Source of the DNA: Chromobacterium paludis
GTDB taxonomy: Bacteria > Pseudomonadota > Gammaproteobacteria > Burkholderiales > Chromobacteriaceae
Assembly (NCBI RefSeq): GCF_008275125.1
Contig: NZ_CP043473.1
Span: 4,215,775-4,279,774 of the forward strand
Direction: 5' to 3'
Length of the DNA stretch: 64,000 nucleotides
Part shown: positions 1 through 64,000 of the stretch, piece by piece
Layout: the number at the start of each line of letters is the position of its first letter
Numbering within the stretch: the stretch's first letter is position 1
Notes under the pieces: generated by a model
What the model saw: only the letters and a program-made list of their open reading frames with translations
What the model was told of the DNA's origin: nothing
Databases searched by the model: none
Program-made: the position numbers and the translations under genes

Positions 1-1295
1 GTGCCGATATGCAGCTTGCCCCACCATTGATCGTGGCAGGGGAGGATCATCGTTTTTTGGCGGCGCAGCAATTGCGTGAAATCGGTATCGAGTTGGGGAG
101 TGCCTTGCTTGAGCCTGTTGGTCGTAACACCGCACCGGCGCTTACTTTGGCTGCATTGGCGGCGACGGAGGAAGGTCATGACCCGGTACTGGTTGTCACC
201 CCGGCCGATCAGACGGTAAGCGACTTCGACGCGTTCGTGGTAGCGACGCAGACTGCGATTAAAGAAGCGGCGAACGGTGCGATCGTGATTCTGGGAGTGA
301 CGCCTGATCGTCCAGAAACGGGTTACGGTTATATTCAGATGGACAACGCCGCTGGAGGTATCCAAGCACGGACTGTCCTGCGTTTCGTCGAAAAACCGGA
401 TGCGCAAACTGCCCAAGGTTATCTGGAAGAGGGAGGTTATTTCTGGAATGCGGGCATGTTTGTGCTCAAAGCCTCAGTGTGGCTGAACGCTCTTGAGACA
501 TTTCGGCCGGCTATTCTAGCCAAAACACGTTTAGCTTGGTCTAAGCGTTCGACGGATGCGCAATTCGTTAGACCAGGCAAAGATGAGTTTGCCGGGATTC
601 CAGCTGAATCCGTGGATTACGCTGCGATAGAACACTGTCCCGGAAGCGCTTTCCCCATCAAAATGGTGCCGCTCGATGCCGGCTGGAGTGACCTGGGGGC
701 ATGGGATGCAGTTTGGGAGGTTCTATCTAAAGACGAGAACGGTAATGCCCACGTCGGTGATGTGCTAACCATTGGTAGCTGTAATACACTCGTTCATGCA
801 ACCAGCCGGTTGGTGAGCTTGGTTGGCGTAGAGAACATCATTGTCGTTGAAACCTCGGATGCTGTGCTGGTCGCCAATAAATCGTGCAGCCAGGATGTCA
901 AGCATATCGTCAGCGGACTCCAGAAGCAAAAGCGCGAAGAGTACGCATTGCATCGAAAAGTCCACCGACCTTGGGGTTGGTACGACAGTATCGACGAAGG
1001 CGGGCGCTTCAAGGTCAAGCGGATTCAGGTCAAACCCAAAGCTAGCCTCAGCCTGCAAAAACATCACCATCGGGCAGAACACTGGATCGTTGTAAAAGGT
1101 ACGGCTGAGATTACCAATGGCGATCAAGTTATCCTCTTGACAGAAAACCAGTCGACATACATTCCACTGGGGGAAGTCCATCGTTTGGCCAACCCTGGTA
1201 CTATACCGTTAGAAATTATTGAAGTGCAGTCGGGAAGTTACTTGGGTGAGGACGATATAGTTCGATTTGAAGATAATTATGGAAGAACTGTCTAA
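1..1295 (+). CDS. manC: Mannose-1-phosphate guanylyltransferase / mannose-6-phosphate isomerase, 5' truncated by the window edge
   Basis: Bifunctional cytosolic enzyme that makes mannose-1-P into GDP-mannose and interconverts fructose-6-P and mannose-6-P; it supplies the next two genes. The reading frame is open back to base 3, so the N-terminus with the nucleotide-binding GGSGTRLWP-type loop lies outside the window. About 428 residues of a usual 470-480 are seen. Visible parts are the nucleotidyltransferase middle (VEKPDA, GYFWNAGMFV, DAGWSDLGAWDAV) and the C-terminal cupin isomerase domain (HRPWGWYDSID, SLQKHHHRAEHWIVVKGTA). The stop codon directly abuts the fcl start, indicating an operon. 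The ATG at position 9 is internal and should not be taken as the start. Confidence 0.93.
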   Translation, partial: ADMQLAPPLIVAGEDHRFLAAQQLREIGIELGSALLEPVGRNTAPALTLAALAATEEGHDPVLVVTPADQTVSDFDAFVVATQTAIKEAANGAIVILGVTPDRPETGYGYIQMDNAAGGIQARTVLRFVEKPDAQTAQGYLEEGGYFWNAGMFVLKASVWLNALETFRPAILAKTRLAWSKRSTDAQFVRPGKDEFAGIPAESVDYAAIEHCPGSAFPIKMVPLDAGWSDLGAWDAVWEVLSKDENGNAHVGDVLTIGSCNTLVHATSRLVSLVGVENIIVVETSDAVLVANKSCSQDVKHIVSGLQKQKREEYALHRKVHRPWGWYDSIDEGGRFKVKRIQVKPKASLSLQKHHHRAEHWIVVKGTAEITNGDQVILLTENQSTYIPLGEVHRLANPGTIPLEIIEVQSGSYLGEDDIVRFEDNYGRTV

Positions 1296-2264
1296 ATGAA
1301 TGCTCCGAAAATCTATGTTGCGGGTCATCGGGGGATGGTAGGTTCCGCCATCATCCGTGTACTCCAGGCTAAGGGCTACCAAAATATTGTTACTCGTACG
1401 CATTCGGAACTGGATCTTACAAATCAGGCAGCAGTAAGGGATTTTTTTGAGGCGGAAAAGCCAGATCAGGTGTATCTGGCAGCGGCCAAAGTCGGTGGGA
1501 TTTACGCCAATAATACCTATCCAGCGGAATTTATCTACCAAAATCTGATGATAGAAGCCAATGTCATTGATGCGGCTTTCCGTAGTGGTGTAAAGAAAAT
1601 ACTGTTTCTTGGTTCCAGCTGTATTTACCCAAAATTGGCCCCCCAGCCGATGAGTGAAGCTGTACTGCTTACAGGCGTACTCGAAGCAACGAATGAGCCT
1701 TATGCCATTGCCAAGATTGCGGGTATAAAATTGTGTGAGAGTTATAATCGCCAGTATGGCCAATCACATGGTATAGATTATCGTAGTGTGATGCCTACCA
1801 ATCTATATGGACCGGGTGATAATTATCATCCGGAAAATTCTCATGTAATTCCCGCGCTCATTTGCCGTTTTCATGAGGCAAAAATGAGCAATGCCCCAAG
1901 TGTTACTATTTGGGGTACAGGTAAGCCGAGACGGGAATTTCTATACGTGGATGATATGGCTTTGGCATGTGTTCATGTAATGAACCTCTCGACGGAGGCC
2001 TATATTGCAAATACCCAACCTATGCTCAGTCATATCAATGTCGGCTTCGGAGATGATGTTTCTATTCTTGAAGTGGCTCAAATTGTTGCCGAAACTGTAG
2101 GGTATGCCGGTACAATACATACGGATCCAAACAAGCCAGATGGTACGCCTCGCAAGCTTATGGATAGTAGGCGACTCAATACTTTAGGCTGGAAAGCAAA
2201 AGTCAATCTTGTCGAAGGACTTGCACTTGCTTACCGTGATTTCTTAGAGAAAAATTTCGCGTGA
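1296..2264 (+). CDS. fcl: GDP-L-fucose synthase (GDP-4-keto-6-deoxy-D-mannose epimerase/reductase)
   Basis: Carries out the 3,5-epimerisation and NADPH-dependent 4-reduction that turn GDP-4-keto-6-deoxymannose into GDP-L-fucose. It is 322 aa, the normal family length. It shows the N-terminal Rossmann motif [10 protein letters not shown], the substrate-loop sequence [17 protein letters not shown] and the catalytic Tyr-x3-Lys in EPYAIAK. The start ATG follows the manC stop without a gap, and the last four bases overlap the next frame. Because this reductase rather than an RMD-type one is present, the GDP-mannose branch most likely ends in fucose. That fits the GT10 fucosyltransferase-like gene at 15.9 kb. 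Confidence 0.94.
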
Positions 2265-3400
2265 CTGCTGTGGCTATGACAAAGAATAAAGTTGCACTTA
2301 TTACTGGTATTACGGGCCAGGATGGTTCTTATTTGGCAGAGTTTTTATTGGAAAAAGGATACGTGGTGCATGGCATTAAGCGCCGTGCGAGTCTTTTTAA
2401 CACCCAGCGAGTGGATCACATTTATCAAGACCCACACATAACAGATGCTCGACTGAAGCTTCATTATGGTGACCTCTCGGATACCAGCAATCTTGTACGT
2501 ATCATTCAGGAGGCCCAGCCGGATGAGATTTACAATCTTGGTGCGATGAGCCATGTGGCAGTAAGTTTTGAAAGCCCTGAATACACGGCTGACGTGGACG
2601 CCATCGGTACGCTGCGGATTCTGGAAGCAATCCGGATTTTGGGTCTGGAAAAGAAAACGCGTTTCTATCAGGCATCAACGAGTGAGTTATATGGCTTGGT
2701 GCAAGAGATCCCGCAAAAAGAGACGACTCCTTTTTATCCGCGTAGCCCTTATGCGGTGGCTAAGCTTTACGCTTACTGGATCGTAGTGAATTATCGAGAA
2801 GCCTATGGCATGTATGCTTGTAATGGCATCCTCTTTAACCATGAAAGTCCACGTCGTGGGGAAACCTTTGTGACACGAAAGATTACCCGCGGTTTGGCAA
2901 ATATTGCCCAAGGGCTTGAGGATTGTCTGTACATGGGCAACCTGGATGCATTGCGCGACTGGGGGCATGCAAAAGACTATGTGCGCATGCAATGGATGAT
3001 GCTCCAGCAAGAACAGCCGGAGGACTTTGTTATTGCAACAGGTGTGCAATATAGCGTACGACAGTTCATCAAGTGGAGCGCACAAGAACTGGGCATTACT
3101 TTGCATTTTGAGGGGCAAGGTGTCGATGAAGTCGCAATTGTAGATAAAATTGAGGGCGACAAGGCCCCGGCCCTCAAAGTGGGTCAGACCGTTGTGAGTA
3201 TCGATCCTCGGTACTTCCGCCCGACAGAGGTAGAGACGCTGTTGGGGGATCCCGCAAAAGCCAAAGCTAAACTTGGTTGGACGCCTGAAATTACTGTACA
3301 GGAAATGTGCGCGGAAATGGTTGCAGCAGATTTGCAATCTGCCAAGCAGCATGCCTTGCTAAAGGCCAATGGTTACGTCGTCAATGTTAGTGTGGAATAA
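2261..3400 (+). CDS. gmd: GDP-mannose 4,6-dehydratase
   Basis: NADP-dependent SDR enzyme making GDP-4-keto-6-deoxy-D-mannose, the substrate of Fcl. It is 379 aa and shows [19 protein letters not shown] at the N-terminus, the active-site YAVAK motif and the family signature [17 protein letters not shown]. The frame can start at GTG 2261, overlapping the fcl stop in a GTGA arrangement, or at ATG 2276, five codons in. The family N-terminus fits either start. Biochemically it acts before fcl although it is encoded after it. The two genes are translationally coupled. Confidence 0.94.
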
Positions 3401-4405
3401 GTGGCTACAGTGGCAATTGTTAAACTAGCAAGCGGACGTCAATTTCAAGTGGAGAAAAATACGTCTCTATTGGAAGCAGCCTCCTCTTCCGGCTTAAAGC
3501 TCCCTTATAGTTGTCGAACGGGGCGTTGTAGTTCTTGCAAAGCCAAGGTGCTGAGTGGCATCACGTCACCTCTGATGGATGAGACGGGGCTTACTTCCGA
3601 AGAACGGAAAGAGGGCTGGATATTGACCTGTGCAAGATCTGCTCAATCTGATGTTGAACTCGACATTGAAGACTTTGGCGATATCGTAGTGCCCGTGCCC
3701 AAAACTTTGCCTTGTCGTATCTCACTTATTGAGCAACTTGCATCTGATGTAGTCAAGGTTGTATTGCGTATTCCTCCAGCAGAAAATTTTAAATTTATTC
3801 CTGGTCAGTATATTGATGTAATTGGCCCTGGTGGTGTACGTCGTAGCTATTCCTTAGCGAATTCAAGCTTTGTTGAAAAAGCTCTTGAACTCTATATTCG
3901 CAAAGTGGATGGAGGCGTGATGAGCGAGTACTGGTTCAATCAAGCTAAGGTCGATGATCTTCTGCGTCTCCATGGGCCGCATGGTACTTTTTGGCTGCGA
4001 GACACTGCTAATATTGACGTGTTCTTCCTGGCAACTGGTACGGGTATTGCTCCTGTCAAGTCAATGCTGGAGTCTATCATGTACTTGCAGCCTGAGAAAA
4101 AACCACGATCAGTAACTATATTGTGGGGTGGTCGTCAGCCGCAAGATTTTTATCTTGATGTGCCCAGTATTTTTGGGGGGGGCAATTATATCCCGGTTCA
4201 ATCGCGTTCGCATGAGTGTTGGACTGGTAAAACAGGTTATATCCAGCATGTGATGCTTGATTTGGTGTCTGATTGGGATAATGCATCGGTCTATGCCTGT
4301 GGGTCAGATGTCATGATCCATAGCGCTAAGAAAATACTCACTGATGCTGGCTTGCCCGCTAAACAGTTCTACTCCGATGCCTTCGTGTGCTCGGCAAGCA
4401 ATTGA
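3401..4405 (+). CDS. ddhD: CDP-6-deoxy-L-threo-D-glycero-4-hexulose-3-dehydrase reductase (E3, iron-sulfur flavoprotein)
   Basis: Electron donor from NAD(P)H to the dehydrase DdhC in CDP-3,6-dideoxyhexose synthesis. At 334 aa it has the family order. First comes a plant-type [2Fe-2S] ferredoxin domain with Cys in [14 protein letters not shown] and a fourth Cys in [12 protein letters not shown] domain follows (RRSYSLANS), then a NAD domain ([11 protein letters not shown]) and a C-terminal Cys-containing YACGSDVMI motif. It starts at GTG directly after the gmd stop. A run of eight G (4175-4182) in the NAD domain is currently in frame but could slip. The gene also goes by ascD or rfbI in other clusters. 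Confidence 0.9.
4175..4182 (+). repeat. Poly-G tract (G8) inside ddhD
   Basis: Eight consecutive G bases encode part of a Gly-Gly-Gly run in the NAD-binding domain of DdhD. The flanking sequence is T/A-rich. The frame is intact in this copy. Loss or gain of one G would truncate the protein. Confidence 0.9.
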
Positions 4406-4424
4406 TCGAATAGAGAGAGTCGAA

Positions 4425-5204
4425 ATGAAAGCAGTGATTCTTGCAGGGGGACTCGGTACGCGACTGAGTGAAGAAACATCAGTTCGTCCCAAACCTATGG
4501 TAGAGATTGGTGGCAAGCCGATTCTTTGGCATATCATGAAGATGTACTCGTACCATGGAGTTAACGATTTTATTATTTGCTGTGGTTACAAAGGCTATTT
4601 CATCAAGGAGTATTTTGCAAATTATTTCTTGCATATGTCGGATATAACATTTGATATGCAAGCAAATAGTATGCATGTTCATGAAAAGCGCGCAGAACCA
4701 TGGAAAGTAACATTGGTCGATACTGGTGATGATTCTATGACCGGTGGGCGGCTTGGACGTGTTGCTGATTATGTTAAAGACGAAGAGGCTTTTTGTTTTA
4801 CTTATGGCGATGGTGTCAGTGATATCGATATTTCGGCGACGATTGAATTTCACCGCCAGCATGGAAAAGCTGCAACATTAACGGCGGCTTATCCTCCGGG
4901 GAGATTTGGCGCGCTGGATATTCAGAGCAGTAAGGTCTTGAGCTTCAAAGAGAAGCCAAAAGGTGATGGAGCCATGATTAATGGTGGCTTTTTTGTTCTG
5001 AGCCCAAAAGTGTTGGAATATATCAAAGGTAATAGCACTGTCTGGGAGCAGGAGCCGCTGATGCAGTTGGCTGAGGATGGGCAACTGATGGCCTATGAAC
5101 ACCAAGGTTTCTGGCAACCGATGGATACGCTGCGAGACAAACATTTTCTGGAAGAGCTCTGGATGAGTGGCAACGCTCCCTGGAAGAAGTGGGGCTCCAA
5201 GTGA
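4425..5204 (+). CDS. ddhA: Glucose-1-phosphate cytidylyltransferase
   Basis: Makes CDP-glucose from glucose-1-phosphate and CTP, the first committed step towards CDP-dideoxyhexoses. From ATG 4425 it encodes 259 aa, matching the roughly 257 aa family. The frame is open upstream, but the longer version overlaps ddhD and lacks homology. The sequence AGAGAG lies just before this ATG. The N-terminus [19 protein letters not shown] carries the nucleotide-binding loop, followed by [19 protein letters not shown] and FTYGDGVSD. The product also fits rfbF/ascA nomenclature. It overlaps the next gene. Confidence 0.93.
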
Positions 5205-6271
5205 TTTCGCAGCAAATCAGGCCGGATTTCTGGCGTAACAAACGCGTATTGTTAACGGGGCATACAGGCTTTAAAGGTAGCTGGCTGTCCCTTTGGCTCC
5301 AATCAATGGGGGCTGAGTTGTGCGGCGTCTCCCTACAGCCACCCACAATACCAGCATTGTTTGATGTGGCCCGAGTAGCTGAAGGCATGGACACTCAGAT
5401 TGCAGATATTCGAGACTATGAAAAAATATGCGCTATAGTCACGGATTTCCAGCCTGAGATTCTGATCCATTTGGCAGCGCAGCCTTTGGTGCGTTTGTCT
5501 TACCAACAGCCCATCGAAACCTATGCCACCAATGTCATGGGTACCGTTCATGTTCTCGAAGCTGCACGTAAGGCTGGTAGTGTTCGGGCCATCGTTAATG
5601 TCACTACAGATAAATGCTACGAGAATAAAGAGTGGGTCTGGGGTTACCGGGAAGATGAACCGATGGGGGGCTACGATCCTTACTCCAACAGCAAGGGCTG
5701 TGCCGAGCTTGTAAGTAGTGCCTACCGTAATTCCTTCCTAAAAAACGAAGGTATTGCAATGGCTACTGCACGTGCAGGTAATGTGATTGGTGGCGGAGAC
5801 TGGGCGCTGGATCGTTTAGTTCCTGATATCCTTCGTGCCCTGGAAAAGCAGCAACCCGTTCAGATCCGTAATCCGCATGCCATCCGTCCTTGGCAGCACG
5901 TGCTGGAACCACTTTCCGGTTACCTTCTGTTAGCAGAACGACTGTACGAAAATGGTCAAGTCGATGCGGAAGGCTGGAACTTCGGCCCTTGCGATGAAGA
6001 TGCACGCTCGGTTCAATGGATTGTGGAGCAGCTGTGCGAAACCTGGGGCCAGGGGGCTACATGGTCTTTGCAACCGGGTGATCATCCACACGAGGCCAAC
6101 TATCTTAAGCTGGATATTTCCAAAGTAAGGCAACGGCTGGGCTGGTTGCCGCAATGGTCGTTGCAAACGGCGCTTTCCCGCATTACCGACTGGCACCAGG
6201 CTTGGCTGTCTGCTGCAGACATGCGCGCTTTCTGCCTTGATCAAATTAAACAATATCAGAGTGAAAAATGA
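5201..6271 (+). CDS. ddhB: CDP-glucose 4,6-dehydratase
   Basis: NAD-dependent SDR enzyme converting CDP-glucose to CDP-4-keto-6-deoxyglucose. GTG 5201 overlaps the ddhA stop as GTGA and gives a family-like N-terminus ([20 protein letters not shown]). GTG 5189 in the same frame is the alternative and adds four residues. The length is about 356 aa. Features are the Rossmann loop [12 protein letters not shown], the substrate motif [12 protein letters not shown] and the catalytic Tyr-x3-Lys in DPYSNSKG. It corresponds to rfbG/ascB. Its last bases overlap the ddhC start, so ddhA-ddhB-ddhC are tightly coupled. Confidence 0.93.
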
Positions 6272-7623
6272 ATACAGTATCTACCGTTAATTTCCAGCCA
6301 CAACTCGATAAACTACGTTCACAAATAAGCGAATTGGTACAGCAATATGCAGAAATTGCCTACACGCCAAAACCCTTTGTCGCCGGTCAAAGTGTGGTAC
6401 CGGTTTCGGGCAAGGTTATTGGTGCGAAAGAACTGCAGTTGATGGTGGACGCCTCACTGGACGGTTGGCTGACGACGGGGCGTTTCAATGCCATGTTTGA
6501 GGAGCGACTAGCCAAATTTTTGGGTGTGAAGTACCTGATCACAGTCAACTCAGGCTCATCTGCTAACTTGGTTGCGTTCACGACACTGACCAGCCCAAAG
6601 TTGGGTGATCGTGCAATCAAGCAGGGAGATGAAATCATCGGCGTGGCAGCCGGCTTCCCAACGACGGTTAACCCTATCCTCCAGTTCGGTGCCGTTCCGG
6701 TGTTTGTCGATGTGGATCTTGCTACACACAACATTGATGCAAACAAGATTGAAGCTGCCATCACACCCAAGACTAAAGCTATCATGCTGGCCCATAGCTT
6801 GGGCAACCCGTTCAATCTGGATGTCGTTATCGCGCTGTGCAAGAAATACAACCTCTGGTTGGTGGAAGACTGCTGTGATGCCTTGGGGGCAACCTACAAT
6901 GGTCAGCTGGTTGGCACCTTTGGCGATATCGCTACACTGAGCTTCTATCCAGCACATCACATTACAATGGGTGAGGGAGGGGCGGTATTTACCAACAATG
7001 CTGACTTGAAGCTGATTGCCGAATCCTTCCGCGACTGGGGGCGTGATTGTTACTGTGCACCCGGTAAAGATAATACCTGCGACAAGCGATTCTGCTGGAC
7101 GAAAAAGGATCTGGGTGGCGATCTGCCCGACGGTTACGACCACAAGTACACCTATAGCCATCTGGGCTATAACCTGAAGATCTCGGATATGCAGGCCGCC
7201 TGTGCATTGGCACAGATGGATCGTGTCGAGGAATTTATCGCCAAGCGCCGTGCCAACTTCGCTTATCTGAAGAACCGGTTGTCCAGCGTTGAGCAGTTCC
7301 TGCACCTGCCGCAAGCGACGCCGAATAGCGAACCGTCCTGGTTTGGCTTCCCACTAATCGTCAAGGACAGCGCTGGAGTGAAGCGTGCCGACCTGATCAA
7401 TTTCTTGGAAGAAAACAAGATTGGTACGCGCCTTCTTTTCGCCGGTAATCTGACGAAACAGCCGTACATGGCAGGGCGTAATTTCCGTATCAGCGGTGAT
7501 CTGACCAACACTGATGTTGTGATGAACCAGACTTTCTGGCTGGGTACTTTCCCCGCGTTGGGGAAAGAGCAGCTTGATTACATTGCAGATAAGCTGGAAG
7601 AGTTTTTCGGGGTGAATTTCTAA
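6268..7623 (+). CDS. ddhC: CDP-6-deoxy-L-threo-D-glycero-4-hexulose 3-dehydrase (E1, PMP and [2Fe-2S] dependent)
   Basis: With DdhD it removes the C-3 hydroxyl of CDP-4-keto-6-deoxyglucose. It belongs to the DegT/AspC aminotransferase fold, but the usual PLP-binding lysine is replaced by histidine in [13 protein letters not shown], the hallmark of these PMP-dependent dehydrases. Three of the iron-sulfur ligands appear as a C-x-C-x7-C pattern in [11 protein letters not shown], with a further Cys upstream near [10 protein letters not shown]. It is 451 aa, normal for RfbH/AscC. The product, CDP-3,6-dideoxy-4-keto-glucose, is the branch point for paratose, abequose, ascarylose or 4-C-branched sugars. 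No recognised paratose, abequose or ascarylose synthase follows. Confidence 0.94.
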
Positions 7624-7625
7624 GC

Positions 7626-8690
7626 ATGAGCGGCGTACATTCCCCTTTACTCTTACCAGTTGAAGATCTTGATCATGTTGTCGACATGATAGGGGTCCGC
7701 TGGGAGAGGCTGCGTGGACAAAAGCTGCTATTGACCGGCGGTACTGGCTTTATCGGTAAATGGCTCTTGGCCACCTTCCTGCACGCTAACCGGCAACTTG
7801 GCCTGTCCGCGCGCGTTGTTGCATTGAGCCGTCGGCCAGAGTCTTTCCTCCAAGAGTTCCCCGAGTTGCGTGGAGCACCAGAGATCGAATGGCTTACTGG
7901 TGATGTGCGCAACCTCACACCAGAGATTGTTGGTGATTGCAATTTTGCAATCCATGCTGCGACTGATGTTGTTGCTACGAGCACGCAGTCCGAGATATTA
8001 GATACGTGCATAGTGGGTACGCGTCGAGTGCTGGATGCTATGTTGCCTGGAACGGCTCCAAGGCGCCTATTGCTGTTGAGTTCAGGTGCCGTTTACGGGC
8101 GTACGCCATCTGAGGTTCCGGCCATTTCCGAGAGCTGGTCCGGTGCTCCTGATCCGTTGACCTCAGCGTCAGCCTATGGTGAGGGCAAACGCGTCAGCGA
8201 GTTGCTGTGCGCGATGGCTGCAGCGGTGCGGCCAGGTCTTGAGGTGGCAATTGCTCGTTGTTTTGCGTTCGTTGGTCCGCACCTGCCACTCGACAAGCAT
8301 TTCGCGATTGGTAATTTCATCGGGTCTGCAATGCGAAGCGAGGACATCCATATCCAGGGCGATGGTACGCCGTTGCGTAGCTATCTATACGCCGCAGACC
8401 TTGTGCATTGGCTATGGTTGATGTTGTTCGACGCGCCAAGTGGCCGGGCCTATAACGTTGGGGGCACTGAGAGCTTGTCAATCGGTGAATTGGCCCATCG
8501 CGTCAATGGTGTCCTAGGGGGAAAGGGGAAAGTGCGGATAGCTCAGACACCACCTCCGGGGGCTGTGCCCCAGTCCTATGTGCCATCTGTGGAACGTATT
8601 GCCATTGAGCTGGGAGTCGTACCAACTGTCAGCTTGGATGAAGCCATTCTTCGTACGGCCCTCTGGGCTGGCCAACCCTTACTGAAATGA
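7626..8690 (+). CDS. NAD(P)-dependent SDR epimerase/reductase, probable nucleotide-sugar enzyme
   Basis: It is 354 aa with an extended-SDR Rossmann fold: LLTGGTGFIGKWLL near residue 35, the motif LLSSGAVYGRTP, and the catalytic Tyr-x3-Lys in SAYGEGKRVSE. It starts two bases after the ddhC stop and ends just before the transketolase pair, so it very likely acts on the DdhC product or on a transketolase adduct of it. The first 30 residues before the Rossmann loop are longer than in typical CDP-abequose or paratose synthases. The exact substrate cannot be read from the sequence. A 4-keto or side-chain carbonyl reduction is the most natural inference. Confidence 0.75.
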   Translation: MSGVHSPLLLPVEDLDHVVDMIGVRWERLRGQKLLLTGGTGFIGKWLLATFLHANRQLGLSARVVALSRRPESFLQEFPELRGAPEIEWLTGDVRNLTPEIVGDCNFAIHAATDVVATSTQSEILDTCIVGTRRVLDAMLPGTAPRRLLLLSSGAVYGRTPSEVPAISESWSGAPDPLTSASAYGEGKRVSELLCAMAAAVRPGLEVAIARCFAFVGPHLPLDKHFAIGNFIGSAMRSEDIHIQGDGTPLRSYLYAADLVHWLWLMLFDAPSGRAYNVGGTESLSIGELAHRVNGVLGGKGKVRIAQTPPPGAVPQSYVPSVERIAIELGVVPTVSLDEAILRTALWAGQPLLK

Positions 8691-8691
8691 A

Positions 8692-9510
8692 ATGAATAGC
8701 CTTCACATTGATAGTCGTGACCTTGCCGGGCGTATGCGTGTCCAGGCGTTGCAAATGGTGCATCGGGCCAGAGCCTCTCACATCGGTTCGGCTCTCTCTA
8801 TCTGCGACATCGTAGCGGTTCTTTACGGTCAGGTACTTCGTTTGGATCCGAAGCAGCCGGCAGCGCCGCAGCGTGATCGCTTCATCCTGAGCAAGGGACA
8901 CGCATGCGTCGCAGTTTATGCGGCGCTAGCCGAGACCGGTTTCTTCCCCGTGGATGATCTCCTCAAGTATGGGCAGGACCATTCAGTACTGATGAACCAT
9001 ATCAGTCACAAGGCTTCTGGTGTCGAGTTCTCGACAGGCTCGCTTGGTCATGGCCTGCCATTTGGAACTGGCAAGGCGCTAGCGGCCAAGCGTTCGGAGC
9101 AGGACTGGAGGACGTACGTGCTGCTCAGCGATGGGGAGTTAGGCGAAGGTTCCAATTGGGAGGCGATGATGTTTGCCGCTCATCATCATCTGGACCACCT
9201 AGTGGCGATTTTGGATTACAACAAGCTGCAGAGTCTGACGACGGTTGACAAGACCTTGCGTGTCGAGCCACTGGCTGACAAGGCGCGGGCTTTTGGCTGG
9301 GCTGTTCGTGAAATTGATGGTCACAATCACTCAGCATTAGCAGAAGCGTTAGATTCCACTCCCTGGGAGCCCGGCAAACCTTCGTTCGTGATTGCTCACA
9401 CCATCAAGGGTAAGGGTGTCAGCTTTATGGAAAACAGTGTCGATTGGCATTACAAGTCCCCATCGTCCGAGCAACTCGACCTTGCACTGAGGGAGCTGAA
9501 TCATGCGTAA
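8692..9510 (+). CDS. Transketolase-like protein, N-terminal (TPP-binding) subunit
   Basis: It is 272 aa and corresponds to the pyrophosphate domain of transketolase. Motifs are SHIGSALSICDIV, FILSKGHACVAVYAAL, FSTGSLGHGLPFGTG and the TPP/metal motif SDGELGEGSNWE followed by LDYNKLQ. Split transketolases of this kind pair with a separate pyrimidine-domain subunit, found next door with an 8-base overlap. The reaction is transfer of a two-carbon ketol group. Housekeeping transketolases are normally single-chain proteins of about 660 aa, so this pair is probably dedicated to the sugar-nucleotide pathway encoded just upstream. That role is an inference from position. Confidence 0.88.
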   Translation: MNSLHIDSRDLAGRMRVQALQMVHRARASHIGSALSICDIVAVLYGQVLRLDPKQPAAPQRDRFILSKGHACVAVYAALAETGFFPVDDLLKYGQDHSVLMNHISHKASGVEFSTGSLGHGLPFGTGKALAAKRSEQDWRTYVLLSDGELGEGSNWEAMMFAAHHHLDHLVAILDYNKLQSLTTVDKTLRVEPLADKARAFGWAVREIDGHNHSALAEALDSTPWEPGKPSFVIAHTIKGKGVSFMENSVDWHYKSPSSEQLDLALRELNHA

Positions 9511-10384
9511 TGCTTTTATTCAAGAGCTGGTGGACTTAGCCCGCCTGTATCCACAGATCGCACTGATAGTTGGTGACCTCGGTTACTCCGTCGTTGAGCC
9601 ATTTGCGGAGGAGTTCCCCGACCGCTTTATCAATGCGGGTGTCGCCGAGCAGAATATGACAGGCTTGGCTGCAGGCATGGCATCAGAGGGCTATCACGTA
9701 TTCACTTACTCAATCGCCAACTTCCCAACTTTCCGCTGCGCAGAGCAGATTCGTAATGATGTGGCGTACCACCAGTTGCCAGTCACCGTAGTATCAGTGG
9801 GCGGAGGAGTCGCTTATGGTGCTTTGGGCTATTCGCATCACGCAGTTCAAGACTATGCATTGATGCGCACGCTGCCTAATATGCTGATCGCTGCGCCCGG
9901 CGATCCGATGGAGGTGCGGGCCTGTATGCGTTATCTGGTCGCAAACCCGGGGCCGTCGTACTTGCGATTGGGCAAGGCGGGAGAGCCAAACTTCCATCAG
10001 GCTCCCCCTTATGTCAGCCCCGGAAGCTGGCTGAAAGTACGTGATGGTGGAACTCGACGTGCAATGCTCACGACAGGTGCGGGCTTGCAAATTGCAATGG
10101 ACTGGGTTGCGCGGGATGAGTACTCTGATCGTGCAGTTTACTCGATGCCTCTATGGTCGATGTCCGATAAGGCGGCCCAAATCGAGCCGATGCGTGTTCA
10201 TGAGGAGATTGTAACGCTGGAAGATCATCTCCTAGATGGTGGCTTCGGCTCCTGGCTGCTGGAGGCGAAGACACTGCAGCCGGACGTCAGTTGCATTGTG
10301 AGACCGGTGGCGTTAACTCCAGACGTATGCGGTACAGTGGGGTCACAGGCTACGTTGAATCGCCTTGGCGGCCTGCTGCTCTAA
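9503..10384 (+). CDS. Transketolase-like protein, C-terminal (pyrimidine-binding) subunit
   Basis: It is 293 aa and carries the pyrimidine and C-terminal domains of transketolase. The catalytic glutamate lies in AGVAEQNMTGLAAGMA. The YSHHAVQDYALMRTLPNM and APGDPMEVRACMRYL segments are typical of the family. Its start lies within the 3' end of the N-terminal subunit gene, so the two are translationally coupled and presumably form a heterotetramer. It is the last gene of the left block; the DNA then becomes gene-poor and AT-rich. Together with DdhABCD this suggests a C2 branch added to a 4-keto sugar, though a DXP synthase-like side role cannot be excluded from sequence. Confidence 0.88.
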   Translation: MRNAFIQELVDLARLYPQIALIVGDLGYSVVEPFAEEFPDRFINAGVAEQNMTGLAAGMASEGYHVFTYSIANFPTFRCAEQIRNDVAYHQLPVTVVSVGGGVAYGALGYSHHAVQDYALMRTLPNMLIAAPGDPMEVRACMRYLVANPGPSYLRLGKAGEPNFHQAPPYVSPGSWLKVRDGGTRRAMLTTGAGLQIAMDWVARDEYSDRAVYSMPLWSMSDKAAQIEPMRVHEEIVTLEDHLLDGGFGSWLLEAKTLQPDVSCIVRPVALTPDVCGTVGSQATLNRLGGLLL

Positions 10385-11066
10385 TCCTAAGTGGCTCTGG
10401 TATTCAATATGAATGCTAGAGCTAAGGTAATCCAGTTAGTTCTATTTTGCATTCGTTGCTCAGCGTGTCATGCATGATGCTGTATTCGTTTGTTGCTGGT
10501 TATTCTGAAGAAGTGGTCTTGAACGGATACAATGTTAGTTCGGACATTGCTATCTTGGTTAGTAAGATTGCTCATCGAGTTTGCCAGATTTTTGAGGGGG
10601 CATGTCTGAGTACATGTTATGGGGATGCTGGGAATGACGTATCGTGTTAAATGTTCTATCTCAAACAATGGGTTGAAACGCAGTGAGTTGGGGTTGTCGA
10701 AATCGATCTTATTGGAGGATGCGATTACTTGCGTTGTAAGTTGGGATCGTGCCGGCGGTAGACAATTAATTGTTGGATAAAAGAATAGATACGATATTAT
10801 TAAAATAATGCACATGAATTTATAAGCATTTCCATTTTTGGCCGGAGCGGATGAAAACACTAGTGAGATACTTATCGTAAGTACAAGCCGCATGCATGGA
10901 AGCAACATTATTCACCCGATAGAAGAATTTTTATCATTGTGGTCTAATTTTTTTCATAGTAAATAGCTTTGTTGAGATACGAGTAGGCTGAAACGAAGGT
11001 AGACTGGCAGGGCGCCTTCACCAATACGAAATGTATTGAGCTTGTTGCAATAATCGAATTGCATTG
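10385..11066. other. Gene-poor AT-rich spacer
   Basis: No convincing gene is present. A 67-codon frame at 10447-10650 on the plus strand has no recognisable motif and no good ribosome binding site. The stretch ends at the decayed IS5-family transposase and probably forms part of a worn insertion or recombination zone. Confidence 0.5.
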
Positions 11067-12130
11067 TCAAATGCATATCGGAAACCCGGGAAGTTGGCAA
11101 GTGGAAAAGCTCAATCCGTTCCAACAATCTGATACGCTGCCAATATGGACCAGTTTATAGTAAGTGGCAAACACTAGTAACATCTGCCCGTTCAGTTTTG
11201 CTCGACCGATCAGTTTAGTTTTACGAAGGCCACCCACGGTTTTCAGCCAGTAAAAGCATTCCTCTATCCGTTTGCGAGAGTGTTCGGCTGATGTGATAGT
11301 TCTCATTGCGAGTGGCTTTGTTGTCGATGGTGCTGTAAAGCCGCTTGGATCCCACATGAGGTGAGATTACCAGTTCGCGCAATCTTTTAAGAAGGCTGGC
11401 GTTTTATAGCCTTTTTCGGTGCCAACACTACTGCCGCGCTTGGCGCTGCGACGCAGCAGGCCTGCGACACCGAGATGCCCCTGATGACCCGGTTGTGGTT
11501 TTCGGTTAGGATGTGCACCATGTGACAGAGGCGGCTGCTATCCTTTTGACGCTTGCTGACCGGTCGGGATTCTGGGCCGGTGTGCGACTGGTGGGTTTGC
11601 TTGCTGCTCCTCTGGCCGCAAAAGTCGTCACCCGGATTGGCCCCCTGGGCGGCGAGGTGCCGTTATCCTTGCGTACAAAGCTTTTGTAGGAGGCCCTGGC
11701 ATCGATCAGGGGAATGCTCGTCGTTGGTCAACTTGCGCCACTCGGTGAGGTTACGGACACGGATGGAAAAGTCCCGCGTAACGTCCTCGGTGAACGGGCG
11801 GTCACTGTTCTATGAGAAGCTGATATGGTTCCAGACGCGTGCATCAGCGTACAGGCTGGTAAACCGACGGAAGAAAAGGATGTAATCCAGCTGTTCGCCT
11901 TGTAAATGCTCGGCGTGAATGGAGTAGAGCACTTGCAGCAATGATGCGGGCAGTAGATGTTCCGGCGGAATCGAAGGCCGGAAATACAGGCCGTTAAAGA
12001 TATCATTAATCGACTCGAGCACCTACTCAACTATCTGGAGGATCTTGCGCAGCAAGGGATCTACAGGGATTTGATTCTCGTGCAGAACGGGTTCGACTGG
12101 TTGTCGTTGCGGATGCCTCTCATGGGTTGC
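11067..12130 (-). pseudogene. Decayed IS5-family transposase
   Basis: The minus strand holds scattered pieces of an IS5-type DDE transposase. The N-terminal part (about 11810-12080) reads VDPLLRKILQIVE, stop, VLESINDIFNGLYF, RPSIPPEHLLPASLLQ, VLYSIHAEH and EQLDYILFFRRF. This matches the known family N-terminus (RPSIPPE..L.ALLLQ.LYSIRSER..MEQLDYNLLFRWFVGL). The C-terminal part (about 11140-11300) reads RKRIEECFYWLKTVGGLRKTKLIG, the RRRIEE..GW.KTVGG.RK signature. Stops and frameshifts in between show it is dead. Terminal inverted repeats were not found with confidence, so the element ends are approximate. Confidence 0.75.
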
Positions 12131-12513
12131 TTCCGTTGAGCGTTGGATGAAGGTGGCGTTTGGGCTGGAAAGAATTATACACAGGAACTCCGATGGGTTT
12201 GGTTTAGTATGGTGTCTGCGTTATACATAGTAATGTAGACCGTTTTTACGAATTGTGAAAAGGCAAATTCAGTTACTAGGGTGTTCAGCCTCATTTATGT
12301 AACGTTTTTATTTCTTACCATTGTATGATTTTATGATACAAGTTCAACAGTAAGCAATTAGTATGAATTAGTTTCCTTGTAAAAAACTTACTAACGAAGT
12401 AATTATGCAACCCTGAGTAATGTTCGTATTTCAAACGAATGTTGTTATTTCAGTTAATTTGACTTGTAATATACTTAAAATATAAACATCAGGACTAAAT
12501 AGGTAATTCCATA
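12131..12513. other. AT-rich spacer before the glycosyltransferase core
   Basis: About 380 bases with no gene; very AT-rich in its second half. It presumably contains the promoter of the glycosyltransferase block. No site could be assigned. Confidence 0.4.
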
Positions 12514-13443
12514 ATGGCTGATATACAATTTTATATTCTTAGTCGTGATAGGCCAAAATATATCGAGCAGACGATTCAATCAGTATTGGATGAAGGTTAT
12601 GATAATGTTGAGGTAATTGTCTCTGATAATTCATTAGGATGTGAAGTTCAATTGTTGATTAGCGAGAGGTTTCCTCAGGTAAAATACATAAAAAGATTAG
12701 ACTTGCCTTCAAGAGATCACTTCAATTTAGTGATAAAGGAGGCTTCGAGTGAATTTTTGGTAATGTTTCATGATGATGACATGGTTCTGCCAGGGTATTT
12801 AGAGGTATTGCATGGAGCGTTAATCAAAAATACAAAAGCTTCTGCGGTGGCTTGTAATTCTTATGTTGTTGATGAGGGGGGGATTATAACGCGGGAATTT
12901 ATCGCTACTGAAATGGGCCCACGTAAGATTGAGACGCCGAAGATTCTTGCTCAGGAGTATTTACGCATATTTACAGGATCGCATCCGCCATTTCCAACGT
13001 ACATGTATAGAACGTCAATGGTTAAAGAATGCATATTGAATGACGATCTTGGTGGAAAACACTCGGACTTATCCTTCCTTCTCCAAGTTCTTGCAAATGG
13101 TGAGTTAATATGGCTTAGCCATATACTTGCGAAGTATAGAGTTCACAATAGTAGTGACAGTAGTAAGGAGTCACTAGCAGATAGGAAAAGAATCTTGAAC
13201 TTCCTATTAAGTTCAAAGCTGATTACAAAAAATAATTTAGATTATCATGAGTACAAAGTATATTCAGAACTAAGATGGCATTATTGCTATTGGAAAAAAG
13301 GAAAACGTAGAACGTTAAATTATTGGCGAGCAGCGCAGGGTTCAATTTGGCGATTATGTAATCTCTTGATTAATCGACCGAAAATAATTTCGACTCTATA
13401 TAAAAAGGTTACATATGTTTTACGATTGCAGTCCTTTCAATAA
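12514..13443 (+). CDS. Glycosyltransferase family 2 protein
   Basis: It is 309 aa with a GT-A fold. It begins IQFYILSRDRPKYIEQTIQS and continues VEVIVSDNS and SSEFLVMFHDDDMVLPGYLE, where HDDD is the DxD-type metal/nucleotide-sugar site. The C-terminal half is basic and lysine-rich, as in many O-antigen transferases. The gene is much more AT-rich than the genes before it, suggesting separate acquisition. It overlaps the next gene by 29 bases. A G7 run at 12876-12882 lies in the coding sequence. Donor and acceptor cannot be predicted. Confidence 0.85.
   Translation: MADIQFYILSRDRPKYIEQTIQSVLDEGYDNVEVIVSDNSLGCEVQLLISERFPQVKYIKRLDLPSRDHFNLVIKEASSEFLVMFHDDDMVLPGYLEVLHGALIKNTKASAVACNSYVVDEGGIITREFIATEMGPRKIETPKILAQEYLRIFTGSHPPFPTYMYRTSMVKECILNDDLGGKHSDLSFLLQVLANGELIWLSHILAKYRVHNSSDSSKESLADRKRILNFLLSSKLITKNNLDYHEYKVYSELRWHYCYWKKGKRRTLNYWRAAQGSIWRLCNLLINRPKIISTLYKKVTYVLRLQSFQ
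12876..12882 (+). repeat. Poly-G tract (G7) inside the GT2 gene
   Basis: Seven G bases across Glu-Gly-Gly codons in an otherwise AT-rich gene. It is shorter than the other tracts in this locus and therefore a weaker candidate for slippage. Confidence 0.85.
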
Positions 13444-14275
13444 TGAGAATTTAATTGCAAAAATTAAAATTAATGAAAACAAATCGAGTGGCATTCATAC
13501 TTGTGTGACAGAGTCAAATAAGACATTCCGCTATGATAATAAAAACTACGCCTTTTCACTTGAGTGCGATAATTCTTATTTAACATATCATAAAGTTGAC
13601 GGTAATCAGCTTTTTGTAGGTAAAAAAATTCGAATCTCGAGAAAACCATGGTTTATTAAGTACGATGTAAACCCGTGGACAAATGAGGCCATACAAAGAA
13701 ATTTAGCATGTTCATTTTTAGATGTGAAGGATGATGACACAATTATACTGTCAGATATTGATGAAATTATTGATCAGAGAGTTTTTCCTGACCTTATAGA
13801 ATTAACGAAGAAGCATGGAATTATAACAATTGGACTTCGCTTCACGCTCTTTTACCTAAATTTATTTTCAAAAAATTGGCCAGGGCCTGAGCGTTATTCA
13901 TATCGAGTTTTTTTAATGACTGGTAAAGTATTTAAATCATTAAAGATGACATCTGATCAGTTAAGGAAAAAGGGGGAGGCTGGAAAATTAATAAATGAGA
14001 TTTATTGCCATGATGGATACTCGGGTTTTCATCATTCTTGGCTAGGAGATATTGATTTCGTTAAAAATAAACTACTATCATATGCGCATTCTAAAGACGA
14101 CCATGTCGGAAGCATATTTATGCCGAATGGTGATGTGGATATGTGTAGTCTAAAAAAATATATATTAGGAGGTAAGTCTATATTTCCGAATCATCAACTT
14201 TATGTTGATGATTCAGTCCCACAGTTAAATTCTATTGCCAAAGACCATGAATCATTTACGCAATATTTTATATAA
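13415..14275 (+). CDS. Glycosyltransferase family 17-like protein (GlcNAc-transferase III fold)
   Basis: It is 286 aa. The start MFYDCSPFNNENL, the segment NPWTNEAIQRN, the acidic motif DDDTIILSDIDEII and the ending YSGFHHSWLG match the GT17 family (beta-1,4-mannosyl-glycoprotein beta-1,4-GlcNAc transferase type). This family is best known from animals but also occurs in bacterial polysaccharide clusters. The start lies 29 bases inside the preceding gene, and its own 3' end overlaps wzx. It probably adds one residue to the O-unit. The linkage is unknown. Confidence 0.78.
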   Translation: MFYDCSPFNNENLIAKIKINENKSSGIHTCVTESNKTFRYDNKNYAFSLECDNSYLTYHKVDGNQLFVGKKIRISRKPWFIKYDVNPWTNEAIQRNLACSFLDVKDDDTIILSDIDEIIDQRVFPDLIELTKKHGIITIGLRFTLFYLNLFSKNWPGPERYSYRVFLMTGKVFKSLKMTSDQLRKKGEAGKLINEIYCHDGYSGFHHSWLGDIDFVKNKLLSYAHSKDDHVGSIFMPNGDVDMCSLKKYILGGKSIFPNHQLYVDDSVPQLNSIAKDHESFTQYFI

Positions 14276-15797
14276 AATAATTAACGGCACATTGTCAGGC
14301 GGTATTATATTTGGTGTCTTGGCACTTGTTTTAACTAATGCAATCAATGTAGTACTACATCCACTTTTATTAAATTTCTTTGGACTACATTATTATGGGG
14401 CATGGACATTAATCAACACAGTATGCACATACATTGCACTTAGTAACCTAGGAATACCTTCGTCATTGACTGTATTGTCTCATGTTCCTTTGTTTGAGAA
14501 GTTGAAGATAAAATTAATTTGGAATTCACTATTCCTGTTGATTATTGTTTCATTATTTTTAACTATAGCTCTGCTAATCGTAAGTTATTTTAATGGTGAA
14601 CATTATATCTTAATGGCGCTAGGTGTTAATGGTGATAATGTAATATATAAGCTATTAATTGCTTCACTTGCAGTATTGCTTGCTAAGTTTCCGATTCAAG
14701 CCTTAATAACGTCGTTTAATATCTACCAAAGGCAAATTCCAGGGAAAGTATTTGATATTTTATTTTCTGGCATAACGTTGCTTAGCTTTATAATATGTTA
14801 CGCAAGAAAATTAAGCATTGTAGATTATGTTTGGATTATATTTTCATTAAATTTAGTTATTTTCTTTGGCATTTACTTCTATTTTAGAAAAACAATTAAG
14901 AAAGTGAATTTTTTTGACTTCTCATACTTCGATAGTCAATTTGCTGCAAAAATTTTAACTGGAGGTGCAGGATTCTTAATACTGGGGTTGCCAGTAACTC
15001 TTGGGTGGTCCGTTGATAATTTAATAATTTCACACTACCTAGGATTAAATGAAGTTGCAAATTTTTCATTTGCAACTAAAATTCTATTGATACCATATGG
15101 TTTTTTGAACTTGTATTCTGTCTCCCTATTTAGTATCTACGGGCACAAATATGCACAGGGATTATTTAAGTGGATTGCGGCATCATATAAAAAGGGACTT
15201 CATTTACTAACATTATTAAACGGCTATATTTTATTACTAGCCCTAGTTTTCAGTGATAATATAATTAAGCTATGGACACACTCTGCCTTAATTAATATAG
15301 ATCCATACCTGCTTATGGCGCTCACTTTTTACGTTTTTTCATTGCCTTCTGTTAATCAGTCCTCGGCATTGCTTACAGGATTAAATCAAAAAAAAGAGAC
15401 AATATTTTTCTCATACATAGAGCTTACGCTTCATATTGTTTTATCGATCATCTTAGTAAAATTAATGGGAATAGCAGGGATTGGTGTTGCAATGGCCATC
15501 TCATCAATTGCTGTGCCATATTTATTTCTGCCGCTTATTCTTTCTTCTAAATACTCCTGGTTTAGTTATAAGGATTCCTTAATTTCATTTAAAATGTTGT
15601 TTCTGTCATTTTCTCCCGCAGTAGCATTGGTATATATATTTAATAGTTACCTCTTTATGAACGGATTTTTCATTTATAAAATAATAACATTTGTTTCTGC
15701 TATAAGTATATTTACCATCTTATCATTTGTACTGTGTAATAATCGAGCTATTGCAGACTTAAAAAAATTATGGAGTGAAAGAAGTCATGCTAAATAA
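14247..15797 (+). CDS. wzx: O-antigen flippase (Wzx-like, MOP superfamily)
   Basis: About 516 aa and almost entirely hydrophobic with 12 or more predicted membrane segments. It starts NHLRNILYKIINGTLSGG, followed by helices such as FGVLALVLTNAINVVLHPLL, and continues as repeated helix pairs to a short basic tail. This is the topology of polysaccharide flippases that move undecaprenyl-linked O-units across the inner membrane. ATG 14247 is preferred; the frame also opens at TTG 14235. It overlaps the end of the GT17-like gene. Sequence identity within Wzx proteins is low, so the name rests on topology and context. Confidence 0.82.
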   Translation: MNHLRNILYKIINGTLSGGIIFGVLALVLTNAINVVLHPLLLNFFGLHYYGAWTLINTVCTYIALSNLGIPSSLTVLSHVPLFEKLKIKLIWNSLFLLIIVSLFLTIALLIVSYFNGEHYILMALGVNGDNVIYKLLIASLAVLLAKFPIQALITSFNIYQRQIPGKVFDILFSGITLLSFIICYARKLSIVDYVWIIFSLNLVIFFGIYFYFRKTIKKVNFFDFSYFDSQFAAKILTGGAGFLILGLPVTLGWSVDNLIISHYLGLNEVANFSFATKILLIPYGFLNLYSVSLFSIYGHKYAQGLFKWIAASYKKGLHLLTLLNGYILLLALVFSDNIIKLWTHSALINIDPYLLMALTFYVFSLPSVNQSSALLTGLNQKKETIFFSYIELTLHIVLSIILVKLMGIAGIGVAMAISSIAVPYLFLPLILSSKYSWFSYKDSLISFKMLFLSFSPAVALVYIFNSYLFMNGFFIYKIITFVSAISIFTILSFVLCNNRAIADLKKLWSERSHAK

Positions 15798-15802
15798 ATT
15801 AT

Positions 15803-15833
15803 TTCAATAGGCAAGATGGCTATTGAACTTTTT
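15803..15833 (+). terminator. Hairpin followed by a T run after wzx
   Basis: An 8-bp perfect stem (TTCAATAG / CTATTGAA, loop of 9) is followed by CTTTTT. It lies between wzx and the GT10 gene and could cause partial termination. Confidence 0.55.
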
Positions 15834-15897
15834 ATAGTCAATGACCATAGTGGTTTTCACGGCATGTTATTACGCTTAAGTCAGGTAAAGCTTTGAA

Positions 15898-16920
15898 ATG
15901 ATCAAGATTCTAATAAAGCATGCTCCAAATATTTGCAAAGAAATTCTAGAAAGGCAAATACCTGATTCATGGGGTATGAATTGGGGGGGGGTGGGTTTTA
16001 CTTTTGATGAGAGTGAGGCATATGATTGGGTTGCAGTTATGCATCACTCTGCACTACAAGAGCGATTTATTTCACGCGTCCCTAAAGAGAGATGTATATA
16101 TATATCAATGGAACCATGTGAAAATCTTTGTAATGTTAGCCCACACTTTATAAGTCAATTTGGTGTAGTTATCGCATCAGATGAGAAAATAATTCATCCT
16201 AATTTAATTCATTGCAATGTCCATACATGGTGGGTTGGTTTGTCTGTTGTAATAAATAATGGACGGCATAACTTGATGTTAAATTCAGGGAAAGATTTCA
16301 ACTTTTTTGAGAATTACCCAGAAGTAAGTCAATATAATAAAGCCTGCATTATTTCAAGTGGGAAATCAATTTTTCCTGGGCATGAAAAACGAAATAAATT
16401 TATAGAGGAAATCAAAAAATCAAGAATTGGTGATTTAATTGATATTTATGGCCATGGTGGAATGAGATTTGATGATAAGCTCGATGTGATAAAAAGATAT
16501 AAGTTTTGTATCGTTGTTGAGAATGGTCGTCATAAGGGATACTGGTCAGAAAAGCTTGCCGATACTTTTCTTAGTGGCTCTAGACCAATCTACTATGGCT
16601 GTCCTGACATACACGAATTTTTTCCAGAAAAATCTGTTTTATCAATTGACATTGAGAAGATCGAAGGCGTAATAGAGATAGTCGATGAACTAATATCAGG
16701 GAAGTTGAAATATTTTGATCAAGATGGGCTTAAGACTGCCAAGGAGAGAATACTTTACAAGTATAATTTTTATAATTTAATTGCAGAATACTGCCAGTCT
16801 AAAGACTATGAAGAATTTGGAGAAGTAAAGTTATTTCCGAATGTTAAGTTTTATAGAGGAAAATTTTATTATTTTTTAAAATCAACGTATATGAAAATTA
16901 AAAAAATACTCTTCAGGTGA
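15898..16920 (+). CDS. Glycosyltransferase family 10 (alpha-fucosyltransferase-like)
   Basis: It is 340 aa. The C-terminal half has the GT10 donor-binding signature: YKFCIVVENGRHKGYWSEKL, then DTFLSGSRPIYYGCPDI. In this family that region binds GDP-fucose, which the manC-fcl-gmd genes at the left end should supply. The N-terminal half (VAVMHHSALQERF, CIYISMEPCEN) is the acceptor domain. A run of nine G at codons 29-32 sits just after the start. Slippage there would stop translation early, as known for phase-variable GT10 fucosyltransferases in other bacteria. The assignment to fucose is inference. Confidence 0.82.
   Translation: MIKILIKHAPNICKEILERQIPDSWGMNWGGVGFTFDESEAYDWVAVMHHSALQERFISRVPKERCIYISMEPCENLCNVSPHFISQFGVVIASDEKIIHPNLIHCNVHTWWVGLSVVINNGRHNLMLNSGKDFNFFENYPEVSQYNKACIISSGKSIFPGHEKRNKFIEEIKKSRIGDLIDIYGHGGMRFDDKLDVIKRYKFCIVVENGRHKGYWSEKLADTFLSGSRPIYYGCPDIHEFFPEKSVLSIDIEKIEGVIEIVDELISGKLKYFDQDGLKTAKERILYKYNFYNLIAEYCQSKDYEEFGEVKLFPNVKFYRGKFYYFLKSTYMKIKKILFR
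15983..15991 (+). repeat. Poly-G tract (G9) near the 5' end of the GT10 gene
   Basis: Nine G bases encode Trp-Gly-Gly-Val (codons 29-32) about 85 bases after the ATG in an AT-rich gene. The present length keeps the frame open. A change of one or two G would give a protein of only a few dozen residues. Confidence 0.9.
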
Positions 16921-16931
16921 AGAAGAGTATT
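16905..16931 (+). terminator. Hairpin across the GT10 stop codon
   Basis: A perfect 10-bp stem (AATACTCTTC / GAAGAGTATT) with a 7-base loop spans the TGA stop. No T run follows on the plus strand, but an A run precedes it. Its role as terminator is uncertain. Confidence 0.35.
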
Positions 16932-17880
16932 CATCTGGCAACTCTATGGTATTTAAATATTTTTTATTTAGCATATTGGTTTGTTCATAAATTTTGGAAA
17001 CGTTAGTGATAGGATGTACAAGGTTAAATTCTTATTTATCGAATCGCATAAAAAAGTCATTTTATAGCTTAGTGTGTTTCACATGATAGGCCCGCAAAAT
17101 AGATGCGATGAGGCATAGTGATCTGAGCAGAAGAAGCATGCAAGCTATAGTGGTAATAAACCAGAATACCTGCGGATGTGTAGAATTTAGACATATATAA
17201 TGCGCCATCTTTGATGGGACAGGATGATAAGTAATAAAAGTTTATGTATAGAGTGACATGCGGCATACACAGAATTTATTTTGTTGCCTCAGAAATTTAT
17301 TCTATTTGATAGTATTTAATGTGCACTATGCATTTCGTAAAATCCTGTCGAAATAATTAAAACAAGTTCTGTCGTCTCTCACAGCCATGCTCTATATAAA
17401 TCTTATCATATCTACATAATTGACCTTGTGTTTATATGAGTGCAGTGAGATTTATTTTCAGCTAATAGCTACGCAAGCAAAAAATAAGATAGGCAGTTCG
17501 ACTGTTCAACTAACTCAGGAAATTAGGCTATATATTAAGTTAGCCCCCTCTGTTTGTCGTTCATCAGAGTAACTTTAAGGCTGAAGCATAGTGTGTTAGC
17601 AATCGATTGCCACAAGAGAAAGAATCGACTGGATTGGCATTAACAGAAGCTTTAGATCCTCATTGTTGCCCATGTGAAGATATAATTTCTTATCATTTTA
17701 CAGTTCTTGCATATGCTTATTCTCAGTAGAAAGCGCCAGAATTTTACTTGTGTCAACACTAATTTGAGACGATCTGGACCTTAACTGTTTAGCTGGTATT
17801 TTGCATACACCACTACCGACCAGGCTATGATAAGGAGATGGGCGCAAGCACGTTCGAGAAAAATGCCAAGCAGCATTAGA
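16921..17880. other. Gene-poor AT-rich spacer
   Basis: Nearly 1 kb with no supported gene. Short minus-strand frames (17069-17266 and 17698-17883) show no motif. Part of the 3' portion may belong to the decayed transposase that follows. Confidence 0.45.
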
Positions 17881-17889
17881 CAACTCAGC

Positions 17890-18620
17890 AGTCGGAGTGT
17901 GCGTCAGTCAAGTTGACCGTAAATCGCATCAGAGTGGTTAGGCATGTGACAAGCAATGGCTGGCGAAAGATACTGGAAACAGTGGCCTGCTTGTCAAACA
18001 TAGCGACGTTTACGTTTAGCTATGACGGAGAACAAACGCCTGTTAAATGTGCTGTTGCGATAGGCTCTGGGCATGTTGCAATTCGATGGTTCAACCTGAT
18101 CATGCAGTCGTAAGCCTTGTGCTGAGCCAGTTCTGCTATCATCATAGCCGAATATCGTTAGCAGTGGTTCTTAGTTCACTTAGTGATTGATGCCAAAGAA
18201 CTGGAAATTCGAACTATTGAGGGGGAAACGACGTTGATGGCGCACCTATCCCGCTTCCATTGAATACTACAGTTGAAATGATGTGGTCAGATGGCTTTTT
18301 TACCTAAAAGCTTGTTACCATAATACTTGTGGGTTGAGTACTATACTGGTGTGTACGGCAGTAAAAAAGAGAAGGCTTGGAGTCGAAAATTTACAGAAAA
18401 TATAGAACGGATTGCCGCAATCGTGCAAGCAAAGGCTTAGGGCGACTAATCTGATAATCATTGATAGCCATCTTCTCAGCCCGGTTGAAATGAAGATCTA
18501 ATTTCCTAGAGTAGAGCATGTTTAGTCGAGTAATGGTATCCGTGTTGATCAGCAGGTTGCGTAAAATGTTGCTGAATCATTTACCTCTAAAGCGGGGCGG
18601 CAATAGGCAAAATTTTTCTT
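17890..18620 (+). pseudogene. Heavily decayed IS5-type DDE transposase (tentative)
   Basis: A plus-strand stretch near 18165 reads WFLVHLVIDAKELEIRTIEG. This resembles the core of IS5-type transposases (WRKLHLAVDA..LEI.A.E). Further on, about 18470-18605, a fragment LLSPVEMKI and one with QVA...FTSKAGRQ resemble the C-terminal RS.VETKM...QVAE..VR...N.FT.LG.P region. Many stops and frame changes separate these pieces. It was recognised only by eye from short matches, so element limits are guesses. Confidence 0.4.
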
Positions 18621-18743
18621 AGTGAAGGATACGTTGACTCTAGAGTTGTGGTTATGCAACAACATCGGTTTTGATGAAAATGCGCTTATAATTTCAACAT
18701 TTCAACTAAAAATTACAGAGCATTTTGTCACACTCAGTGAGGT

Positions 18744-19961
18744 ATGTGTTATAAATTATATCGACAGGTAAGTTTTTTACAATACGGCCTAACTAAAAAG
18801 GTTCACTTAGAAATGACTTTGGTTTTTCTTTCTAGTTTAATTTGTTTCGCAACATTATTAAAATTAAAACGTGATCCAGTTGAACCTGCATTTTTGCTTG
18901 TTATTGTATGGGGCCTTATTTCAGGAATGGAAATATATTGGGGCGTATATTCCATATCGTTATACGCGCAAATCATTATTTCGGCAAGCATCGCTTTCTT
19001 TTGCATGTCCTCAGCACTCATCTCATCAAGAATATTTTCGAGTAATAAAATTTATCCGAATTATATAAATAGTAACATAGGCATGTATTTGTCATTGTTT
19101 TTAGTTATTTTTTTTCCGGTTTTTGTTAATGGCCTAAATGGTTTGTCAGAACTAAGTAATACGACAGCAATTGAGCTTAGAGATGCAATGACGGAAAGTA
19201 ATCATAACAAAGATTTAAGCCCTATCATATCCATAGGCTTGAATTTTCCGATAGTATTCCTCATTTATTATACCTCAGTTGTCAGTAAAGTTCGGGATAA
19301 ATGGCTTTTTTGCCTTTTTTTTGTTGGCTTACTATATATTTTGCTTTCCTTTTCAAAGGGATATTTACTTCAATTCGTTATACCACCGTTGATAAATTTA
19401 TACATTCGTGGACTTATTACCAAAAAGCATCTTTCTGTAATTTTCTGTATTTTGTTAAGTGTGATCATATTGCTTTTCTTTGTAAGAGATTACTTTGTTG
19501 GTTCGAGCGTTCTATTTCAAATGTATATTCTTGCTCCCGTTGCTGCTTTTGATCAAATAGTATTAGGTAAGTTTTCGCTGAACAGCCCTGAGTATGATTT
19601 TTTGACTCCATTTTATGATTTTTTTAATTTGGCAATAGATAGAAGTCGTGACACTCACTGGGTTGATGTTGGAGTGCCAACAAATGTTTTCACTGTTTTT
19701 GGTATTCTGACAAATGATTTTGGTGGATTTGGTTGTGTTATAATTTTTAGTCTGCTAGGTGTGTTGAGTAGAGTTATATATATTAAAGCAAGAAATAATC
19801 AGAATGTTATTCTGTTAACCCTGTTGGGTTGGGTGATTTATGGAGTTGGATTATCTTTTTTTTCAGATGGTTTGCTTGGTATGATCGGAACATATTCAAA
19901 GTATCTTCTTTTAATATATTTTATAGACTGTTTTTTCTCAAAAAGAATTAAGATATCATGA
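18744..19961 (+). CDS. wzy: O-antigen polymerase-like membrane protein (Wzy candidate)
   Basis: It is 405 aa with about 10-12 hydrophobic segments and a larger periplasmic loop around residues 120-165. This is the layout of Wzy polymerases, which join O-units on the periplasmic face. ATG 18744 opens the frame. ATG 18813 (MTLVFLSSLICFATLL) starts directly at the first membrane helix and may be the true start. The last four bases overlap the next glycosyltransferase. Wzy proteins have almost no conserved sequence, so the name rests on topology and on there being no other candidate in the locus. Confidence 0.7.
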   Translation: MCYKLYRQVSFLQYGLTKKVHLEMTLVFLSSLICFATLLKLKRDPVEPAFLLVIVWGLISGMEIYWGVYSISLYAQIIISASIAFFCMSSALISSRIFSSNKIYPNYINSNIGMYLSLFLVIFFPVFVNGLNGLSELSNTTAIELRDAMTESNHNKDLSPIISIGLNFPIVFLIYYTSVVSKVRDKWLFCLFFVGLLYILLSFSKGYLLQFVIPPLINLYIRGLITKKHLSVIFCILLSVIILLFFVRDYFVGSSVLFQMYILAPVAAFDQIVLGKFSLNSPEYDFLTPFYDFFNLAIDRSRDTHWVDVGVPTNVFTVFGILTNDFGGFGCVIIFSLLGVLSRVIYIKARNNQNVILLTLLGWVIYGVGLSFFSDGLLGMIGTYSKYLLLIYFIDCFFSKRIKIS

Positions 19962-20986
19962 GAGTTGCATTTATATTACCATCAAATGCGAAAGCTGCAC
20001 CTAATGTAGTTGCTAGCCTTTTAATAAAGCAATTAGTGAAGAGTAATATTGTAGTTGATTTATTTGTTTTTAAATTTTCTGAAGTTGATCGTGAGTTGCC
20101 TTTTGAAATCAAACCAGTTTTATTGAATTTTAAATTTGAATTTTCTAATTATGACATTGTGCATTCTATGGGTTTTAAACCTGATTTATTCGTCTTTATG
20201 AATAAAATGCTAGGTAAAATTGGCAGCTGTAAGATTGTTACTACAATTCATAGTGATGTAAAAAAAGATCTCATAGACTTGTATGGATTTTGTCGTGGCT
20301 TTTTTTTCTCAACATTATGGCGATGCGCTAGCTGCAAATTTGATGCAAGGATATTTCTGAATAACATTCAGATGTCTAATTTTGGATTTCATTCGAAGTA
20401 TCTTATTAACAGGGTTATTCCAAATGCGGTAGAGCTTTCTGATTATAAATTTAGTTGGCAAGTGAAGATGAAAAATATAGTTCTTTATTGTGGAGCATTG
20501 AGGGATATAAAAGGCGTAGATATTGCATTAAATTCAGTAAGATTTTCAAATTTATTTAATTTAGATGTAGTGGGTGATGGGAGTAAGAGATCTGTTCGTA
20601 GGTATCATGATATTGTTAAACAAAATGATATAGAAGGGCGTGTAAGATTTTTAGGACATTCAAGTGATGTCAATACTCTACTTTCAAAATATAAAATAAT
20701 TATTGTTCCTTCTCGCTCTGAAGGATTTGGATTGATAATATTAGAAGCTATATATAGCGGGCTGTATGTTATTTGTAATGATATACCTGAGCTAAGAAGT
20801 TTATTTAATAATTTTCCAGTTTTTTTCTACAAGGAAAATGATGCAAAAAGCCTTGCGTTGGTGATAGAAAAAATATTGGACTTGCCGGATATACGCAGTG
20901 TTGATAATTTTTTTAAGGAAAAATTTGCACCTGATATAATGGGAAGGGCATATATTAATGTGTATAAAGAGCTTGCAGCCGAGTAA
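19958..20986 (+). CDS. Glycosyltransferase family 4 (group 1)
   Basis: It is 342 aa with a GT-B fold. It begins MRVAFILPSNAKAAPNVVAS. The C-terminal domain has the family features: IVLYCGALRDIKGVDIAL, the connector VVGDGSKRSVRRYHDIV, VRFLGHSSDV, and the E-x7-E motif in SEGFGLIILEAIYSG. It is translationally coupled to the wzy candidate by a 4-base overlap. It very likely adds one residue of the O-unit. The sugar is unknown. AT-rich codon use matches the rest of the core. Confidence 0.86.
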   Translation: MRVAFILPSNAKAAPNVVASLLIKQLVKSNIVVDLFVFKFSEVDRELPFEIKPVLLNFKFEFSNYDIVHSMGFKPDLFVFMNKMLGKIGSCKIVTTIHSDVKKDLIDLYGFCRGFFFSTLWRCASCKFDARIFLNNIQMSNFGFHSKYLINRVIPNAVELSDYKFSWQVKMKNIVLYCGALRDIKGVDIALNSVRFSNLFNLDVVGDGSKRSVRRYHDIVKQNDIEGRVRFLGHSSDVNTLLSKYKIIIVPSRSEGFGLIILEAIYSGLYVICNDIPELRSLFNNFPVFFYKENDAKSLALVIEKILDLPDIRSVDNFFKEKFAPDIMGRAYINVYKELAAE

Positions 20987-21074
20987 ATAGATGGCTAATG
21001 TGTTAAATTAAATTATTTGTATGGTGATCTACATTAATATTTGTTCTGTATGTTGTGTAAAATGATAATTAAAA

Positions 21075-21096
21075 TTGCCAATCCTTGGATTGGCAA
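21075..21096 (+). terminator. Hairpin after the wzy-GT4 gene pair
   Basis: A near-perfect stem (TTGCCAATCC / GGATTGGCAA) is followed by AAAACAAGTTT. It lies about 90 bases after the GT4 stop. The tail is not T-rich, so termination efficiency is unclear. Confidence 0.45.
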
Positions 21097-21099
21097 AAC

Positions 21100-22650
21100 A
21101 AGTTTAATAGATGTCAAGTTTTAGATTTTTGGCTCCTCTCTATTCGAATAATATATGGAGCGCTGTTTTTGGCCTGAATCGATGTTCACTAATTTATTGA
21201 TAGTCCTATTGAATATTTGAGGTAGAACAGCACCTAACGCTTCAATATTTAGACAAGATTGTTTCTGGATTCGAAACTATGCCTTGCCAGCCTATTATTG
21301 ATCTAGCTGTTGAAGATCCCATTTCAGCTGATGGAGAAGGGTGATTAACCAGCAATATCCAACTGAGTAATACTCAGTTCCTAATTCACGCTGAAGCATA
21401 TGGTGAGCATGGTTATTGGATACGAAATAAAATTTTGGTCTGTGAAATGCAAAGCGGCTTTGGTGATGGAAATAATCGGGGCAAAACTGCGGTGCCCGAG
21501 GTTTTGTATTTTCCCTTTACAAGTGAGGACTGGGGCGCTAATAGAAGCAACGGCATAGGGTATATTCTATAGGTCAAGCTGATGAAAGACCACAAACAAT
21601 ATAAAAACCCGATTAGGGATCTATATGACGTTTACTTGACGCCATGCAGGAGCTACTGGGCTAAAAAATTTCAATGACCTGCAGGGCAAAGGATGATAAG
21701 TAACCAAGTTAGATCGACAAGGGTTAGCTAAGGTTAATATCCAAATATTGATGCGAAAGTTGTGGTCCTGGTTGGCATGCCCAGATGCACGGTGTCTTTT
21801 CCCGTGTAGGAGACTGTGCTGAAACTCCAACGGCACTTTTTGGTAACGATCAACGCGATGAACGAGGAGAATCGGCATTTGGCTGTAACTAGGTCGCTAG
21901 CCTTGTAAGCTTCAACAAGAAGGCCATACAAACAATTTCAAACGGTGAAGAAACGTCAGATGTCCTTTGTTCCCTCGAGCAGGCATTGTCCTCGATAGTC
22001 CAACGGTCTAATGCCGATGGGCTACTGATTAGAGCTGGCAAAATCGGACGCTGCGGCCTGATGCTTCTGATCCGATGCTAATTGCTTGGCTTGGATTTTC
22101 GCGCAGCGGCTAGTCGAAAACGGTAGAATCTGCGTTATAGAATGTATAGATCAGTAATTTGGCAGTTTGTGATGTGTGCGGGAAAAATTTTAGGTGAGAA
22201 GCGATAACGATATGTTGTTCATCAGCAGGTACTACACGGCGCTGGTCAAAGAGTTACGGTGTACACGCAAGTTCATTGCGTCGAAAGTCTGAAAATATCA
22301 GTCGAGTCGTAGCGGGATGATTTTTTCCCATATCAACCAGCGTCCGCATCGGTACGGTAGATGCAAACACTGGATAACGAATATAAATTAGCAGCCTGGT
22401 TTGAGTAGAAGCTGCTGGATCATTGCATTTGGATGATCATTGCTTTGTTGTTGTACGGTTTAAAAATGCGTAGCCATACTACTACGGGTGGGCAAGTTTC
22501 CAGATGCGCTTGCTCAAATTATTGTTTTAGCTGTGATAGCTACACAGGAGTGGGGTAGCCAGAGCCCCCGCAGGCAGTTCTGATTGTTTCCAATGATTGT
22601 CGGAAGTGCGTAGTCAAAGATATCCATTGAAGCTCCCAATCGGTGTGGTG
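21100..22650. other. Long gene-free spacer with coding-like debris
   Basis: No intact gene is present. On the plus strand about 21764-21900 a frame interrupted by stops reads KVVVLVGMPRCTVSF, then ETVLKLQRHFLVTINAMNEE, then NRHLAVTRSLAL. It looks like part of a decayed protein gene, perhaps of a mobile element, but no family could be named. The rest shows only short open frames on the minus strand (21413-21931). Confidence 0.4.
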
Positions 22651-22659
22651 AAGTAAGTC

Positions 22660-22900
22660 TTGGAACAGAGCTTGCTCTTTGCAGAGGCTGAGCGAAGATT
22701 GGTGATTGCCAAATACGCGCTGTAAAATGGGTGGTTTGATCGGTAAGCCGGTGGTGATAAACCTGCGCCTGCAGTGTGCAGCGTTACCTTGTTGGAGGCT
22801 GAGAAACGATGGCTGCGTAAGGAGCTAGCTAAGAATTGTCTGGGGCGCGATGTGATATAAAAAATGCAACATATTTTGTTTAAACAGACAGCTGTTGATT
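22660..22900 (+). pseudogene. Possible decayed IS3-family OrfA remnant
   Basis: Plus-strand codons near 22785-22860 read TLLEAEKRWLRKELAKN followed by RDVI, stop, KMQHILF. This resembles the coiled-coil end of IS3-family OrfA proteins (LE.ENRRLRREL....ERDILKKATAFF). An upstream piece near 22685 (FAEAERRLVIAKYAL) may belong to the same gene. No OrfB remains could be traced downstream, and the element ends are unknown. Confidence 0.35.
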
Positions 22901-23475
22901 GATTTAGATGAGCTACCGATACTGCAAAGATATTAGTTTCATGCTCTTTGCGCATACTATTTCAGAAATTTTTCAGCATTTTATATACGTTATAGTAAGG
23001 TTAGGAATTGATATAACCCTTTTCATGTGGTGTTGCACGAATTTTAGACATCTAAAGCTTATTTGTTAATTTTTTACTGATTAACAATGGTGCCATCTAC
23101 TAGGTAGATACCTACATTGTGAAAATTATAATAGTTGCTATTTTCTTTCAAATGTGTCTAGCGCTTTTAGTATTGAGTAAATTGCTTAGATATGTGTTTT
23201 GGTTGAACGGGTTAAATCTTAACTGAGGCAATGGTTGAATTGATGGTGAAAAATTAATCTGATCACCCTTAGAATGGCTATCGTGATAATAAGTGATTCA
23301 AATACGGACGTGCTTGTACCTACAGTAGGCTTTGGCACTTACGAATTTTCAAATTAGAAATTTACGATTAGGCATCGTAAGAGAAGAGTACCTGAATAAG
23401 ATTGCATGGATGGTATTCAAATCTAACTTGATTTTTTATTATAATATTGTTTTATTTTTAATGTAGGTGAGTGGC
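22901..23475. other. AT-rich spacer upstream of the heptose block
   Basis: About 570 bases, very AT-rich and without a gene. It should contain the promoter for the SDR-GT2-heptose genes. An AGGTGAG ribosome binding sequence at its end serves ATG 23476. Confidence 0.4.
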
Positions 23476-24465
23476 ATGTATACAATTTCTCCATTTCCCA
23501 TTTCTATCGTAGTGGGAGGAGCTGGTTTCATTGGTGCAAATCTTTGTTCGATGCTGTTGGAGGCTGGACGAACGGTTGTAGTTGTTGATAACCTTTTACG
23601 TGGAAGTCGGGAGTATTTGGATTCTGAGTTTATTTCCTCTCGATTGTTCTTTATAGAAGCTGATCTTTCGGATAGGGTATCTGCGGAGTTGGCATTTACT
23701 AAGGCTCTTTCGTTTGGAACCGTTGATGAAGTTTGGCATTTAGCGGCAAACTCGGACATCCCTGCAGGTGTGGAAGATGCTGATGTTGATTTGAAGGATA
23801 CCTTCTTAACAACTGTAGAGATACTGCGTTGCATGAAGAAATATAAAATTGGCAAGCTTTTTTTCGCTTCAAGTTCAGCAATTTATGGAGATCTTGGTGA
23901 TCAGCCGCTGCATGAGGAAATTGGTCCCCTTCTACCAATATCAAACTATGGTGCGATGAAACTGGCATCAGAGGCGATCATAAGTGCGGCAGCTGAAAGC
24001 CACCTTGAAAAAGCTTGTTTATTTCGCTTTCCTAATGTTGTGGGTGTGCCTGCTACCCATGGCGTCATCTTGGATTTTGTACGGAAACTAAAAGCGAATA
24101 ATGGGCACCATCTTGAAGTACTGGGAAACGGTACTCAGCGTAAGTCTTACCTACACGTAAGTGACCTTGTTTCAGCTATGCTGCATATCCGTGCCCGCAC
24201 AGATTTACCTAAGATCTTTCCTATTAATATTGGCCCTATTGATGAGGGAGTCTATGTTCACTGGATAGCTGAGCAGGTTGTCCAGCGTGTGGCGCCAGAT
24301 GCAGATATTTACTTTGGTAATAGTAATCGCGGTTGGATTGGCGATGTTCCTAAATTCCATTACTCTACGTCCAAGGTTCAAGATTTAGGTTGGAAGCCAG
24401 AGCTAGGATCTGAGGCTGCAGTACTTTGCGCAATTAATGAAATAGCTTGTCAAGAAGGCTTTTAG
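23476..24465 (+). CDS. NAD-dependent epimerase/dehydratase (extended SDR)
   Basis: It is 329 aa from ATG 23476, with AGGTGAG just upstream; GTG 23467 is the alternative start. The Rossmann loop is VVGGAGFIGANLCSMLLEAG. It is followed by VVVDNLLRGSREYL, ASSSAIYGDLG and the catalytic Tyr-x3-Lys in SNYGAMKLASE. It resembles UDP-glucose 4-epimerase-type enzymes. It heads a run of coupled genes that ends in a GDP-heptose pathway, so it may act on a GDP-heptose derivative or a UDP sugar of the O-unit. The sequence does not decide between these. Confidence 0.78.
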   Translation: MYTISPFPISIVVGGAGFIGANLCSMLLEAGRTVVVVDNLLRGSREYLDSEFISSRLFFIEADLSDRVSAELAFTKALSFGTVDEVWHLAANSDIPAGVEDADVDLKDTFLTTVEILRCMKKYKIGKLFFASSSAIYGDLGDQPLHEEIGPLLPISNYGAMKLASEAIISAAAESHLEKACLFRFPNVVGVPATHGVILDFVRKLKANNGHHLEVLGNGTQRKSYLHVSDLVSAMLHIRARTDLPKIFPINIGPIDEGVYVHWIAEQVVQRVAPDADIYFGNSNRGWIGDVPKFHYSTSKVQDLGWKPELGSEAAVLCAINEIACQEGF

Positions 24466-24473
24466 GAATTGTT

Positions 24474-25301
24474 ATGCGTGATCTAACTCCACGTATTAGC
24501 ATTGTGGTACCTACTTTCAATGAGGCACCTCATATCATTCGCGCTAGCCTTGAAAGCATTCAGCGTCAGACCTTCACGGACTACGAATGCATTGTTGTTG
24601 ATGAGAGTACTCAGCCGGAACTTGCCGAATACTGCCGAGTAGTTTGCTCTGAGGATTCTAGATTTGTTTATATACATCCAAATGAGCGTCTTGGATTAGC
24701 TAAAAGCCTTAATCTTGCAATTTCTATGTCTCGTGGGAATTTGATCGCAAGATTTGATTCTGATGATATTTGTATTTCGGACCGGCTTGCGCTTCAAGTT
24801 GCATTTCTTGATGCTCACCCGGAAGTATCATTGGTTGGTGGGGCGCTTGAGATTATAAACAGTGAGGGCAATACGCTTGCTCATCGCCTATATCCTGAGT
24901 CCTCTTCAGATATTGCGAAAGGTATGCAGGTTACGAACACGATTGCGCACCCGACAGTCATGTTTCGTAAAGAAGTTTTTGAACGATATGGTGGATATAA
25001 TGGTGATTATCGTTTCTCGGAAGATTTGGAGCTGTGGTTGCGGTGGCTTAATGCGGGGCTTAAATTTGCTAATTTACAAAAAGTACTCGTTCAGTATAGG
25101 CAAGACAGTACTTGTCGGAATCAAAAACATTGGCGGTATAATCTGAAAGCACGCATTTCAAACTTCTGTATCCGCTATTTAATTATCCGTATTTTGGGTA
25201 TAGCTGCTATTGCTTTTTGGGCTGTGCTACCTAACCCAGTTCAGGAGTTTTTCTTTAAGCTCCTGATCTTACAGCGCCGCAATCAGGGAGTGCCACAGTG
25301 A
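24474..25301 (+). CDS. Glycosyltransferase family 2
   Basis: It is 275 aa from ATG 24474, preceded by AGGAA; upstream codons in the frame overlap the SDR gene and lack homology. The GT-A motifs are ISIVVPTFNEAPHIIRASLE, CIVVDEST and the nucleotide-sugar site ARFDSDDI. Further on, VTNTIAHPTVMFRKEVF and the catalytic ED in FSEDLELWLRW are typical of the family. A hydrophobic stretch near the C-terminus (LGIAAIAFWAVLPNPVQEF) may attach it to the membrane. It overlaps the heptose fusion gene by four bases. Confidence 0.88.
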   Translation: MRDLTPRISIVVPTFNEAPHIIRASLESIQRQTFTDYECIVVDESTQPELAEYCRVVCSEDSRFVYIHPNERLGLAKSLNLAISMSRGNLIARFDSDDICISDRLALQVAFLDAHPEVSLVGGALEIINSEGNTLAHRLYPESSSDIAKGMQVTNTIAHPTVMFRKEVFERYGGYNGDYRFSEDLELWLRWLNAGLKFANLQKVLVQYRQDSTCRNQKHWRYNLKARISNFCIRYLIIRILGIAAIAFWAVLPNPVQEFFFKLLILQRRNQGVPQ

Positions 25302-27238
25302 GTGAGTTAGCAAAGAAGAGTAACGTAGCAATTTTGGCTGGTGGGATGGGGACGAGGCTCCGAGAACGTAGCGGCGATCTACCAAAGCCCATGGTGCCAG
25401 TGCTCGGTAAACCGGTGTTACAGCATCAAATTGAATTATGTCGGAAGTATGGATTTACTGACATTGCATTATTGGTGCAGCATCGCTACGAGAAAATCGC
25501 TGACTTCTTTGGTGATGGTTCGGCTTTCGATGTATCGCTCACCTATGTGATAGAGGAGGTGCCACGCGGGACTGCCGGTGCACTACGTGACGCATTGCCT
25601 ATTCTTGACGAGCGTTTTTTAGTTTTGTATGGCGATACTTTTATTGATGTCAACTTGCGAAAATTTTGGAATGCGCATATATCATCTAGTGCGGCTGGCA
25701 TGTTATTGCTACACCCAAATGATCATCCGCAAGATTCTGATTTGGTTGATATTGATAGTCAAGGTAAAGTGCAAGGTATCCTTCCATACCCACACCCACC
25801 GGGTCGGGTTGTGCGAAATCTAGTCAATGCGGCTTTGTATGTACTTGAGCGTGATGGGCTGGAAGATGTGACACCTGCTAAAGGTAAGGCTGATATCGCG
25901 AAGAACATGTTTCCGCTCATGTTAGGCTTGGGGCGGCATCTTCATGGATACATAACCCCAGAATATATTAAGGACATGGGGACGCCTGATCGCCTTGACA
26001 AAGTTGAGCGGGATTTGATCTTAGGCCTTCCGGAGAGGCTTTCATGCCGACATCTTCGTCGCGCGGTATTTCTTGATCGTGATGGTACGTTGAACCGTGA
26101 AGTTAATCATCTTAAGACTCGTGATCAACTGGAATTGCTGCCTGGTGTTGCCGCTGCAGTGCGTAGCTTAAACCGTAATGGTACTCTCGCTGTGGTCGTT
26201 ACTAATCAACCAGTTGTTGCTCGTGGTGATGTAACCCTCGAAGAGCTTGAGCAGATCCATGCTGGACTCGAGTCTGAGCTTGGTGCTGGTGGTGCTTTTC
26301 TTGATGGCCTATATTTTTGCCCACATCATCCTGACAAAGGTTTTCCTGGTGAGGTGATGGCGCTCAAGTTAGCTTGTCGTTGTCGTAAACCTGAACCAGG
26401 CCTCATAGATGTGGCCTGTCAAGATTTAAACATTGATCGGCATAACTCTTGGATGGTTGGTGATACAACCTCAGACATTGAGGCTGGTCAACGCGCAGGT
26501 GTGAGGACCATTCTGTTGCGAACTGGTTATGCAGGAGGTGATGCCAAGTGCAATATTCGTGCAGATTACACTTGCGCTGATTTGTCCGATGCAACTGATT
26601 GGATTCTTAGAGGGCATGCAGACCTGTCCCAGCGGATGATGTCGATAGCGATGACGGCGAGCCGTGGTAAACGTATTGTGTTGATAGGCGGACTTGCTCG
26701 CGCTGGTAAGAGTTTTGCGGCCCAAGTGCTAAAAGAACTACTACATTCGATTGGTTGTAAGTCTCATGTTATTTCTCTCGATGGATGGTTAAAACCGAAA
26801 TATTTGAGATCCGAGAGAGTTGGGGTGTGTGATCGCTATGAGTTGTCTAAGGTTGGTGGCTTGATCGCAGAGGTGGCCCGCTCTGCTTCGCGCGAGTTGC
26901 TTTGTGAACCATTGTATGACCGTGTCACTGGTACTGCTGGGGCGCTTTCGATAGAACACTCAATTGGGCCTAATGATGTCCTTATTGTTGAGGGTGTCCC
27001 TGCACTTTTGATAGATGAACTCAGTAGTTTGCAGGGTACTGTCAAAGTATATATTGATATTGATGAAGCTCTGCGTTCAAAAAGATTGGCTGCTGACTAC
27101 GCATGGAGAGATGTTCAAATTGATCAATCAATAAATACGTTGGCTATGAGAGAGTATGATGAAATTTCGATGGTTATGAAAACACGAGCGCTGGCAGAGT
27201 TTGTCGTTCAGCAGAAGTTAGGGAGGGAAAGTGAATGA
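25298..27238 (+). CDS. Three-domain fusion: heptose-1-P nucleotidyltransferase (HddC-like), HAD phosphatase (GmhB-like) and P-loop kinase-like domain
   Basis: A single 646-aa frame. Residues 1 to about 245 form a sugar nucleotidyltransferase (AILAGGMGTRLRERSGDLPK, VLYGDTFIDVN, VNAALYVLE). About 255-440 is a HAD phosphatase of the heptose-bisphosphate type: FLDRDGTLNREVNHL, zinc loop CPHHPD with ACRCRKPEPGLI, and WMVGDTTSDIEAGQRAG. About 455-646 is a P-loop domain with Walker A GGLARAGKS, an Asp in VISLDGWLKP and a Walker-B-like VLIVEGVPALL, resembling uridine kinase/phosphoribulokinase. GTG 25298 overlaps the GT2 stop, and the end overlaps hddA by four bases. The first two domains fit steps 4 and 3 of GDP-D-glycero-D-manno-heptose synthesis. 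The job of the third is unknown. Confidence 0.88.
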   Translation: MSELAKKSNVAILAGGMGTRLRERSGDLPKPMVPVLGKPVLQHQIELCRKYGFTDIALLVQHRYEKIADFFGDGSAFDVSLTYVIEEVPRGTAGALRDALPILDERFLVLYGDTFIDVNLRKFWNAHISSSAAGMLLLHPNDHPQDSDLVDIDSQGKVQGILPYPHPPGRVVRNLVNAALYVLERDGLEDVTPAKGKADIAKNMFPLMLGLGRHLHGYITPEYIKDMGTPDRLDKVERDLILGLPERLSCRHLRRAVFLDRDGTLNREVNHLKTRDQLELLPGVAAAVRSLNRNGTLAVVVTNQPVVARGDVTLEELEQIHAGLESELGAGGAFLDGLYFCPHHPDKGFPGEVMALKLACRCRKPEPGLIDVACQDLNIDRHNSWMVGDTTSDIEAGQRAGVRTILLRTGYAGGDAKCNIRADYTCADLSDATDWILRGHADLSQRMMSIAMTASRGKRIVLIGGLARAGKSFAAQVLKELLHSIGCKSHVISLDGWLKPKYLRSERVGVCDRYELSKVGGLIAEVARSASRELLCEPLYDRVTGTAGALSIEHSIGPNDVLIVEGVPALLIDELSSLQGTVKVYIDIDEALRSKRLAADYAWRDVQIDQSINTLAMREYDEISMVMKTRALAEFVVQQKLGRESE

Positions 27239-28221
27239 TTGTTAGTAAGACTCCATTGAGGATGAGCTTCGTGGGGGGGGGCAGTGATCTCCCTGCTTTC
27301 TATCGTGAGGAAGTCGGTGCTGTATTATCGACATCTATCGACAAGTATATATATGTTTGTGTTAACAAAAAATTTGATGGCAGAATACGAGTCAGTTATA
27401 CACGGACTGAAGATGTTGAGTTGAGGCAGCAAGTAGAGCATCCGCTTGTGCGCGAGGCTCTCGACTTACTTAGAATTGATGGCGGTATTGAAATTGTATC
27501 CATGGCGGATATTCCTTCTAAGGGGTCTGGCTTAGGGTCATCTAGTACCTACACAGTTGGCTTACTTAATGCCCTCTATGCGTATAGGAATCAATTTGCT
27601 TCAAAAGGTATACTGGCTGATCAGGCATGTGATATTGAGATCAATCGATGCGGAGAACCGATCGGTAAGCAGGATCAATATGCTGCAGCCTTTGGAGGCC
27701 TTAACCTTATCAGATTCCATCCAGATGATTCAGTTTCTGTAGATCCTGTTATCTGTAAGCCTGAGATATTGCAGATGATGGAAGATTCCATGATTGTATT
27801 TTTTACGGGCCGTACGCGTAGCGCATCTGCAGTGCTCGCGAATCAGTCTGTTGCTTTGCAGACTTCTGATCGTAAATCATTAATGCGTCGAATGGTGCAA
27901 TTAGCTTTTGAGATGAAAGAGCAGTTAGAGTCAGGGTCACTTGATTACTTCGGTGACTTGCTAGATGAGAATTGGAGACTTAAAGCACAACTTACTGAAG
28001 GTATTTCTGATCCACAAATTGATTCTTGGTATTCTCGGGGGCTTGCCAATGGTGCATTGGGAGGGAAATTACTAGGTGCTGGCAATGGAGGTTTTATATT
28101 GTTTTATGCACCAAAAGAAAGGCATCCTAAAATAATTTCTGCACTGGCTGAGTTGCAGCAAGTTAAATTCAGGTTTGATCGAGCAGGTGCTCAAATCGTT
28201 TTTTATCAACCGATTATGTGA
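27235..28221 (+). CDS. hddA: D-glycero-alpha-D-manno-heptose 7-phosphate kinase (GHMP family)
   Basis: It phosphorylates C-1 of heptose-7-phosphate to give the bisphosphate that the HAD domain of the upstream fusion would hydrolyse. It is 328 aa. The N-terminus TPLRMSFVGGGSDLPAFY is characteristic of HddA. The GHMP ATP loop is IPSKGSGLGSSSTYTVGLL, and the C-terminal motif is KLLGAGNGGFILFY. The start codon overlaps the fusion gene stop (ATGA). A nine-G run (27273-27281) encodes the conserved Gly-Gly-Gly at residues 14-16 and could act as a slippage switch. Confidence 0.92.
   Translation: MIVSKTPLRMSFVGGGSDLPAFYREEVGAVLSTSIDKYIYVCVNKKFDGRIRVSYTRTEDVELRQQVEHPLVREALDLLRIDGGIEIVSMADIPSKGSGLGSSSTYTVGLLNALYAYRNQFASKGILADQACDIEINRCGEPIGKQDQYAAAFGGLNLIRFHPDDSVSVDPVICKPEILQMMEDSMIVFFTGRTRSASAVLANQSVALQTSDRKSLMRRMVQLAFEMKEQLESGSLDYFGDLLDENWRLKAQLTEGISDPQIDSWYSRGLANGALGGKLLGAGNGGFILFYAPKERHPKIISALAELQQVKFRFDRAGAQIVFYQPIM
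27273..27281 (+). repeat. Poly-G tract (G9) near the 5' end of hddA
   Basis: Nine G bases span codons 13-16 (Val-Gly-Gly-Gly) only about 40 bases from the start codon. The amino acids are conserved in the family, but an uninterrupted G run is not required to encode them. The current length is in frame. Confidence 0.9.
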
Positions 28222-28227
28222 GTTTTC

Positions 28228-28797
28228 ATGTCTACAAATTTTACTGTCACTAATTATTTTGCTGCTCATGCTTTTTTGGGGCAGAAGATTGATACCGTTG
28301 CTTTTCAAAAAGGCATTGATATGATCAAGGCTGCTTTTGATAGCGGGAAGAAAATTATTACATGCGGTAATGGTGGTAGTGCATCAACTGCATCTCATTA
28401 CATTACTGACTGGAATAAGATGGTTCATCTCACGACAGGAAAAAAATTCCGAGGAGTTTCTTTGTGCGATAATGTCGGGCTGATAACTGCTTACGGAAAT
28501 GATTTGGCATATTCAGATGTTTTTTCAGGCCAGGTAGACGCCTTAATGGATGAGGGAGATTTGCTTGTTGCAGTAAGTGGTAGCGGAAATTCTCCTAATG
28601 TAATTAAGGCTATAGAGGCTGCTAAAAAGTCTGGTGGCATAGTTTTGGGTGTTGTAGGTTATGATGGTGGTAAGATGATGCCCATGTGTGATCATAATGT
28701 TTGGGTGCAATCCTTTGATATGCAACTTTGTGAAGATGTCCATCTTATGTTCGGACACATGGTAATGAAGACACTTTGTAATTTTTCAATAAAATAA
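28228..28797 (+). CDS. gmhA: Sedoheptulose-7-phosphate isomerase (SIS domain)
   Basis: First enzyme of heptose synthesis, converting sedoheptulose-7-phosphate to D-glycero-D-manno-heptose-7-phosphate. It is 189 aa, the normal length. The SIS-domain motifs are KKIITCGNGGSASTASHY, GVSLCDN and LLVAVSGSGNSPNVIKAIE. The C-terminal ELCEDVHLMFGHM-type helix (here QLCEDVHLMFGHMVMK) carries the metal/active-site residues. With hddA and the fusion enzyme it completes a GDP-D-glycero-alpha-D-manno-heptose pathway. The ADP-heptose core enzymes would normally be elsewhere in the genome. Confidence 0.93.
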   Translation: MSTNFTVTNYFAAHAFLGQKIDTVAFQKGIDMIKAAFDSGKKIITCGNGGSASTASHYITDWNKMVHLTTGKKFRGVSLCDNVGLITAYGNDLAYSDVFSGQVDALMDEGDLLVAVSGSGNSPNVIKAIEAAKKSGGIVLGVVGYDGGKMMPMCDHNVWVQSFDMQLCEDVHLMFGHMVMKTLCNFSIK

Positions 28798-29510
28798 TGA
28801 CCTGCTGAGCGACTTCTAAATCCAACAAGGTCTCCGTACTCGGTTATTATGATCACGCAATCTGAAAAATTTTTAAAGTCATCATCTTTTTATACGGTGG
28901 CTTTGTGTTTTGTAAGCATGCTTATTTTTTAATTTTTCTTTGGAGTCAAGCAGGGCAAGTTAAAAATAGAGTGACATTGTTTTCTAGAGATTTCTGAGGT
29001 GTTTGAAATACTATTTCCACTATTAGCTATTGCCGTTTTTAGAACCGCGCCGGCGCTTTGGATTGTAGAGCAGACTTGCCTAAATCCGTAAGCACTAAGA
29101 TTTATTTTAAAGAAGAAGTTCAGTAATGCTACTCCAGACTGCTTATGCAGTAATATGATTACTTGGTGAGGGAATTGTTTGGCTAAAGTGTCGTGGGTTT
29201 GTTAAATGCATGAGCAACTGGGTAAATGTTTAAGCGCTTTTCTTAATTAAACTCGATTGTCTAGGCATTTTTAGTAAATTCAATTGGCACAATGAGGCTC
29301 GGTGCATTTAGAAGCAGAAAATTGGCATGTTTCGCTATAAAATTTGACCGAAAATACTGATCCCTTGTATTAGAAATTTAGAGATCACTTACGATAAACG
29401 TTGTAGTTTTTCGTGGAGTTCAGCGTGGCTGATAAAGTTATGGGAAAATGAGTACATTTCCTTGCTCGCGGACGGGTTTATCTTGTAATTTTGTGATAGA
29501 AGGCAATTGA
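28798..29510. other. Gene-free spacer upstream of the WecA-like gene
   Basis: About 710 bases of AT-rich DNA with no supportable gene. It presumably holds the end of the heptose operon and the promoter of the next gene; neither could be located confidently. Confidence 0.4.
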
Positions 29511-30614
29511 ATGCTATTAATTTTGTTTTGTTCTACGTTATTTGCCCTAGTGGCTGGGGCGGCACTGATACATTACGCTCATTTGCACGAGCATTTTTCA
29601 GCTGACCATGACCTTACTGGCGTACAAAAGTTTCATGCTAAACCCGTACCTAGGGTTGGAGGGCTGCCATTAATGGCAGGCTTGGTGATTGGAAGCTGTG
29701 TTGTGTTTTACCTAATAAGGTCATGGTTGCCAATATTATTAATTATTGCTTCAGTGCCTGCATTTGGTGTGGGTTTGCTAGAGGATTTGACAAAAAAGAT
29801 CGGTCCTGGACCGCGGCTTTTTGCTACTTTTTTAGCAGCTGTTTTGGCATATTTTTTGGTCAACGCCGAGCTTGTGCGCTTGGATATTCCTGGTGTTGAT
29901 ATTCTACTCAAGCAGTTTTGGGTTCTTGCCTTGTTGTTGACCATTGTCGCGGTGGGTGGAGTTGCTCACGCTGTTAATATTATTGATGGTTACAACGGCT
30001 TGTCAGGCGTGGTGGCTATTTTCATATTCTTGGCAATGGCCTACGTGTCATTCAAAGTGCAGGACCAAGTGCTAATGGGCATTTGCTTTGCCATGATCGG
30101 TGCTATTGCAGGTTTCTTGTTCTGGAATTTCCCGCGGGGGATGATTTTTGCAGGGGATGGAGGGGCATATTTGGTCGGTTTTATGATGGCGGAGGTTGCC
30201 GTGCTGTTGGTTGGGCGACATTCAGAGGTTTCGCCGTGGTTCCCTCTGCTGTGTGTGATTTATCCTGTTTTTGAAACATTGTATTCAATTTACCGTAAAA
30301 AATTTCTCAGGGGAATGTCGCCGGGTATGCCGGATGGTTTGCACCTGCATATGCTTGTGTACAAACGTCTAGTACGTTGGATGGTGGGTTCTAAGGATGC
30401 TGCTCACCTCACCCAGCGCAATAGCCTGACGTCTCCCTACTTGTGGGCGCTGTCCTCGTTCTCGGTGGTGCCCGCCATGCTGTTCTGGAACAATACACCG
30501 GTGCTGATCGGCTTTGTGCTTGTATTCATGTTCAGTTACGTTCGCCTTTATCGGATGATCATCCGCTTCCGTACCCCTCGCTGGCTAATGCTGCGCAAGA
30601 CCCCCAACGCCTGA
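29511..30614 (+). CDS. Undecaprenyl-phosphate sugar-1-phosphate transferase (WecA/WbpL-like, MraY superfamily)
   Basis: Integral membrane enzyme that starts the O-unit by moving a HexNAc-1-phosphate onto undecaprenyl phosphate. It is 367 aa with about 10-11 hydrophobic segments. Family motifs are KFHAKPVPRVGGLPL near residue 42, GLLEDLTKK, the catalytic AVNIIDGYNGLSG and IFAGDGGAYLVGF. A cytoplasmic loop contains GMPDGLHLHMLVYKR. Its codon use shifts towards GC at the 3' end, marking the return to ordinary chromosomal DNA before groES. The donor sugar cannot be read from sequence. Confidence 0.9.
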   Translation: MLLILFCSTLFALVAGAALIHYAHLHEHFSADHDLTGVQKFHAKPVPRVGGLPLMAGLVIGSCVVFYLIRSWLPILLIIASVPAFGVGLLEDLTKKIGPGPRLFATFLAAVLAYFLVNAELVRLDIPGVDILLKQFWVLALLLTIVAVGGVAHAVNIIDGYNGLSGVVAIFIFLAMAYVSFKVQDQVLMGICFAMIGAIAGFLFWNFPRGMIFAGDGGAYLVGFMMAEVAVLLVGRHSEVSPWFPLLCVIYPVFETLYSIYRKKFLRGMSPGMPDGLHLHMLVYKRLVRWMVGSKDAAHLTQRNSLTSPYLWALSSFSVVPAMLFWNNTPVLIGFVLVFMFSYVRLYRMIIRFRTPRWLMLRKTPNA

Positions 30615-30622
30615 TCCTTTTT

Positions 30623-30652
30623 GAGCCTGCTGAAAATTGCCTCGGCAGGCTC
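30623..30652 (+). terminator. Hairpin after the WecA-like gene
   Basis: An 8-bp perfect stem (GAGCCTGC / GCAGGCTC, loop of 14) lies just after the stop. There is no T run on the plus strand, so it is only a weak terminator candidate. It ends at the -35 of the groES promoter. Confidence 0.4.
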
Positions 30653-30681
30653 TTGAAATCCCTCCCTCTCGTCCCTATCAT
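30652..30681 (+). promoter_or_regulatory. groESL heat-shock promoter (sigma32-like, also readable as sigma70)
   Basis: CTTGAAA at 30652-30658 and CCCTATCAT at 30673-30681, with 14 bases between, fit a sigma32 promoter. The same DNA reads TTGAAA-N17-TATCAT for sigma70. It abuts the CIRCE operator, so HrcA could repress either form. Confidence 0.65.
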
Positions 30682-30707
30682 TAGCACTCGCAACAGTCGA
30701 GTGCTAA
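30681..30707 (+). promoter_or_regulatory. CIRCE operator (HrcA binding site)
   Basis: Perfect inverted repeat TTAGCACTC-N9-GAGTGCTAA, the exact consensus for the heat-shock repressor HrcA. It lies 69 bases before the groES start. Confidence 0.95.
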
Positions 30708-30775
30708 GCCCTCGGCTGACGACTAAATAGATCCTGATGTTCAACTCCCAACAGCCAAAGCAATAGGAGAGATCC

Positions 30776-31063
30776 ATGGCAATTCGTCCTCTGCACGACC
30801 GTGTTGTTATCAAGCGCCTCGAGGCTGAAGAAAAGACCGCTTCCGGCATCGTTCTGCCGGGTGCCGCGGCTGAGAAGCCGGACATGGGCGAGGTTCTGGC
30901 CGTCGGTAACGGCAAGATCCTGGAAAACGGCGAGCGCCGCCCGCTGGAGCTGAAGGTCGGCGACAAGGTGATCTTCGGCAAGTATTCCGGCCAAACCGTG
31001 AAGGTGGACGGCGACGAAGTCCTCGTGATGCGCGAGGAAGACGTAATGGGCATCGTTGAGTAA
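30776..31063 (+). CDS. groES: Co-chaperonin GroES
   Basis: Heptameric lid of the GroEL folding chamber. It is 95 aa, normal length. It starts [20 protein letters not shown], has the mobile-loop sequence [16 protein letters not shown] that contacts GroEL, and ends with [19 protein letters not shown] lies a few bases before the ATG. It forms an operon with groEL 47 bases downstream. Regulation is visible as CIRCE plus a sigma32-like promoter. Confidence 0.98.
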
Positions 31064-31080
31064 TCCGACCCTTACTTTGA

Positions 31081-32754
<1,674 letters not shown>

Positions 32755-32803
32755 TTAGCCTTTATAAGCCGGCGGCGTAGCCGCTGCCGGCTGCATACGA
32801 AAG

Positions 32804-32840
32804 CGGCCTGGATAGCGATGCTGTCCAGGCCGTTTTGTTT
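32804..32840 (+). terminator. Rho-independent terminator of groESL
   Basis: A 9-bp GC-rich stem (CGGCCTGGA / TCCAGGCCG) with an 11-base loop is followed by TTTTGTTTT. It lies 50 bases after the groEL stop and faces the convergent rfbC gene. Confidence 0.85.
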
Positions 32841-32852
32841 TATTAAACGATG

Positions 32853-33395
32853 TTAGGCGCCAAGCGTCGTAAACAGCGGCGCTGCCTGATCTTTGGGTGA
32901 TAGTGCCGGCGGGTGCTTTAGCGGCCAGTCTATTGCCAGATCCGGGTCATTCCAGGCGATGGCGCGCTCAAGATCTTTGAACCAGTAGTCGGTGGTTTTG
33001 TACAGAAATTCCGCGTCGTCGCTCAGTGTCAGGAAGCCATGGGCGAAACCAGGGGGAATCCACATTTGTCGTTTGTTGTCTGCGGACAATTCCACGCCAA
33101 CCCACCGGCCGAAGGTGGGCGATTGCTGTCGGATATCGACGGCTACGTCAAACACCGCGCCGGCGATGACTCGGACGAGTTTGCCTTGGGCATGTGGATC
33201 GAGCTGGTAGTGCAGTCCGCGTAGTACGCCCTTAGCTGAGCGACTATGGTTGTCTTGTACAAATTCGACCGAATAGCCTATGGTCTCTTCGAATTTCTTT
33301 TGGTTGAAACTCTCGAAGAAAAATCCGCGCTCATCGCCAAAAACAGCGGGTTCGATTATCTTGACGTCAGAAATTTCTGTATCGATGACATTCAT
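32853..33395 (-). CDS. rfbC: dTDP-4-dehydrorhamnose 3,5-epimerase
   Basis: Cupin-fold epimerase, third step of dTDP-L-rhamnose synthesis. It is 180 aa. Motifs are VFGDERGFFFESFNQKKFEE, VQDNHSRSAKGVLRGLHYQ with the catalytic His, and MWIPPGFAHGFLTLSD. It is the last gene of the minus-strand rfbB-rfbD-rfbA-rfbC set, separated from rfbA by about 55 bases. Codon use is GC-rich like the chromosome, unlike the O-antigen core. Confidence 0.96.
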   Translation of the reverse strand: MNVIDTEISDVKIIEPAVFGDERGFFFESFNQKKFEETIGYSVEFVQDNHSRSAKGVLRGLHYQLDPHAQGKLVRVIAGAVFDVAVDIRQQSPTFGRWVGVELSADNKRQMWIPPGFAHGFLTLSDDAEFLYKTTDYWFKDLERAIAWNDPDLAIDWPLKHPPALSPKDQAAPLFTTLGA

Positions 33396-33451
33396 GGAAA
33401 GCTGTCCTGCCGCGCTGGCGCTGGCGCTGGGCCTTCGCCGGCACTATTGGG

Positions 33452-34339
33452 TTAGTAAGTATTGTGTTGCAGCATGGCGAGTAGATAACGGCCATAGCCA
33501 GTCTTCTGCAAGGGGTGCGCCAGTTTTTGGACTTGTGCGCCGTCAATCCAGCCGCTGCGGAAGGCGATTTCCTCCGGGCACGCCACTTTCAGGCCTTGGC
33601 GGCTTTCAATGGTGGCGATGAACTGGCTGGCTTCCAGCATCGATTCATGGGTGCCGGTATCGAGCCAGGCATAGCCGCGGCCCATGGTCTGCACATCCAG
33701 CGAGCCTTGTTGCAGATAAACGTTGTTGACGTCGGTGATTTCCAGCTCTCCGCGTGCGGAAGGGCGGATGGTTCTGGCGATGTCGACCACTTTCTCGTCG
33801 TAGAAGTACAGGCCCGTCACCGCGTAATGTGATTTGGGTTGCTTGGGTTTTTCCTCGATCGATAGCGCTTTGCCATGGGCATCAAACGCTACCACGCCAT
33901 AGCGTTCCGGGTCGTTGACGCGGTAGGCGAATACGCTGGCGCCGCTAGCTTTGGCGTTGGCCTCTTGCAATAGGCTGGAGAAGTCGTCGCCGTAGAAGAT
34001 ATTGTCGCCCAGAACCAATGCGGAGGGCGCGCCGTCGAGGAAGCGCTCGCCGATCAGAAAGGCTTGCGCCAGACCGTCTGGACTCGGCTGCACCGCGTAT
34101 TGCAGGTTGATGCCCCATTGGCTGCCGTCGCCAAGCAGCTGTTCGAAGCGCGGCGTGTCTTGCGGCGTGGAGATGATCAGCATGTCCCGGATGCCAGCCA
34201 GCATCAGCGTGCTTAGCGGATAGTAAATCATCGGCTTGTCGTAGATCGGCAGCAGCTGCTTGCTGACAGCGATGGTCGCTGGATACAGGCGAGTGCCGGA
34301 GCCGCCGGCTAGAATAATGCCTTTGCGAGCCTTGCTCAT
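33452..34339 (-). CDS. rfbA: Glucose-1-phosphate thymidylyltransferase
   Basis: First step of dTDP-L-rhamnose synthesis (glucose-1-P + dTTP). It is 295 aa from the ATG whose complement is at 34337-34339, with GGAG upstream. The open frame extends 40 codons further but overlaps rfbD and lacks homology. It shows [51 protein letters not shown] and the end-motif [14 protein letters not shown]. It overlaps the rfbD stop by four bases (ATGA). Confidence 0.96.
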
Positions 34340-35262
34340 GGAGACTCCTTTACATTTTGTTGTGCTTGTCGTTGTTGCCACAAGGCGGTGAGCGTTGCAT
34401 CGACGCCTTGCTGCCAGGCTGGCAGGGTGATGCCGTAGTTGCGTTGCAGCTTGCCGCAATTCAGGCGAGAGTTGGCCGGGCGTTTCGCCGGCAGCGGGTA
34501 CGCTTCAGTCGGGATGCCGTGTACTGCATCCGGGCTCAGCGCCAAAGGGAAGCCGAGCAGTCGAGCTTGGCCGATCAGATATTGGGCGTAGCCGTGCCAG
34601 CTGGTTTCGCCGGAGGCGACCAAGTGGTAGGTGCCGAAAGGGCAGCCCTCGCTATCCGTCAGGTAGCGGCGAATGAGTTGTGCTGTCGTGTCTGCTATCA
34701 AGGCGGCGGACGTCGGCGCGCCGATTTGGTCGGCCACCACTTTCAGCTCCTGGCGCTCTCCCGCCAGACGCAGCATGGTTTTGAGGAAGTTGCCGCCGTG
34801 CGCGCCAAATACCCAGCTGGTGCGCAGGATCAAGTGGCGAGGAGCCACAGCGCGCACGGCCTGTTCGCCATTCCATTTGCTGAGCCCATATACCGATTGC
34901 GGATCGGCGGGATCGTCCTCGCGCCATGGCGTGTCGCCTCGGCCGTTGAAGACGTAGTCTGTGGAGTAATGCACCAAGAGCGCGTCATGCTCTGAGGCCC
35001 AGCGAGCCATGGCTGCGGGAGCTGTGGCATTGACGGCCTGCGCGAGCTCGGGCTCGCTCTCAGCCTTGTCGACGGCAGTGTAGGCGGCGGGATTGACGAT
35101 GATGTCTGGCCGCCGCTCATTCAAAACGGCGTGAATGGCGTCCGCATCGGCAAGATCCAGGCTTTTGCGATCCAGCGCAATCAGCTCGCCCAGCGGCGCC
35201 AGCGCGCGTTGCAACTCGTGGCCGACCTGGCCGTTCTTGCCGGTGATCAGGATGCGCGTCAT
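34336..35262 (-). CDS. rfbD: dTDP-4-dehydrorhamnose reductase
   Basis: Final NAD(P)H-dependent step giving dTDP-L-rhamnose. It is 308 aa from [20 protein letters not shown]. The 29 upstream codons in the frame belong to rfbB in another frame. Other motifs are [28 protein letters not shown] and the catalytic Tyr-x3-Lys in [10 protein letters not shown]. It is coupled on both sides by four-base overlaps. Confidence 0.95.
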
Positions 35263-36326
35263 GCGGGTTGGCCGTAGTGTTGGTTGATCCAGTCGCGGTA
35301 ATGGCCACTGGTGACGTTGTCGACCCATTGCGGATTGTCCAGATACCACTGCACGGTCTTGCGAATGCCGGTTTCAAAAGTCTCCGCGGGTTTCCAGCCC
35401 AATTCCTTTTCCAGCTTGCGCGCGTCTATCGCATAACGCCGGTCATGGCCGGGGCGGTCCTGCACGAAGGTGATCTGCGACGCATAGCTATCGCCATCGG
35501 CGCGTGGCTTGAGCTCGTCCAGAATCGCGCAGATGGTATGAACCACGTCCAGATTGGCTTTTTCATTCCAGCCGCCGACATTATAGGTTTCGCCCAGCGT
35601 GCCGGCTTCCAGTACGCGGCGAATGGCGCTGCAGTGGTCTTTCACATACAGCCAGTCGCGTACTTGCTGGCCATCACCATAAATGGGCAATGGCTTGCCG
35701 GCCAGCGCGTTGAGGATGACCAGCGGAATTAGCTTTTCCGGGAAGTGGTAGGGGCCGTAATTGTTGCTGCAGTTTGTGGTCAGTACGGGCAGGCCATAAG
35801 TATGGTGCCAGGCGCGCACCAGGTGGTCCGAGGCGGCTTTCGATGCCGAGTACGGGCTGTTGGGCTCGTAACGATGCGTTTCGGCGAAGGGCGCGTCTTC
35901 CGGCGACAGCGTGCCGTAGACTTCGTCGGTGGACACGTGCAGGAAGCGGAAGGTGGCTTGCTGTTCGGAGTTCAGGCCATCCCAGTAACCGCGGACGCTT
36001 TCCAGCAAGTTGAAGGTGCCGACGATATTGGTTTGGATAAAATCACCGGGACCATGGATGGAGCGGTCGACATGGCTTTCTGCCGCAAAGTTGATGACCG
36101 CGCGTGGTTGGTGTTTGGTCAGCAGGGCATCGACTAGATTGCGGTCGCCAATGCTGCCATGGACAAAGACATGGCGAGCGTCTTGCTGCAAGGATTGCAG
36201 GGTGTCCAGGTTGCCGGCATAGGTCAAGGCATCTAGGTTGACGACGGTTTCATCGTGGTTGGCCAGCCAGTCGAGAACGAAATTGCCGCCTATGAATCCG
36301 GCGCCGCCGGTCACGAGAATAGTCAT
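35259..36326 (-). CDS. rfbB: dTDP-glucose 4,6-dehydratase
   Basis: Second step of dTDP-L-rhamnose synthesis. It is 355 aa with [20 protein letters not shown], the [19 protein letters not shown] segment, the STDEVYGTL motif and the catalytic Tyr-x3-Lys in [14 protein letters not shown]. It is the first gene of the minus-strand operon. Its promoter should lie in the 230 bases shared with the divergent Nif3-like gene. The rhamnose may serve the O-antigen or another polysaccharide. Confidence 0.97.
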
Positions 36327-36377
36327 ATCAGCATCCTGTTATAATCGGGTTGCATATTATTGAGTGCCGGCAGAGGG

Positions 36378-36413
36378 GCTGGCTGAGCCACGCATCATGC
36401 GTGCCCAGCCAGC
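36378..36413. other. Strong inverted repeat between divergent rfbB and the Nif3-like gene
   Basis: An outer stem GCTGGCT / AGCCAGC encloses an inner stem ACGCAT / ATGCGT. No T run follows in either direction. It could be an attenuator, a transcript-stabilising structure or a small RNA element. The function is unknown. Confidence 0.35.
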
Positions 36414-36553
36414 AGTCGCGTGCAGGTGATGGCCGCTTGAGCGTTCGAAGCTGGCATTTTATCAAGTTCTAAATGACGATGGGCGCTGTTGCAATCTGTG
36501 CGGGGGAGGATCTGCTGCAAGAGGGCATTCACTTTATCAAGCTTGGAAGAAAA

Positions 36554-37303
36554 ATGATGAGATTGAATCTGCTGTTGGAAAAATTGAATCTTTTGTTGGA
36601 GCCCTCGCGCTACAAGGACTACGCGCCCAATGGCCTGCAAGTGGAAGGCCGGGCAGAGGTCGGCAAGATTGTCACCGGGGTGACGGCCTCGCAGGCGTTG
36701 ATCGACGCCGCCATCGAGCGCGGCGCCGATGCCATTCTGGTGCACCACGGCTATTTCTGGAAGGGAGAGGATGCCTGTTTGAGCGGCATCAAGCGGCAGC
36801 GGATCAGCAGCTTGCTGCGGCACGATATCAGTCTTTTGGCATATCATTTGCCATTGGATGGGCATCTGGATCTGGGCAACAATGCCATGCTGGGCAAGCG
36901 CCTGGGGCTGGAGGCGCTTGGTCAGTCTGGAGAACAGGGTTTGCTCTGGCATGGCGACTGGCGTGAAACTGGAGATGCCGCCCGGCTGAACGCGCATATT
37001 TCGTCTATTCTGGGCAGAAGCGCCTTGCTGCTGGGCCGGCCTGACAAGTTGGTGCGCCGAGTGGCCTGGTGCACCGGCGGGGCGCAGGGATTCTTTGCCG
37101 ACGCGATCGCGCTGGGCGTGGATGCCTTCATCACCGGCGAGGCATCGGAACAGAATTATCATATGGCGATGGAGAGTGATGTCGCATTCATTGCCGCAGG
37201 ACATCATGCCACTGAACGCTATGGCATCCAGGCTCTTGGTGAGCATTTAATGAAGCACGAGGGCATAAAAGTGGAATTTATTGACCTGAATAATCCGGTT
37301 TGA
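36554..37303 (+). CDS. Nif3-like dinuclear metal centre hexameric protein (DUF34/YbgI family)
   Basis: Widely conserved cytosolic protein with a di-metal site; its function is not settled, although some members are annotated as GTP cyclohydrolase 1 type 2. About 249 aa from ATG 36554 (ATG 36557 is equally possible), with GGAAG just upstream. Family motifs are KDYAPNGLQVEG near the start, AILVHHGYFWKGE with metal-binding His-His, AYHLPLDGHLDLGNN, CTGGAQGFF, ITGEASEQNYH and IAAGHHATERYG. It stands alone upstream of petABC. Confidence 0.9.
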   Translation: MMRLNLLLEKLNLLLEPSRYKDYAPNGLQVEGRAEVGKIVTGVTASQALIDAAIERGADAILVHHGYFWKGEDACLSGIKRQRISSLLRHDISLLAYHLPLDGHLDLGNNAMLGKRLGLEALGQSGEQGLLWHGDWRETGDAARLNAHISSILGRSALLLGRPDKLVRRVAWCTGGAQGFFADAIALGVDAFITGEASEQNYHMAMESDVAFIAAGHHATERYGIQALGEHLMKHEGIKVEFIDLNNPV

Positions 37304-37417
37304 GAAGTTGTAGCGCCGTAATGACAATTTATTTGCATGGATGCTTCAAGTCCCTACTAGTAATCGGGTAAAATCTGGCGGTTTAGGGCTCGATTTCCAC
37401 GATTGAGGATGATTGCA

Positions 37418-38002
37418 ATGAGTGAACAACAAGTCGATACTGGCCGCCGGCGCTTTCTGACGCTGGCATCCAGCGCTGTTGGAGGGGTTGCGGTAGTCGG
37501 CGCGGCCACGCCTTTTTTCCTGAGCTTTTTCCCGTCTGAACGGGCAAAGGCGGCGGGGGCGCCGGTAGAGGTCGACATCGGCAAGATCGAATTGGGGCAG
37601 AAGATCAATGTCGAGTGGCGCGGCAAGCCGGTATGGATTCTCAACCGCACGCCGGAACAATTGAAGAACCTGCCAAAGAACGATCCCAAGCTGGTGGACC
37701 CCGCGTCCGACGTGGATCAACAACCCGCTTATTGCAAGAACGAACATCGTTCCATCAAGCCTGAATACCTGGTGGCGGTGGGCATCTGCACGCACCTGGG
37801 CTGTTCTCCGACCTTCCGCCCCGATCTGGCGCCCGCCGATCTGGGACCGGAGTGGCTGGGGGGGTTCTATTGCCCCTGCCATGGCTCCAAGTTCGATCTC
37901 GCCGCGCGCGTGTTCAAGGGCGTGCCGGCGCCGAAGAACTTGGAAATCCCCCCGCACAAGTATCTGTCCGACACCCGTCTGCTGATCGGCGACGACAAAT
38001 AA
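37418..38002 (+). CDS. petA: Ubiquinol-cytochrome c reductase, Rieske iron-sulfur subunit
   Basis: Takes electrons from ubiquinol in the inner-membrane bc1 complex. It is 194 aa from ATG 37418, with GAGGA upstream. The N-terminus carries a twin-arginine motif (GRRRFLTLASSAVGG) within its single membrane anchor. The [2Fe-2S] ligands are in CTHLGC and CPCHGS. It is the first gene of petA-petB-petC, with a 14-base gap to petB. The operon feeds a c-type cytochrome pathway that would bypass the damaged cyo oxidase described below. Confidence 0.96.
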   Translation: MSEQQVDTGRRRFLTLASSAVGGVAVVGAATPFFLSFFPSERAKAAGAPVEVDIGKIELGQKINVEWRGKPVWILNRTPEQLKNLPKNDPKLVDPASDVDQQPAYCKNEHRSIKPEYLVAVGICTHLGCSPTFRPDLAPADLGPEWLGGFYCPCHGSKFDLAARVFKGVPAPKNLEIPPHKYLSDTRLLIGDDK

Positions 38003-38016
38003 GCTGAGGGCGAAAA

Positions 38017-39360
38017 ATGAGCAAAGCGCAAAAGTTGCTGAACTGGGTGGACGAACGGTTTCCGCTGACCGCCCTGTGGGAAAGCCAATGGGGCAAATAT
38101 GTCGCCCCCAAGAATTTCAATTTCTGGTATTTCTTTGGCTCCCTGGCCATGCTGGTGCTGGTGCTGCAAATCGTCACCGGCATCTTCCTGACCATGAACT
38201 ACAAGCCGGATGCCACGCTGAACGCGGCCGGCGTGCCGGTGGCCTTCGCCTCGGTCGAGTACATCATGCGAGACGTGGCGGGCGGCTGGATCATCCGCTA
38301 CATGCACTCCACCGGCGCCTCGATGTTCTTTGTCGTGGTCTATCTGCACATGTTCCGCGGTTTGATCTACGGCTCTTACAAACAGCCGCGTGAGCTGGTG
38401 TGGGTGTTCGGCACGCTGATCTTCCTGTGCCTGATGGCTGAGGCCTTCATGGGCTATCTGTTGCCCTGGGGGCAGATGTCGTTCTGGGGCGCCCAGGTGA
38501 TCGTCAATCTGTTCGGCTCCATCCCGGTGATCGGTCCCGACCTGTCGGTGTGGATCCGCGGCGACTATGTGGTGTCGGACGCGACGCTGAACCGCTTCTT
38601 CGCCTTGCACGTGATCGCGGTGCCGCTGGTGCTGCTGGCGCTGGTGGTGGCCCACCTGATGGCCTTGCACGAAGTCGGCTCCAATAATCCGGACGGCGTG
38701 GAGATCAAGCAGCAGCCCAAGGACCCGGCAACCGGACTCTATCTGGACGGCATCTATTCCCACCCTTACTACACCGTCAAGGACATCCTCGGCGTGGTGG
38801 TGTTCATGGTGGTGTTCTCGGCCATCGTGTTCTTCCTGCCGGAAATGGGCGGCTACTTCCTGGAGCATCCGAACTTCGATCAGGCGGATCCGCTGAAAAC
38901 GCCGCCGCACATCGCGCCGGTATGGTACTTCACGCCGTTCTACGCCATTTTGCGCGCCGTGCCGTCGTTCGCCGGCACCCAGGTGTGGGGCGTGTTGGCC
39001 ATGGGCGCCGCCGTGGTGCTGATCGCCTTCCTGCCGTGGCTGGATCGTTCGCCGATCAAGTCCATCCGCTACCGCGGTCCCAAGTTCAAGGTCGCGCTGA
39101 TCCTGTTCATCGCATCCTTCATTGGCCTGGGCATCCTGGGCGCGCTGCCGCCGACTGGTCTGCGCACCGCGCTGTCGCAGATTTTCTCCGTGGTCTATTT
39201 CGCCTTCTTCCTGGGCATGCCGTTCTACACCAAGAACGATGTCGGCAGCGTGCCGGTGCCGGAGCGGGTGACGGACACCAATGCCAAGCGCCAGATCCAG
39301 TTCCTGGTGATGGTGGCTCTGACCGTGTTCCTGGCCGCGCTGTTCGCCATGAACGTGTAA
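38017..39360 (+). CDS. petB: Ubiquinol-cytochrome c reductase, cytochrome b
   Basis: Membrane core of the bc1 complex. It is 447 aa with eight or more membrane helices. Heme-ligand histidines sit in HSTGASMFFVVVYLHMFRG and in HVIAVPLVLLALVVAHLMAL. The Qo-site motif is PVWY (IAPVWYFTPFY), the form typical of beta- and gammaproteobacteria. GAGGGCGAAAA precedes the ATG. Large shadow frames in other phases reflect GC-rich codon bias. Confidence 0.97.
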   Translation: MSKAQKLLNWVDERFPLTALWESQWGKYVAPKNFNFWYFFGSLAMLVLVLQIVTGIFLTMNYKPDATLNAAGVPVAFASVEYIMRDVAGGWIIRYMHSTGASMFFVVVYLHMFRGLIYGSYKQPRELVWVFGTLIFLCLMAEAFMGYLLPWGQMSFWGAQVIVNLFGSIPVIGPDLSVWIRGDYVVSDATLNRFFALHVIAVPLVLLALVVAHLMALHEVGSNNPDGVEIKQQPKDPATGLYLDGIYSHPYYTVKDILGVVVFMVVFSAIVFFLPEMGGYFLEHPNFDQADPLKTPPHIAPVWYFTPFYAILRAVPSFAGTQVWGVLAMGAAVVLIAFLPWLDRSPIKSIRYRGPKFKVALILFIASFIGLGILGALPPTGLRTALSQIFSVVYFAFFLGMPFYTKNDVGSVPVPERVTDTNAKRQIQFLVMVALTVFLAALFAMNV

Positions 39361-39377
39361 GCAAGGGGATAAGGAAA

Positions 39378-40139
39378 ATGAAAAACAAGATGCGCAAGCT
39401 GATCGCCGCGATGGCCCTGACGCTGCCGTTCTCTGTCGCGCTGGCCAACGAGGGTGGCCCCAAGCTGGAAAAGGCCCCGATCGACATCCAGGATACGGAG
39501 AGCCTGCAGCGCGGCGCGCAAATCTTCGTCAACTACTGCTTGTCCTGCCACTCGGCCAGCATGATGCGTTACAACCGGCTGGAAGACATTGGCCTGTCGG
39601 AGGAGCAGATCAAGGCCAATCTGCTGCCGGAGGGCGCCAAGATCGGCGACCAAATGAACATCGCCATGGAGAAGAAGGATGCCAAGGCCTGGTTCGGCGC
39701 CACGCCGCCGGACTTGTCTCTGATCGCGCGTTCGCGCGGCGCGGACTACCTGTATGGCTACCTGCGCGGCTTCTACCGCGATCCTTCTCGTCCGACCGGC
39801 TGGAACAACCTGGTGTTCGACAAGGTGGGCATGCCCAATATCTTCTGGGAGCTGCAAGGCGAGCAGGTGTTGAAAACCACCAAGGATGCCGAAGGCCATG
39901 AAGAGCACAAGCTTGAGTTGGTCAAGGCGGGCACCATGACCAAGCTGGACAATGGCAAGGCCGACACGGTCGAGTTTGACCGACGCATGGCGGATCTGAC
40001 CAATTTCTTGGTCTACATGGGAGAGCCGGCAGCGGTGAAGCGCCAGCAGATCGGCTACGTGGTGCTGATGTTCCTGGGCCTCTTGCTGTTCCCGCTGGTG
40101 TATCTGCTGAAGAAGGAATACTGGCGCGACGTGCACTAA
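39378..40139 (+). CDS. petC: Ubiquinol-cytochrome c reductase, cytochrome c1
   Basis: It is 253 aa from ATG 39378 after AAGGA. The same frame is open further upstream within petB, but that extension has no homology. A signal peptide (KLIAAMALTLPFSVALA) is followed by the heme-binding CLSCH motif in VNYCLSCHSASMMRYNR and a methionine-ligand region. A C-terminal membrane anchor (VVLMFLGLLLFPLVYLL) ends in a basic tail. It delivers electrons to soluble or bound cytochrome c and is the last gene of the operon. Confidence 0.96.
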   Translation: MKNKMRKLIAAMALTLPFSVALANEGGPKLEKAPIDIQDTESLQRGAQIFVNYCLSCHSASMMRYNRLEDIGLSEEQIKANLLPEGAKIGDQMNIAMEKKDAKAWFGATPPDLSLIARSRGADYLYGYLRGFYRDPSRPTGWNNLVFDKVGMPNIFWELQGEQVLKTTKDAEGHEEHKLELVKAGTMTKLDNGKADTVEFDRRMADLTNFLVYMGEPAAVKRQQIGYVVLMFLGLLLFPLVYLLKKEYWRDVH

Positions 40140-40156
40140 GGGCGCGCAGTCAGGAG

Positions 40157-40186
40157 AAAAGCGGAGCGGAGGCTCCGCTTTTTTAT
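40157..40186 (+). terminator. Rho-independent terminator of petABC
   Basis: A stem AAAAGCGGAGC / GCTCCGCTTTT with a GGAG loop runs into TTTTTT, 18 bases after the petC stop. The symmetric A and T runs could let it work in both directions. Confidence 0.88.
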
Positions 40187-40236
40187 TGTCCGCTTCTCGT
40201 AGTGGCTATAGTGGTCACGATGGCGATTGGGAGGGG

Positions 40237-40959
40237 ATGATGGGCTTTGGGCGGCGAAGTGGAGAGGCGATTCTGGCCATGTCGTTGGCGCTGTTGGTGG
40301 CGCCATCGGAAGCTCAGGTGTTGCGTTTGCTCGCGACAGAGTGGCCGCCCTACTGCGGAGAGGCTCTGCCAGGCGGAGGCCGGCTGGTTAGAAGCGTACG
40401 AACGGCTTTCCGCCAGGCAGGCTATCAAACCGAGGTCCGGGTTATGCCATGGAAGCGAGCCTTGGCAAGTTTGGCGTCGGGCGAGGCGGATGGCCTGATC
40501 GGCGCGGAACAGTCCTCTTCCACGCCGGCGGCCATGGCTGTGAGCGTGGAGCTGATGCAGGATCGGGAATATTTGTTTAGCCGACAAACGGAGCGCGCAG
40601 CCTCCGCCGCGCGGCTGGAGGTTTTCCGGGGCAAGCGAGTCGGCGTGATGCGAGGCTCGGTGGTGCCTGAGTTGCGGGCGGTTGGGATGTTGGTCGAAGA
40701 GGCGAACAATGACGAAGCGAATCTGCGCAAGCTTCAGCTGGGGCGCTTGGATCTTATGCTGGCCAACGCTGACGAAGTTGAGCATTTAGTGGCGAATGAG
40801 CCGGCGCTGGCGCAGCGAATCCAAAGGCTGGAGCCGCCTATTTACCGGAATCCGCTCTATTTGCTGCTATCCCGGCGGCTAAGCAATTGGCCAAAAGTGA
40901 TGTCGGATTTCAATGCGGCTTGGGAGCGCGGGGAGGCGATGCGTACGATTGAAAAATGA
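40237..40959 (+). CDS. Periplasmic solute-binding protein-like (SBP family 3)
   Basis: About 240 aa. An N-terminal signal peptide (AILAMSLALLVAPSEA) leads into a type-II periplasmic binding fold: LRLLATEWPPYCGEALPGGG, RLVRSVRTAFRQAGY, VMPWKRALASLASGEADGLIG. Such single-domain proteins near no ABC transporter genes are common in Neisseriales and may act as sensors or scavengers. ATG 40237 or 40240 follows GGGAGGGG. TTG 40186 is an unlikely earlier start inside the petABC terminator. It sits between petABC and sspA. Ligand unknown. Confidence 0.75.
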   Translation: MMGFGRRSGEAILAMSLALLVAPSEAQVLRLLATEWPPYCGEALPGGGRLVRSVRTAFRQAGYQTEVRVMPWKRALASLASGEADGLIGAEQSSSTPAAMAVSVELMQDREYLFSRQTERAASAARLEVFRGKRVGVMRGSVVPELRAVGMLVEEANNDEANLRKLQLGRLDLMLANADEVEHLVANEPALAQRIQRLEPPIYRNPLYLLLSRRLSNWPKVMSDFNAAWERGEAMRTIEK

Positions 40960-41080
40960 TGAGCGGCAATAAATCAATTTAAAAACAATGACTTATTCTA
41001 TTTTTCTGGAAAATCGCAATGCGTCGGTGGTATACTTCAGCTCGTTTGATAACTTCTAGTCTTGCAAGGATTTCACCACC

Positions 41081-41683
41081 ATGATGACCCTCTATTCCGG
41101 AATCACCTGCCCCTTCAGCCAGCGCTGCCGCATCGTGCTCTTCGAAAAGGGGATGGATTTCGAAATCATCGATGTGGACATCCATAACAAGCCGGAAGAC
41201 CTGGCTGTGATGAATCCGTACAACGAAGTGCCGGTTCTGGTGGAGCGCGACTTGATCCTGCACGAGTCCAACATCATCAACGAATACATCGACGAGCGCT
41301 TCCCGCACCCGCAGCTTATGCCAGCCGATCCGGTGATGCGCGCTCGCGCCCGCCTGTTCCTGCACCGTTTCGAGAACGAGCTGTTCATTCACGTCAAGAC
41401 GCTGGAAGCCGGCGCCACCGGCAAGGAAGCCACCAAGGCGCGTGAAGCGATCCGCGACGGCCTGACCACCATCGCGCCTATCTTCGCCAAGCAGAAGTTC
41501 ATGCTGGGCGACGATTTCTCGATGATAGACGTGGCCATCGCCCCGCTGATGTGGCGCCTGGAGCACTACAACATCGACCTGGGCAAGAGCGCCGCGCCCA
41601 TCCTGAAGTACGCCGAGCGCATCTTCCAGCGCCAGTCTTTCATCGACTCGCTGACGCCGTCCGAGAAGGCGATGCGCAAGTAA
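41081..41683 (+). CDS. sspA: Stringent starvation protein A (GST-fold RNA polymerase-associated protein)
   Basis: It is 200 aa with a thioredoxin-like N-terminal domain (TLYSGITCPFSQRCRIVLFE, NEVPVLVERDLILHESNII) and an all-helical GST C-terminal domain. SspA binds RNA polymerase and lacks transferase activity in characterised homologues. Its place next to sspB and downstream of petABC is a conserved beta/gammaproteobacterial arrangement. The start has two ATGs in a row; either is possible. Confidence 0.93.
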   Translation: MMTLYSGITCPFSQRCRIVLFEKGMDFEIIDVDIHNKPEDLAVMNPYNEVPVLVERDLILHESNIINEYIDERFPHPQLMPADPVMRARARLFLHRFENELFIHVKTLEAGATGKEATKAREAIRDGLTTIAPIFAKQKFMLGDDFSMIDVAIAPLMWRLEHYNIDLGKSAAPILKYAERIFQRQSFIDSLTPSEKAMRK

Positions 41684-41692
41684 GGAAACGCG

Positions 41693-42112
41693 ATGAGCAC
41701 CAGCACCAAGCCCTACATGATCCGCGCCTTGCACCAGTGGTGCTGCGACAATGGCCACACACCCTACGTCGTGGTCTGGGTCAATGATAAAACCGATGTG
41801 CCGCGCGAGTTCGTCAAGAACAACGAAATCGTGCTGAACATCGCTTACAGCGCGACCAAGAATCTGAAGATGGACAACGACTGGATCTCGTTCTCAGCAC
41901 GCTTTGGCGGAATGTCGCGAGAGATCTGGCTGCCGGTGGGCAATGTGATGTCCATCTTCGCGCGCGAGACGGGCGAGGGCATGGGCTTTGAGGTGGAGCC
42001 GATGGCGGATCACGCCGACTTGAAACCGGCGCCGGACGCGTCTGGCAAAAGTGATGACGAGCCGGGTCCGAACCGCCCCGGCGGCCGTCCCAGCCTGCGC
42101 ATCGTCAAGTAG
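41693..42112 (+). CDS. sspB: ClpXP protease specificity-enhancing factor SspB
   Basis: It is 139 aa. The N-terminal substrate-binding domain (TKPYMIRALHQWCCDNGHTP, NIAYSATKNLKM, FGGMSREIWLPVGNVMSIFA) tethers ssrA-tagged proteins. A disordered acidic linker ends in a basic, hydrophobic tail (GRPSLRIVK) of the kind that docks on ClpX. It follows sspA by nine bases with AAGGAA before the ATG, so the two are co-expressed. Confidence 0.95.
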   Translation: MSTSTKPYMIRALHQWCCDNGHTPYVVVWVNDKTDVPREFVKNNEIVLNIAYSATKNLKMDNDWISFSARFGGMSREIWLPVGNVMSIFARETGEGMGFEVEPMADHADLKPAPDASGKSDDEPGPNRPGGRPSLRIVK

Positions 42113-42127
42113 GCAGACCAAACACGA

Positions 42128-42152
42128 AACCGGCCCAAGGCCGGTTTTTTTT
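42128..42152 (+). terminator. Rho-independent terminator of sspAB
   Basis: An 8-bp stem AACCGGCC / GGCCGGTT with a CAA loop is followed by a T run, 15 bases after the sspB stop. Confidence 0.9.
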
Positions 42153-42175
42153 GCGCCCGCTGCGGCGCGTGGACG

Positions 42176-42199
42176 AAAAAAAACGGGGCCGAAGCCCCG
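42176..42199 (-). terminator. Rho-independent terminator of glnK-amtB
   Basis: On the minus strand a CGGGGC / GCCCCG stem with a TTCG loop is followed by a run of T (the A run at 42176-42183 on the plus strand). It lies about 35 bases after the amtB stop and faces the sspAB terminator. Confidence 0.85.
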
Positions 42200-42235
42200 C
42201 CAAGTCCCTTACACAACAATCTTGATCGGTCTGGT

Positions 42236-43546
42236 TTACTCCACGCGCTCGCCGTGCAGCACCAGGTCCAGGCCCTCGCGCTCTTCGTCTTCGGCGACGC
42301 GCAGTCCCAGTACCATGTCCACTAGTTTCAGCAGCACAAAGGTTACTACCGCGCAGTAAGCCGCGGTCACGCCGACGCCCAGCGCCTGGGTGGCGAGACT
42401 GCCGTCGGCGCCGCCGATGTCCTTGACCGCGAACACGCCGGTCAACAGCGCGCCCAGGATGCCGCCCACGCCGTGCACGCCGAAGGCGTCCAGAGAGTCG
42501 TCATAGCCCATCATGTGTTTCAGCCCGGTGGCGCCCCAGAAGCACACCACGCCTGCGGCCAGGCCGATGGCCAGGGCGCCCTTGACGTCGACGAAGCCGG
42601 CGGCCGGCGTGATGGCGACCAGGCCCGCCACCGCGCCGGAGGCGATGCCCAGCACCGACGGCTTCTTCTTGGCGATCCACTCGGCGAACATCCAGGCCAG
42701 CGCGGCCATCGCGGTGGCAACCTGGGTGGTGACCATCGCCATGCCGGCGCGGCCGTCGGCGGCGGCGGCGGAACCGGCGTTGAAGCCGAACCAGCCCACC
42801 CACAACATGGAGGCGCCCACCAGAGTCAGCACCAGGTTGTGCGGCGGCATGGCGTCCTTGCCGAAACCGACGCGCTTGCCCAGCACCAGCGCCGTGACCA
42901 GGCCGGCCACGCCGGCGTTGATGTGCACCACGGTGCCGCCGGCGAAGTCCAGCACGCCCTTATCTGCCATCCAGCCGCCCGGCGCCCAGACCCAGTGCGC
43001 CACCGGGGCGTAGACCAGCAGTGACCACAAGGTCATGAAGACCAGCATGGCGGAGAATTTCATCCGTTCGGCGAAGGCGCCGGTGATCAGCGCGGGGGTG
43101 ATGATGGCGAAGGTCATCTGGAAGGTCATGAACACCGATTCCGGGATGGTGCCGGCCAGCGGGTGCACCGCCACCTTGCCAGCATCCTTCATGAATACCA
43201 TGCCGTCCAACATGACGCGAGACAGGTCGCCGATATACGGATTGCCTACGGTGAAGGCCAGGCTGTAGCCGATGACCGCCCACAGCACGGTCACTAGCGC
43301 AGTGATGGCGAAGCTTTGCATCAGCGTGGCCAGCACGTTCTTCTTGCGCACCATGCCGCCGTAGAACAGCGCCAGGCCGGGAATGGTCATGAACAGCACC
43401 AGGGCGGTGGAGGTCAGCATCCAGGCGGTGTCGCCGGAGTTGATCACCTTGACGGCAGCCACCGCCGGGCCTGCCGGCGCGTCGGCCAGGGCCGGCAGGG
43501 AGAGGGTGGCGAGCGCGGCCGCCGCTGCAGCGAGTTGTTTTTTCAT
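42236..43546 (-). CDS. amtB: Ammonium transporter AmtB
   Basis: Trimeric inner-membrane ammonium channel. It is 436 aa. A signal peptide (KKQLAAAAAALATLSLPALA) is followed by 11 membrane helices. Family motifs include PGLALFYGGMVRKKN, YAPVAHWVWAPGGWMA, DFAGGTVVHINAGVAGLV with the first pore histidine, and FGVHGVGGILGALLTGVF with the second. It follows glnK by 26 bases in the conserved glnK-amtB operon. GlnK blocks the channel when ammonium is plentiful. Transcription is probably sigma54/NtrC dependent. Confidence 0.97.
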   Translation of the reverse strand: MKKQLAAAAAALATLSLPALADAPAGPAVAAVKVINSGDTAWMLTSTALVLFMTIPGLALFYGGMVRKKNVLATLMQSFAITALVTVLWAVIGYSLAFTVGNPYIGDLSRVMLDGMVFMKDAGKVAVHPLAGTIPESVFMTFQMTFAIITPALITGAFAERMKFSAMLVFMTLWSLLVYAPVAHWVWAPGGWMADKGVLDFAGGTVVHINAGVAGLVTALVLGKRVGFGKDAMPPHNLVLTLVGASMLWVGWFGFNAGSAAAADGRAGMAMVTTQVATAMAALAWMFAEWIAKKKPSVLGIASGAVAGLVAITPAAGFVDVKGALAIGLAAGVVCFWGATGLKHMMGYDDSLDAFGVHGVGGILGALLTGVFAVKDIGGADGSLATQALGVGVTAAYCAVVTFVLLKLVDMVLGLRVAEDEEREGLDLVLHGERVE

Positions 43547-43572
43547 TATCGTTTCCCCAGTGTCTCGTGGCG

Positions 43573-44001
<429 letters not shown>

Positions 44002-44038
44002 TCATGATGCGGCGCAATAGCGGGGCCTGGTCGCATTA

Positions 44039-44057
44039 TGGCACTGTATTTGTGCAC
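44039..44057. promoter_or_regulatory. NtrC-like enhancer site 2 (promoter-proximal)
   Basis: GCAC-N7-GTGC dyad (TGGCACTGTATTTGTGCAC), about 60 bases upstream of the sigma54 promoter. Its half-site spacing equals that of the neighbouring site. Confidence 0.6.
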
Positions 44058-44072
44058 TGCAACGGGAATGAG

Positions 44073-44089
44073 TGCACCGTCATGGTGCG
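44073..44089. promoter_or_regulatory. NtrC-like enhancer site 1 (promoter-distal)
   Basis: TGCACC-N5-GGTGCG, close to the NtrC consensus TGCACYA-type dyad. Its centre is about 33 bases from the second site, near three helical turns, a good arrangement for cooperative NtrC binding. Confidence 0.72.
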
Positions 44090-44223
44090 CAGGGGTGGGC
44101 GTATATCAGCTGGCTTTCGCGGCGGGGCGGTGAGGGACTCGCCGACGGGACAGGAAGGCGGGAGCAAGGCAGCGCTTTTTGCTACACTCCGCTTGAATAT
44201 CAAGACACTGCGGGAGTCCGAAT

Positions 44224-44511
44224 ATGTTGAGTCAGAAACTGTTTGAAGAAATCAGCGCCAAGATCAGCGAAACCATCGCCGCCAGCCCGGCCAAGGACAT
44301 CGAAAAGAACGTGCGCGCCATGATGGCCTCCACCTTCGCCAAGATGGATCTGGTGACGCGGGAGGAATTCGACGTGCAGCAAGCGGTGTTGACACGCACG
44401 CGCGAGCAGTTGGCGGCGCTGGAGTCGCGTTTGGCCAAGCTGGAGGGCCAGGTGTTCCCGGCGGAGGCGGCTGAGAAGGTGGCGGAACAGTCGGAGCTGG
44501 GCCACTCCTGA
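44224..44511 (+). CDS. ubiK: Ubiquinone biosynthesis accessory factor UbiK (YqiC/BMFP family)
   Basis: Small cytosolic trimeric coiled-coil protein needed for efficient aerobic ubiquinone synthesis in characterised homologues. It is 95 aa. The N-terminal amphipathic part is followed by DIEKNVRAMMASTFAKMDLV, VTREEFDVQQAVLTRTREQL and the heptad-rich AALESRLAKLEGQ, which is the BMFP signature. It stands between the glnK regulatory region and comM, transcribed with comM. Confidence 0.9.
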   Translation: MLSQKLFEEISAKISETIAASPAKDIEKNVRAMMASTFAKMDLVTREEFDVQQAVLTRTREQLAALESRLAKLEGQVFPAEAAEKVAEQSELGHS

Positions 44512-44696
44512 ATGGCGGAGGCGAATTAGACATCGCTCCTGGCGCACGCTCGCGGCCTGCTGCGACATCGCGCGGGGATGCCGCCAAAACCTAGTCATGC
44601 GTGTCGATATGGCCTCATTCAAACAAGGGAGTCCGGTTTGACATCCACAAGCGCAGCACTACAGTCCAAAGCCGTGCGAGAAGGGACGGCCCGCTG

Positions 44697-46236
44697 ATGT
44701 CGCTCGCCATCTTGTACAGTCGCGCCTTGCAGGGCATGCAGGCGCCGGAGGTGGCGGTAGAGGTGCATCTGGCCAATGGGCTGCCTGCCTTCACCTTGGT
44801 GGGATTGCCCGAGGCCGAGGTGAAGGAAAGCCGCGAAAGGGTGCGTGCGGCCATCCTGACCTCTGGTTTTGAGTTTCCCGCGCGGCGCATTACCGTGAAC
44901 CTGGCGCCGGCCGATCTGCCCAAGGATTCCGGCCGTTTCGACTTGCCCATCGCCATCGGAATCCTATTGGCTTCGGGCCAGGTCAAGTGTGATGATATCG
45001 CTCAGTATGAGTTTGCCGGAGAACTGGCCCTGGGCGGAGCCTTGCGCCAGGTCCGGGGCGCGCTGGCGATGGCCTGTCATTGCCAGGCTGCGGGGCGCGC
45101 TGGCGATGGCCTGTCATTGCCAGGCTGCGGGGCGCGCTTTCGTCTTGCCGGCGGAGAGCGCGGCGCAGGCGGCGGCGGTGGTGGGCGCGCGCGTTTATGG
45201 CGCCGCCACGCTATTGCAGGCCTGCGCGCATTTGAACGGCTTGCAGCCCTTGCCACCGATTGCCGCGCCGGAGCCGATGGCGGAGCCGAACTATCTCGAT
45301 CTGGCCGATGTCAAAGGTCAGTCCGTCGCGCGCCGCGCGCTGGAAATTGCCGCGGCGGGGGGGCATAGCTTGTTGCTGATGGGGCCGCCTGGCACGGGAA
45401 AGTCCATGTTGGCCGCGCGTCTGCCCGGTTTGCTGCCGGCTTTGTCCCGCGATGAGGCGCTGGAAAGCGCGGCGGTGCAGTCGTTGGCCACGCAGGGTTT
45501 CCGATCAGAAACCTGGGGGCTGCGCCCGTTTCGTTCTCCTCATCACACCTCTTCCGCCGTGGCGCTGGTGGGCGGAGGCAGCGATCCGCGGCCTGGCGAA
45601 ATCAGCCTTGCCCACCATGGCGTGTTGTTTCTGGACGAATTGCCTGAGTTTGACCGCAAAGTGCTGGAAGTGCTGCGCGAACCGATGGAAAGCGGCGTGA
45701 TCCATATTTCGCGGGCGGCGAGGCAGGCTAGTTTCCCGGCGCGCTTCCAGTTGGTGGCGGCGATGAATCCCTGTCCTTGCGGCTATTTCGGCCATTCGTC
45801 CGGCCGCTGCCATTGCTCGCCGGAGCAGGTGGCGCGTTACCGCGGCAGAATATCGGGGCCTTTGCTGGATCGCATCGATCTGCATGTTGAAGTGCCGTCT
45901 TTGGATGCCGCGGAGTTGCAGCGAGCCGCTGCCGGCGAATCCAGCGACTTGGTGAGAGAGAGAGTGGCTAAGGCGCGGCAACGGCAGTGGGCGCGACAGG
46001 GCGGCTTGAACGCCGGCTTGCAAGGCGTGCAGCTGGAGCGGCATTGCGAGGCCGATGCGGATGCCTTGGCTGTGTTGGCCAAGGCCTTGCAACAACTTGG
46101 CTTGTCGGCGCGCGCTTATCATCGGATACTTCGGGTTTCGCGCAGCATTGCGGATTTGCAAGGCGCGGAACGGATAGGCCGCAATCATGTCTTGCAGGCG
46201 ATCCAATTAAGGCGGCTTGCCGTGGCGGGCGCCTGA
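44697..46236 (+). pseudogene. comM: Mg-chelatase-like AAA+ helicase ComM (YifB), frameshifted by a 37-bp tandem duplication
   Basis: ComM is a hexameric branch-migration helicase for integrating transformed DNA. From ATG 44697 the frame runs as SLAILYSRALQGMQAPEVAV to about residue 120, then a duplicated 37 bp (45055-45128) shifts it. After the repeat a second frame carries the rest: Walker A LLLMGPPGTGKSMLAARLP, Walker B HGVLFLDELPEF, SPHHTSS, AMNPCPCGYFGH and a C-terminal SARAYHRILRVSRSIADL. Removing one copy gives exactly 501 codons, the normal size. The gene as written would make only a truncated N-terminal protein. Sequencing or assembly error remains possible. Confidence 0.88.
45055..45128 (+). 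repeat. Two perfect 37-bp tandem copies inside comM
   Basis: Copies at 45055-45091 and 45092-45128 are identical. A partial third copy of ten bases (GGGGCGCGCT) follows at 45129-45138. The same ten bases start each unit, so the duplication can be explained by slippage between 10-bp direct repeats. Confidence 0.95.
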
Positions 46237-46303
46237 TTGGGGGTATCCATCAACCCGGATGGCATCGCTTCCATCCGTTTGACAACAATAGCGGTAGTGG
46301 TGA

Positions 46304-47043
46304 ATGGCAAATCGAGATCTGAAAAATTCTCCTCGTCCGTCTCGCGGACGCGGCAACTCCTCCTCTTCGCGCAGCGGCGGCGGGGGGCTGATGGCCGGCC
46401 TGATCATGGGCCTGATCATCGGCGTTGCGGTGGCGGTGGGATTAGCCATGTATCTCAATCGGTCGCCGGAGCCGTTTCAAGTAAAGAACGCGCACAAGGC
46501 GGAAACGACCCAAGCGCCAACGCCAACTGAATTGCTGGCGCCGGGAACCAAGATCGCCGAGGAGCCGCCTGCAGGGCCGGCTTCCGCGCCCGCGCCCGCC
46601 CTGCGCGCGCCACGCTGGACAGTACCGACTCGGTTCCATTGCCACCGCCGGCGCCGCATGAGGCCAAGCCTAAGCCGGCTGCGCCGGCGAAAAGCGGCAA
46701 GGACGATCAGCGCTTTGATTTCTACAAGATACTGCCGGGTCAAGTGGATGCGGTGACGTCGGATGCCAAGGGCGACAAAGGTGGGGAACCTTCGACTGGC
46801 GCTTCGGCCAAAAAGGTCTACCTGCAGCTGGGTGCCTTCCAGAACCAGGATGAAGCGGATAACTTGAAGGCCAAGCTGGCCTTGCTGGGCGTGGAGGCCA
46901 AGATCCAGTCGGTCAACGTGCCGGACAAGGGCATGGTGCACCGGGTTCGAGTCGGACCTTTGAGCCGTCCGGACGATGTGGACAGGTTGAAGGCGCAATT
47001 GAAGCAGAACGGCATCGCCGCCAGCGTGGTGAAGGCCGAGTAG
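46304..47043 (+). pseudogene. SPOR-domain membrane protein (FtsN-like), frameshifted
   Basis: The N-terminal part (MANRDLKNSPRPSRGRGN, then a membrane helix GLIMGLIIGVAVAVGLAMYL) and the Pro/Ala-rich linker are in one frame. The C-terminal SPOR domain (KVYLQLGAFQNQDEADNLKA, VHRVRVGPLSRPDDVDRLKA) is in another. The break is at a GC run at 46603-46610. Removing one GC pair restores 246 codons with the join ALRATLDSTDSVPLPPPAP. SPOR domains bind denuded septal peptidoglycan, so the protein likely acts in cell division. As read it would lose its SPOR domain. A sequencing error is possible. Confidence 0.82.
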
Positions 47044-47071
47044 TCGATCCAAGCAAACACGGGAAAACAAG

Positions 47072-47683
47072 ATGAAGAAATGGTTGTTATTGTTGCTGCT
47101 GGCGGCCAGCGGCATGGCGAACGCGGCACTGGAGCTGGGCAAGGACTACACCATGCTGAGCACGCCGCAGCCGGTGGCAGATCCGAAAAAAGTGGAAGTG
47201 ATCGAGTTCTTCTCTTATCACTGCATCCATTGCTATGACGATGATCCGGCGATGAATGCCTGGGCCAAGAAGCTGCCGGCCGACGTGAGCTTCCGCAAGG
47301 AGCAGATCGTTTGGCAAAAGTCGATGGAGGGCTTCGCCCGCATGTTCGCCACCTTCAAGGCGACCGGCACGCTGGACAAGCTGCACCGCGCGGCGTTTGA
47401 CGCGCAGATCAAGCAGCGCATCAACCTGGCGGATCCGCAGCAGTTCACTTCCTGGATCAAGCAGCAGAAGGGCGTGGACAGCGCCAAGTTGCTGCAGACC
47501 TACAACTCCTTCGGCATCAACGCCCAGGTGGCGCGCGCGACGCAGATCACGCGCGATTACCAGATCCAGGGCACGCCGACGGTCATCATCAACGGCAAAT
47601 ACGTGGTGGTGACCAGCACGCCGGAGCGCATGACCCAGGTCATGAACGAGTTGATCGCCAAGGCGCGCAGCGAGAAAAAGTAA
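47072..47683 (+). CDS. dsbA: Thiol:disulfide interchange protein DsbA
   Basis: Periplasmic oxidase that introduces disulfides. It is 203 aa. A signal peptide (KKWLLLLLLAASGMANA) precedes a thioredoxin fold with an inserted helical domain. The active site is CIHC in FFSYHCIHCYDDDP rather than the common CPHC. The cis-proline loop is IQGTPTVIINGKY. It follows the SPOR gene by 28 bases and ends at a strong terminator. The change of the first x residue would be expected to tune redox potential. Confidence 0.94.
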   Translation: MKKWLLLLLLAASGMANAALELGKDYTMLSTPQPVADPKKVEVIEFFSYHCIHCYDDDPAMNAWAKKLPADVSFRKEQIVWQKSMEGFARMFATFKATGTLDKLHRAAFDAQIKQRINLADPQQFTSWIKQQKGVDSAKLLQTYNSFGINAQVARATQITRDYQIQGTPTVIINGKYVVVTSTPERMTQVMNELIAKARSEKK

Positions 47684-47703
47684 GCGCGTCGGGCGCGTTG
47701 AGG

Positions 47704-47728
47704 AAAGGGCGGCCTGGCCGCCCTTTTT
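47704..47728 (+). terminator. Rho-independent terminator of dsbA
   Basis: GGGCGGC / GCCGCCC stem flanked by AAA and TTTTT, with a 3-base loop, 21 bases after the dsbA stop. Confidence 0.88.
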
Positions 47729-47809
47729 GCATCGGGTGGCGCTGGAAATAAATATGTAAAAAAGCCTTGACGCATTAGTGGGGGAGCGGTATTATTCGTT
47801 CTCTCCTGA

Positions 47810-47886
<77 letters not shown>

Positions 47887-47893
47887 AATCCAG

Positions 47894-47924
47894 AAAAGCC
47901 GAATCTTAATAGATTCGGCTTTTT
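47894..47924 (+). terminator. Rho-independent terminator of the tRNA gene
   Basis: A 13-bp stem AAAAGCCGAATCT / AGATTCGGCTTTT with a TAAT loop, eight bases after the tRNA. Confidence 0.9.
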
Positions 47925-47929
47925 GCGTT

Positions 47930-48549
47930 CCTCCCGTCGCTTCTTTCAAACTGTGGCCGCTGCGCTGCAATATCAGTATAAATCTAATTGTAACAAAATG
48001 TAGCGCGTCAGATGGCGGCGATTCGTCAAGTACAATGTCTTAAACCATTGTCAGGGTTATAGATTTTGCCACCCCCGCATATTGATGCTAATCAACCGAA
48101 TTGCATATCCTGGCCGGAGCGTCTGTTGATCTTCGTCAAGGCCCTTGAAATATCAGGCAAAACTGTTTCTAATACGCCCGCTTGAGGCCTGCCTGCGACG
48201 AATTGCCGCAGCGGCATAGCGTGAAATACTGATGTTCGTGTTTGCCGGATGCCTGTCTTCCTGCGCCGTACGCCGGCGCTCACCCGGACAGTGGGTCTTC
48301 AGCTGTCACCTCATCGACCGGAGACGACGCTAGCGTCGGCTCCCCCGGAGCGAATCCGCCGTGGAAACGGATGCGCATCGGCGAATCGCGGAATCCGCGA
48401 GCCCTAAAACCTGTGGTTTTGCCTGACGGCCTGTCCCTCTTTGTTGGGGCGCGGCCGTCTGCTGGACATTTTTCTGGCGTTGGAGCGTGGCTCGCAACGC
48501 CCGTTGCGCATCGGCGCGTTGAAGGATTTTTAACCCGTAAAGTCGTAAG
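47930..48549. other. Upstream region of the cyo operon
   Basis: About 620 bases without a supported gene. A 103-codon frame at 48242-48553 is GC-biased but shows no motif and overlaps the cyoA start. The region contains one candidate anaerobic regulator site and must hold the cyo promoter. Confidence 0.5.
48126..48139 (+). promoter_or_regulatory. Candidate FNR/ANR box upstream of cyoA
   Basis: TTGAT-CTTC-GTCAA differs from the TTGAT-N4-ATCAA consensus at one position. It lies about 410 bases before cyoA. Oxygen-dependent control of bo3 oxidase by FNR-type regulators is common. The distance makes the assignment tentative. Confidence 0.35.
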
Positions 48550-49491
48550 ATGAGAAACCATAGACCCTCCCGCCTGTTGTGGGGGCTTTCTCCGCTCTTC
48601 GCACTGCTGCTCTCGGGATGTCAAGGCGGTATCCTTGACCCCAAGGGCCCGGTCGCAGCCGAGCAGAAGTCCCTGATCATCACGGCAACCGCGCTGATGC
48701 TGCTGGTGGTCATCCCGGTGATCGTGATGACCCTGGTTTTCGCCTGGAAATACCGCGCCAGCAACAAGGACGCCGCCTACGAGCCGAAGTGGTCGCATTC
48801 GACCAAGATCGAGCTGGTGGTCTGGCTGATCCCCTGCGTCATCATCGCCTTCCTGGCGACGCTGACCTGGCACACCACGCACAAGCTGGACCCGTACCGT
48901 CCGCTGGATTCGGACAAGAAACCGATCCAAGTGCAAGTGGTGGCGCTGAACTGGAAGTGGTTGTTCATCTATCCGGAACAGCAAATCGCCACCGTCAACG
49001 AGCTGGTGTTCCCGGCGGATACGCCGGTGAACTTCAAGATCACCTCCGATGCGGCGATGAACTCCTTCTTCATCCCGCAGCTTGGCGGCCAGATCTACGC
49101 CATGGCCGGGATGCAGACCCAGCTGCACCTGCTGGCGAGCGAGCCGGGCACCTATCACGGCTTCTCGTCCAACTACAGCGGCGCCGGTTTCTCCGGCATG
49201 AAGTTCAACGCCATCGCCACCAAGACCCCGGCCGAGTTCGACGCCTGGGTGGCCAAGGTGAAGGCCTCCGGCCAGAAGCTGGATGCGCCGAACTACTTGC
49301 AGCTGCTGAAGCCTAGCGAGAAGAATCCGGTGGCCTACTACGCGTCGACCACGCCGTACCTGTTTGAGGCCGTGCTGCACAAGTACATGGCCGGTCGTCC
49401 GTCCCTGGCCGACAGCGATGACGCCATCAAGCTGGCCAAGATGACCAAAGAACTGTGCGCCGCCATCACGCCGCCGGTTGTCAAGGAGTAA
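48550..49491 (+). CDS. cyoA: Cytochrome bo3 ubiquinol oxidase subunit II
   Basis: It is 313 aa. The lipoprotein signal peptide ends at LLSGC, followed by two membrane helices and a periplasmic cupredoxin domain without the CuA ligands, as expected for a quinol oxidase: [58 protein letters not shown]. It is the first gene of cyoABCDE and is intact, but the next gene is interrupted, so the complex probably cannot assemble. Confidence 0.95.
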
Positions 49492-49497
49492 AGATTG

Positions 49498-49994
49498 ATG
49501 TGGTTAGGTAAACTGACTCTGGACGCGATTCCGTACCATGAGCCCATCATCATGGGGGCGCTTGGCGGCGCCGGCCTGATCGGGCTGATGCTGTTCGCGC
49601 TCATCACCAAGTTCGGTAAGTGGGGCTATCTCTGGAAAGAGTGGCTGACTTCGGTCGATCACAAGAAAATCGGCGTGATGTACATCATCGTCGCCATGAT
49701 CATGCTGCTGCGCGGCTTCGCCGACGCGCTGATGATGCGTACCCAATTGGCCGTCGCCACCGGCGGCAGCCACGGCATTTTCCCGCCGGAACACTATGAT
49801 CAGATCTTCACCGCCCACGGCGTGATCATGATCATCTTCATGGCGATGCCGTTCATGACCGGCCTGATGAACATCGTGGTGCCGCTGCAAATCGGCGCGC
49901 GCGACGTGGCCTTCCCCTTCCTGAACTCGCTGAGCTTCTGGCTGCTGGTTTCGGCCGTGATCCTGGTCAACCTGTCGCTGGGTGTGGGCAACTT
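49498..49994 (+). pseudogene. cyoB: Cytochrome bo3 oxidase subunit I, 5' fragment (interrupted by an IS21-family element)
   Basis: The N-terminal 165 codons of Cyo[41 protein letters not shown], the heme-b ligand region [20 protein letters not shown], up to NLSLGVGN. The frame then runs 13 codons into the insertion and stops at 50034. The other part lies at 52381-53934. Joining 49994 to 52389 restores a 680-aa protein with no other change, so the insertion appears recent. Confidence 0.95.
49987..49994 (+). repeat. Target-site duplication of the IS21 element, left copy
   Basis: GGCAACTT, repeated exactly at 52381-52388 on the other side of the element. Eight bases is within the usual IS21-family range. 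Confidence 0.93.
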
Positions 49995-50111
49995 TGTTAA
50001 ACAGCGTGCAAAAGTGACCAGGTTCCCGGGGTAAACAGCGTCCAATTTTGACCACCCCGGGCATGTGCCACACTTCGTCTTTTTGGCGAGGGCAAACCTG
50101 GAGTGATTTGC

Positions 50112-51602
50112 ATGGAAACCATCGGCAAGATCCGACGCCGTCACCTGGTGGGCAACGAGAGCATCAGCGCTGTTGCCCGCTCCCTCAACCTCTCCCGCAA
50201 CACCGTCAAGAAATACCTCAAGGCCACCACCGCCCCGCAATATCAGCGCCAGCCGCGCCATCCCAGGCTCGGCGCCTTCATGGACACGCTGAACGCCTGG
50301 CTCAAGCGCGATAGCCAGCTCCCCAAGGCCCAACGCCGTACCGCCCGCCGCCTGTTCGAATGCCTGCAGGCCGAGGGGTACAGGGGCGCCTACGACAGCA
50401 TCCAGCGCCACGTCAAAGCCTGGAAGGCCGCTCAGCCCGGCACGCTCACCCCAAAGCAGGCTTTCGTCCCGCTGCTCTTCGCGCCCGGCGAAGTTTGCCA
50501 ATTCGATTGGAGCTACGAGCAGGTGGTGCTCGGCGGTATCGCCCAGACCATCAAGCTGGCGCACTTCCGCCTGGCTTATAGCCGCCAGCCTTTCGTCATC
50601 GCCTATCCGCGCGAAACCCAGGAAATGGTGCTGGACGCTCACGTCCAGGCTTTCGCCTTCTTTGGCGGCGCGCCGCGCAAGGTGATCTACGACAACCTCA
50701 AGGCAGTGGTGGACGCCATCTTTACCGGCAAGTCCCGCCGTTTCAACAGCCGCCACCTGGCTTTGGCCAATCACTACCTGTTCGAGCCGGTGGCCTGCAC
50801 GCCGGCATCGGGCTGGGAGAAAGGGCAAGTGGAGAATCAGGTCGGCAATATCCGGGAATGGCTGTTCACGCCCACCCCGCGCTTTGCCGACTTCGCGGCG
50901 CTCAATGCCCATCTGGCGCAACGCTGCCGCGAACTGGGGCAACGCCAACACCCGCACCAGCCGGTGACGGTGGCCGCAGCCTGGGCAGACGAGCGGCAGC
51001 AGCTGACGCCGATCGCCATGCCGTTCGACAGCTATGTGGAGCAGGCGCTGCGCGTCTCCAGCACCTGCCTGGTGACGATAGAGCGCAATCGTTACAGCGT
51101 GCCGGCGCAATGGGCGGGCAAGGTGGTGTCGGTGCGCGTCAGCGCTGGCCAGATCCGCGCCGTCGCCGACGGCGCCGAGATCGCCTGCCACGACCGTCGC
51201 TTCGGGCGGGATCAGTGGATCTGCGAACCCTGGCACTACGTGCCGATCCTGCAAACCAAACCCGGCGCCTTGCGGCATGGCCGGCCCTTTGTCGAATGGG
51301 TGCTGCCGGCGGCGATTGAAACCGTGCGCCAGGCGCTGATGAAAGAAGCCAAAGGCGATCGGGCCTTCGCCGATCTGCTGCTGGCCGCGCGAGAAACCGG
51401 CCTGGAAGCGCTGGAAGTGGCCTGCCAGCTGGCGCTGGAGCACAAGGCTATCAGCGCGCCCATCATTCTGAATGAGCTGCGCCGGCTGACCGAACCCGCC
51501 CGTCCGGCAGCGTTGAGCGTGATGGAGAACTTGCAGCTGAAAGAAGCGCCGGCGGCGAACTGCGCGCGTTACGACCAGTTGCTGGAGGGCTGCCATGACT
51601 GA
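50112..51602 (+). CDS. istA: IS21-family transposase IstA
   Basis: DDE transposase of 496 aa. It starts with a helix-turn-helix ([38 protein letters not shown]). The catalytic core follows: [14 protein letters not shown] with the first Asp, [13 protein letters not shown] with the second, and [16 protein letters not shown] with the Glu. A C-terminal Mu-type beta-barrel region ([15 protein letters not shown]) follows. ATG 50112 has GGAG about eight bases upstream; GTG 50103 is the alternative. It overlaps istB by eight bases. Confidence 0.95.
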
Positions 51603-52326
51603 TCCCCTGAGCAAACTGAAAGCGCTGAAGCTGTACGGGATGGCCAGCGCCTGGGGAGAACTGATGGCCGAACCCCGCCGCCAACCTTTGACCGGCGAAG
51701 CGATGCTGCTGCGACTGTTGGAGGCGGAACAGGCCGACCGCCAAGCGCGCAGCCTGAGCTACCAGATGAAAGCCGCGCGCTTCCCGCACCACCGAGATCT
51801 GACAGGCTTTGACTGGGCGGAAAGTCCGCTGCAGTCAGACAGATTGACCGCGCTGGCCGGCGGCGACTACCTGGCGGAAGCGCGCAACCTGATTCTGGTG
51901 GGCGGCACCGGGACGGGCAAAACCCACCTGGCGACAGCGCTGGGGGTGGCGGCGATCCATCAGAGCAAGCGGGTGCGGTTCTATAACGCGGTGGACCTAG
52001 TCAATCTGCTGGAGCATGAAAAGCGCGCCGGCAAAGCCGGGCACCTGTCGCGTCAACTGATGCTGATGGACGCGGTGATCCTGGACGAGCTGGGCTACCT
52101 GCCGTTTCCGGAATCAGGCGGCGCGCTGCTGTTTCACCTGATCAGCCAGTTGTACGAGAAGACCAGCCTGATCGTGACGACGAACCTGAGCTTCGGGGAA
52201 TGGGTGAGCGTGTTCGGCGACGCGAAGATGACGACGGCGCTGCTGGACCGGGTGACGCACCACTGCGACATTCTGGAGACGGGGAACGATTCCTACCGGT
52301 TCAAGAAGCGCCGGAAAGCGGTCTGA
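51595..52326 (+). CDS. istB: IS21-family ATP-binding helper protein IstB
   Basis: AAA+ ATPase of 243 aa, related to DnaC, that helps IstA choose targets. Walker A is [17 protein letters not shown]; Walker B is [13 protein letters not shown]. The arginine-containing sensor region [18 protein letters not shown] and [18 protein letters not shown] follow. Its ATG overlaps the end of istA, showing coupled translation. Confidence 0.96.
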
Positions 52327-52380
52327 TGCCTGGTCAAAATTCAACGCTGACAGGTGGTCAAAATTCGACGCTGATTGACA

Positions 52381-53934
52381 GGCAACTTCGCCCGCACCGG
52401 CTGGGTGGCCTATCCGCCGCTGGCCGAACTGGGCTTCAGTCCTGACGTGGGGGTGGATTACTACATCTGGGCCCTGCAGTTGTCAGGCCTAGGGACGACG
52501 CTGACGGCCATCAACTTCCTGGTGACCGTGATCAAGATGCGCGCCCCGGGCATGAAGCTGATGGAAATGCCGATCTTCACCTGGACCTGCACCTGGGCCA
52601 ACGTGCTGATCGCCACCTCCTTCCCGATCCTGACCGGCGCCCTGGCCATGCTGACGCTGGACCGCTACCTCGACTTCCACTTCTTCACCGCGGAAGCGGG
52701 CGGCAACGCCATGATGTACCTGAACCTGTTCTGGGCCTGGGGCCACCCCGAGGTGTACATTCTGGTTCTGCCGGCCTTCGGCATTTTCTCGGAAGTGGTT
52801 TCCACTTTCGCCGGCAAGCGCCTGTTCGGCCACAAGTCCATGATCTACGCCAGCGGCGCGATCTCCATCCTGGGTTTCATGGTTTGGCTGCACCACTTCT
52901 TCACCATGGGCTCCGGCGCCAATGTGAACGCCTTCTTCGGCATCGCGACGATGATCATCTCGATCCCGACCGGCGTGAAGCTGTTCAACTGGCTGTTCAC
53001 CATCTACAAGGGCCGCCTGCGCTTTGAAACCCCTATCCTGTGGACCCTGGGTTTCATGGTGACCTTCTCCATCGGCGGCATGACCGGCGTGCTGATGGCG
53101 GTGCCGGGCGCGGACTTTGTGCTGCACAACAGCCTGTTCCTGATCGCCCACTTCCATAACACCATCATCGGCGGCGCCGTGTTCGGCTATCTGGCCGGCT
53201 TCACCTTCTGGTTCCCCAAGGTGTTCGGCTTCAAGCTGGAGCCTAAGCTTGGCAAGGCCGCGTTCTGGTTCTGGCAGATCGGCTTCATGTTCGCCTTCAT
53301 GCCGCTGTACGTGCTGGGCTTCATGGGCATGACCCGTCGCCTGAACTACACCACCAATCCGGAATACGAGCCGTGGCTGTATGTGGCCCTGTTCGGCGCG
53401 CTGCTGATCGCTTGCGGCATCGGCTGCCAGTTGCTGCAGATCGTGGTCAGCGTGATCAAGCGCAACGAACTGAAGGACGAAACCGGCGACCCGTGGAACG
53501 GCCATACCCTGGAATGGTCCACTTCCTCCCCGGCGCCGTTCTACAACTTCGCCAAGCTGCCGCAGGTGCATGACATCGACGCCTTCACCGACATGAAGGA
53601 AAAGGGCGTGGCTTACGCGGTGCCGAAGTCCTACGAGCCTATCCACATGCCGCGGAACACTTCGGCCGGCGTTTTCATCGGCGCCTTCGCCACGGTGTTC
53701 GGCTTTGCGATGATCTGGCACATCTGGTGGCTGGCCATCGTCGGTCTGCTGGGCATCATCGGCAGCATGCTGGCCCGCGCCTACGACAACAACCTGGACT
53801 ACTACGTGCAGCCGGATGAAGTGGAAGCCATCGAGCGCGCCCGCTTCGAGAAGCTGGGCATCGATGTGGACAACTACACCGAGCGCGATCAGACGAAGCC
53901 GAAGAAGGCTGCCCGTCCGACCACGACCGCGTAA
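52381..53934 (+). pseudogene. cyoB: Cytochrome bo3 oxidase subunit I, 3' fragment
   Basis: About 515 codons of CyoB after the insertion: [18 protein letters not shown], the CuB ligand region [18 protein letters not shown] with the His-Tyr pair, [11 protein letters not shown] (two CuB histidines) and [17 protein letters not shown] (heme ligands). It starts with the right copy of the target duplication. No start codon with a ribosome binding site is apparent, so it is not expected to make a working protein. Confidence 0.95.
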
Positions 53935-53949
53935 CAGGCTGGATTTGAC

Positions 53950-54561
53950 ATGACGACAATTGTAAAAGATGCGCATGGCGCGCATGAGGACCACGAGCAC
54001 CACGACAGCGGCAAGCAAACTGTCCTGGGCTTCTGGTTCTACCTGATGACCGACTGCATTCTGTTCGCGACGGCGTTCGCGGCGTATGCGGTGCTGTTCC
54101 GCAACGTGGCGGAAGGCGTGTCTGGCAAGGACATCTTCGAACTGCCGTACGTGCTGGTGGAAACCGCGGCCCTGCTGCTGTCTTCCATCACCTACGGCTT
54201 CGCGATGATCGCCGGCCACAAGGGCAACAAGTCCGCGGTGCTGGGCTGGCTGTTCGTGACCTTCCTGTTCGGCGCGGCCTTTATCGGGCTGGAAATCAAT
54301 GAATTCCATCACCTGATCGCCGAAGGGCACGGCCCGAACCAGAGCGCCTTCCTGTCGGCCTTCTTCGGCCTGGTGGGCCTGCACGGCCTGCACGTGACCG
54401 GCGGCCTGCTGTGGATGGCCGTGATGATGATGGAAGTGGCCAAGACCGGCTTGACCGGCCGCGCCATGACCCGCCTGAACTGCCTGTCGCTGTTCTGGCA
54501 CTTCCTCGACATCGTGTGGATTTGCGTGTTCACCGTCGTCTACCTGAAAGGAGCCATGTGA
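53950..54561 (+). CDS. cyoC: Cytochrome bo3 ubiquinol oxidase subunit III
   Basis: It is 203 aa with five membrane helices and a His/Asp-rich N-terminus ([17 protein letters not shown]). Family segments are [37 protein letters not shown] and [19 protein letters not shown]. It is intact, but expression may suffer polar effects from the IS21 insertion upstream. The stop overlaps the cyoD start by one base. Confidence 0.95.
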
Positions 54562-54881
54562 TGAGTCACGCGCATGAGCATGAGAACCACGGCAGCGTGA
54601 AGAGCTATGCAGTCGGCTTCGTGCTGTCGGTGATCCTCACCGCCATTCCGTTCTGGATGGTGATGGGCGGTGCCTTCACCAAGCAAGCCACGCTGATCGG
54701 CATCTTCGCCCTGGCCGTGGTGCAGATCGTGGTGCATCTGAAGTACTTCCTGCACCTGGACTTCAGCAAGGAAGGCAAGCTCAACAGCTTCTCCTTCCTG
54801 TTCACCGGCATGGTGATCGTGCTGCTGGTCGGCCTGTCGATCTGGATCATCTACACCGCCGACTCGCTGATGATGCGCTAA
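54561..54881 (+). CDS. cyoD: Cytochrome bo3 ubiquinol oxidase subunit IV
   Basis: It is 106 aa with three membrane helices. It starts [20 protein letters not shown] and contains [20 protein letters not shown], typical of the subunit IV family. The ATG lies in the TGATG junction with cyoC, with AAGGAG upstream. The frame is open further upstream, but that is inside cyoC and non-homologous. Confidence 0.95.
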
Positions 54882-54892
54882 GGACGGACCCG

Positions 54893-55804
54893 TTGAAGTT
54901 CAAACGCTATCTTCAGGTCACCAAGCCGGGCATCATCTTCGGCAACCTGATCTCGGCCGCCGGCGGTTTCCTGCTGGCGGCGCAGGGTTCGATCGACTGG
55001 TGGCTGCTCGCGGCCACCGTCATCGGCTTGTCGTTGGTGGTGGCTTCCGGCTGCGCGATCAACAACTGCATAGACCAGGATATCGACGCCAAGATGGCCC
55101 GCACCCAGAAACGGGTGCTGGTCACCGGCGCGATGAGCACCAAGGCGGCGCTGGCGCACGGCATCGTGTTGGGCGCGGCCGGTTTCGCCCTGCTGTGGTT
55201 CGGCACCAATCCGCTGGCCACCGGCTGCGTGCTGTTCGGCTTCATCATCTATGTGGGCGTGTACAGCCTGTACATGAAGCGCAACTCGGTGTACGGCACC
55301 GTGGTGGGCAGCCTGTCCGGCGCGGTGCCGCCGGTGGCTGGCTACTGCGCCGTCACCGGCCGCTTCGACATGGGCGCGGCCATCCTGCTGGTGATGTTCA
55401 GCTTGTGGCAGATGCCGCATTCCTACGCCATCGCCATCTTCCGTTTCAAGGACTATGAGGCGGCCGGCATTCCGGTGCTGCCAGTGGTGAAGGGCATTTC
55501 CGCCGCCAAGCAGCAGATCGTGCTCTACATCCTGGCCTTCGCGGCGGCGACGGTGATGCTGGTGTTCGGCGGCTACGCCGGCTACGGCTACCTGGCTGTG
55601 GCCTGCGCCACCAGCCTGTGGTGGCTGAAGATGGCGTTGTCCGGCTACAAGCGCGAGGTGGATGACCGCGCCTGGGCGCGCCAGGTGTTCTTCTTCTCCA
55701 TCATCACCATCACCTCGCTGAGCGTGATGATGGCGCTGGATGGCCAGACGCCGGGCGAAAGCCATCGCCCGCTGCTGACCGCGGACGCGGGCATGTATCG
55801 CTGA
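54893..55804 (+). CDS. cyoE: Protoheme IX farnesyltransferase (heme O synthase)
   Basis: Integral membrane UbiA-family prenyltransferase that adds farnesyl to heme b to make heme o. It is 303 aa from a TTG start at 54893, with AAGGA upstream. Motifs are [20 protein letters not shown], the Asp-rich [20 protein letters not shown] and the second site [20 protein letters not shown]. Heme o or heme a from this enzyme may still serve another oxidase even if the bo3 enzyme is dead. Confidence 0.95.
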
Positions 55805-55826
55805 GCCGGAAAGAACCGCTCACACC

Positions 55827-55858
55827 ACGGGGAGTCGCGAAAGCGGCTCCCCGTTTTT
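55827..55858 (+). terminator. Rho-independent terminator of the cyo operon
   Basis: A stem ACGGGGAGTCGC / GCGGCTCCCCGT (one T-G pair) with a GAAA tetraloop is followed by TTTTT. Confidence 0.9.
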
Positions 55859-56486
55859 CATGCGCGGCTGCCGCAGCCATCCGGCCATCCGTTCCCCGCA
55901 CTTGCCATACGGGATGGCGCAGGGGAGGGCTCAAGGAGCGGCGACGTCTCCAGGCTGGCGCGTGTCGCTGGAGCCGGATGTTGATTTCCCGTCCTTCCTT
56001 TCCCGATTTTTCCCCTTCTTTGAATTCGCAGGCCGGCGCATCGCGCCCTGCCGCGGCCCTGTCGCGCAATGGCATGACCTGTCCTAATTAACGGCCTGTT
56101 CGGGCCATTCCTGCCAATATTTTGCTGCTTTTGCGCAACAGTTAAGGCGATTGCCGCCATGCTTCGCGCCGAAGCCGCGCGCTGGAGAAGCGAAGAGCAA
56201 GCGGTAGCGGGTTCGAATTGGTATTGCTTCTCATTTTAAATCAATGCCCGGCGCGCCTTGTCGCTGCGCGAGCATGCCCAAGGAATGGCGTCTAGCACAA
56301 GCCATGCCGCATGCCAAGTTTGTTCTGTGGATTGCTAATCAGGAAAATCAATATGCGATTGACATCGGCCATGATATTCATCAAACATTCAATGAATTTA
56401 TTTATGGTTTGACTGGGATTGATCGAGATATTGATCGGTTTTCATCGAATGGATGTGCGCTTGTTTTTTTATCTGAGGAGTGTGTC
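55859..56486. other. Upstream region of the biosynthetic gene cluster
   Basis: About 630 bases with no supported gene. The second half is richer in A and T than the surroundings. The exporter frame is open back to 56244, but those codons have no exporter homology. Cluster promoters and regulator sites are expected here; none could be identified. Confidence 0.4.
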
Positions 56487-57902
56487 GTGAGTTCACAAGA
56501 GGGTGGGGCGCCTAACGCCCATGCTGCGCGGCAGCGCAGAGCTTTTTCCACATTGGCCATCGTGCAGGCGACGCTGATTTTCGCCATCACCTTGGTCGCG
56601 GTGCCGCTGCCCAATATCGGCAAGGAGTTTGGCCTGGACACGGCGGCGCTGATTCTGGTGAATGCCGCTTATGGCCTGGCCTTCAGCGGCCTGCTGTTGT
56701 TTGGCGGCCGGCTGGCCGACCGTTTCGGCGGCAAGCCGGTCTTCATCGCGGGACTGTTGGTGTTTGGCGGCGCCTCGGCCGCCGCTGCGTTGTCGCCCAG
56801 CTTCCTCGTGCTGATCGCGATGCGCTTTCTGCAGGGCGTGGGCGCGTCCATGGTCGCGCCGGCTGCGCTGTCCTTGCTGCGCGGCGCTTTTCCGGAACCG
56901 GCGGCTTTCGGCCGCGCCATGGCGAGCTGGGGCAGCGTTTCCGTGCTGGGCGCCACGGCGGGCACGGTGATCTCTGGCGTGATGATCACTTGGCTGTCCT
57001 GGCGCTGGATGTTCATGGTGCCGGTGGCGGTCAGCGTCTTCGCCTTGCTGGTGCAGGGCGCCTGGCTGCCGGCCTCGCCTGAGCGGCGCGGGAGCGAAGG
57101 GTTGGACCTGTGGGGCGCGGTCCTGGCCACGGCCGGCATTTCGCTCTCCAGCTATGGCCTGATCCTGACCGGCGAAGCCGGCTGGCTGTCTCGCGGGGTG
57201 ATGTTGCCGTTGCTGGTCGGCGTGGCCTTGCTGCTGGCTTTCTTCATGGTGGAGCGGCGCGCCGCCTCGCCGCTCTTGCCCCCCGGCTTCATCGCGCCGC
57301 GCAGGCTGGCAGGCCTGATAGGCGTGATGCTGGCGGCTGCCAGCATGGGCACGGTGTCTTTCCTGTGGTCGCTATACCTGCAGCAGGTGCGAGGCTGGAC
57401 GCCGCTGTCGACCGCCCTGGGCTTTTTGCCCTATCTGCTGGTGCTGATCGCCTCCAGCCGCATCGCCGCTCCGCTGACCGGACGCCTGGGGGCCACCCGC
57501 TTGCTGCAGGGCGGCCTGGCGATAGGCGCCGTGGGCCTGGCGCTGTTGGCCGGGCTGGATCGGCACTCCGCCTATCTGACGGACCTGTTGCCGGGTCTGA
57601 TCGTACTGCCCATCGGCACCGCGATGATGTTCGCAAGTTCAGCCGTCATCGCCACCAGCGATGTGCCGCCGCATCAGTCCGGCCTGGCGGGGGGCGTGAT
57701 GAATACCGCCATGGAGCTGGGGCCGACCTTGGGCATGGCCATCTTCATGTCGGTAGCCGCGTTGCGGACGGATGCGGTTGAAGGCTATGCCTGGGCGCTG
57801 TGGGCCGCTGCCGTCTCCTTCGTGGTGGCGGCGCTGTTGGTGGGCAGGCTGGCGCGCATGCGAGGCGTGTCCGAAGGCCAGCTGGCGACGCAGAAACTGT
57901 AG
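56487..57902 (+). CDS. MFS drug/metabolite exporter (DHA2, EmrB/QacA-like)
   Basis: About 471 aa from GTG 56487, with GAGGAG six bases upstream. Fourteen hydrophobic segments. Motif A is GGRLADRFGGKPVFIAG after the second helix. Motif C-like Gly/Pro-rich sequence is SVSVLGATAGTVISGVMI, followed by WLSWRWMFMVPVAVSVFALL. It directly precedes the NRPS with the same orientation and probably exports the product and protects the producer. In dithiolopyrrolone clusters an MFS exporter gene is part of the core set. The frame is intact, in contrast to the genes after it. Confidence 0.88.
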   Translation: MSSQEGGAPNAHAARQRRAFSTLAIVQATLIFAITLVAVPLPNIGKEFGLDTAALILVNAAYGLAFSGLLLFGGRLADRFGGKPVFIAGLLVFGGASAAAALSPSFLVLIAMRFLQGVGASMVAPAALSLLRGAFPEPAAFGRAMASWGSVSVLGATAGTVISGVMITWLSWRWMFMVPVAVSVFALLVQGAWLPASPERRGSEGLDLWGAVLATAGISLSSYGLILTGEAGWLSRGVMLPLLVGVALLLAFFMVERRAASPLLPPGFIAPRRLAGLIGVMLAAASMGTVSFLWSLYLQQVRGWTPLSTALGFLPYLLVLIASSRIAAPLTGRLGATRLLQGGLAIGAVGLALLAGLDRHSAYLTDLLPGLIVLPIGTAMMFASSAVIATSDVPPHQSGLAGGVMNTAMELGPTLGMAIFMSVAALRTDAVEGYAWALWAAAVSFVVAALLVGRLARMRGVSEGQLATQKL

Positions 57903-57941
57903 GTTTCGCAGTTCAAGACAAAGCAATCACAAGGAGAACAC

Positions 57942-60900
57942 ATGCACACCATCATCGAGGCGATCCGAGCCTGCGGTTTGACGGCCATGGCAGGGGCCGA
58001 GCGGGACGATGAGCACGAAGCCGCCAGCGCGGAACAGATCCGCTTGCTGCTGCAAGGTGGTTTGCCGCGTGAGGACGCCGCTGCGGAGCCGATGCAGCGG
58101 GACGATGAGGCCTTCGCGCTGACCGATATCCAGTATGCCTACCTGATAGGCCGCAACCCCGGCCTGGAGCTGGGGGCATTGCCAGCGCTTTCTATCAGGA
58201 GTGGGAGGTGGAGGCGCTGGACCTGGCGCGCCTGGAGCACGCCTTGGCCAGCACGGTGGAGCGCCACGCCGCGTTGCGGACGGCGATCCGCGATGGCGGC
58301 GAGCAAGCCGTGGCGGTGGCGGCGCCTAGCTGTCGCATAGCCTTGACCGACACGCGCGCCTGGGATGAGGCGGCGCGCACGCGTCATCTGGATGCGGAAC
58401 GGCAGCGCATGCGCCATACCATGCTGCCTTTGAACCAGGCTTCGCCGTTTGAGATCCGGGCCTCCTTGCTGGAGGGGGGCGTGACCCGGCTGCATCTGTT
58501 GTTCGATCTGATGTTTCTGGATCTGCGCAGCGTGCGCATCATCATGCGGGACTGGTGGCGCGCCTATTCCGGCCAGCCGCAGGCGGCCTTGCCGGCCCAG
58601 GCCTCCTTCGCCGGCTATCGCGCGGCGGAAGCGGCGCGGCAGGCCGGCCCCTGGGGGGCGCGCGATCGCCAATACTGGCTGAGCCGGCTGGACGCGATGA
58701 GCGCCGCGCCGGAGCTGCCGCTGGACACCTCCCCCGAGCATCTGACGCCGCCGCTTACGGTTCGCGCCAGCCGCGAGTTGAGCGCGGACAAGCTGGCCGC
58801 CTTGCGCGGCGTGGCTGCCAGCAGGGGGCTGACCGCGGAGAGCCTGATGTTGGGCGCCTATGTGGAAACGCTGCGCCAGTGGTCCAAGCAGCAGGCGTTC
58901 ACTTTGACGCTGACGACGTTTGGCCGCCGGCCGCACTTCGATGGCGTAGCCGATATCGCGGGCAACTTTCTGCAACCGCTGCTGCTGCCGATCACCGCCG
59001 AGGCGGGCGAAAGCTTTGCCGAGCGGCTGGCCAAGGTGCAAACCGATTTGCTCTGCCACCGCTGGCATGCCGGTTACAGCGGCATCCAGTTGTTGCCGCG
59101 AACAGGGCGCGCCAACAGGGCCAGCGCGTATCCGGCTCGCCGGTGGTGTTCAGCAATATGCTGGACGCCGACCTGAACGAGCTGGTGGAGGAGGGCGGCT
59201 GGCCAGGCGCGCGCCATGGTGTATGAACGCAACCAGACGCCGCAGGTGTGGCTGGAAAACCAGCTGACGCGAGACGGCGACATCCTGCGCGTGAACTGGA
59301 ACCATGTGGATGGCCTGTTCCCGGCAGGCATGGTCGAGGACATGCTCGATTGCTATATGGCCTTGTTGGCGCGCTTGCCTTGGCGACGAGGGGGTGTGGA
59401 CCACCCGCGGCGCGGTGACGGCGCTGCCGGCGGCGGACCTGGCGGAGCGCGAGTGCGCCAACGCCACGGAAACGCCGCTGCCGCTGGCCCTGCTGCATGA
59501 GCTGGTTCTGCAACGCGCCCGCAGCCAGGCCGACGCGGGTGGGGTGCAGCAGGGCGACGCCAGCATGAGCTTTGGCGAGCTGGCACGCCGCGCCGGCGCG
59601 ATCGCGCAAGCCATCCGCAGCCAGACCGAGGTGAAGCCTGGCGAGATGATAGCGGTATCGTTGCCGCAAGGTCCGGAGCTGATCGCCCGCCATTTTGGGC
59701 GCGCTGATTGCCGGCGGCGCCTATGTCGCGATAGACCCGACCTTGCCCGCCGAGCGCCGTCAGAGCCTGTTGCGCCGCTGCGCCGCGCGCGCGCTGCTGA
59801 GCCGCGGCGACATCCACCCGCAAGAAACGCACGCGGCGCTGCCGCGCATTGATGTGGAACGCGTGCCGGCAGGCGAGGCATGGCCGGAAGCGGCCTCGCT
59901 TCAGTCGCTGGATGATCTGGCCTATGTGATCTTCACCTCCGGCTCCACCGGCGAGCCCAAGGGCGTGATGATCAGTCACCGCAATGCCGCCAATTACCGT
60001 GCTCGACATCAATCGCCGCTTCGGCGTGAGCCGTGACGACGCGGTGTTTCGGTGGCGCCGGCCGGCTTCGATTTGTCCGTCTACGACTACTTCGGCGTGC
60101 TGGCGGCCGGCGGCCGCGTGGTGTTCCAGGATGTCGCCGGCGCGAGCGATCCGCAGGCATGGTGCCAGACGCTGATACAGCACCGGGGTGACGATCTGGA
60201 ACAGCGTGCCGGCGCCGGTCAAGGCGCTGGCCGATCGCTGCGGCGATGCGCTGGCGCAGGACCGCGCTGCGGCTTGGGTGTTGATGAGCGGGGACTGGAT
60301 TCCCATCGACCTGCCTGCCGGATACGCGAGTGCCTGCCTGCGGTGGAGGTGGTCAGCCTCGGCGGCGCCACCGAAGGCTCGATCTGGTCCATCTGCCACC
60401 CGATCGAGCGGGTGGACCCGTCTTGGAGCAGCATCCCCTACGGCAAGCCGCTGGCCAACCAGCGCTTCCATGTGGCTGAACGACTGGCTGGCCCCATGCC
60501 CGAGTGGGTGACCGGCGAGCTCTATATCGCGGGGTTGCGGCGTGGCCCAGGGGTATCTGGCCGATGCCGAGAAAGACCGCGCCAACGCTTCATCGTCGAT
60601 CCGCGCAGCGGCGAGCGCTTATATAAGACGGGCGATCTGGGCCGTTATCTGGACGACGGCGTGATCGAAATCCTGGGGCCGCGAGGACAAACCAGGTGAA
60701 GATCAACGGCTACCGGGTGGAGCTGGGCCGAGGTCGAGGCCTGCCTGCTGGAACACCCGGAGGCCAATCATGTGGTGCTGGACGCGCCGCGCCACGCCCA
60801 AAACCGGGCAGCGCACCTGGTCGCCTATGTGGCGGCGAAGACCCCGCCGCAGGGCGACGCCGGTTGGCAGAAGCTGCTGGATGGGCTGCGCGAGCTGGCG

Positions 60901-61306
60901 AGCAAGCAGCTGCCATCTTATATGGTGCCCAGCTACCTGGTGCCGGTGGACGAGATGCCGCTGACCGCCAACGGCAAGATCAACCGCGCGGCCTTGCCGC
61001 AGCCGTGGCAGGAGCGCGACGAGGCGGAGGCCGGCGCCGAGCCGGCGGGGCGAGCTGGGAAAACGAGCTTGCTGGCGCTGTGGCGCAAGCAACTCCGGCA
61101 TGAAGACTTCGGCGTGACCGACGGCTTTTCGATATCGGCGGCGATTCGCTGCACGCGGTGGGCTTGCTCCAGCGCCTTTGCGCGACCGCTACGCGCTGAC
61201 GCCGGAGCGTGAGCAGGACGTGATCGAAGGCTGTTCATGAACGCCAGCATACGCGACTTCGCCAAGCTGCTGGATGGCCCTGGCCGTTGTGGCGGAGGAG
61301 GCGTGA
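57942..61306 (+). pseudogene. NRPS with heterocyclisation (Cy), cysteine-activating A and T domains; frame broken many times
   Basis: Reading across frame breaks gives one Cy-A-T protein of about 1120 aa. The Cy domain starts FALTDIQYAYLIGRNPGLEL and has the DxxxxDxxS motif as DLMFLDLRS (about 58505). The A domain has [20 protein letters not shown], then FDLSVYDYFG, VTIWNSVPAP, LMSGDWIP and GGATEGSIW. Specificity residues read D-L-Y-N-L-S-L-I-W, the known cysteine code. The T domain is FDIGGDSLHA. The stop overlaps the oxidoreductase start. This architecture equals the dithiolopyrrolone NRPS (HlmE type), which joins two cysteines. At least ten single-base indels interrupt it, so it is either decayed or poorly sequenced. 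Confidence 0.82.
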
Positions 61307-62895
61307 TGGAGAACGCGACGATGACGAGCGGCGGCGAGTTCGACTTCATCGTGGTCGGCGGGCGGGTCTGCCGGCTGCGTGATGGCGGCGCGGCTGTCGG
61401 AAAACGGCAAGCACCGCGTGCTGCTGCTGGAGGCCGGGCCGGCCTCCGATGCGGCGCGCGAAGACAGCCCGTTGCGCGACGCTTCGCGCCTGGTGCTGAG
61501 CGGCTACAACTGGGATTACGAAGCTCATGTGCGCGGCGACGGCGAGCGCGGCGGCCGGCGCAAGCCCTTTGCCTACAGCCTGGGCAAGGTGATGGGCGGA
61601 TCGTCCGCCATCAATGGCGCGGGTGGCGCTCCGGGCCTTCCCCAGCGACTTCGCCGCCTGGGAGAGCATGGGTGTCCGACCCTGGTCTTGGGACAAGGTA
61701 CTGCCGTGGTTCCGCAAGATGGAGCATGACGTGGACCGCGCCGGACGAATGGCACGGGCAGCGATGGCCCGCTGCGGCTCAGACGGCCGGCCACGGGCGA
61801 GATTCCATCCGCTGGACCAGGCGTTCTCCTTGTCTTGCCAGCGCCAGGGCATGCCTTATGCCGATGACCTGAACTTGGGCGAAGACCCGGCGGTGGGGCT
61901 GGTGCCGGCCAATGTGCGCGGCCAGTCCGAGCGGATGGACGTCTATCGCTTCCTATCTGCAGCCGGTCCAGGGGCGCGCCAATCTGACCGTGAAAACCGG
62001 CGCCGAGGCGGCCGCGATCGTGTTCGAGGACCGCCGCGCCTGCGGCGTGGACGCAGTGGTGGATGGGCAGCGGCTGCGCTACGCGGCAAGGCGAGTGGTG
62101 TTGTGCGCCGGCGCGGTCGGCACGGCGGCCTTGCTGCAGCGCTCCGGGGTGGGCGATCCGGCGCAACTGAGGGAGGCCGGCATTCCGCTGCGCGCGGCCT
62201 TGCCGGCGGTGGGCCGCAACCTGACCGATCACGCCTCTTTGGTGCTGTGGGCCTTGCCCAAGCCCGGCGTATGCGTGCGGGGCCTGCCATGGCGCCAAGT
62301 GGCCGCCCGCGCCTGCAGCGGTTACGACGACAAGGTGGACGTGCAGATCGGCCTCTTGAACAACGTGGCCAGCGAGACCGTGCCCAGCTTCCAGGAGCGG
62401 GTGGCTTACCCGATGCTGGTGGGCGGCTCGGTCATGCTGATGCGGCCCAGGGCGCTGGGCGCGGTGCAGGCGCTGAGCGCGGATCCGGCCCAGCGGCCGC
62501 GGATAGACCTGCCCTTGAGCGACGACGAGGACATCGCCAGGCTGGCCGGCGGGGTGCGGCTACTATGGCGCGTGCTGAAGGATCCGCTGGTGTCCTGCTA
62601 TCTGGACGGCGTGCAGTTCTGGTCCGAATCCATGATAGGCAACCCGGCGGTGGTGGCCAGCGCGGTGCGCAACCTGGTCAATCCCGGCTGGCATGCGGTC
62701 GGCACGGTGAGAATGGGGCCGGCATCGGATCCCGCCTGCGCGGCGGGGGAGGACGGCGCGGTGCACGGGCTGGACGGCTTGACGGTGGCGGATGCCTCGC
62801 TGTTCCCGACCATTCCATCCATGCCCACCAATCTGACCACCATCATGTTGGCGGAGCGGCTGGCTGCGACGCTGCTGGACAAGGAGCGAGCATGA
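61306..62895 (+). pseudogene. GMC-family FAD oxidoreductase, frameshifted in its first 650 bases
   Basis: About 529 aa when frames are joined. ATG 61306 overlaps the NRPS stop. The FAD loop reads FDFIVVGG followed, in the next frame, by SAGCV and MAARLSENGKHRVLLLEAGP. An extra G at about 61350 causes that break. GKVMGGSSAINGA, the second GMC signature region, is clear. From 61960 to 62895 the frame is continuous, including NPGWHAVGTVRMGPASDP with the catalytic His and ASLFPTIPSMPTNLTTIM. It would be the HlmD-type alcohol/amine-oxidising step of a dithiolopyrrolone pathway. A role in another thiazoline pathway is possible. Confidence 0.8.
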
Positions 62896-63624
62896 CGGCG
62901 CAGCCTCGTCGAGTGGTATACGCCTTTCCGCACGCCGGCGGCTCCGCCGCCCTGTATCGAGCCTGGCAGGCCGAGTCCTGGGATGACGGCTTGCTGGTGC
63001 CGGTGGAAATGCCCGGCCGCGGTTTGCGCATCCGCATGCCGGCCATGGAAAGCCTGCCCGAACTGACGGCCTGGCTGGCCGATCAACTGTGCGGACCTGC
63101 GCGAGAGGCAGGCGCAGGGCGTGGCAGAGTGGGCGACCTTCGGCCATAGCTTCGGCGGCGTGCTCAGCGTGATCGTCGCCAGCGAAATGAGCCGGCGCCA
63201 TGGACTGACGCCGCGTTTCAGCGTGGTGTCGGCCTCGATCGCGCCCGCCATCCAGCCGGACGACGAGCGGCATCTGCTCAGCGACGAGCAGATCCTGGCC
63301 GTGGCCAGGGCCGACCAAGGCACGCCGGAGGCGGTGCTGCGAGAGCCGGCGCTGGCCGGCAGGGTGGTGGCCCAGCTGCGCTGCGATTACCGCTTGCGCC
63401 GGCAATTTTTGGCGCACCGCGGGCTGAGGGTGCCGCAGCCACTTCACTTGATAGGCGCCGAGCAAGACCCGCATGTCAGCTTGACGCAGTTGCGCGCCTG
63501 GGAACATCACAGCGAGGCCAGCGCCGCGCTGCACACCATACCCGGCGATCACTTCGCCATTTACCAGCATTGGCCGCGGGTACGCGACATTCTGTCGTTG
63601 TGTCCGCAGGAGTCAACCATATGA
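62892..63624 (+). pseudogene. Type II thioesterase, one frameshift
   Basis: An alpha/beta-hydrolase of about 243 aa. The first part reads VVYAFPHAGGSAALYRAW and VPVEMPGRGLRIRMP. The frame breaks near 63095. The second part continues AEWATFGHSFGGVLSVIVAS with the catalytic Ser, and ends with LHLIGAEQDPHVSL (Asp) and IPGDHFAIYQHW (His). Start and stop overlap neighbours by four bases, as in a tightly coupled operon. In the NRPS context it would edit or release carrier-protein-bound intermediates (HlmC type). Confidence 0.82.
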
Positions 63625-64000
63625 GTACGACACAGTTGGACGAATTTCGGCGGCATTGCCGCGATTTCCTGGCGCAAGCCGCCACGCCGCGGATGGCTCA
63701 GTGGGAGGCGCAAGGACGGGTGGACCGTGACTTCTGGGAGCAGGCCGGCGCGGCTGGCCTGCTGGCATCGGCGTTAGCCGCGAGCTGGGTGGCCGCGGCG
63801 AGAGCGACTTCCGTTACCCCATGATCCTGATCGAGGAACTGATCCGCGCGGGCATGAGCGTGCCGGGGCTGGTGTCGCACAACGATGTCATCGCCAGCTA
63901 CATCCTGACCCTGGGCACGCCGGAGCAGAAGCAACGCTGGTTGCCGGCGCTGTGCTCCGGCCGCGCCATCGGCGCGATCGCGATTACCGAGCCGCACGCC
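63621..64000 (+). pseudogene. Acyl-CoA dehydrogenase-like flavoprotein, 5' part, one frameshift, cut by the window end
   Basis: ATG 63621 overlaps the thioesterase stop. It reads STTQLDEFRRHCRDFLAQAA and [10 protein letters not shown], then loses one G near 63770 and continues in another frame as [40 protein letters not shown] and [12 protein letters not shown]. This is the N-terminal domain and FAD-binding region of the acyl-CoA dehydrogenase family. Here it would oxidise a carrier-bound cysteine Calpha-Cbeta bond (HlmB type). The C-terminal two thirds lie outside the window. Confidence 0.82.

What the first reader, a model, noticed from the sequence alone, without database searches (positions are those of the whole stretch)
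56487..64000. Dithiolopyrrolone (holomycin/thiolutin-type) biosynthetic cluster in a Chromobacterium-like genome
Seen: an exporter, a Cy-A-T NRPS, a GMC oxidoreductase, a thioesterase and an acyl-CoA dehydrogenase, all on one strand; the four enzyme genes are linked by four-base overlaps. The A-domain code reads D-L-Y-N-L-S-L-I-W, the cysteine signature, and the Cy domain keeps DxxxxDxxS. Known: holomycin clusters combine HlmE (Cy-A-T, cysteine), HlmD (GMC oxidoreductase), HlmC (thioesterase), HlmB (acyl-CoA dehydrogenase) and an MFS exporter. Inference: this is a dithiolopyrrolone pathway, cut by the window before the expected decarboxylase, acyltransferase and dithiol oxidase.
Basis: partly seen in the sequence, partly recalled or inferred. 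Interest (0 to 1): 0.9.

Follow-up and report, generated by a model that had tools for sequence, protein, structure and literature searches.

The report
Dithiolopyrrolone antibiotic genes in Chromobacterium
A Chromobacterium chromosome carries a complete set of genes of the kind that makes holomycin-like sulphur antibiotics; the family is known, the host genus looks new for it, and an uncharacterised membrane protein gene keeps turning up with these clusters.

Summary
Observation confirmed: exporter, Cy-A-T NRPS, GMC oxidoreductase, thioesterase and acyl-CoA dehydrogenase lie on one strand at 56487-64000. The reading as a dithiolopyrrolone (DTP) cluster is supported. The window is the end of one 4.28-Mb contig and repeats the contig's first 31.3 kb (untrimmed circular overlap). 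The end copy carries indels that break NRPS, GMC and thioesterase; the start copy is intact and runs on past the window. There the expected genes follow: N-acyltransferase, globin and a decarboxylase (70% identical to that of the thiomarinol plasmid), in holA-holG order, with one extra serine acetyltransferase. The predicted HlmI-type dithiol oxidase was not found here, nor above 30% identity in 18 related genomes, as published for Gram-negative DTP clusters. The NRPS falls inside the DTP clade. Two of 19 Chromobacterium species genomes carry it; a partly decayed copy sits in another genus. I found no paper reporting DTPs in Chromobacterium. Lead: DUF2938, usually beside an ArsR-rhodanese gene, was in 24 of 24 DTP-marker-positive genomes, against 3 of 14 marker-negative Xenorhabdus and 9 of 58 Chromobacteriaceae without the cluster. 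The product and its acyl group are untested.

The parts
56487..57902 (+). MFS exporter (DHA2-like), first gene of the cluster; longest frame opens at 56244
   Evidence: PF07690 E 1.2e-44; 471-aa C. alticapitis counterpart, 90% identical
57942..61306 (+). Cy-A-T NRPS, cysteine code DLYNLSLIW, Cy motif DLMFLDLRS; frame broken by indels in the window copy, intact (1115 aa) in the contig-start copy L005:5301-8648
61303..62895 (+). GMC oxidoreductase (HolB/HlmD-like); broken in the window copy, 528 aa intact in L005:8645-10231
   Evidence: PF00732/PF05199; 56% to the pTML1 counterpart; coordinates
62892..63624 (+). thioesterase (HolC/HlmC-like); broken in the window copy, 244 aa intact in L005:10228-10962
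   Evidence: PF00975 E 1.5e-29; 42% to pTML1; coordinates
63621..64000 (+). acyl-CoA dehydrogenase (HolD/HlmB-like), cut by the window end; complete as L005:10959-12089 (376 aa)
   Evidence: PF00441/02771/02770; 62% to pTML1; coordinates
30226..64000 (.). second copy of the contig's first 31.3 kb, plus one IS insert (untrimmed end overlap of a circular chromosome). The rest of the cluster, absent from the window, lies at contig 1:32120-37155 (L005): N-acyltransferase 12120-12986, globin 13015-13533, serine acetyltransferase 13606-14415, decarboxylase 14449-15021, DUF2938 15084-15578 (-), ArsR-rhodanese 15552-16343 (longest frame), phosphopantetheinyl transferase 16340-17155

Best explanation
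A complete Gram-negative-type (hol/hom-like) dithiolopyrrolone biosynthetic cluster in Chromobacterium. Shown: gene content, order, domain make-up, A-domain code, phylogeny. Inferred from the studied clusters: the Cy-A-T NRPS loads cysteine twice and joins a Cys-Cys unit on its carrier domain; the acyl-CoA dehydrogenase, GMC oxidoreductase and decarboxylase-like flavoprotein oxidise, cyclise and decarboxylate it to the bicyclic dithiol holothin; the thioesterase releases it; the GNAT enzyme acylates the amine; the MFS protein exports the product; the disulphide closes without an HlmI-type enzyme, by air or a housekeeping enzyme. The extra serine acetyltransferase would raise the cysteine supply, and the neighbouring phosphopantetheinyl transferase would prime the carrier domain. 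The acyl group is unknown. ArsR-rhodanese plus DUF2938 are probably a sulphur-responsive regulator and a membrane protein for self-protection or tuning; this last step is a guess.
For: Seven core genes in the order of holA-G on pTML1: identities 51, 56, 42, 62, 46, 71 and 70%. Decarboxylase hits at 55-72% in known producers: Photobacterium galatheae, strain SANK 73390, Xenorhabdus, Saccharothrix algeriensis (producer status from papers; Xenorhabdus recalled). DTP NRPS clade 100/100. All 12 genes recur in C. alticapitis at 68-97%. Review PMC3826145 gives the roles (passages); PMC10134970 gives the cysteine-reloading step on DtpB (first of four parts).
Against: No chemistry. No HlmI-type oxidase found in the genome: the only match is a thioredoxin reductase at 27%. 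The GNAT is the least conserved of the core genes against C. alticapitis (78% against 89-97%) and is cut down in the G005 copy, so the final acyl step may vary or be lost. The serine acetyltransferase has no match (1e-10) in the 18 genome loci outside Chromobacterium or in the two plasmid clusters.
Confidence: 0.94

Rival explanations
1. A siderophore or other thiazoline pathway that happens to share a Cy-A-T cysteine module with GMC, thioesterase and exporter genes.
For: Cysteine-type NRPS modules occur in many pathways: apart from the two DTP plasmids, the 28 other records listed share 37-41% identity over 86-97% of the NRPS, and one Streptomyces plasmid (NBC_01435) even has GMC, thioesterase and exporter genes near its NRPS.
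Against: Downstream genes here are the DTP set, not salicylate or polyketide genes. NBC_01435 has no match to dehydrogenase, GNAT, globin or flavoprotein in 33 kb. The NRPS sits in the DTP clade at 100/100, with 50% identity to HolA.
Confidence: 0.03
2. The cluster is a decayed, silent copy: the broken frames in the window are real mutations.
For: NRPS, GMC and thioesterase are broken in the window copy; a related copy in G005 has a fragmented exporter, GNAT and serine acetyltransferase.
Against: The same genome's contig-start copy is intact with 0 substitutions. Gapped bases pile up at whichever contig end each copy is nearer. C. alticapitis counterparts align without stops, except three stops that lie ahead of the likely true starts of exporter and ArsR-rhodanese.
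Confidence: 0.03
3. A real 31-kb tandem duplication rather than an assembly overlap, so the cell has two clusters, one inactive.
For: The two copies differ by an IS21-type insert at window 49995-52380, present only in the end copy.
Against: The copies sit exactly at the two ends of a single contig, show no base substitutions, and each is worst at its own contig end; an IS hop within the culture explains the insert.
Confidence: 0.04

Closest known systems
holA-G (holothin part of thiomarinol), plasmid pTML1, Pseudoalteromonas sp. SANK 73390 (NC_015708)
   Same: All seven genes, same order and strand; a DUF2938 gene lies about 6.2 kb from the NRPS gene
   Different: 42-71% protein identity; no serine acetyltransferase between globin and decarboxylase; no ArsR-rhodanese or exporter match (1e-10) in the 24-kb stretch; hybrid with a pseudomonic-acid pathway
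Xenorhabdus DTP clusters (xenorhabdin-type; product name recalled)
   Same: Core genes in the same order, GNAT missing from two of 13 loci; DUF2938 and ArsR-rhodanese nearby in most
   Different: In the two loci inspected (L022, L025), and in Algicola L037, a gene of the calcineurin-like phosphoesterase type (PF00149 checked for L025) fills the slot where Chromobacterium has the serine acetyltransferase
Holomycin clusters of Streptomyces clavuligerus (hlm) and Yersinia ruckeri (hom), as described in PMC3826145 (passages)
   Same: Same seven functions
   Different: hlm has HlmI oxidase, a free-standing C domain and a second thioesterase; Yersinia lacks HlmI as here
Chromobacterium alticapitis MWU14-2602 cluster (L019)
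   Same: All 12 genes, 68-97% identical, same site after the cox-cyoE genes
   Different: No groEL or groES match beside it in the stretch searched

Membership tests
Dithiolopyrrolone cluster, Gram-negative hol/hom type | Single Cy-A-T NRPS with cysteine A-domain code and intact Cy motif | tested here: met
   (cysteine meaning of the code recalled)
Dithiolopyrrolone cluster, Gram-negative hol/hom type | GMC oxidoreductase, thioesterase, acyl-CoA dehydrogenase | tested here: met
   56, 42, 62% to pTML1
Dithiolopyrrolone cluster, Gram-negative hol/hom type | GNAT N-acyltransferase (HolE/HlmA) | tested here: met
   PF18014/PF00583; 46% to pTML1
Dithiolopyrrolone cluster, Gram-negative hol/hom type | Globin (HolF/HlmG) and PPC-decarboxylase-like flavoprotein (HolG/HlmF) | tested here: met
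   PF01152, PF02441; 71 and 70% to pTML1
Dithiolopyrrolone cluster, Gram-negative hol/hom type | Gene order A-B-C-D-E-F-G on one strand | tested here: met
   one extra gene between F and G
Dithiolopyrrolone cluster, Gram-negative hol/hom type | NRPS inside the DTP NRPS clade | tested here: met
   13 DTP-cluster rows against 4 others, 100/100; the program warns of long branches
Dithiolopyrrolone cluster, Gram-negative hol/hom type | Makes a dithiolopyrrolone | not testable with these tools
   needs culture and mass spectrometry
Streptomyces hlm type | HlmI-type dithiol oxidase | tested here: not met
   S. finlayi HlmI-like query (best PDB match 4ntd, with DepH and GliT further down) finds only a thioredoxin reductase at 27% in the genome
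Streptomyces hlm type | Free-standing condensation domain protein in the cluster | tested here: not met
   no such protein among the 12 scanned from exporter to phosphopantetheinyl transferase

The most novel reading that the evidence does not exclude
DUF2938 together with the ArsR-rhodanese regulator is an overlooked, dedicated part of Gram-negative dithiolopyrrolone systems: a persulphide- or dithiol-sensing switch controlling a small membrane protein with invariant His, Asp and Glu residues that protects the maker or takes over the dithiol-handling job done by HlmI in Streptomyces.
Probability: 0.28. Interest if true: 0.7.

Novelty: new member of a known kind. Interest (0 to 1): 0.45.

Why it matters
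It adds what looks like a new genus to the known carriers of a disulphide antibiotic class. It also makes two open points testable: how Gram-negative producers close and tolerate the reactive dithiol without HlmI, and whether DUF2938, a family of unknown function for which I found no convincing structural relative, is part of the answer.

Tried and rejected

DUF2938 as strictly DTP-specific: rejected. 9 of 58 Chromobacteriaceae genomes without the cluster also have it, and 11 of the family's 12 above-cut-off loci have ArsR-rhodanese beside it.

The two 21,605-base stretches are identical base for base, so they may be one region assembled twice.

The decarboxylase protein stands for 6 member sequences.

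Other plasmid NRPS loci as DTP clusters: NBC_01435 has NRPS, GMC, thioesterase and exporter but no match to dehydrogenase, GNAT, globin or flavoprotein in 33 kb; the Methylosinus stretch shows a long NRPS and a 9-kb gene named SDR oxidoreductase only.

Literature: listings of searches and passages of 12 papers (PMC3826145, PMC7793655, PMC10471698, PMC4359443, PMC11317636, PMC5577590, PMC12366304, PMC7930024, PMC6070831, PMC4962019, PMC12472026, PMC3039463) show no DTP or DTP cluster in Chromobacterium. In PMC5577590 12 of 15 places were shown and in PMC3826145 12 of 14. Listed co-mentions that I did not open include PMC5721475, PMC4245543, PMC3509537, PMC3695862, PMC2857357 and PMC7333567. Subscription papers and supplements were not searched. 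DUF2938 occurs in one paper of the library (listing only).

Full report
What the window is. The window is bases 4215775-4279774 of a single 4,279,774-base contig, its very end. Window 30226-49994 and 52381-64000 align to contig bases 1-31339 with 0 mismatches and only gaps. Over 52381-64000 there are 44 gapped bases (12 absent from, 32 extra in the window copy), none before window 58 kb and 40 at 59-62 kb. Over 30226-49994 there are 26, of which 23 lie opposite the first 5 kb of the contig and 24 are bases missing from the contig-start copy. So each copy is worst at its own contig end, as in an untrimmed circular assembly with thin coverage at both ends. It explains why NRPS, GMC and thioesterase are broken in the window but open in the contig-start copy, locus L005. 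I read the proteins from that intact copy.

The complete cluster. In L005 (contig 20001-40000) the order on the + strand is: MFS exporter 3603-5261; NRPS 5301-8648; GMC oxidoreductase 8645-10231; thioesterase 10228-10962; acyl-CoA dehydrogenase 10959-12089; GNAT N-acyltransferase 12120-12986; globin 13015-13533; serine O-acetyltransferase 13606-14415; decarboxylase-like flavoprotein 14449-15021; DUF2938 on the - strand 15084-15578; ArsR-rhodanese fusion 15552-16343 (longest frame; the true start is probably further in); phosphopantetheinyl transferase 16340-17155; then, on the - strand, groEL and groES (Pfam; groEL; groES by reading).

Details of the NRPS. Pfam gives Condensation, AMP-binding, AMP-binding_C, PP-binding. 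Code D-L-Y-N-L-S-L-I-W; Cy motif D-L-M-F-L-D-L-R-S. In 22 homologous rows aligned with it, D-x4-D-x2-S is kept in 21; S. finlayi has G in the last place. The fourth code position is D instead of N in 8 Xenorhabdus rows, two of which (L020, L021) are identical. The first three code positions were printed one residue off and were checked only for the window genome.

Comparison with known clusters. The best of 2,598 matching plasmid records is pTML1 of Pseudoalteromonas sp. SANK 73390, 49.9% over 97% of the NRPS. Its seven genes stand in the same order, at 51, 56, 42, 62, 46, 71 and 70% identity for NRPS, GMC, thioesterase, dehydrogenase, GNAT, globin and flavoprotein. A scan of genome contigs with the GMC protein returned 19 loci: C. 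alticapitis, 13 Xenorhabdus loci (two of them the identical X. hominickii stretches), two Pseudoalteromonas luteoviolacea, Vibrio sp. S9_S30, Alkalimonas collagenimarina, Algicola sagamiensis. All 19 carry NRPS, GMC, thioesterase, dehydrogenase, globin and flavoprotein in order; the GNAT was not found in L026 and L027. A tree of 17 NRPS rows separates 13 DTP-cluster NRPSs from 4 others at 100/100 (long branches flagged). The decarboxylase search lists Photobacterium galatheae (72%), SANK 73390 (70%), Xenorhabdus, Serratia, Pantoea, Pseudomonas, Streptomyces and Saccharothrix algeriensis (55%) among the 120 shown of 172 hits. So the kind is widespread and already known; what looks new is the host genus, as far as my literature searches go.

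Distribution near home. A DTP-type NRPS (90% or more) is in 2 of 19 genomes of the genus, the window's and C. alticapitis; other hits reach 41% at most, at a cut-off of 1e-150. Among 61 Chromobacteriaceae genomes the GNAT has a match at E 0.001 in 10, of which four are at 59% identity or more: the window genome, C. alticapitis (G012), G024 (Chromobacterium sp. IIBBL 290-4, named through) and G005, of another genus. Outside the genus only the GNAT was searched, so a cluster without GNAT could have been missed there. G005 has 8 of the 12 genes at 88-95%, the phosphopantetheinyl transferase at 78%, and exporter, GNAT and serine acetyltransferase cut down. G024 has only an exporter-GNAT pair with open frames, beside a mutator-family transposase (PF00872), and no close NRPS. 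C. alticapitis carries the block at the same place as the window genome, after cox and cyoE genes (by reading). G019 has DUF2938, ArsR-rhodanese and the phosphopantetheinyl transferase directly beside cyoE, but no match to the biosynthetic genes in the 3.4-kb stretch compared, none recognised by reading in 14 kb, and no close NRPS in the genome.

The dithiol oxidase. An HlmI-like protein of the S. finlayi plasmid cluster matches PDB 4ntd at 3.7e-106, with DepH and GliT further down (that 4ntd is HlmI is recalled). In the window genome it finds one match, 27% identical, a thioredoxin reductase with a CATC motif (name by reading). In 18 DTP-cluster genomes full-length matches are 23-28% identical and partial ones at most 30%. 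PMC3826145 states the same absence for Yersinia ruckeri and SANK 73390 (passages). In X. vietnamensis and X. indica a thioredoxin-reductase-like gene with a CATC motif lies a few kilobases upstream of the NRPS.

DUF2938. PF11158 was found in 18 of 18 DTP-cluster genomes reached through named loci. X. hominickii has two, but its two cluster stretches are identical over 21,605 bases and count once. In 30 Xenorhabdus genomes it is in 16 of 16 with a full decarboxylase orthologue (70% identity or more) and in 3 of 14 without. Of those 3, one (G079) keeps a decarboxylase remnant beside it, while G083 keeps a decarboxylase remnant and no DUF2938 (Fisher p 6.7e-6). In the Chromobacteriaceae it is, above the cut-off, in 3 of 3 with the cluster and 9 of 58 without (p 0.006). 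Counting each genome once, 24 of 24 marker-positive genomes have it: 18 named, plus G081, G084, G088, G092, G000 and G005; for G081, G084, G088 and G092 I saw only the decarboxylase, not the rest of the cluster. pTML1 also carries one. In 12 Xenorhabdus pairs on one contig (two from X. hominickii) the distance from the decarboxylase is 9.9-17.9 kb. In G088 the two are 1.85 Mb apart; in G092 the intact copy is about 0.2 Mb away and a broken one about 12 kb away; in G067, G069 and G077 they are on different contigs. ArsR-rhodanese lies within the 3.4-kb stretch in 19 of 21 Xenorhabdus loci and 11 of 12 above-cut-off Chromobacteriaceae loci. The tests ignore shared ancestry, and the pair also lives without DTP genes, so this is a lead, not a proof. 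No invariant cysteine, a confident all-helical model, no useful structural match; that it is a membrane protein is judged from its sequence. PMC3826145 reports that disrupting a rhodanese-like gene greatly lowers holomycin production in S. clavuligerus (passage), a suggestive parallel only.

Verdict. The finding is correct and its interpretation sound; the window happens to show the damaged end copy of a complete cluster. It is a new member of a known kind. The surprise is modest for a specialist; the DUF2938 association is the part I would follow.

Noticed in passing
window 49995-52380: An IS21-type element (IstB, PF01695; 5 identical copies in the genome, this one included) with an apparent 8-base target repeat interrupts the cytochrome-oxidase subunit I gene in the contig-end copy but is absent from the contig-start copy: the sequenced culture may have been mixed for this insertion (gene name by reading).
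   Followed up: partly
L005:17211-19173 (contig 37211-39173) and window about 31165-32664: A second groEL-groES pair lies right after the cluster, 81% identical in DNA to the other groEL about 35 kb away; the contig-start copy of that other groEL is split in two frames.
   Followed up: no
L041:9137-13771 (Chromobacterium sp. IIBBL 290-4): An exporter-GNAT pair with open frames (70 and 62% identical to the cluster's) and no biosynthetic genes, next to a mutator-family transposase: a leftover or a stand-alone tolerance pair.
   Followed up: partly
L097, about 5250-8213 (G019): DUF2938, ArsR-rhodanese and phosphopantetheinyl transferase directly beside cyoE, without the biosynthetic block that sits there in the window genome and C. 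alticapitis.
   Followed up: partly
L025:15100-15942, L022:10482-11324, L037:16164-17045: In two Xenorhabdus loci and Algicola a calcineurin-like phosphoesterase-type gene occupies the slot between globin and decarboxylase; role in the pathway unknown (Pfam for L025 only).
   Followed up: no
L023:3520-4470 and L027:3532-4482: A thioredoxin-reductase-like gene upstream of two Xenorhabdus DTP clusters: a candidate for dithiol handling or self-protection.
   Followed up: no
L037:13502-15616 (Algicola sagamiensis): Two GNAT genes in tandem in one cluster, hinting at two acyl groups.
   Followed up: no
L020 and L021 (Xenorhabdus hominickii): Two contigs carry a DTP stretch identical over 21,605 bases: a very recent duplication or an assembly doubling.
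   Followed up: no
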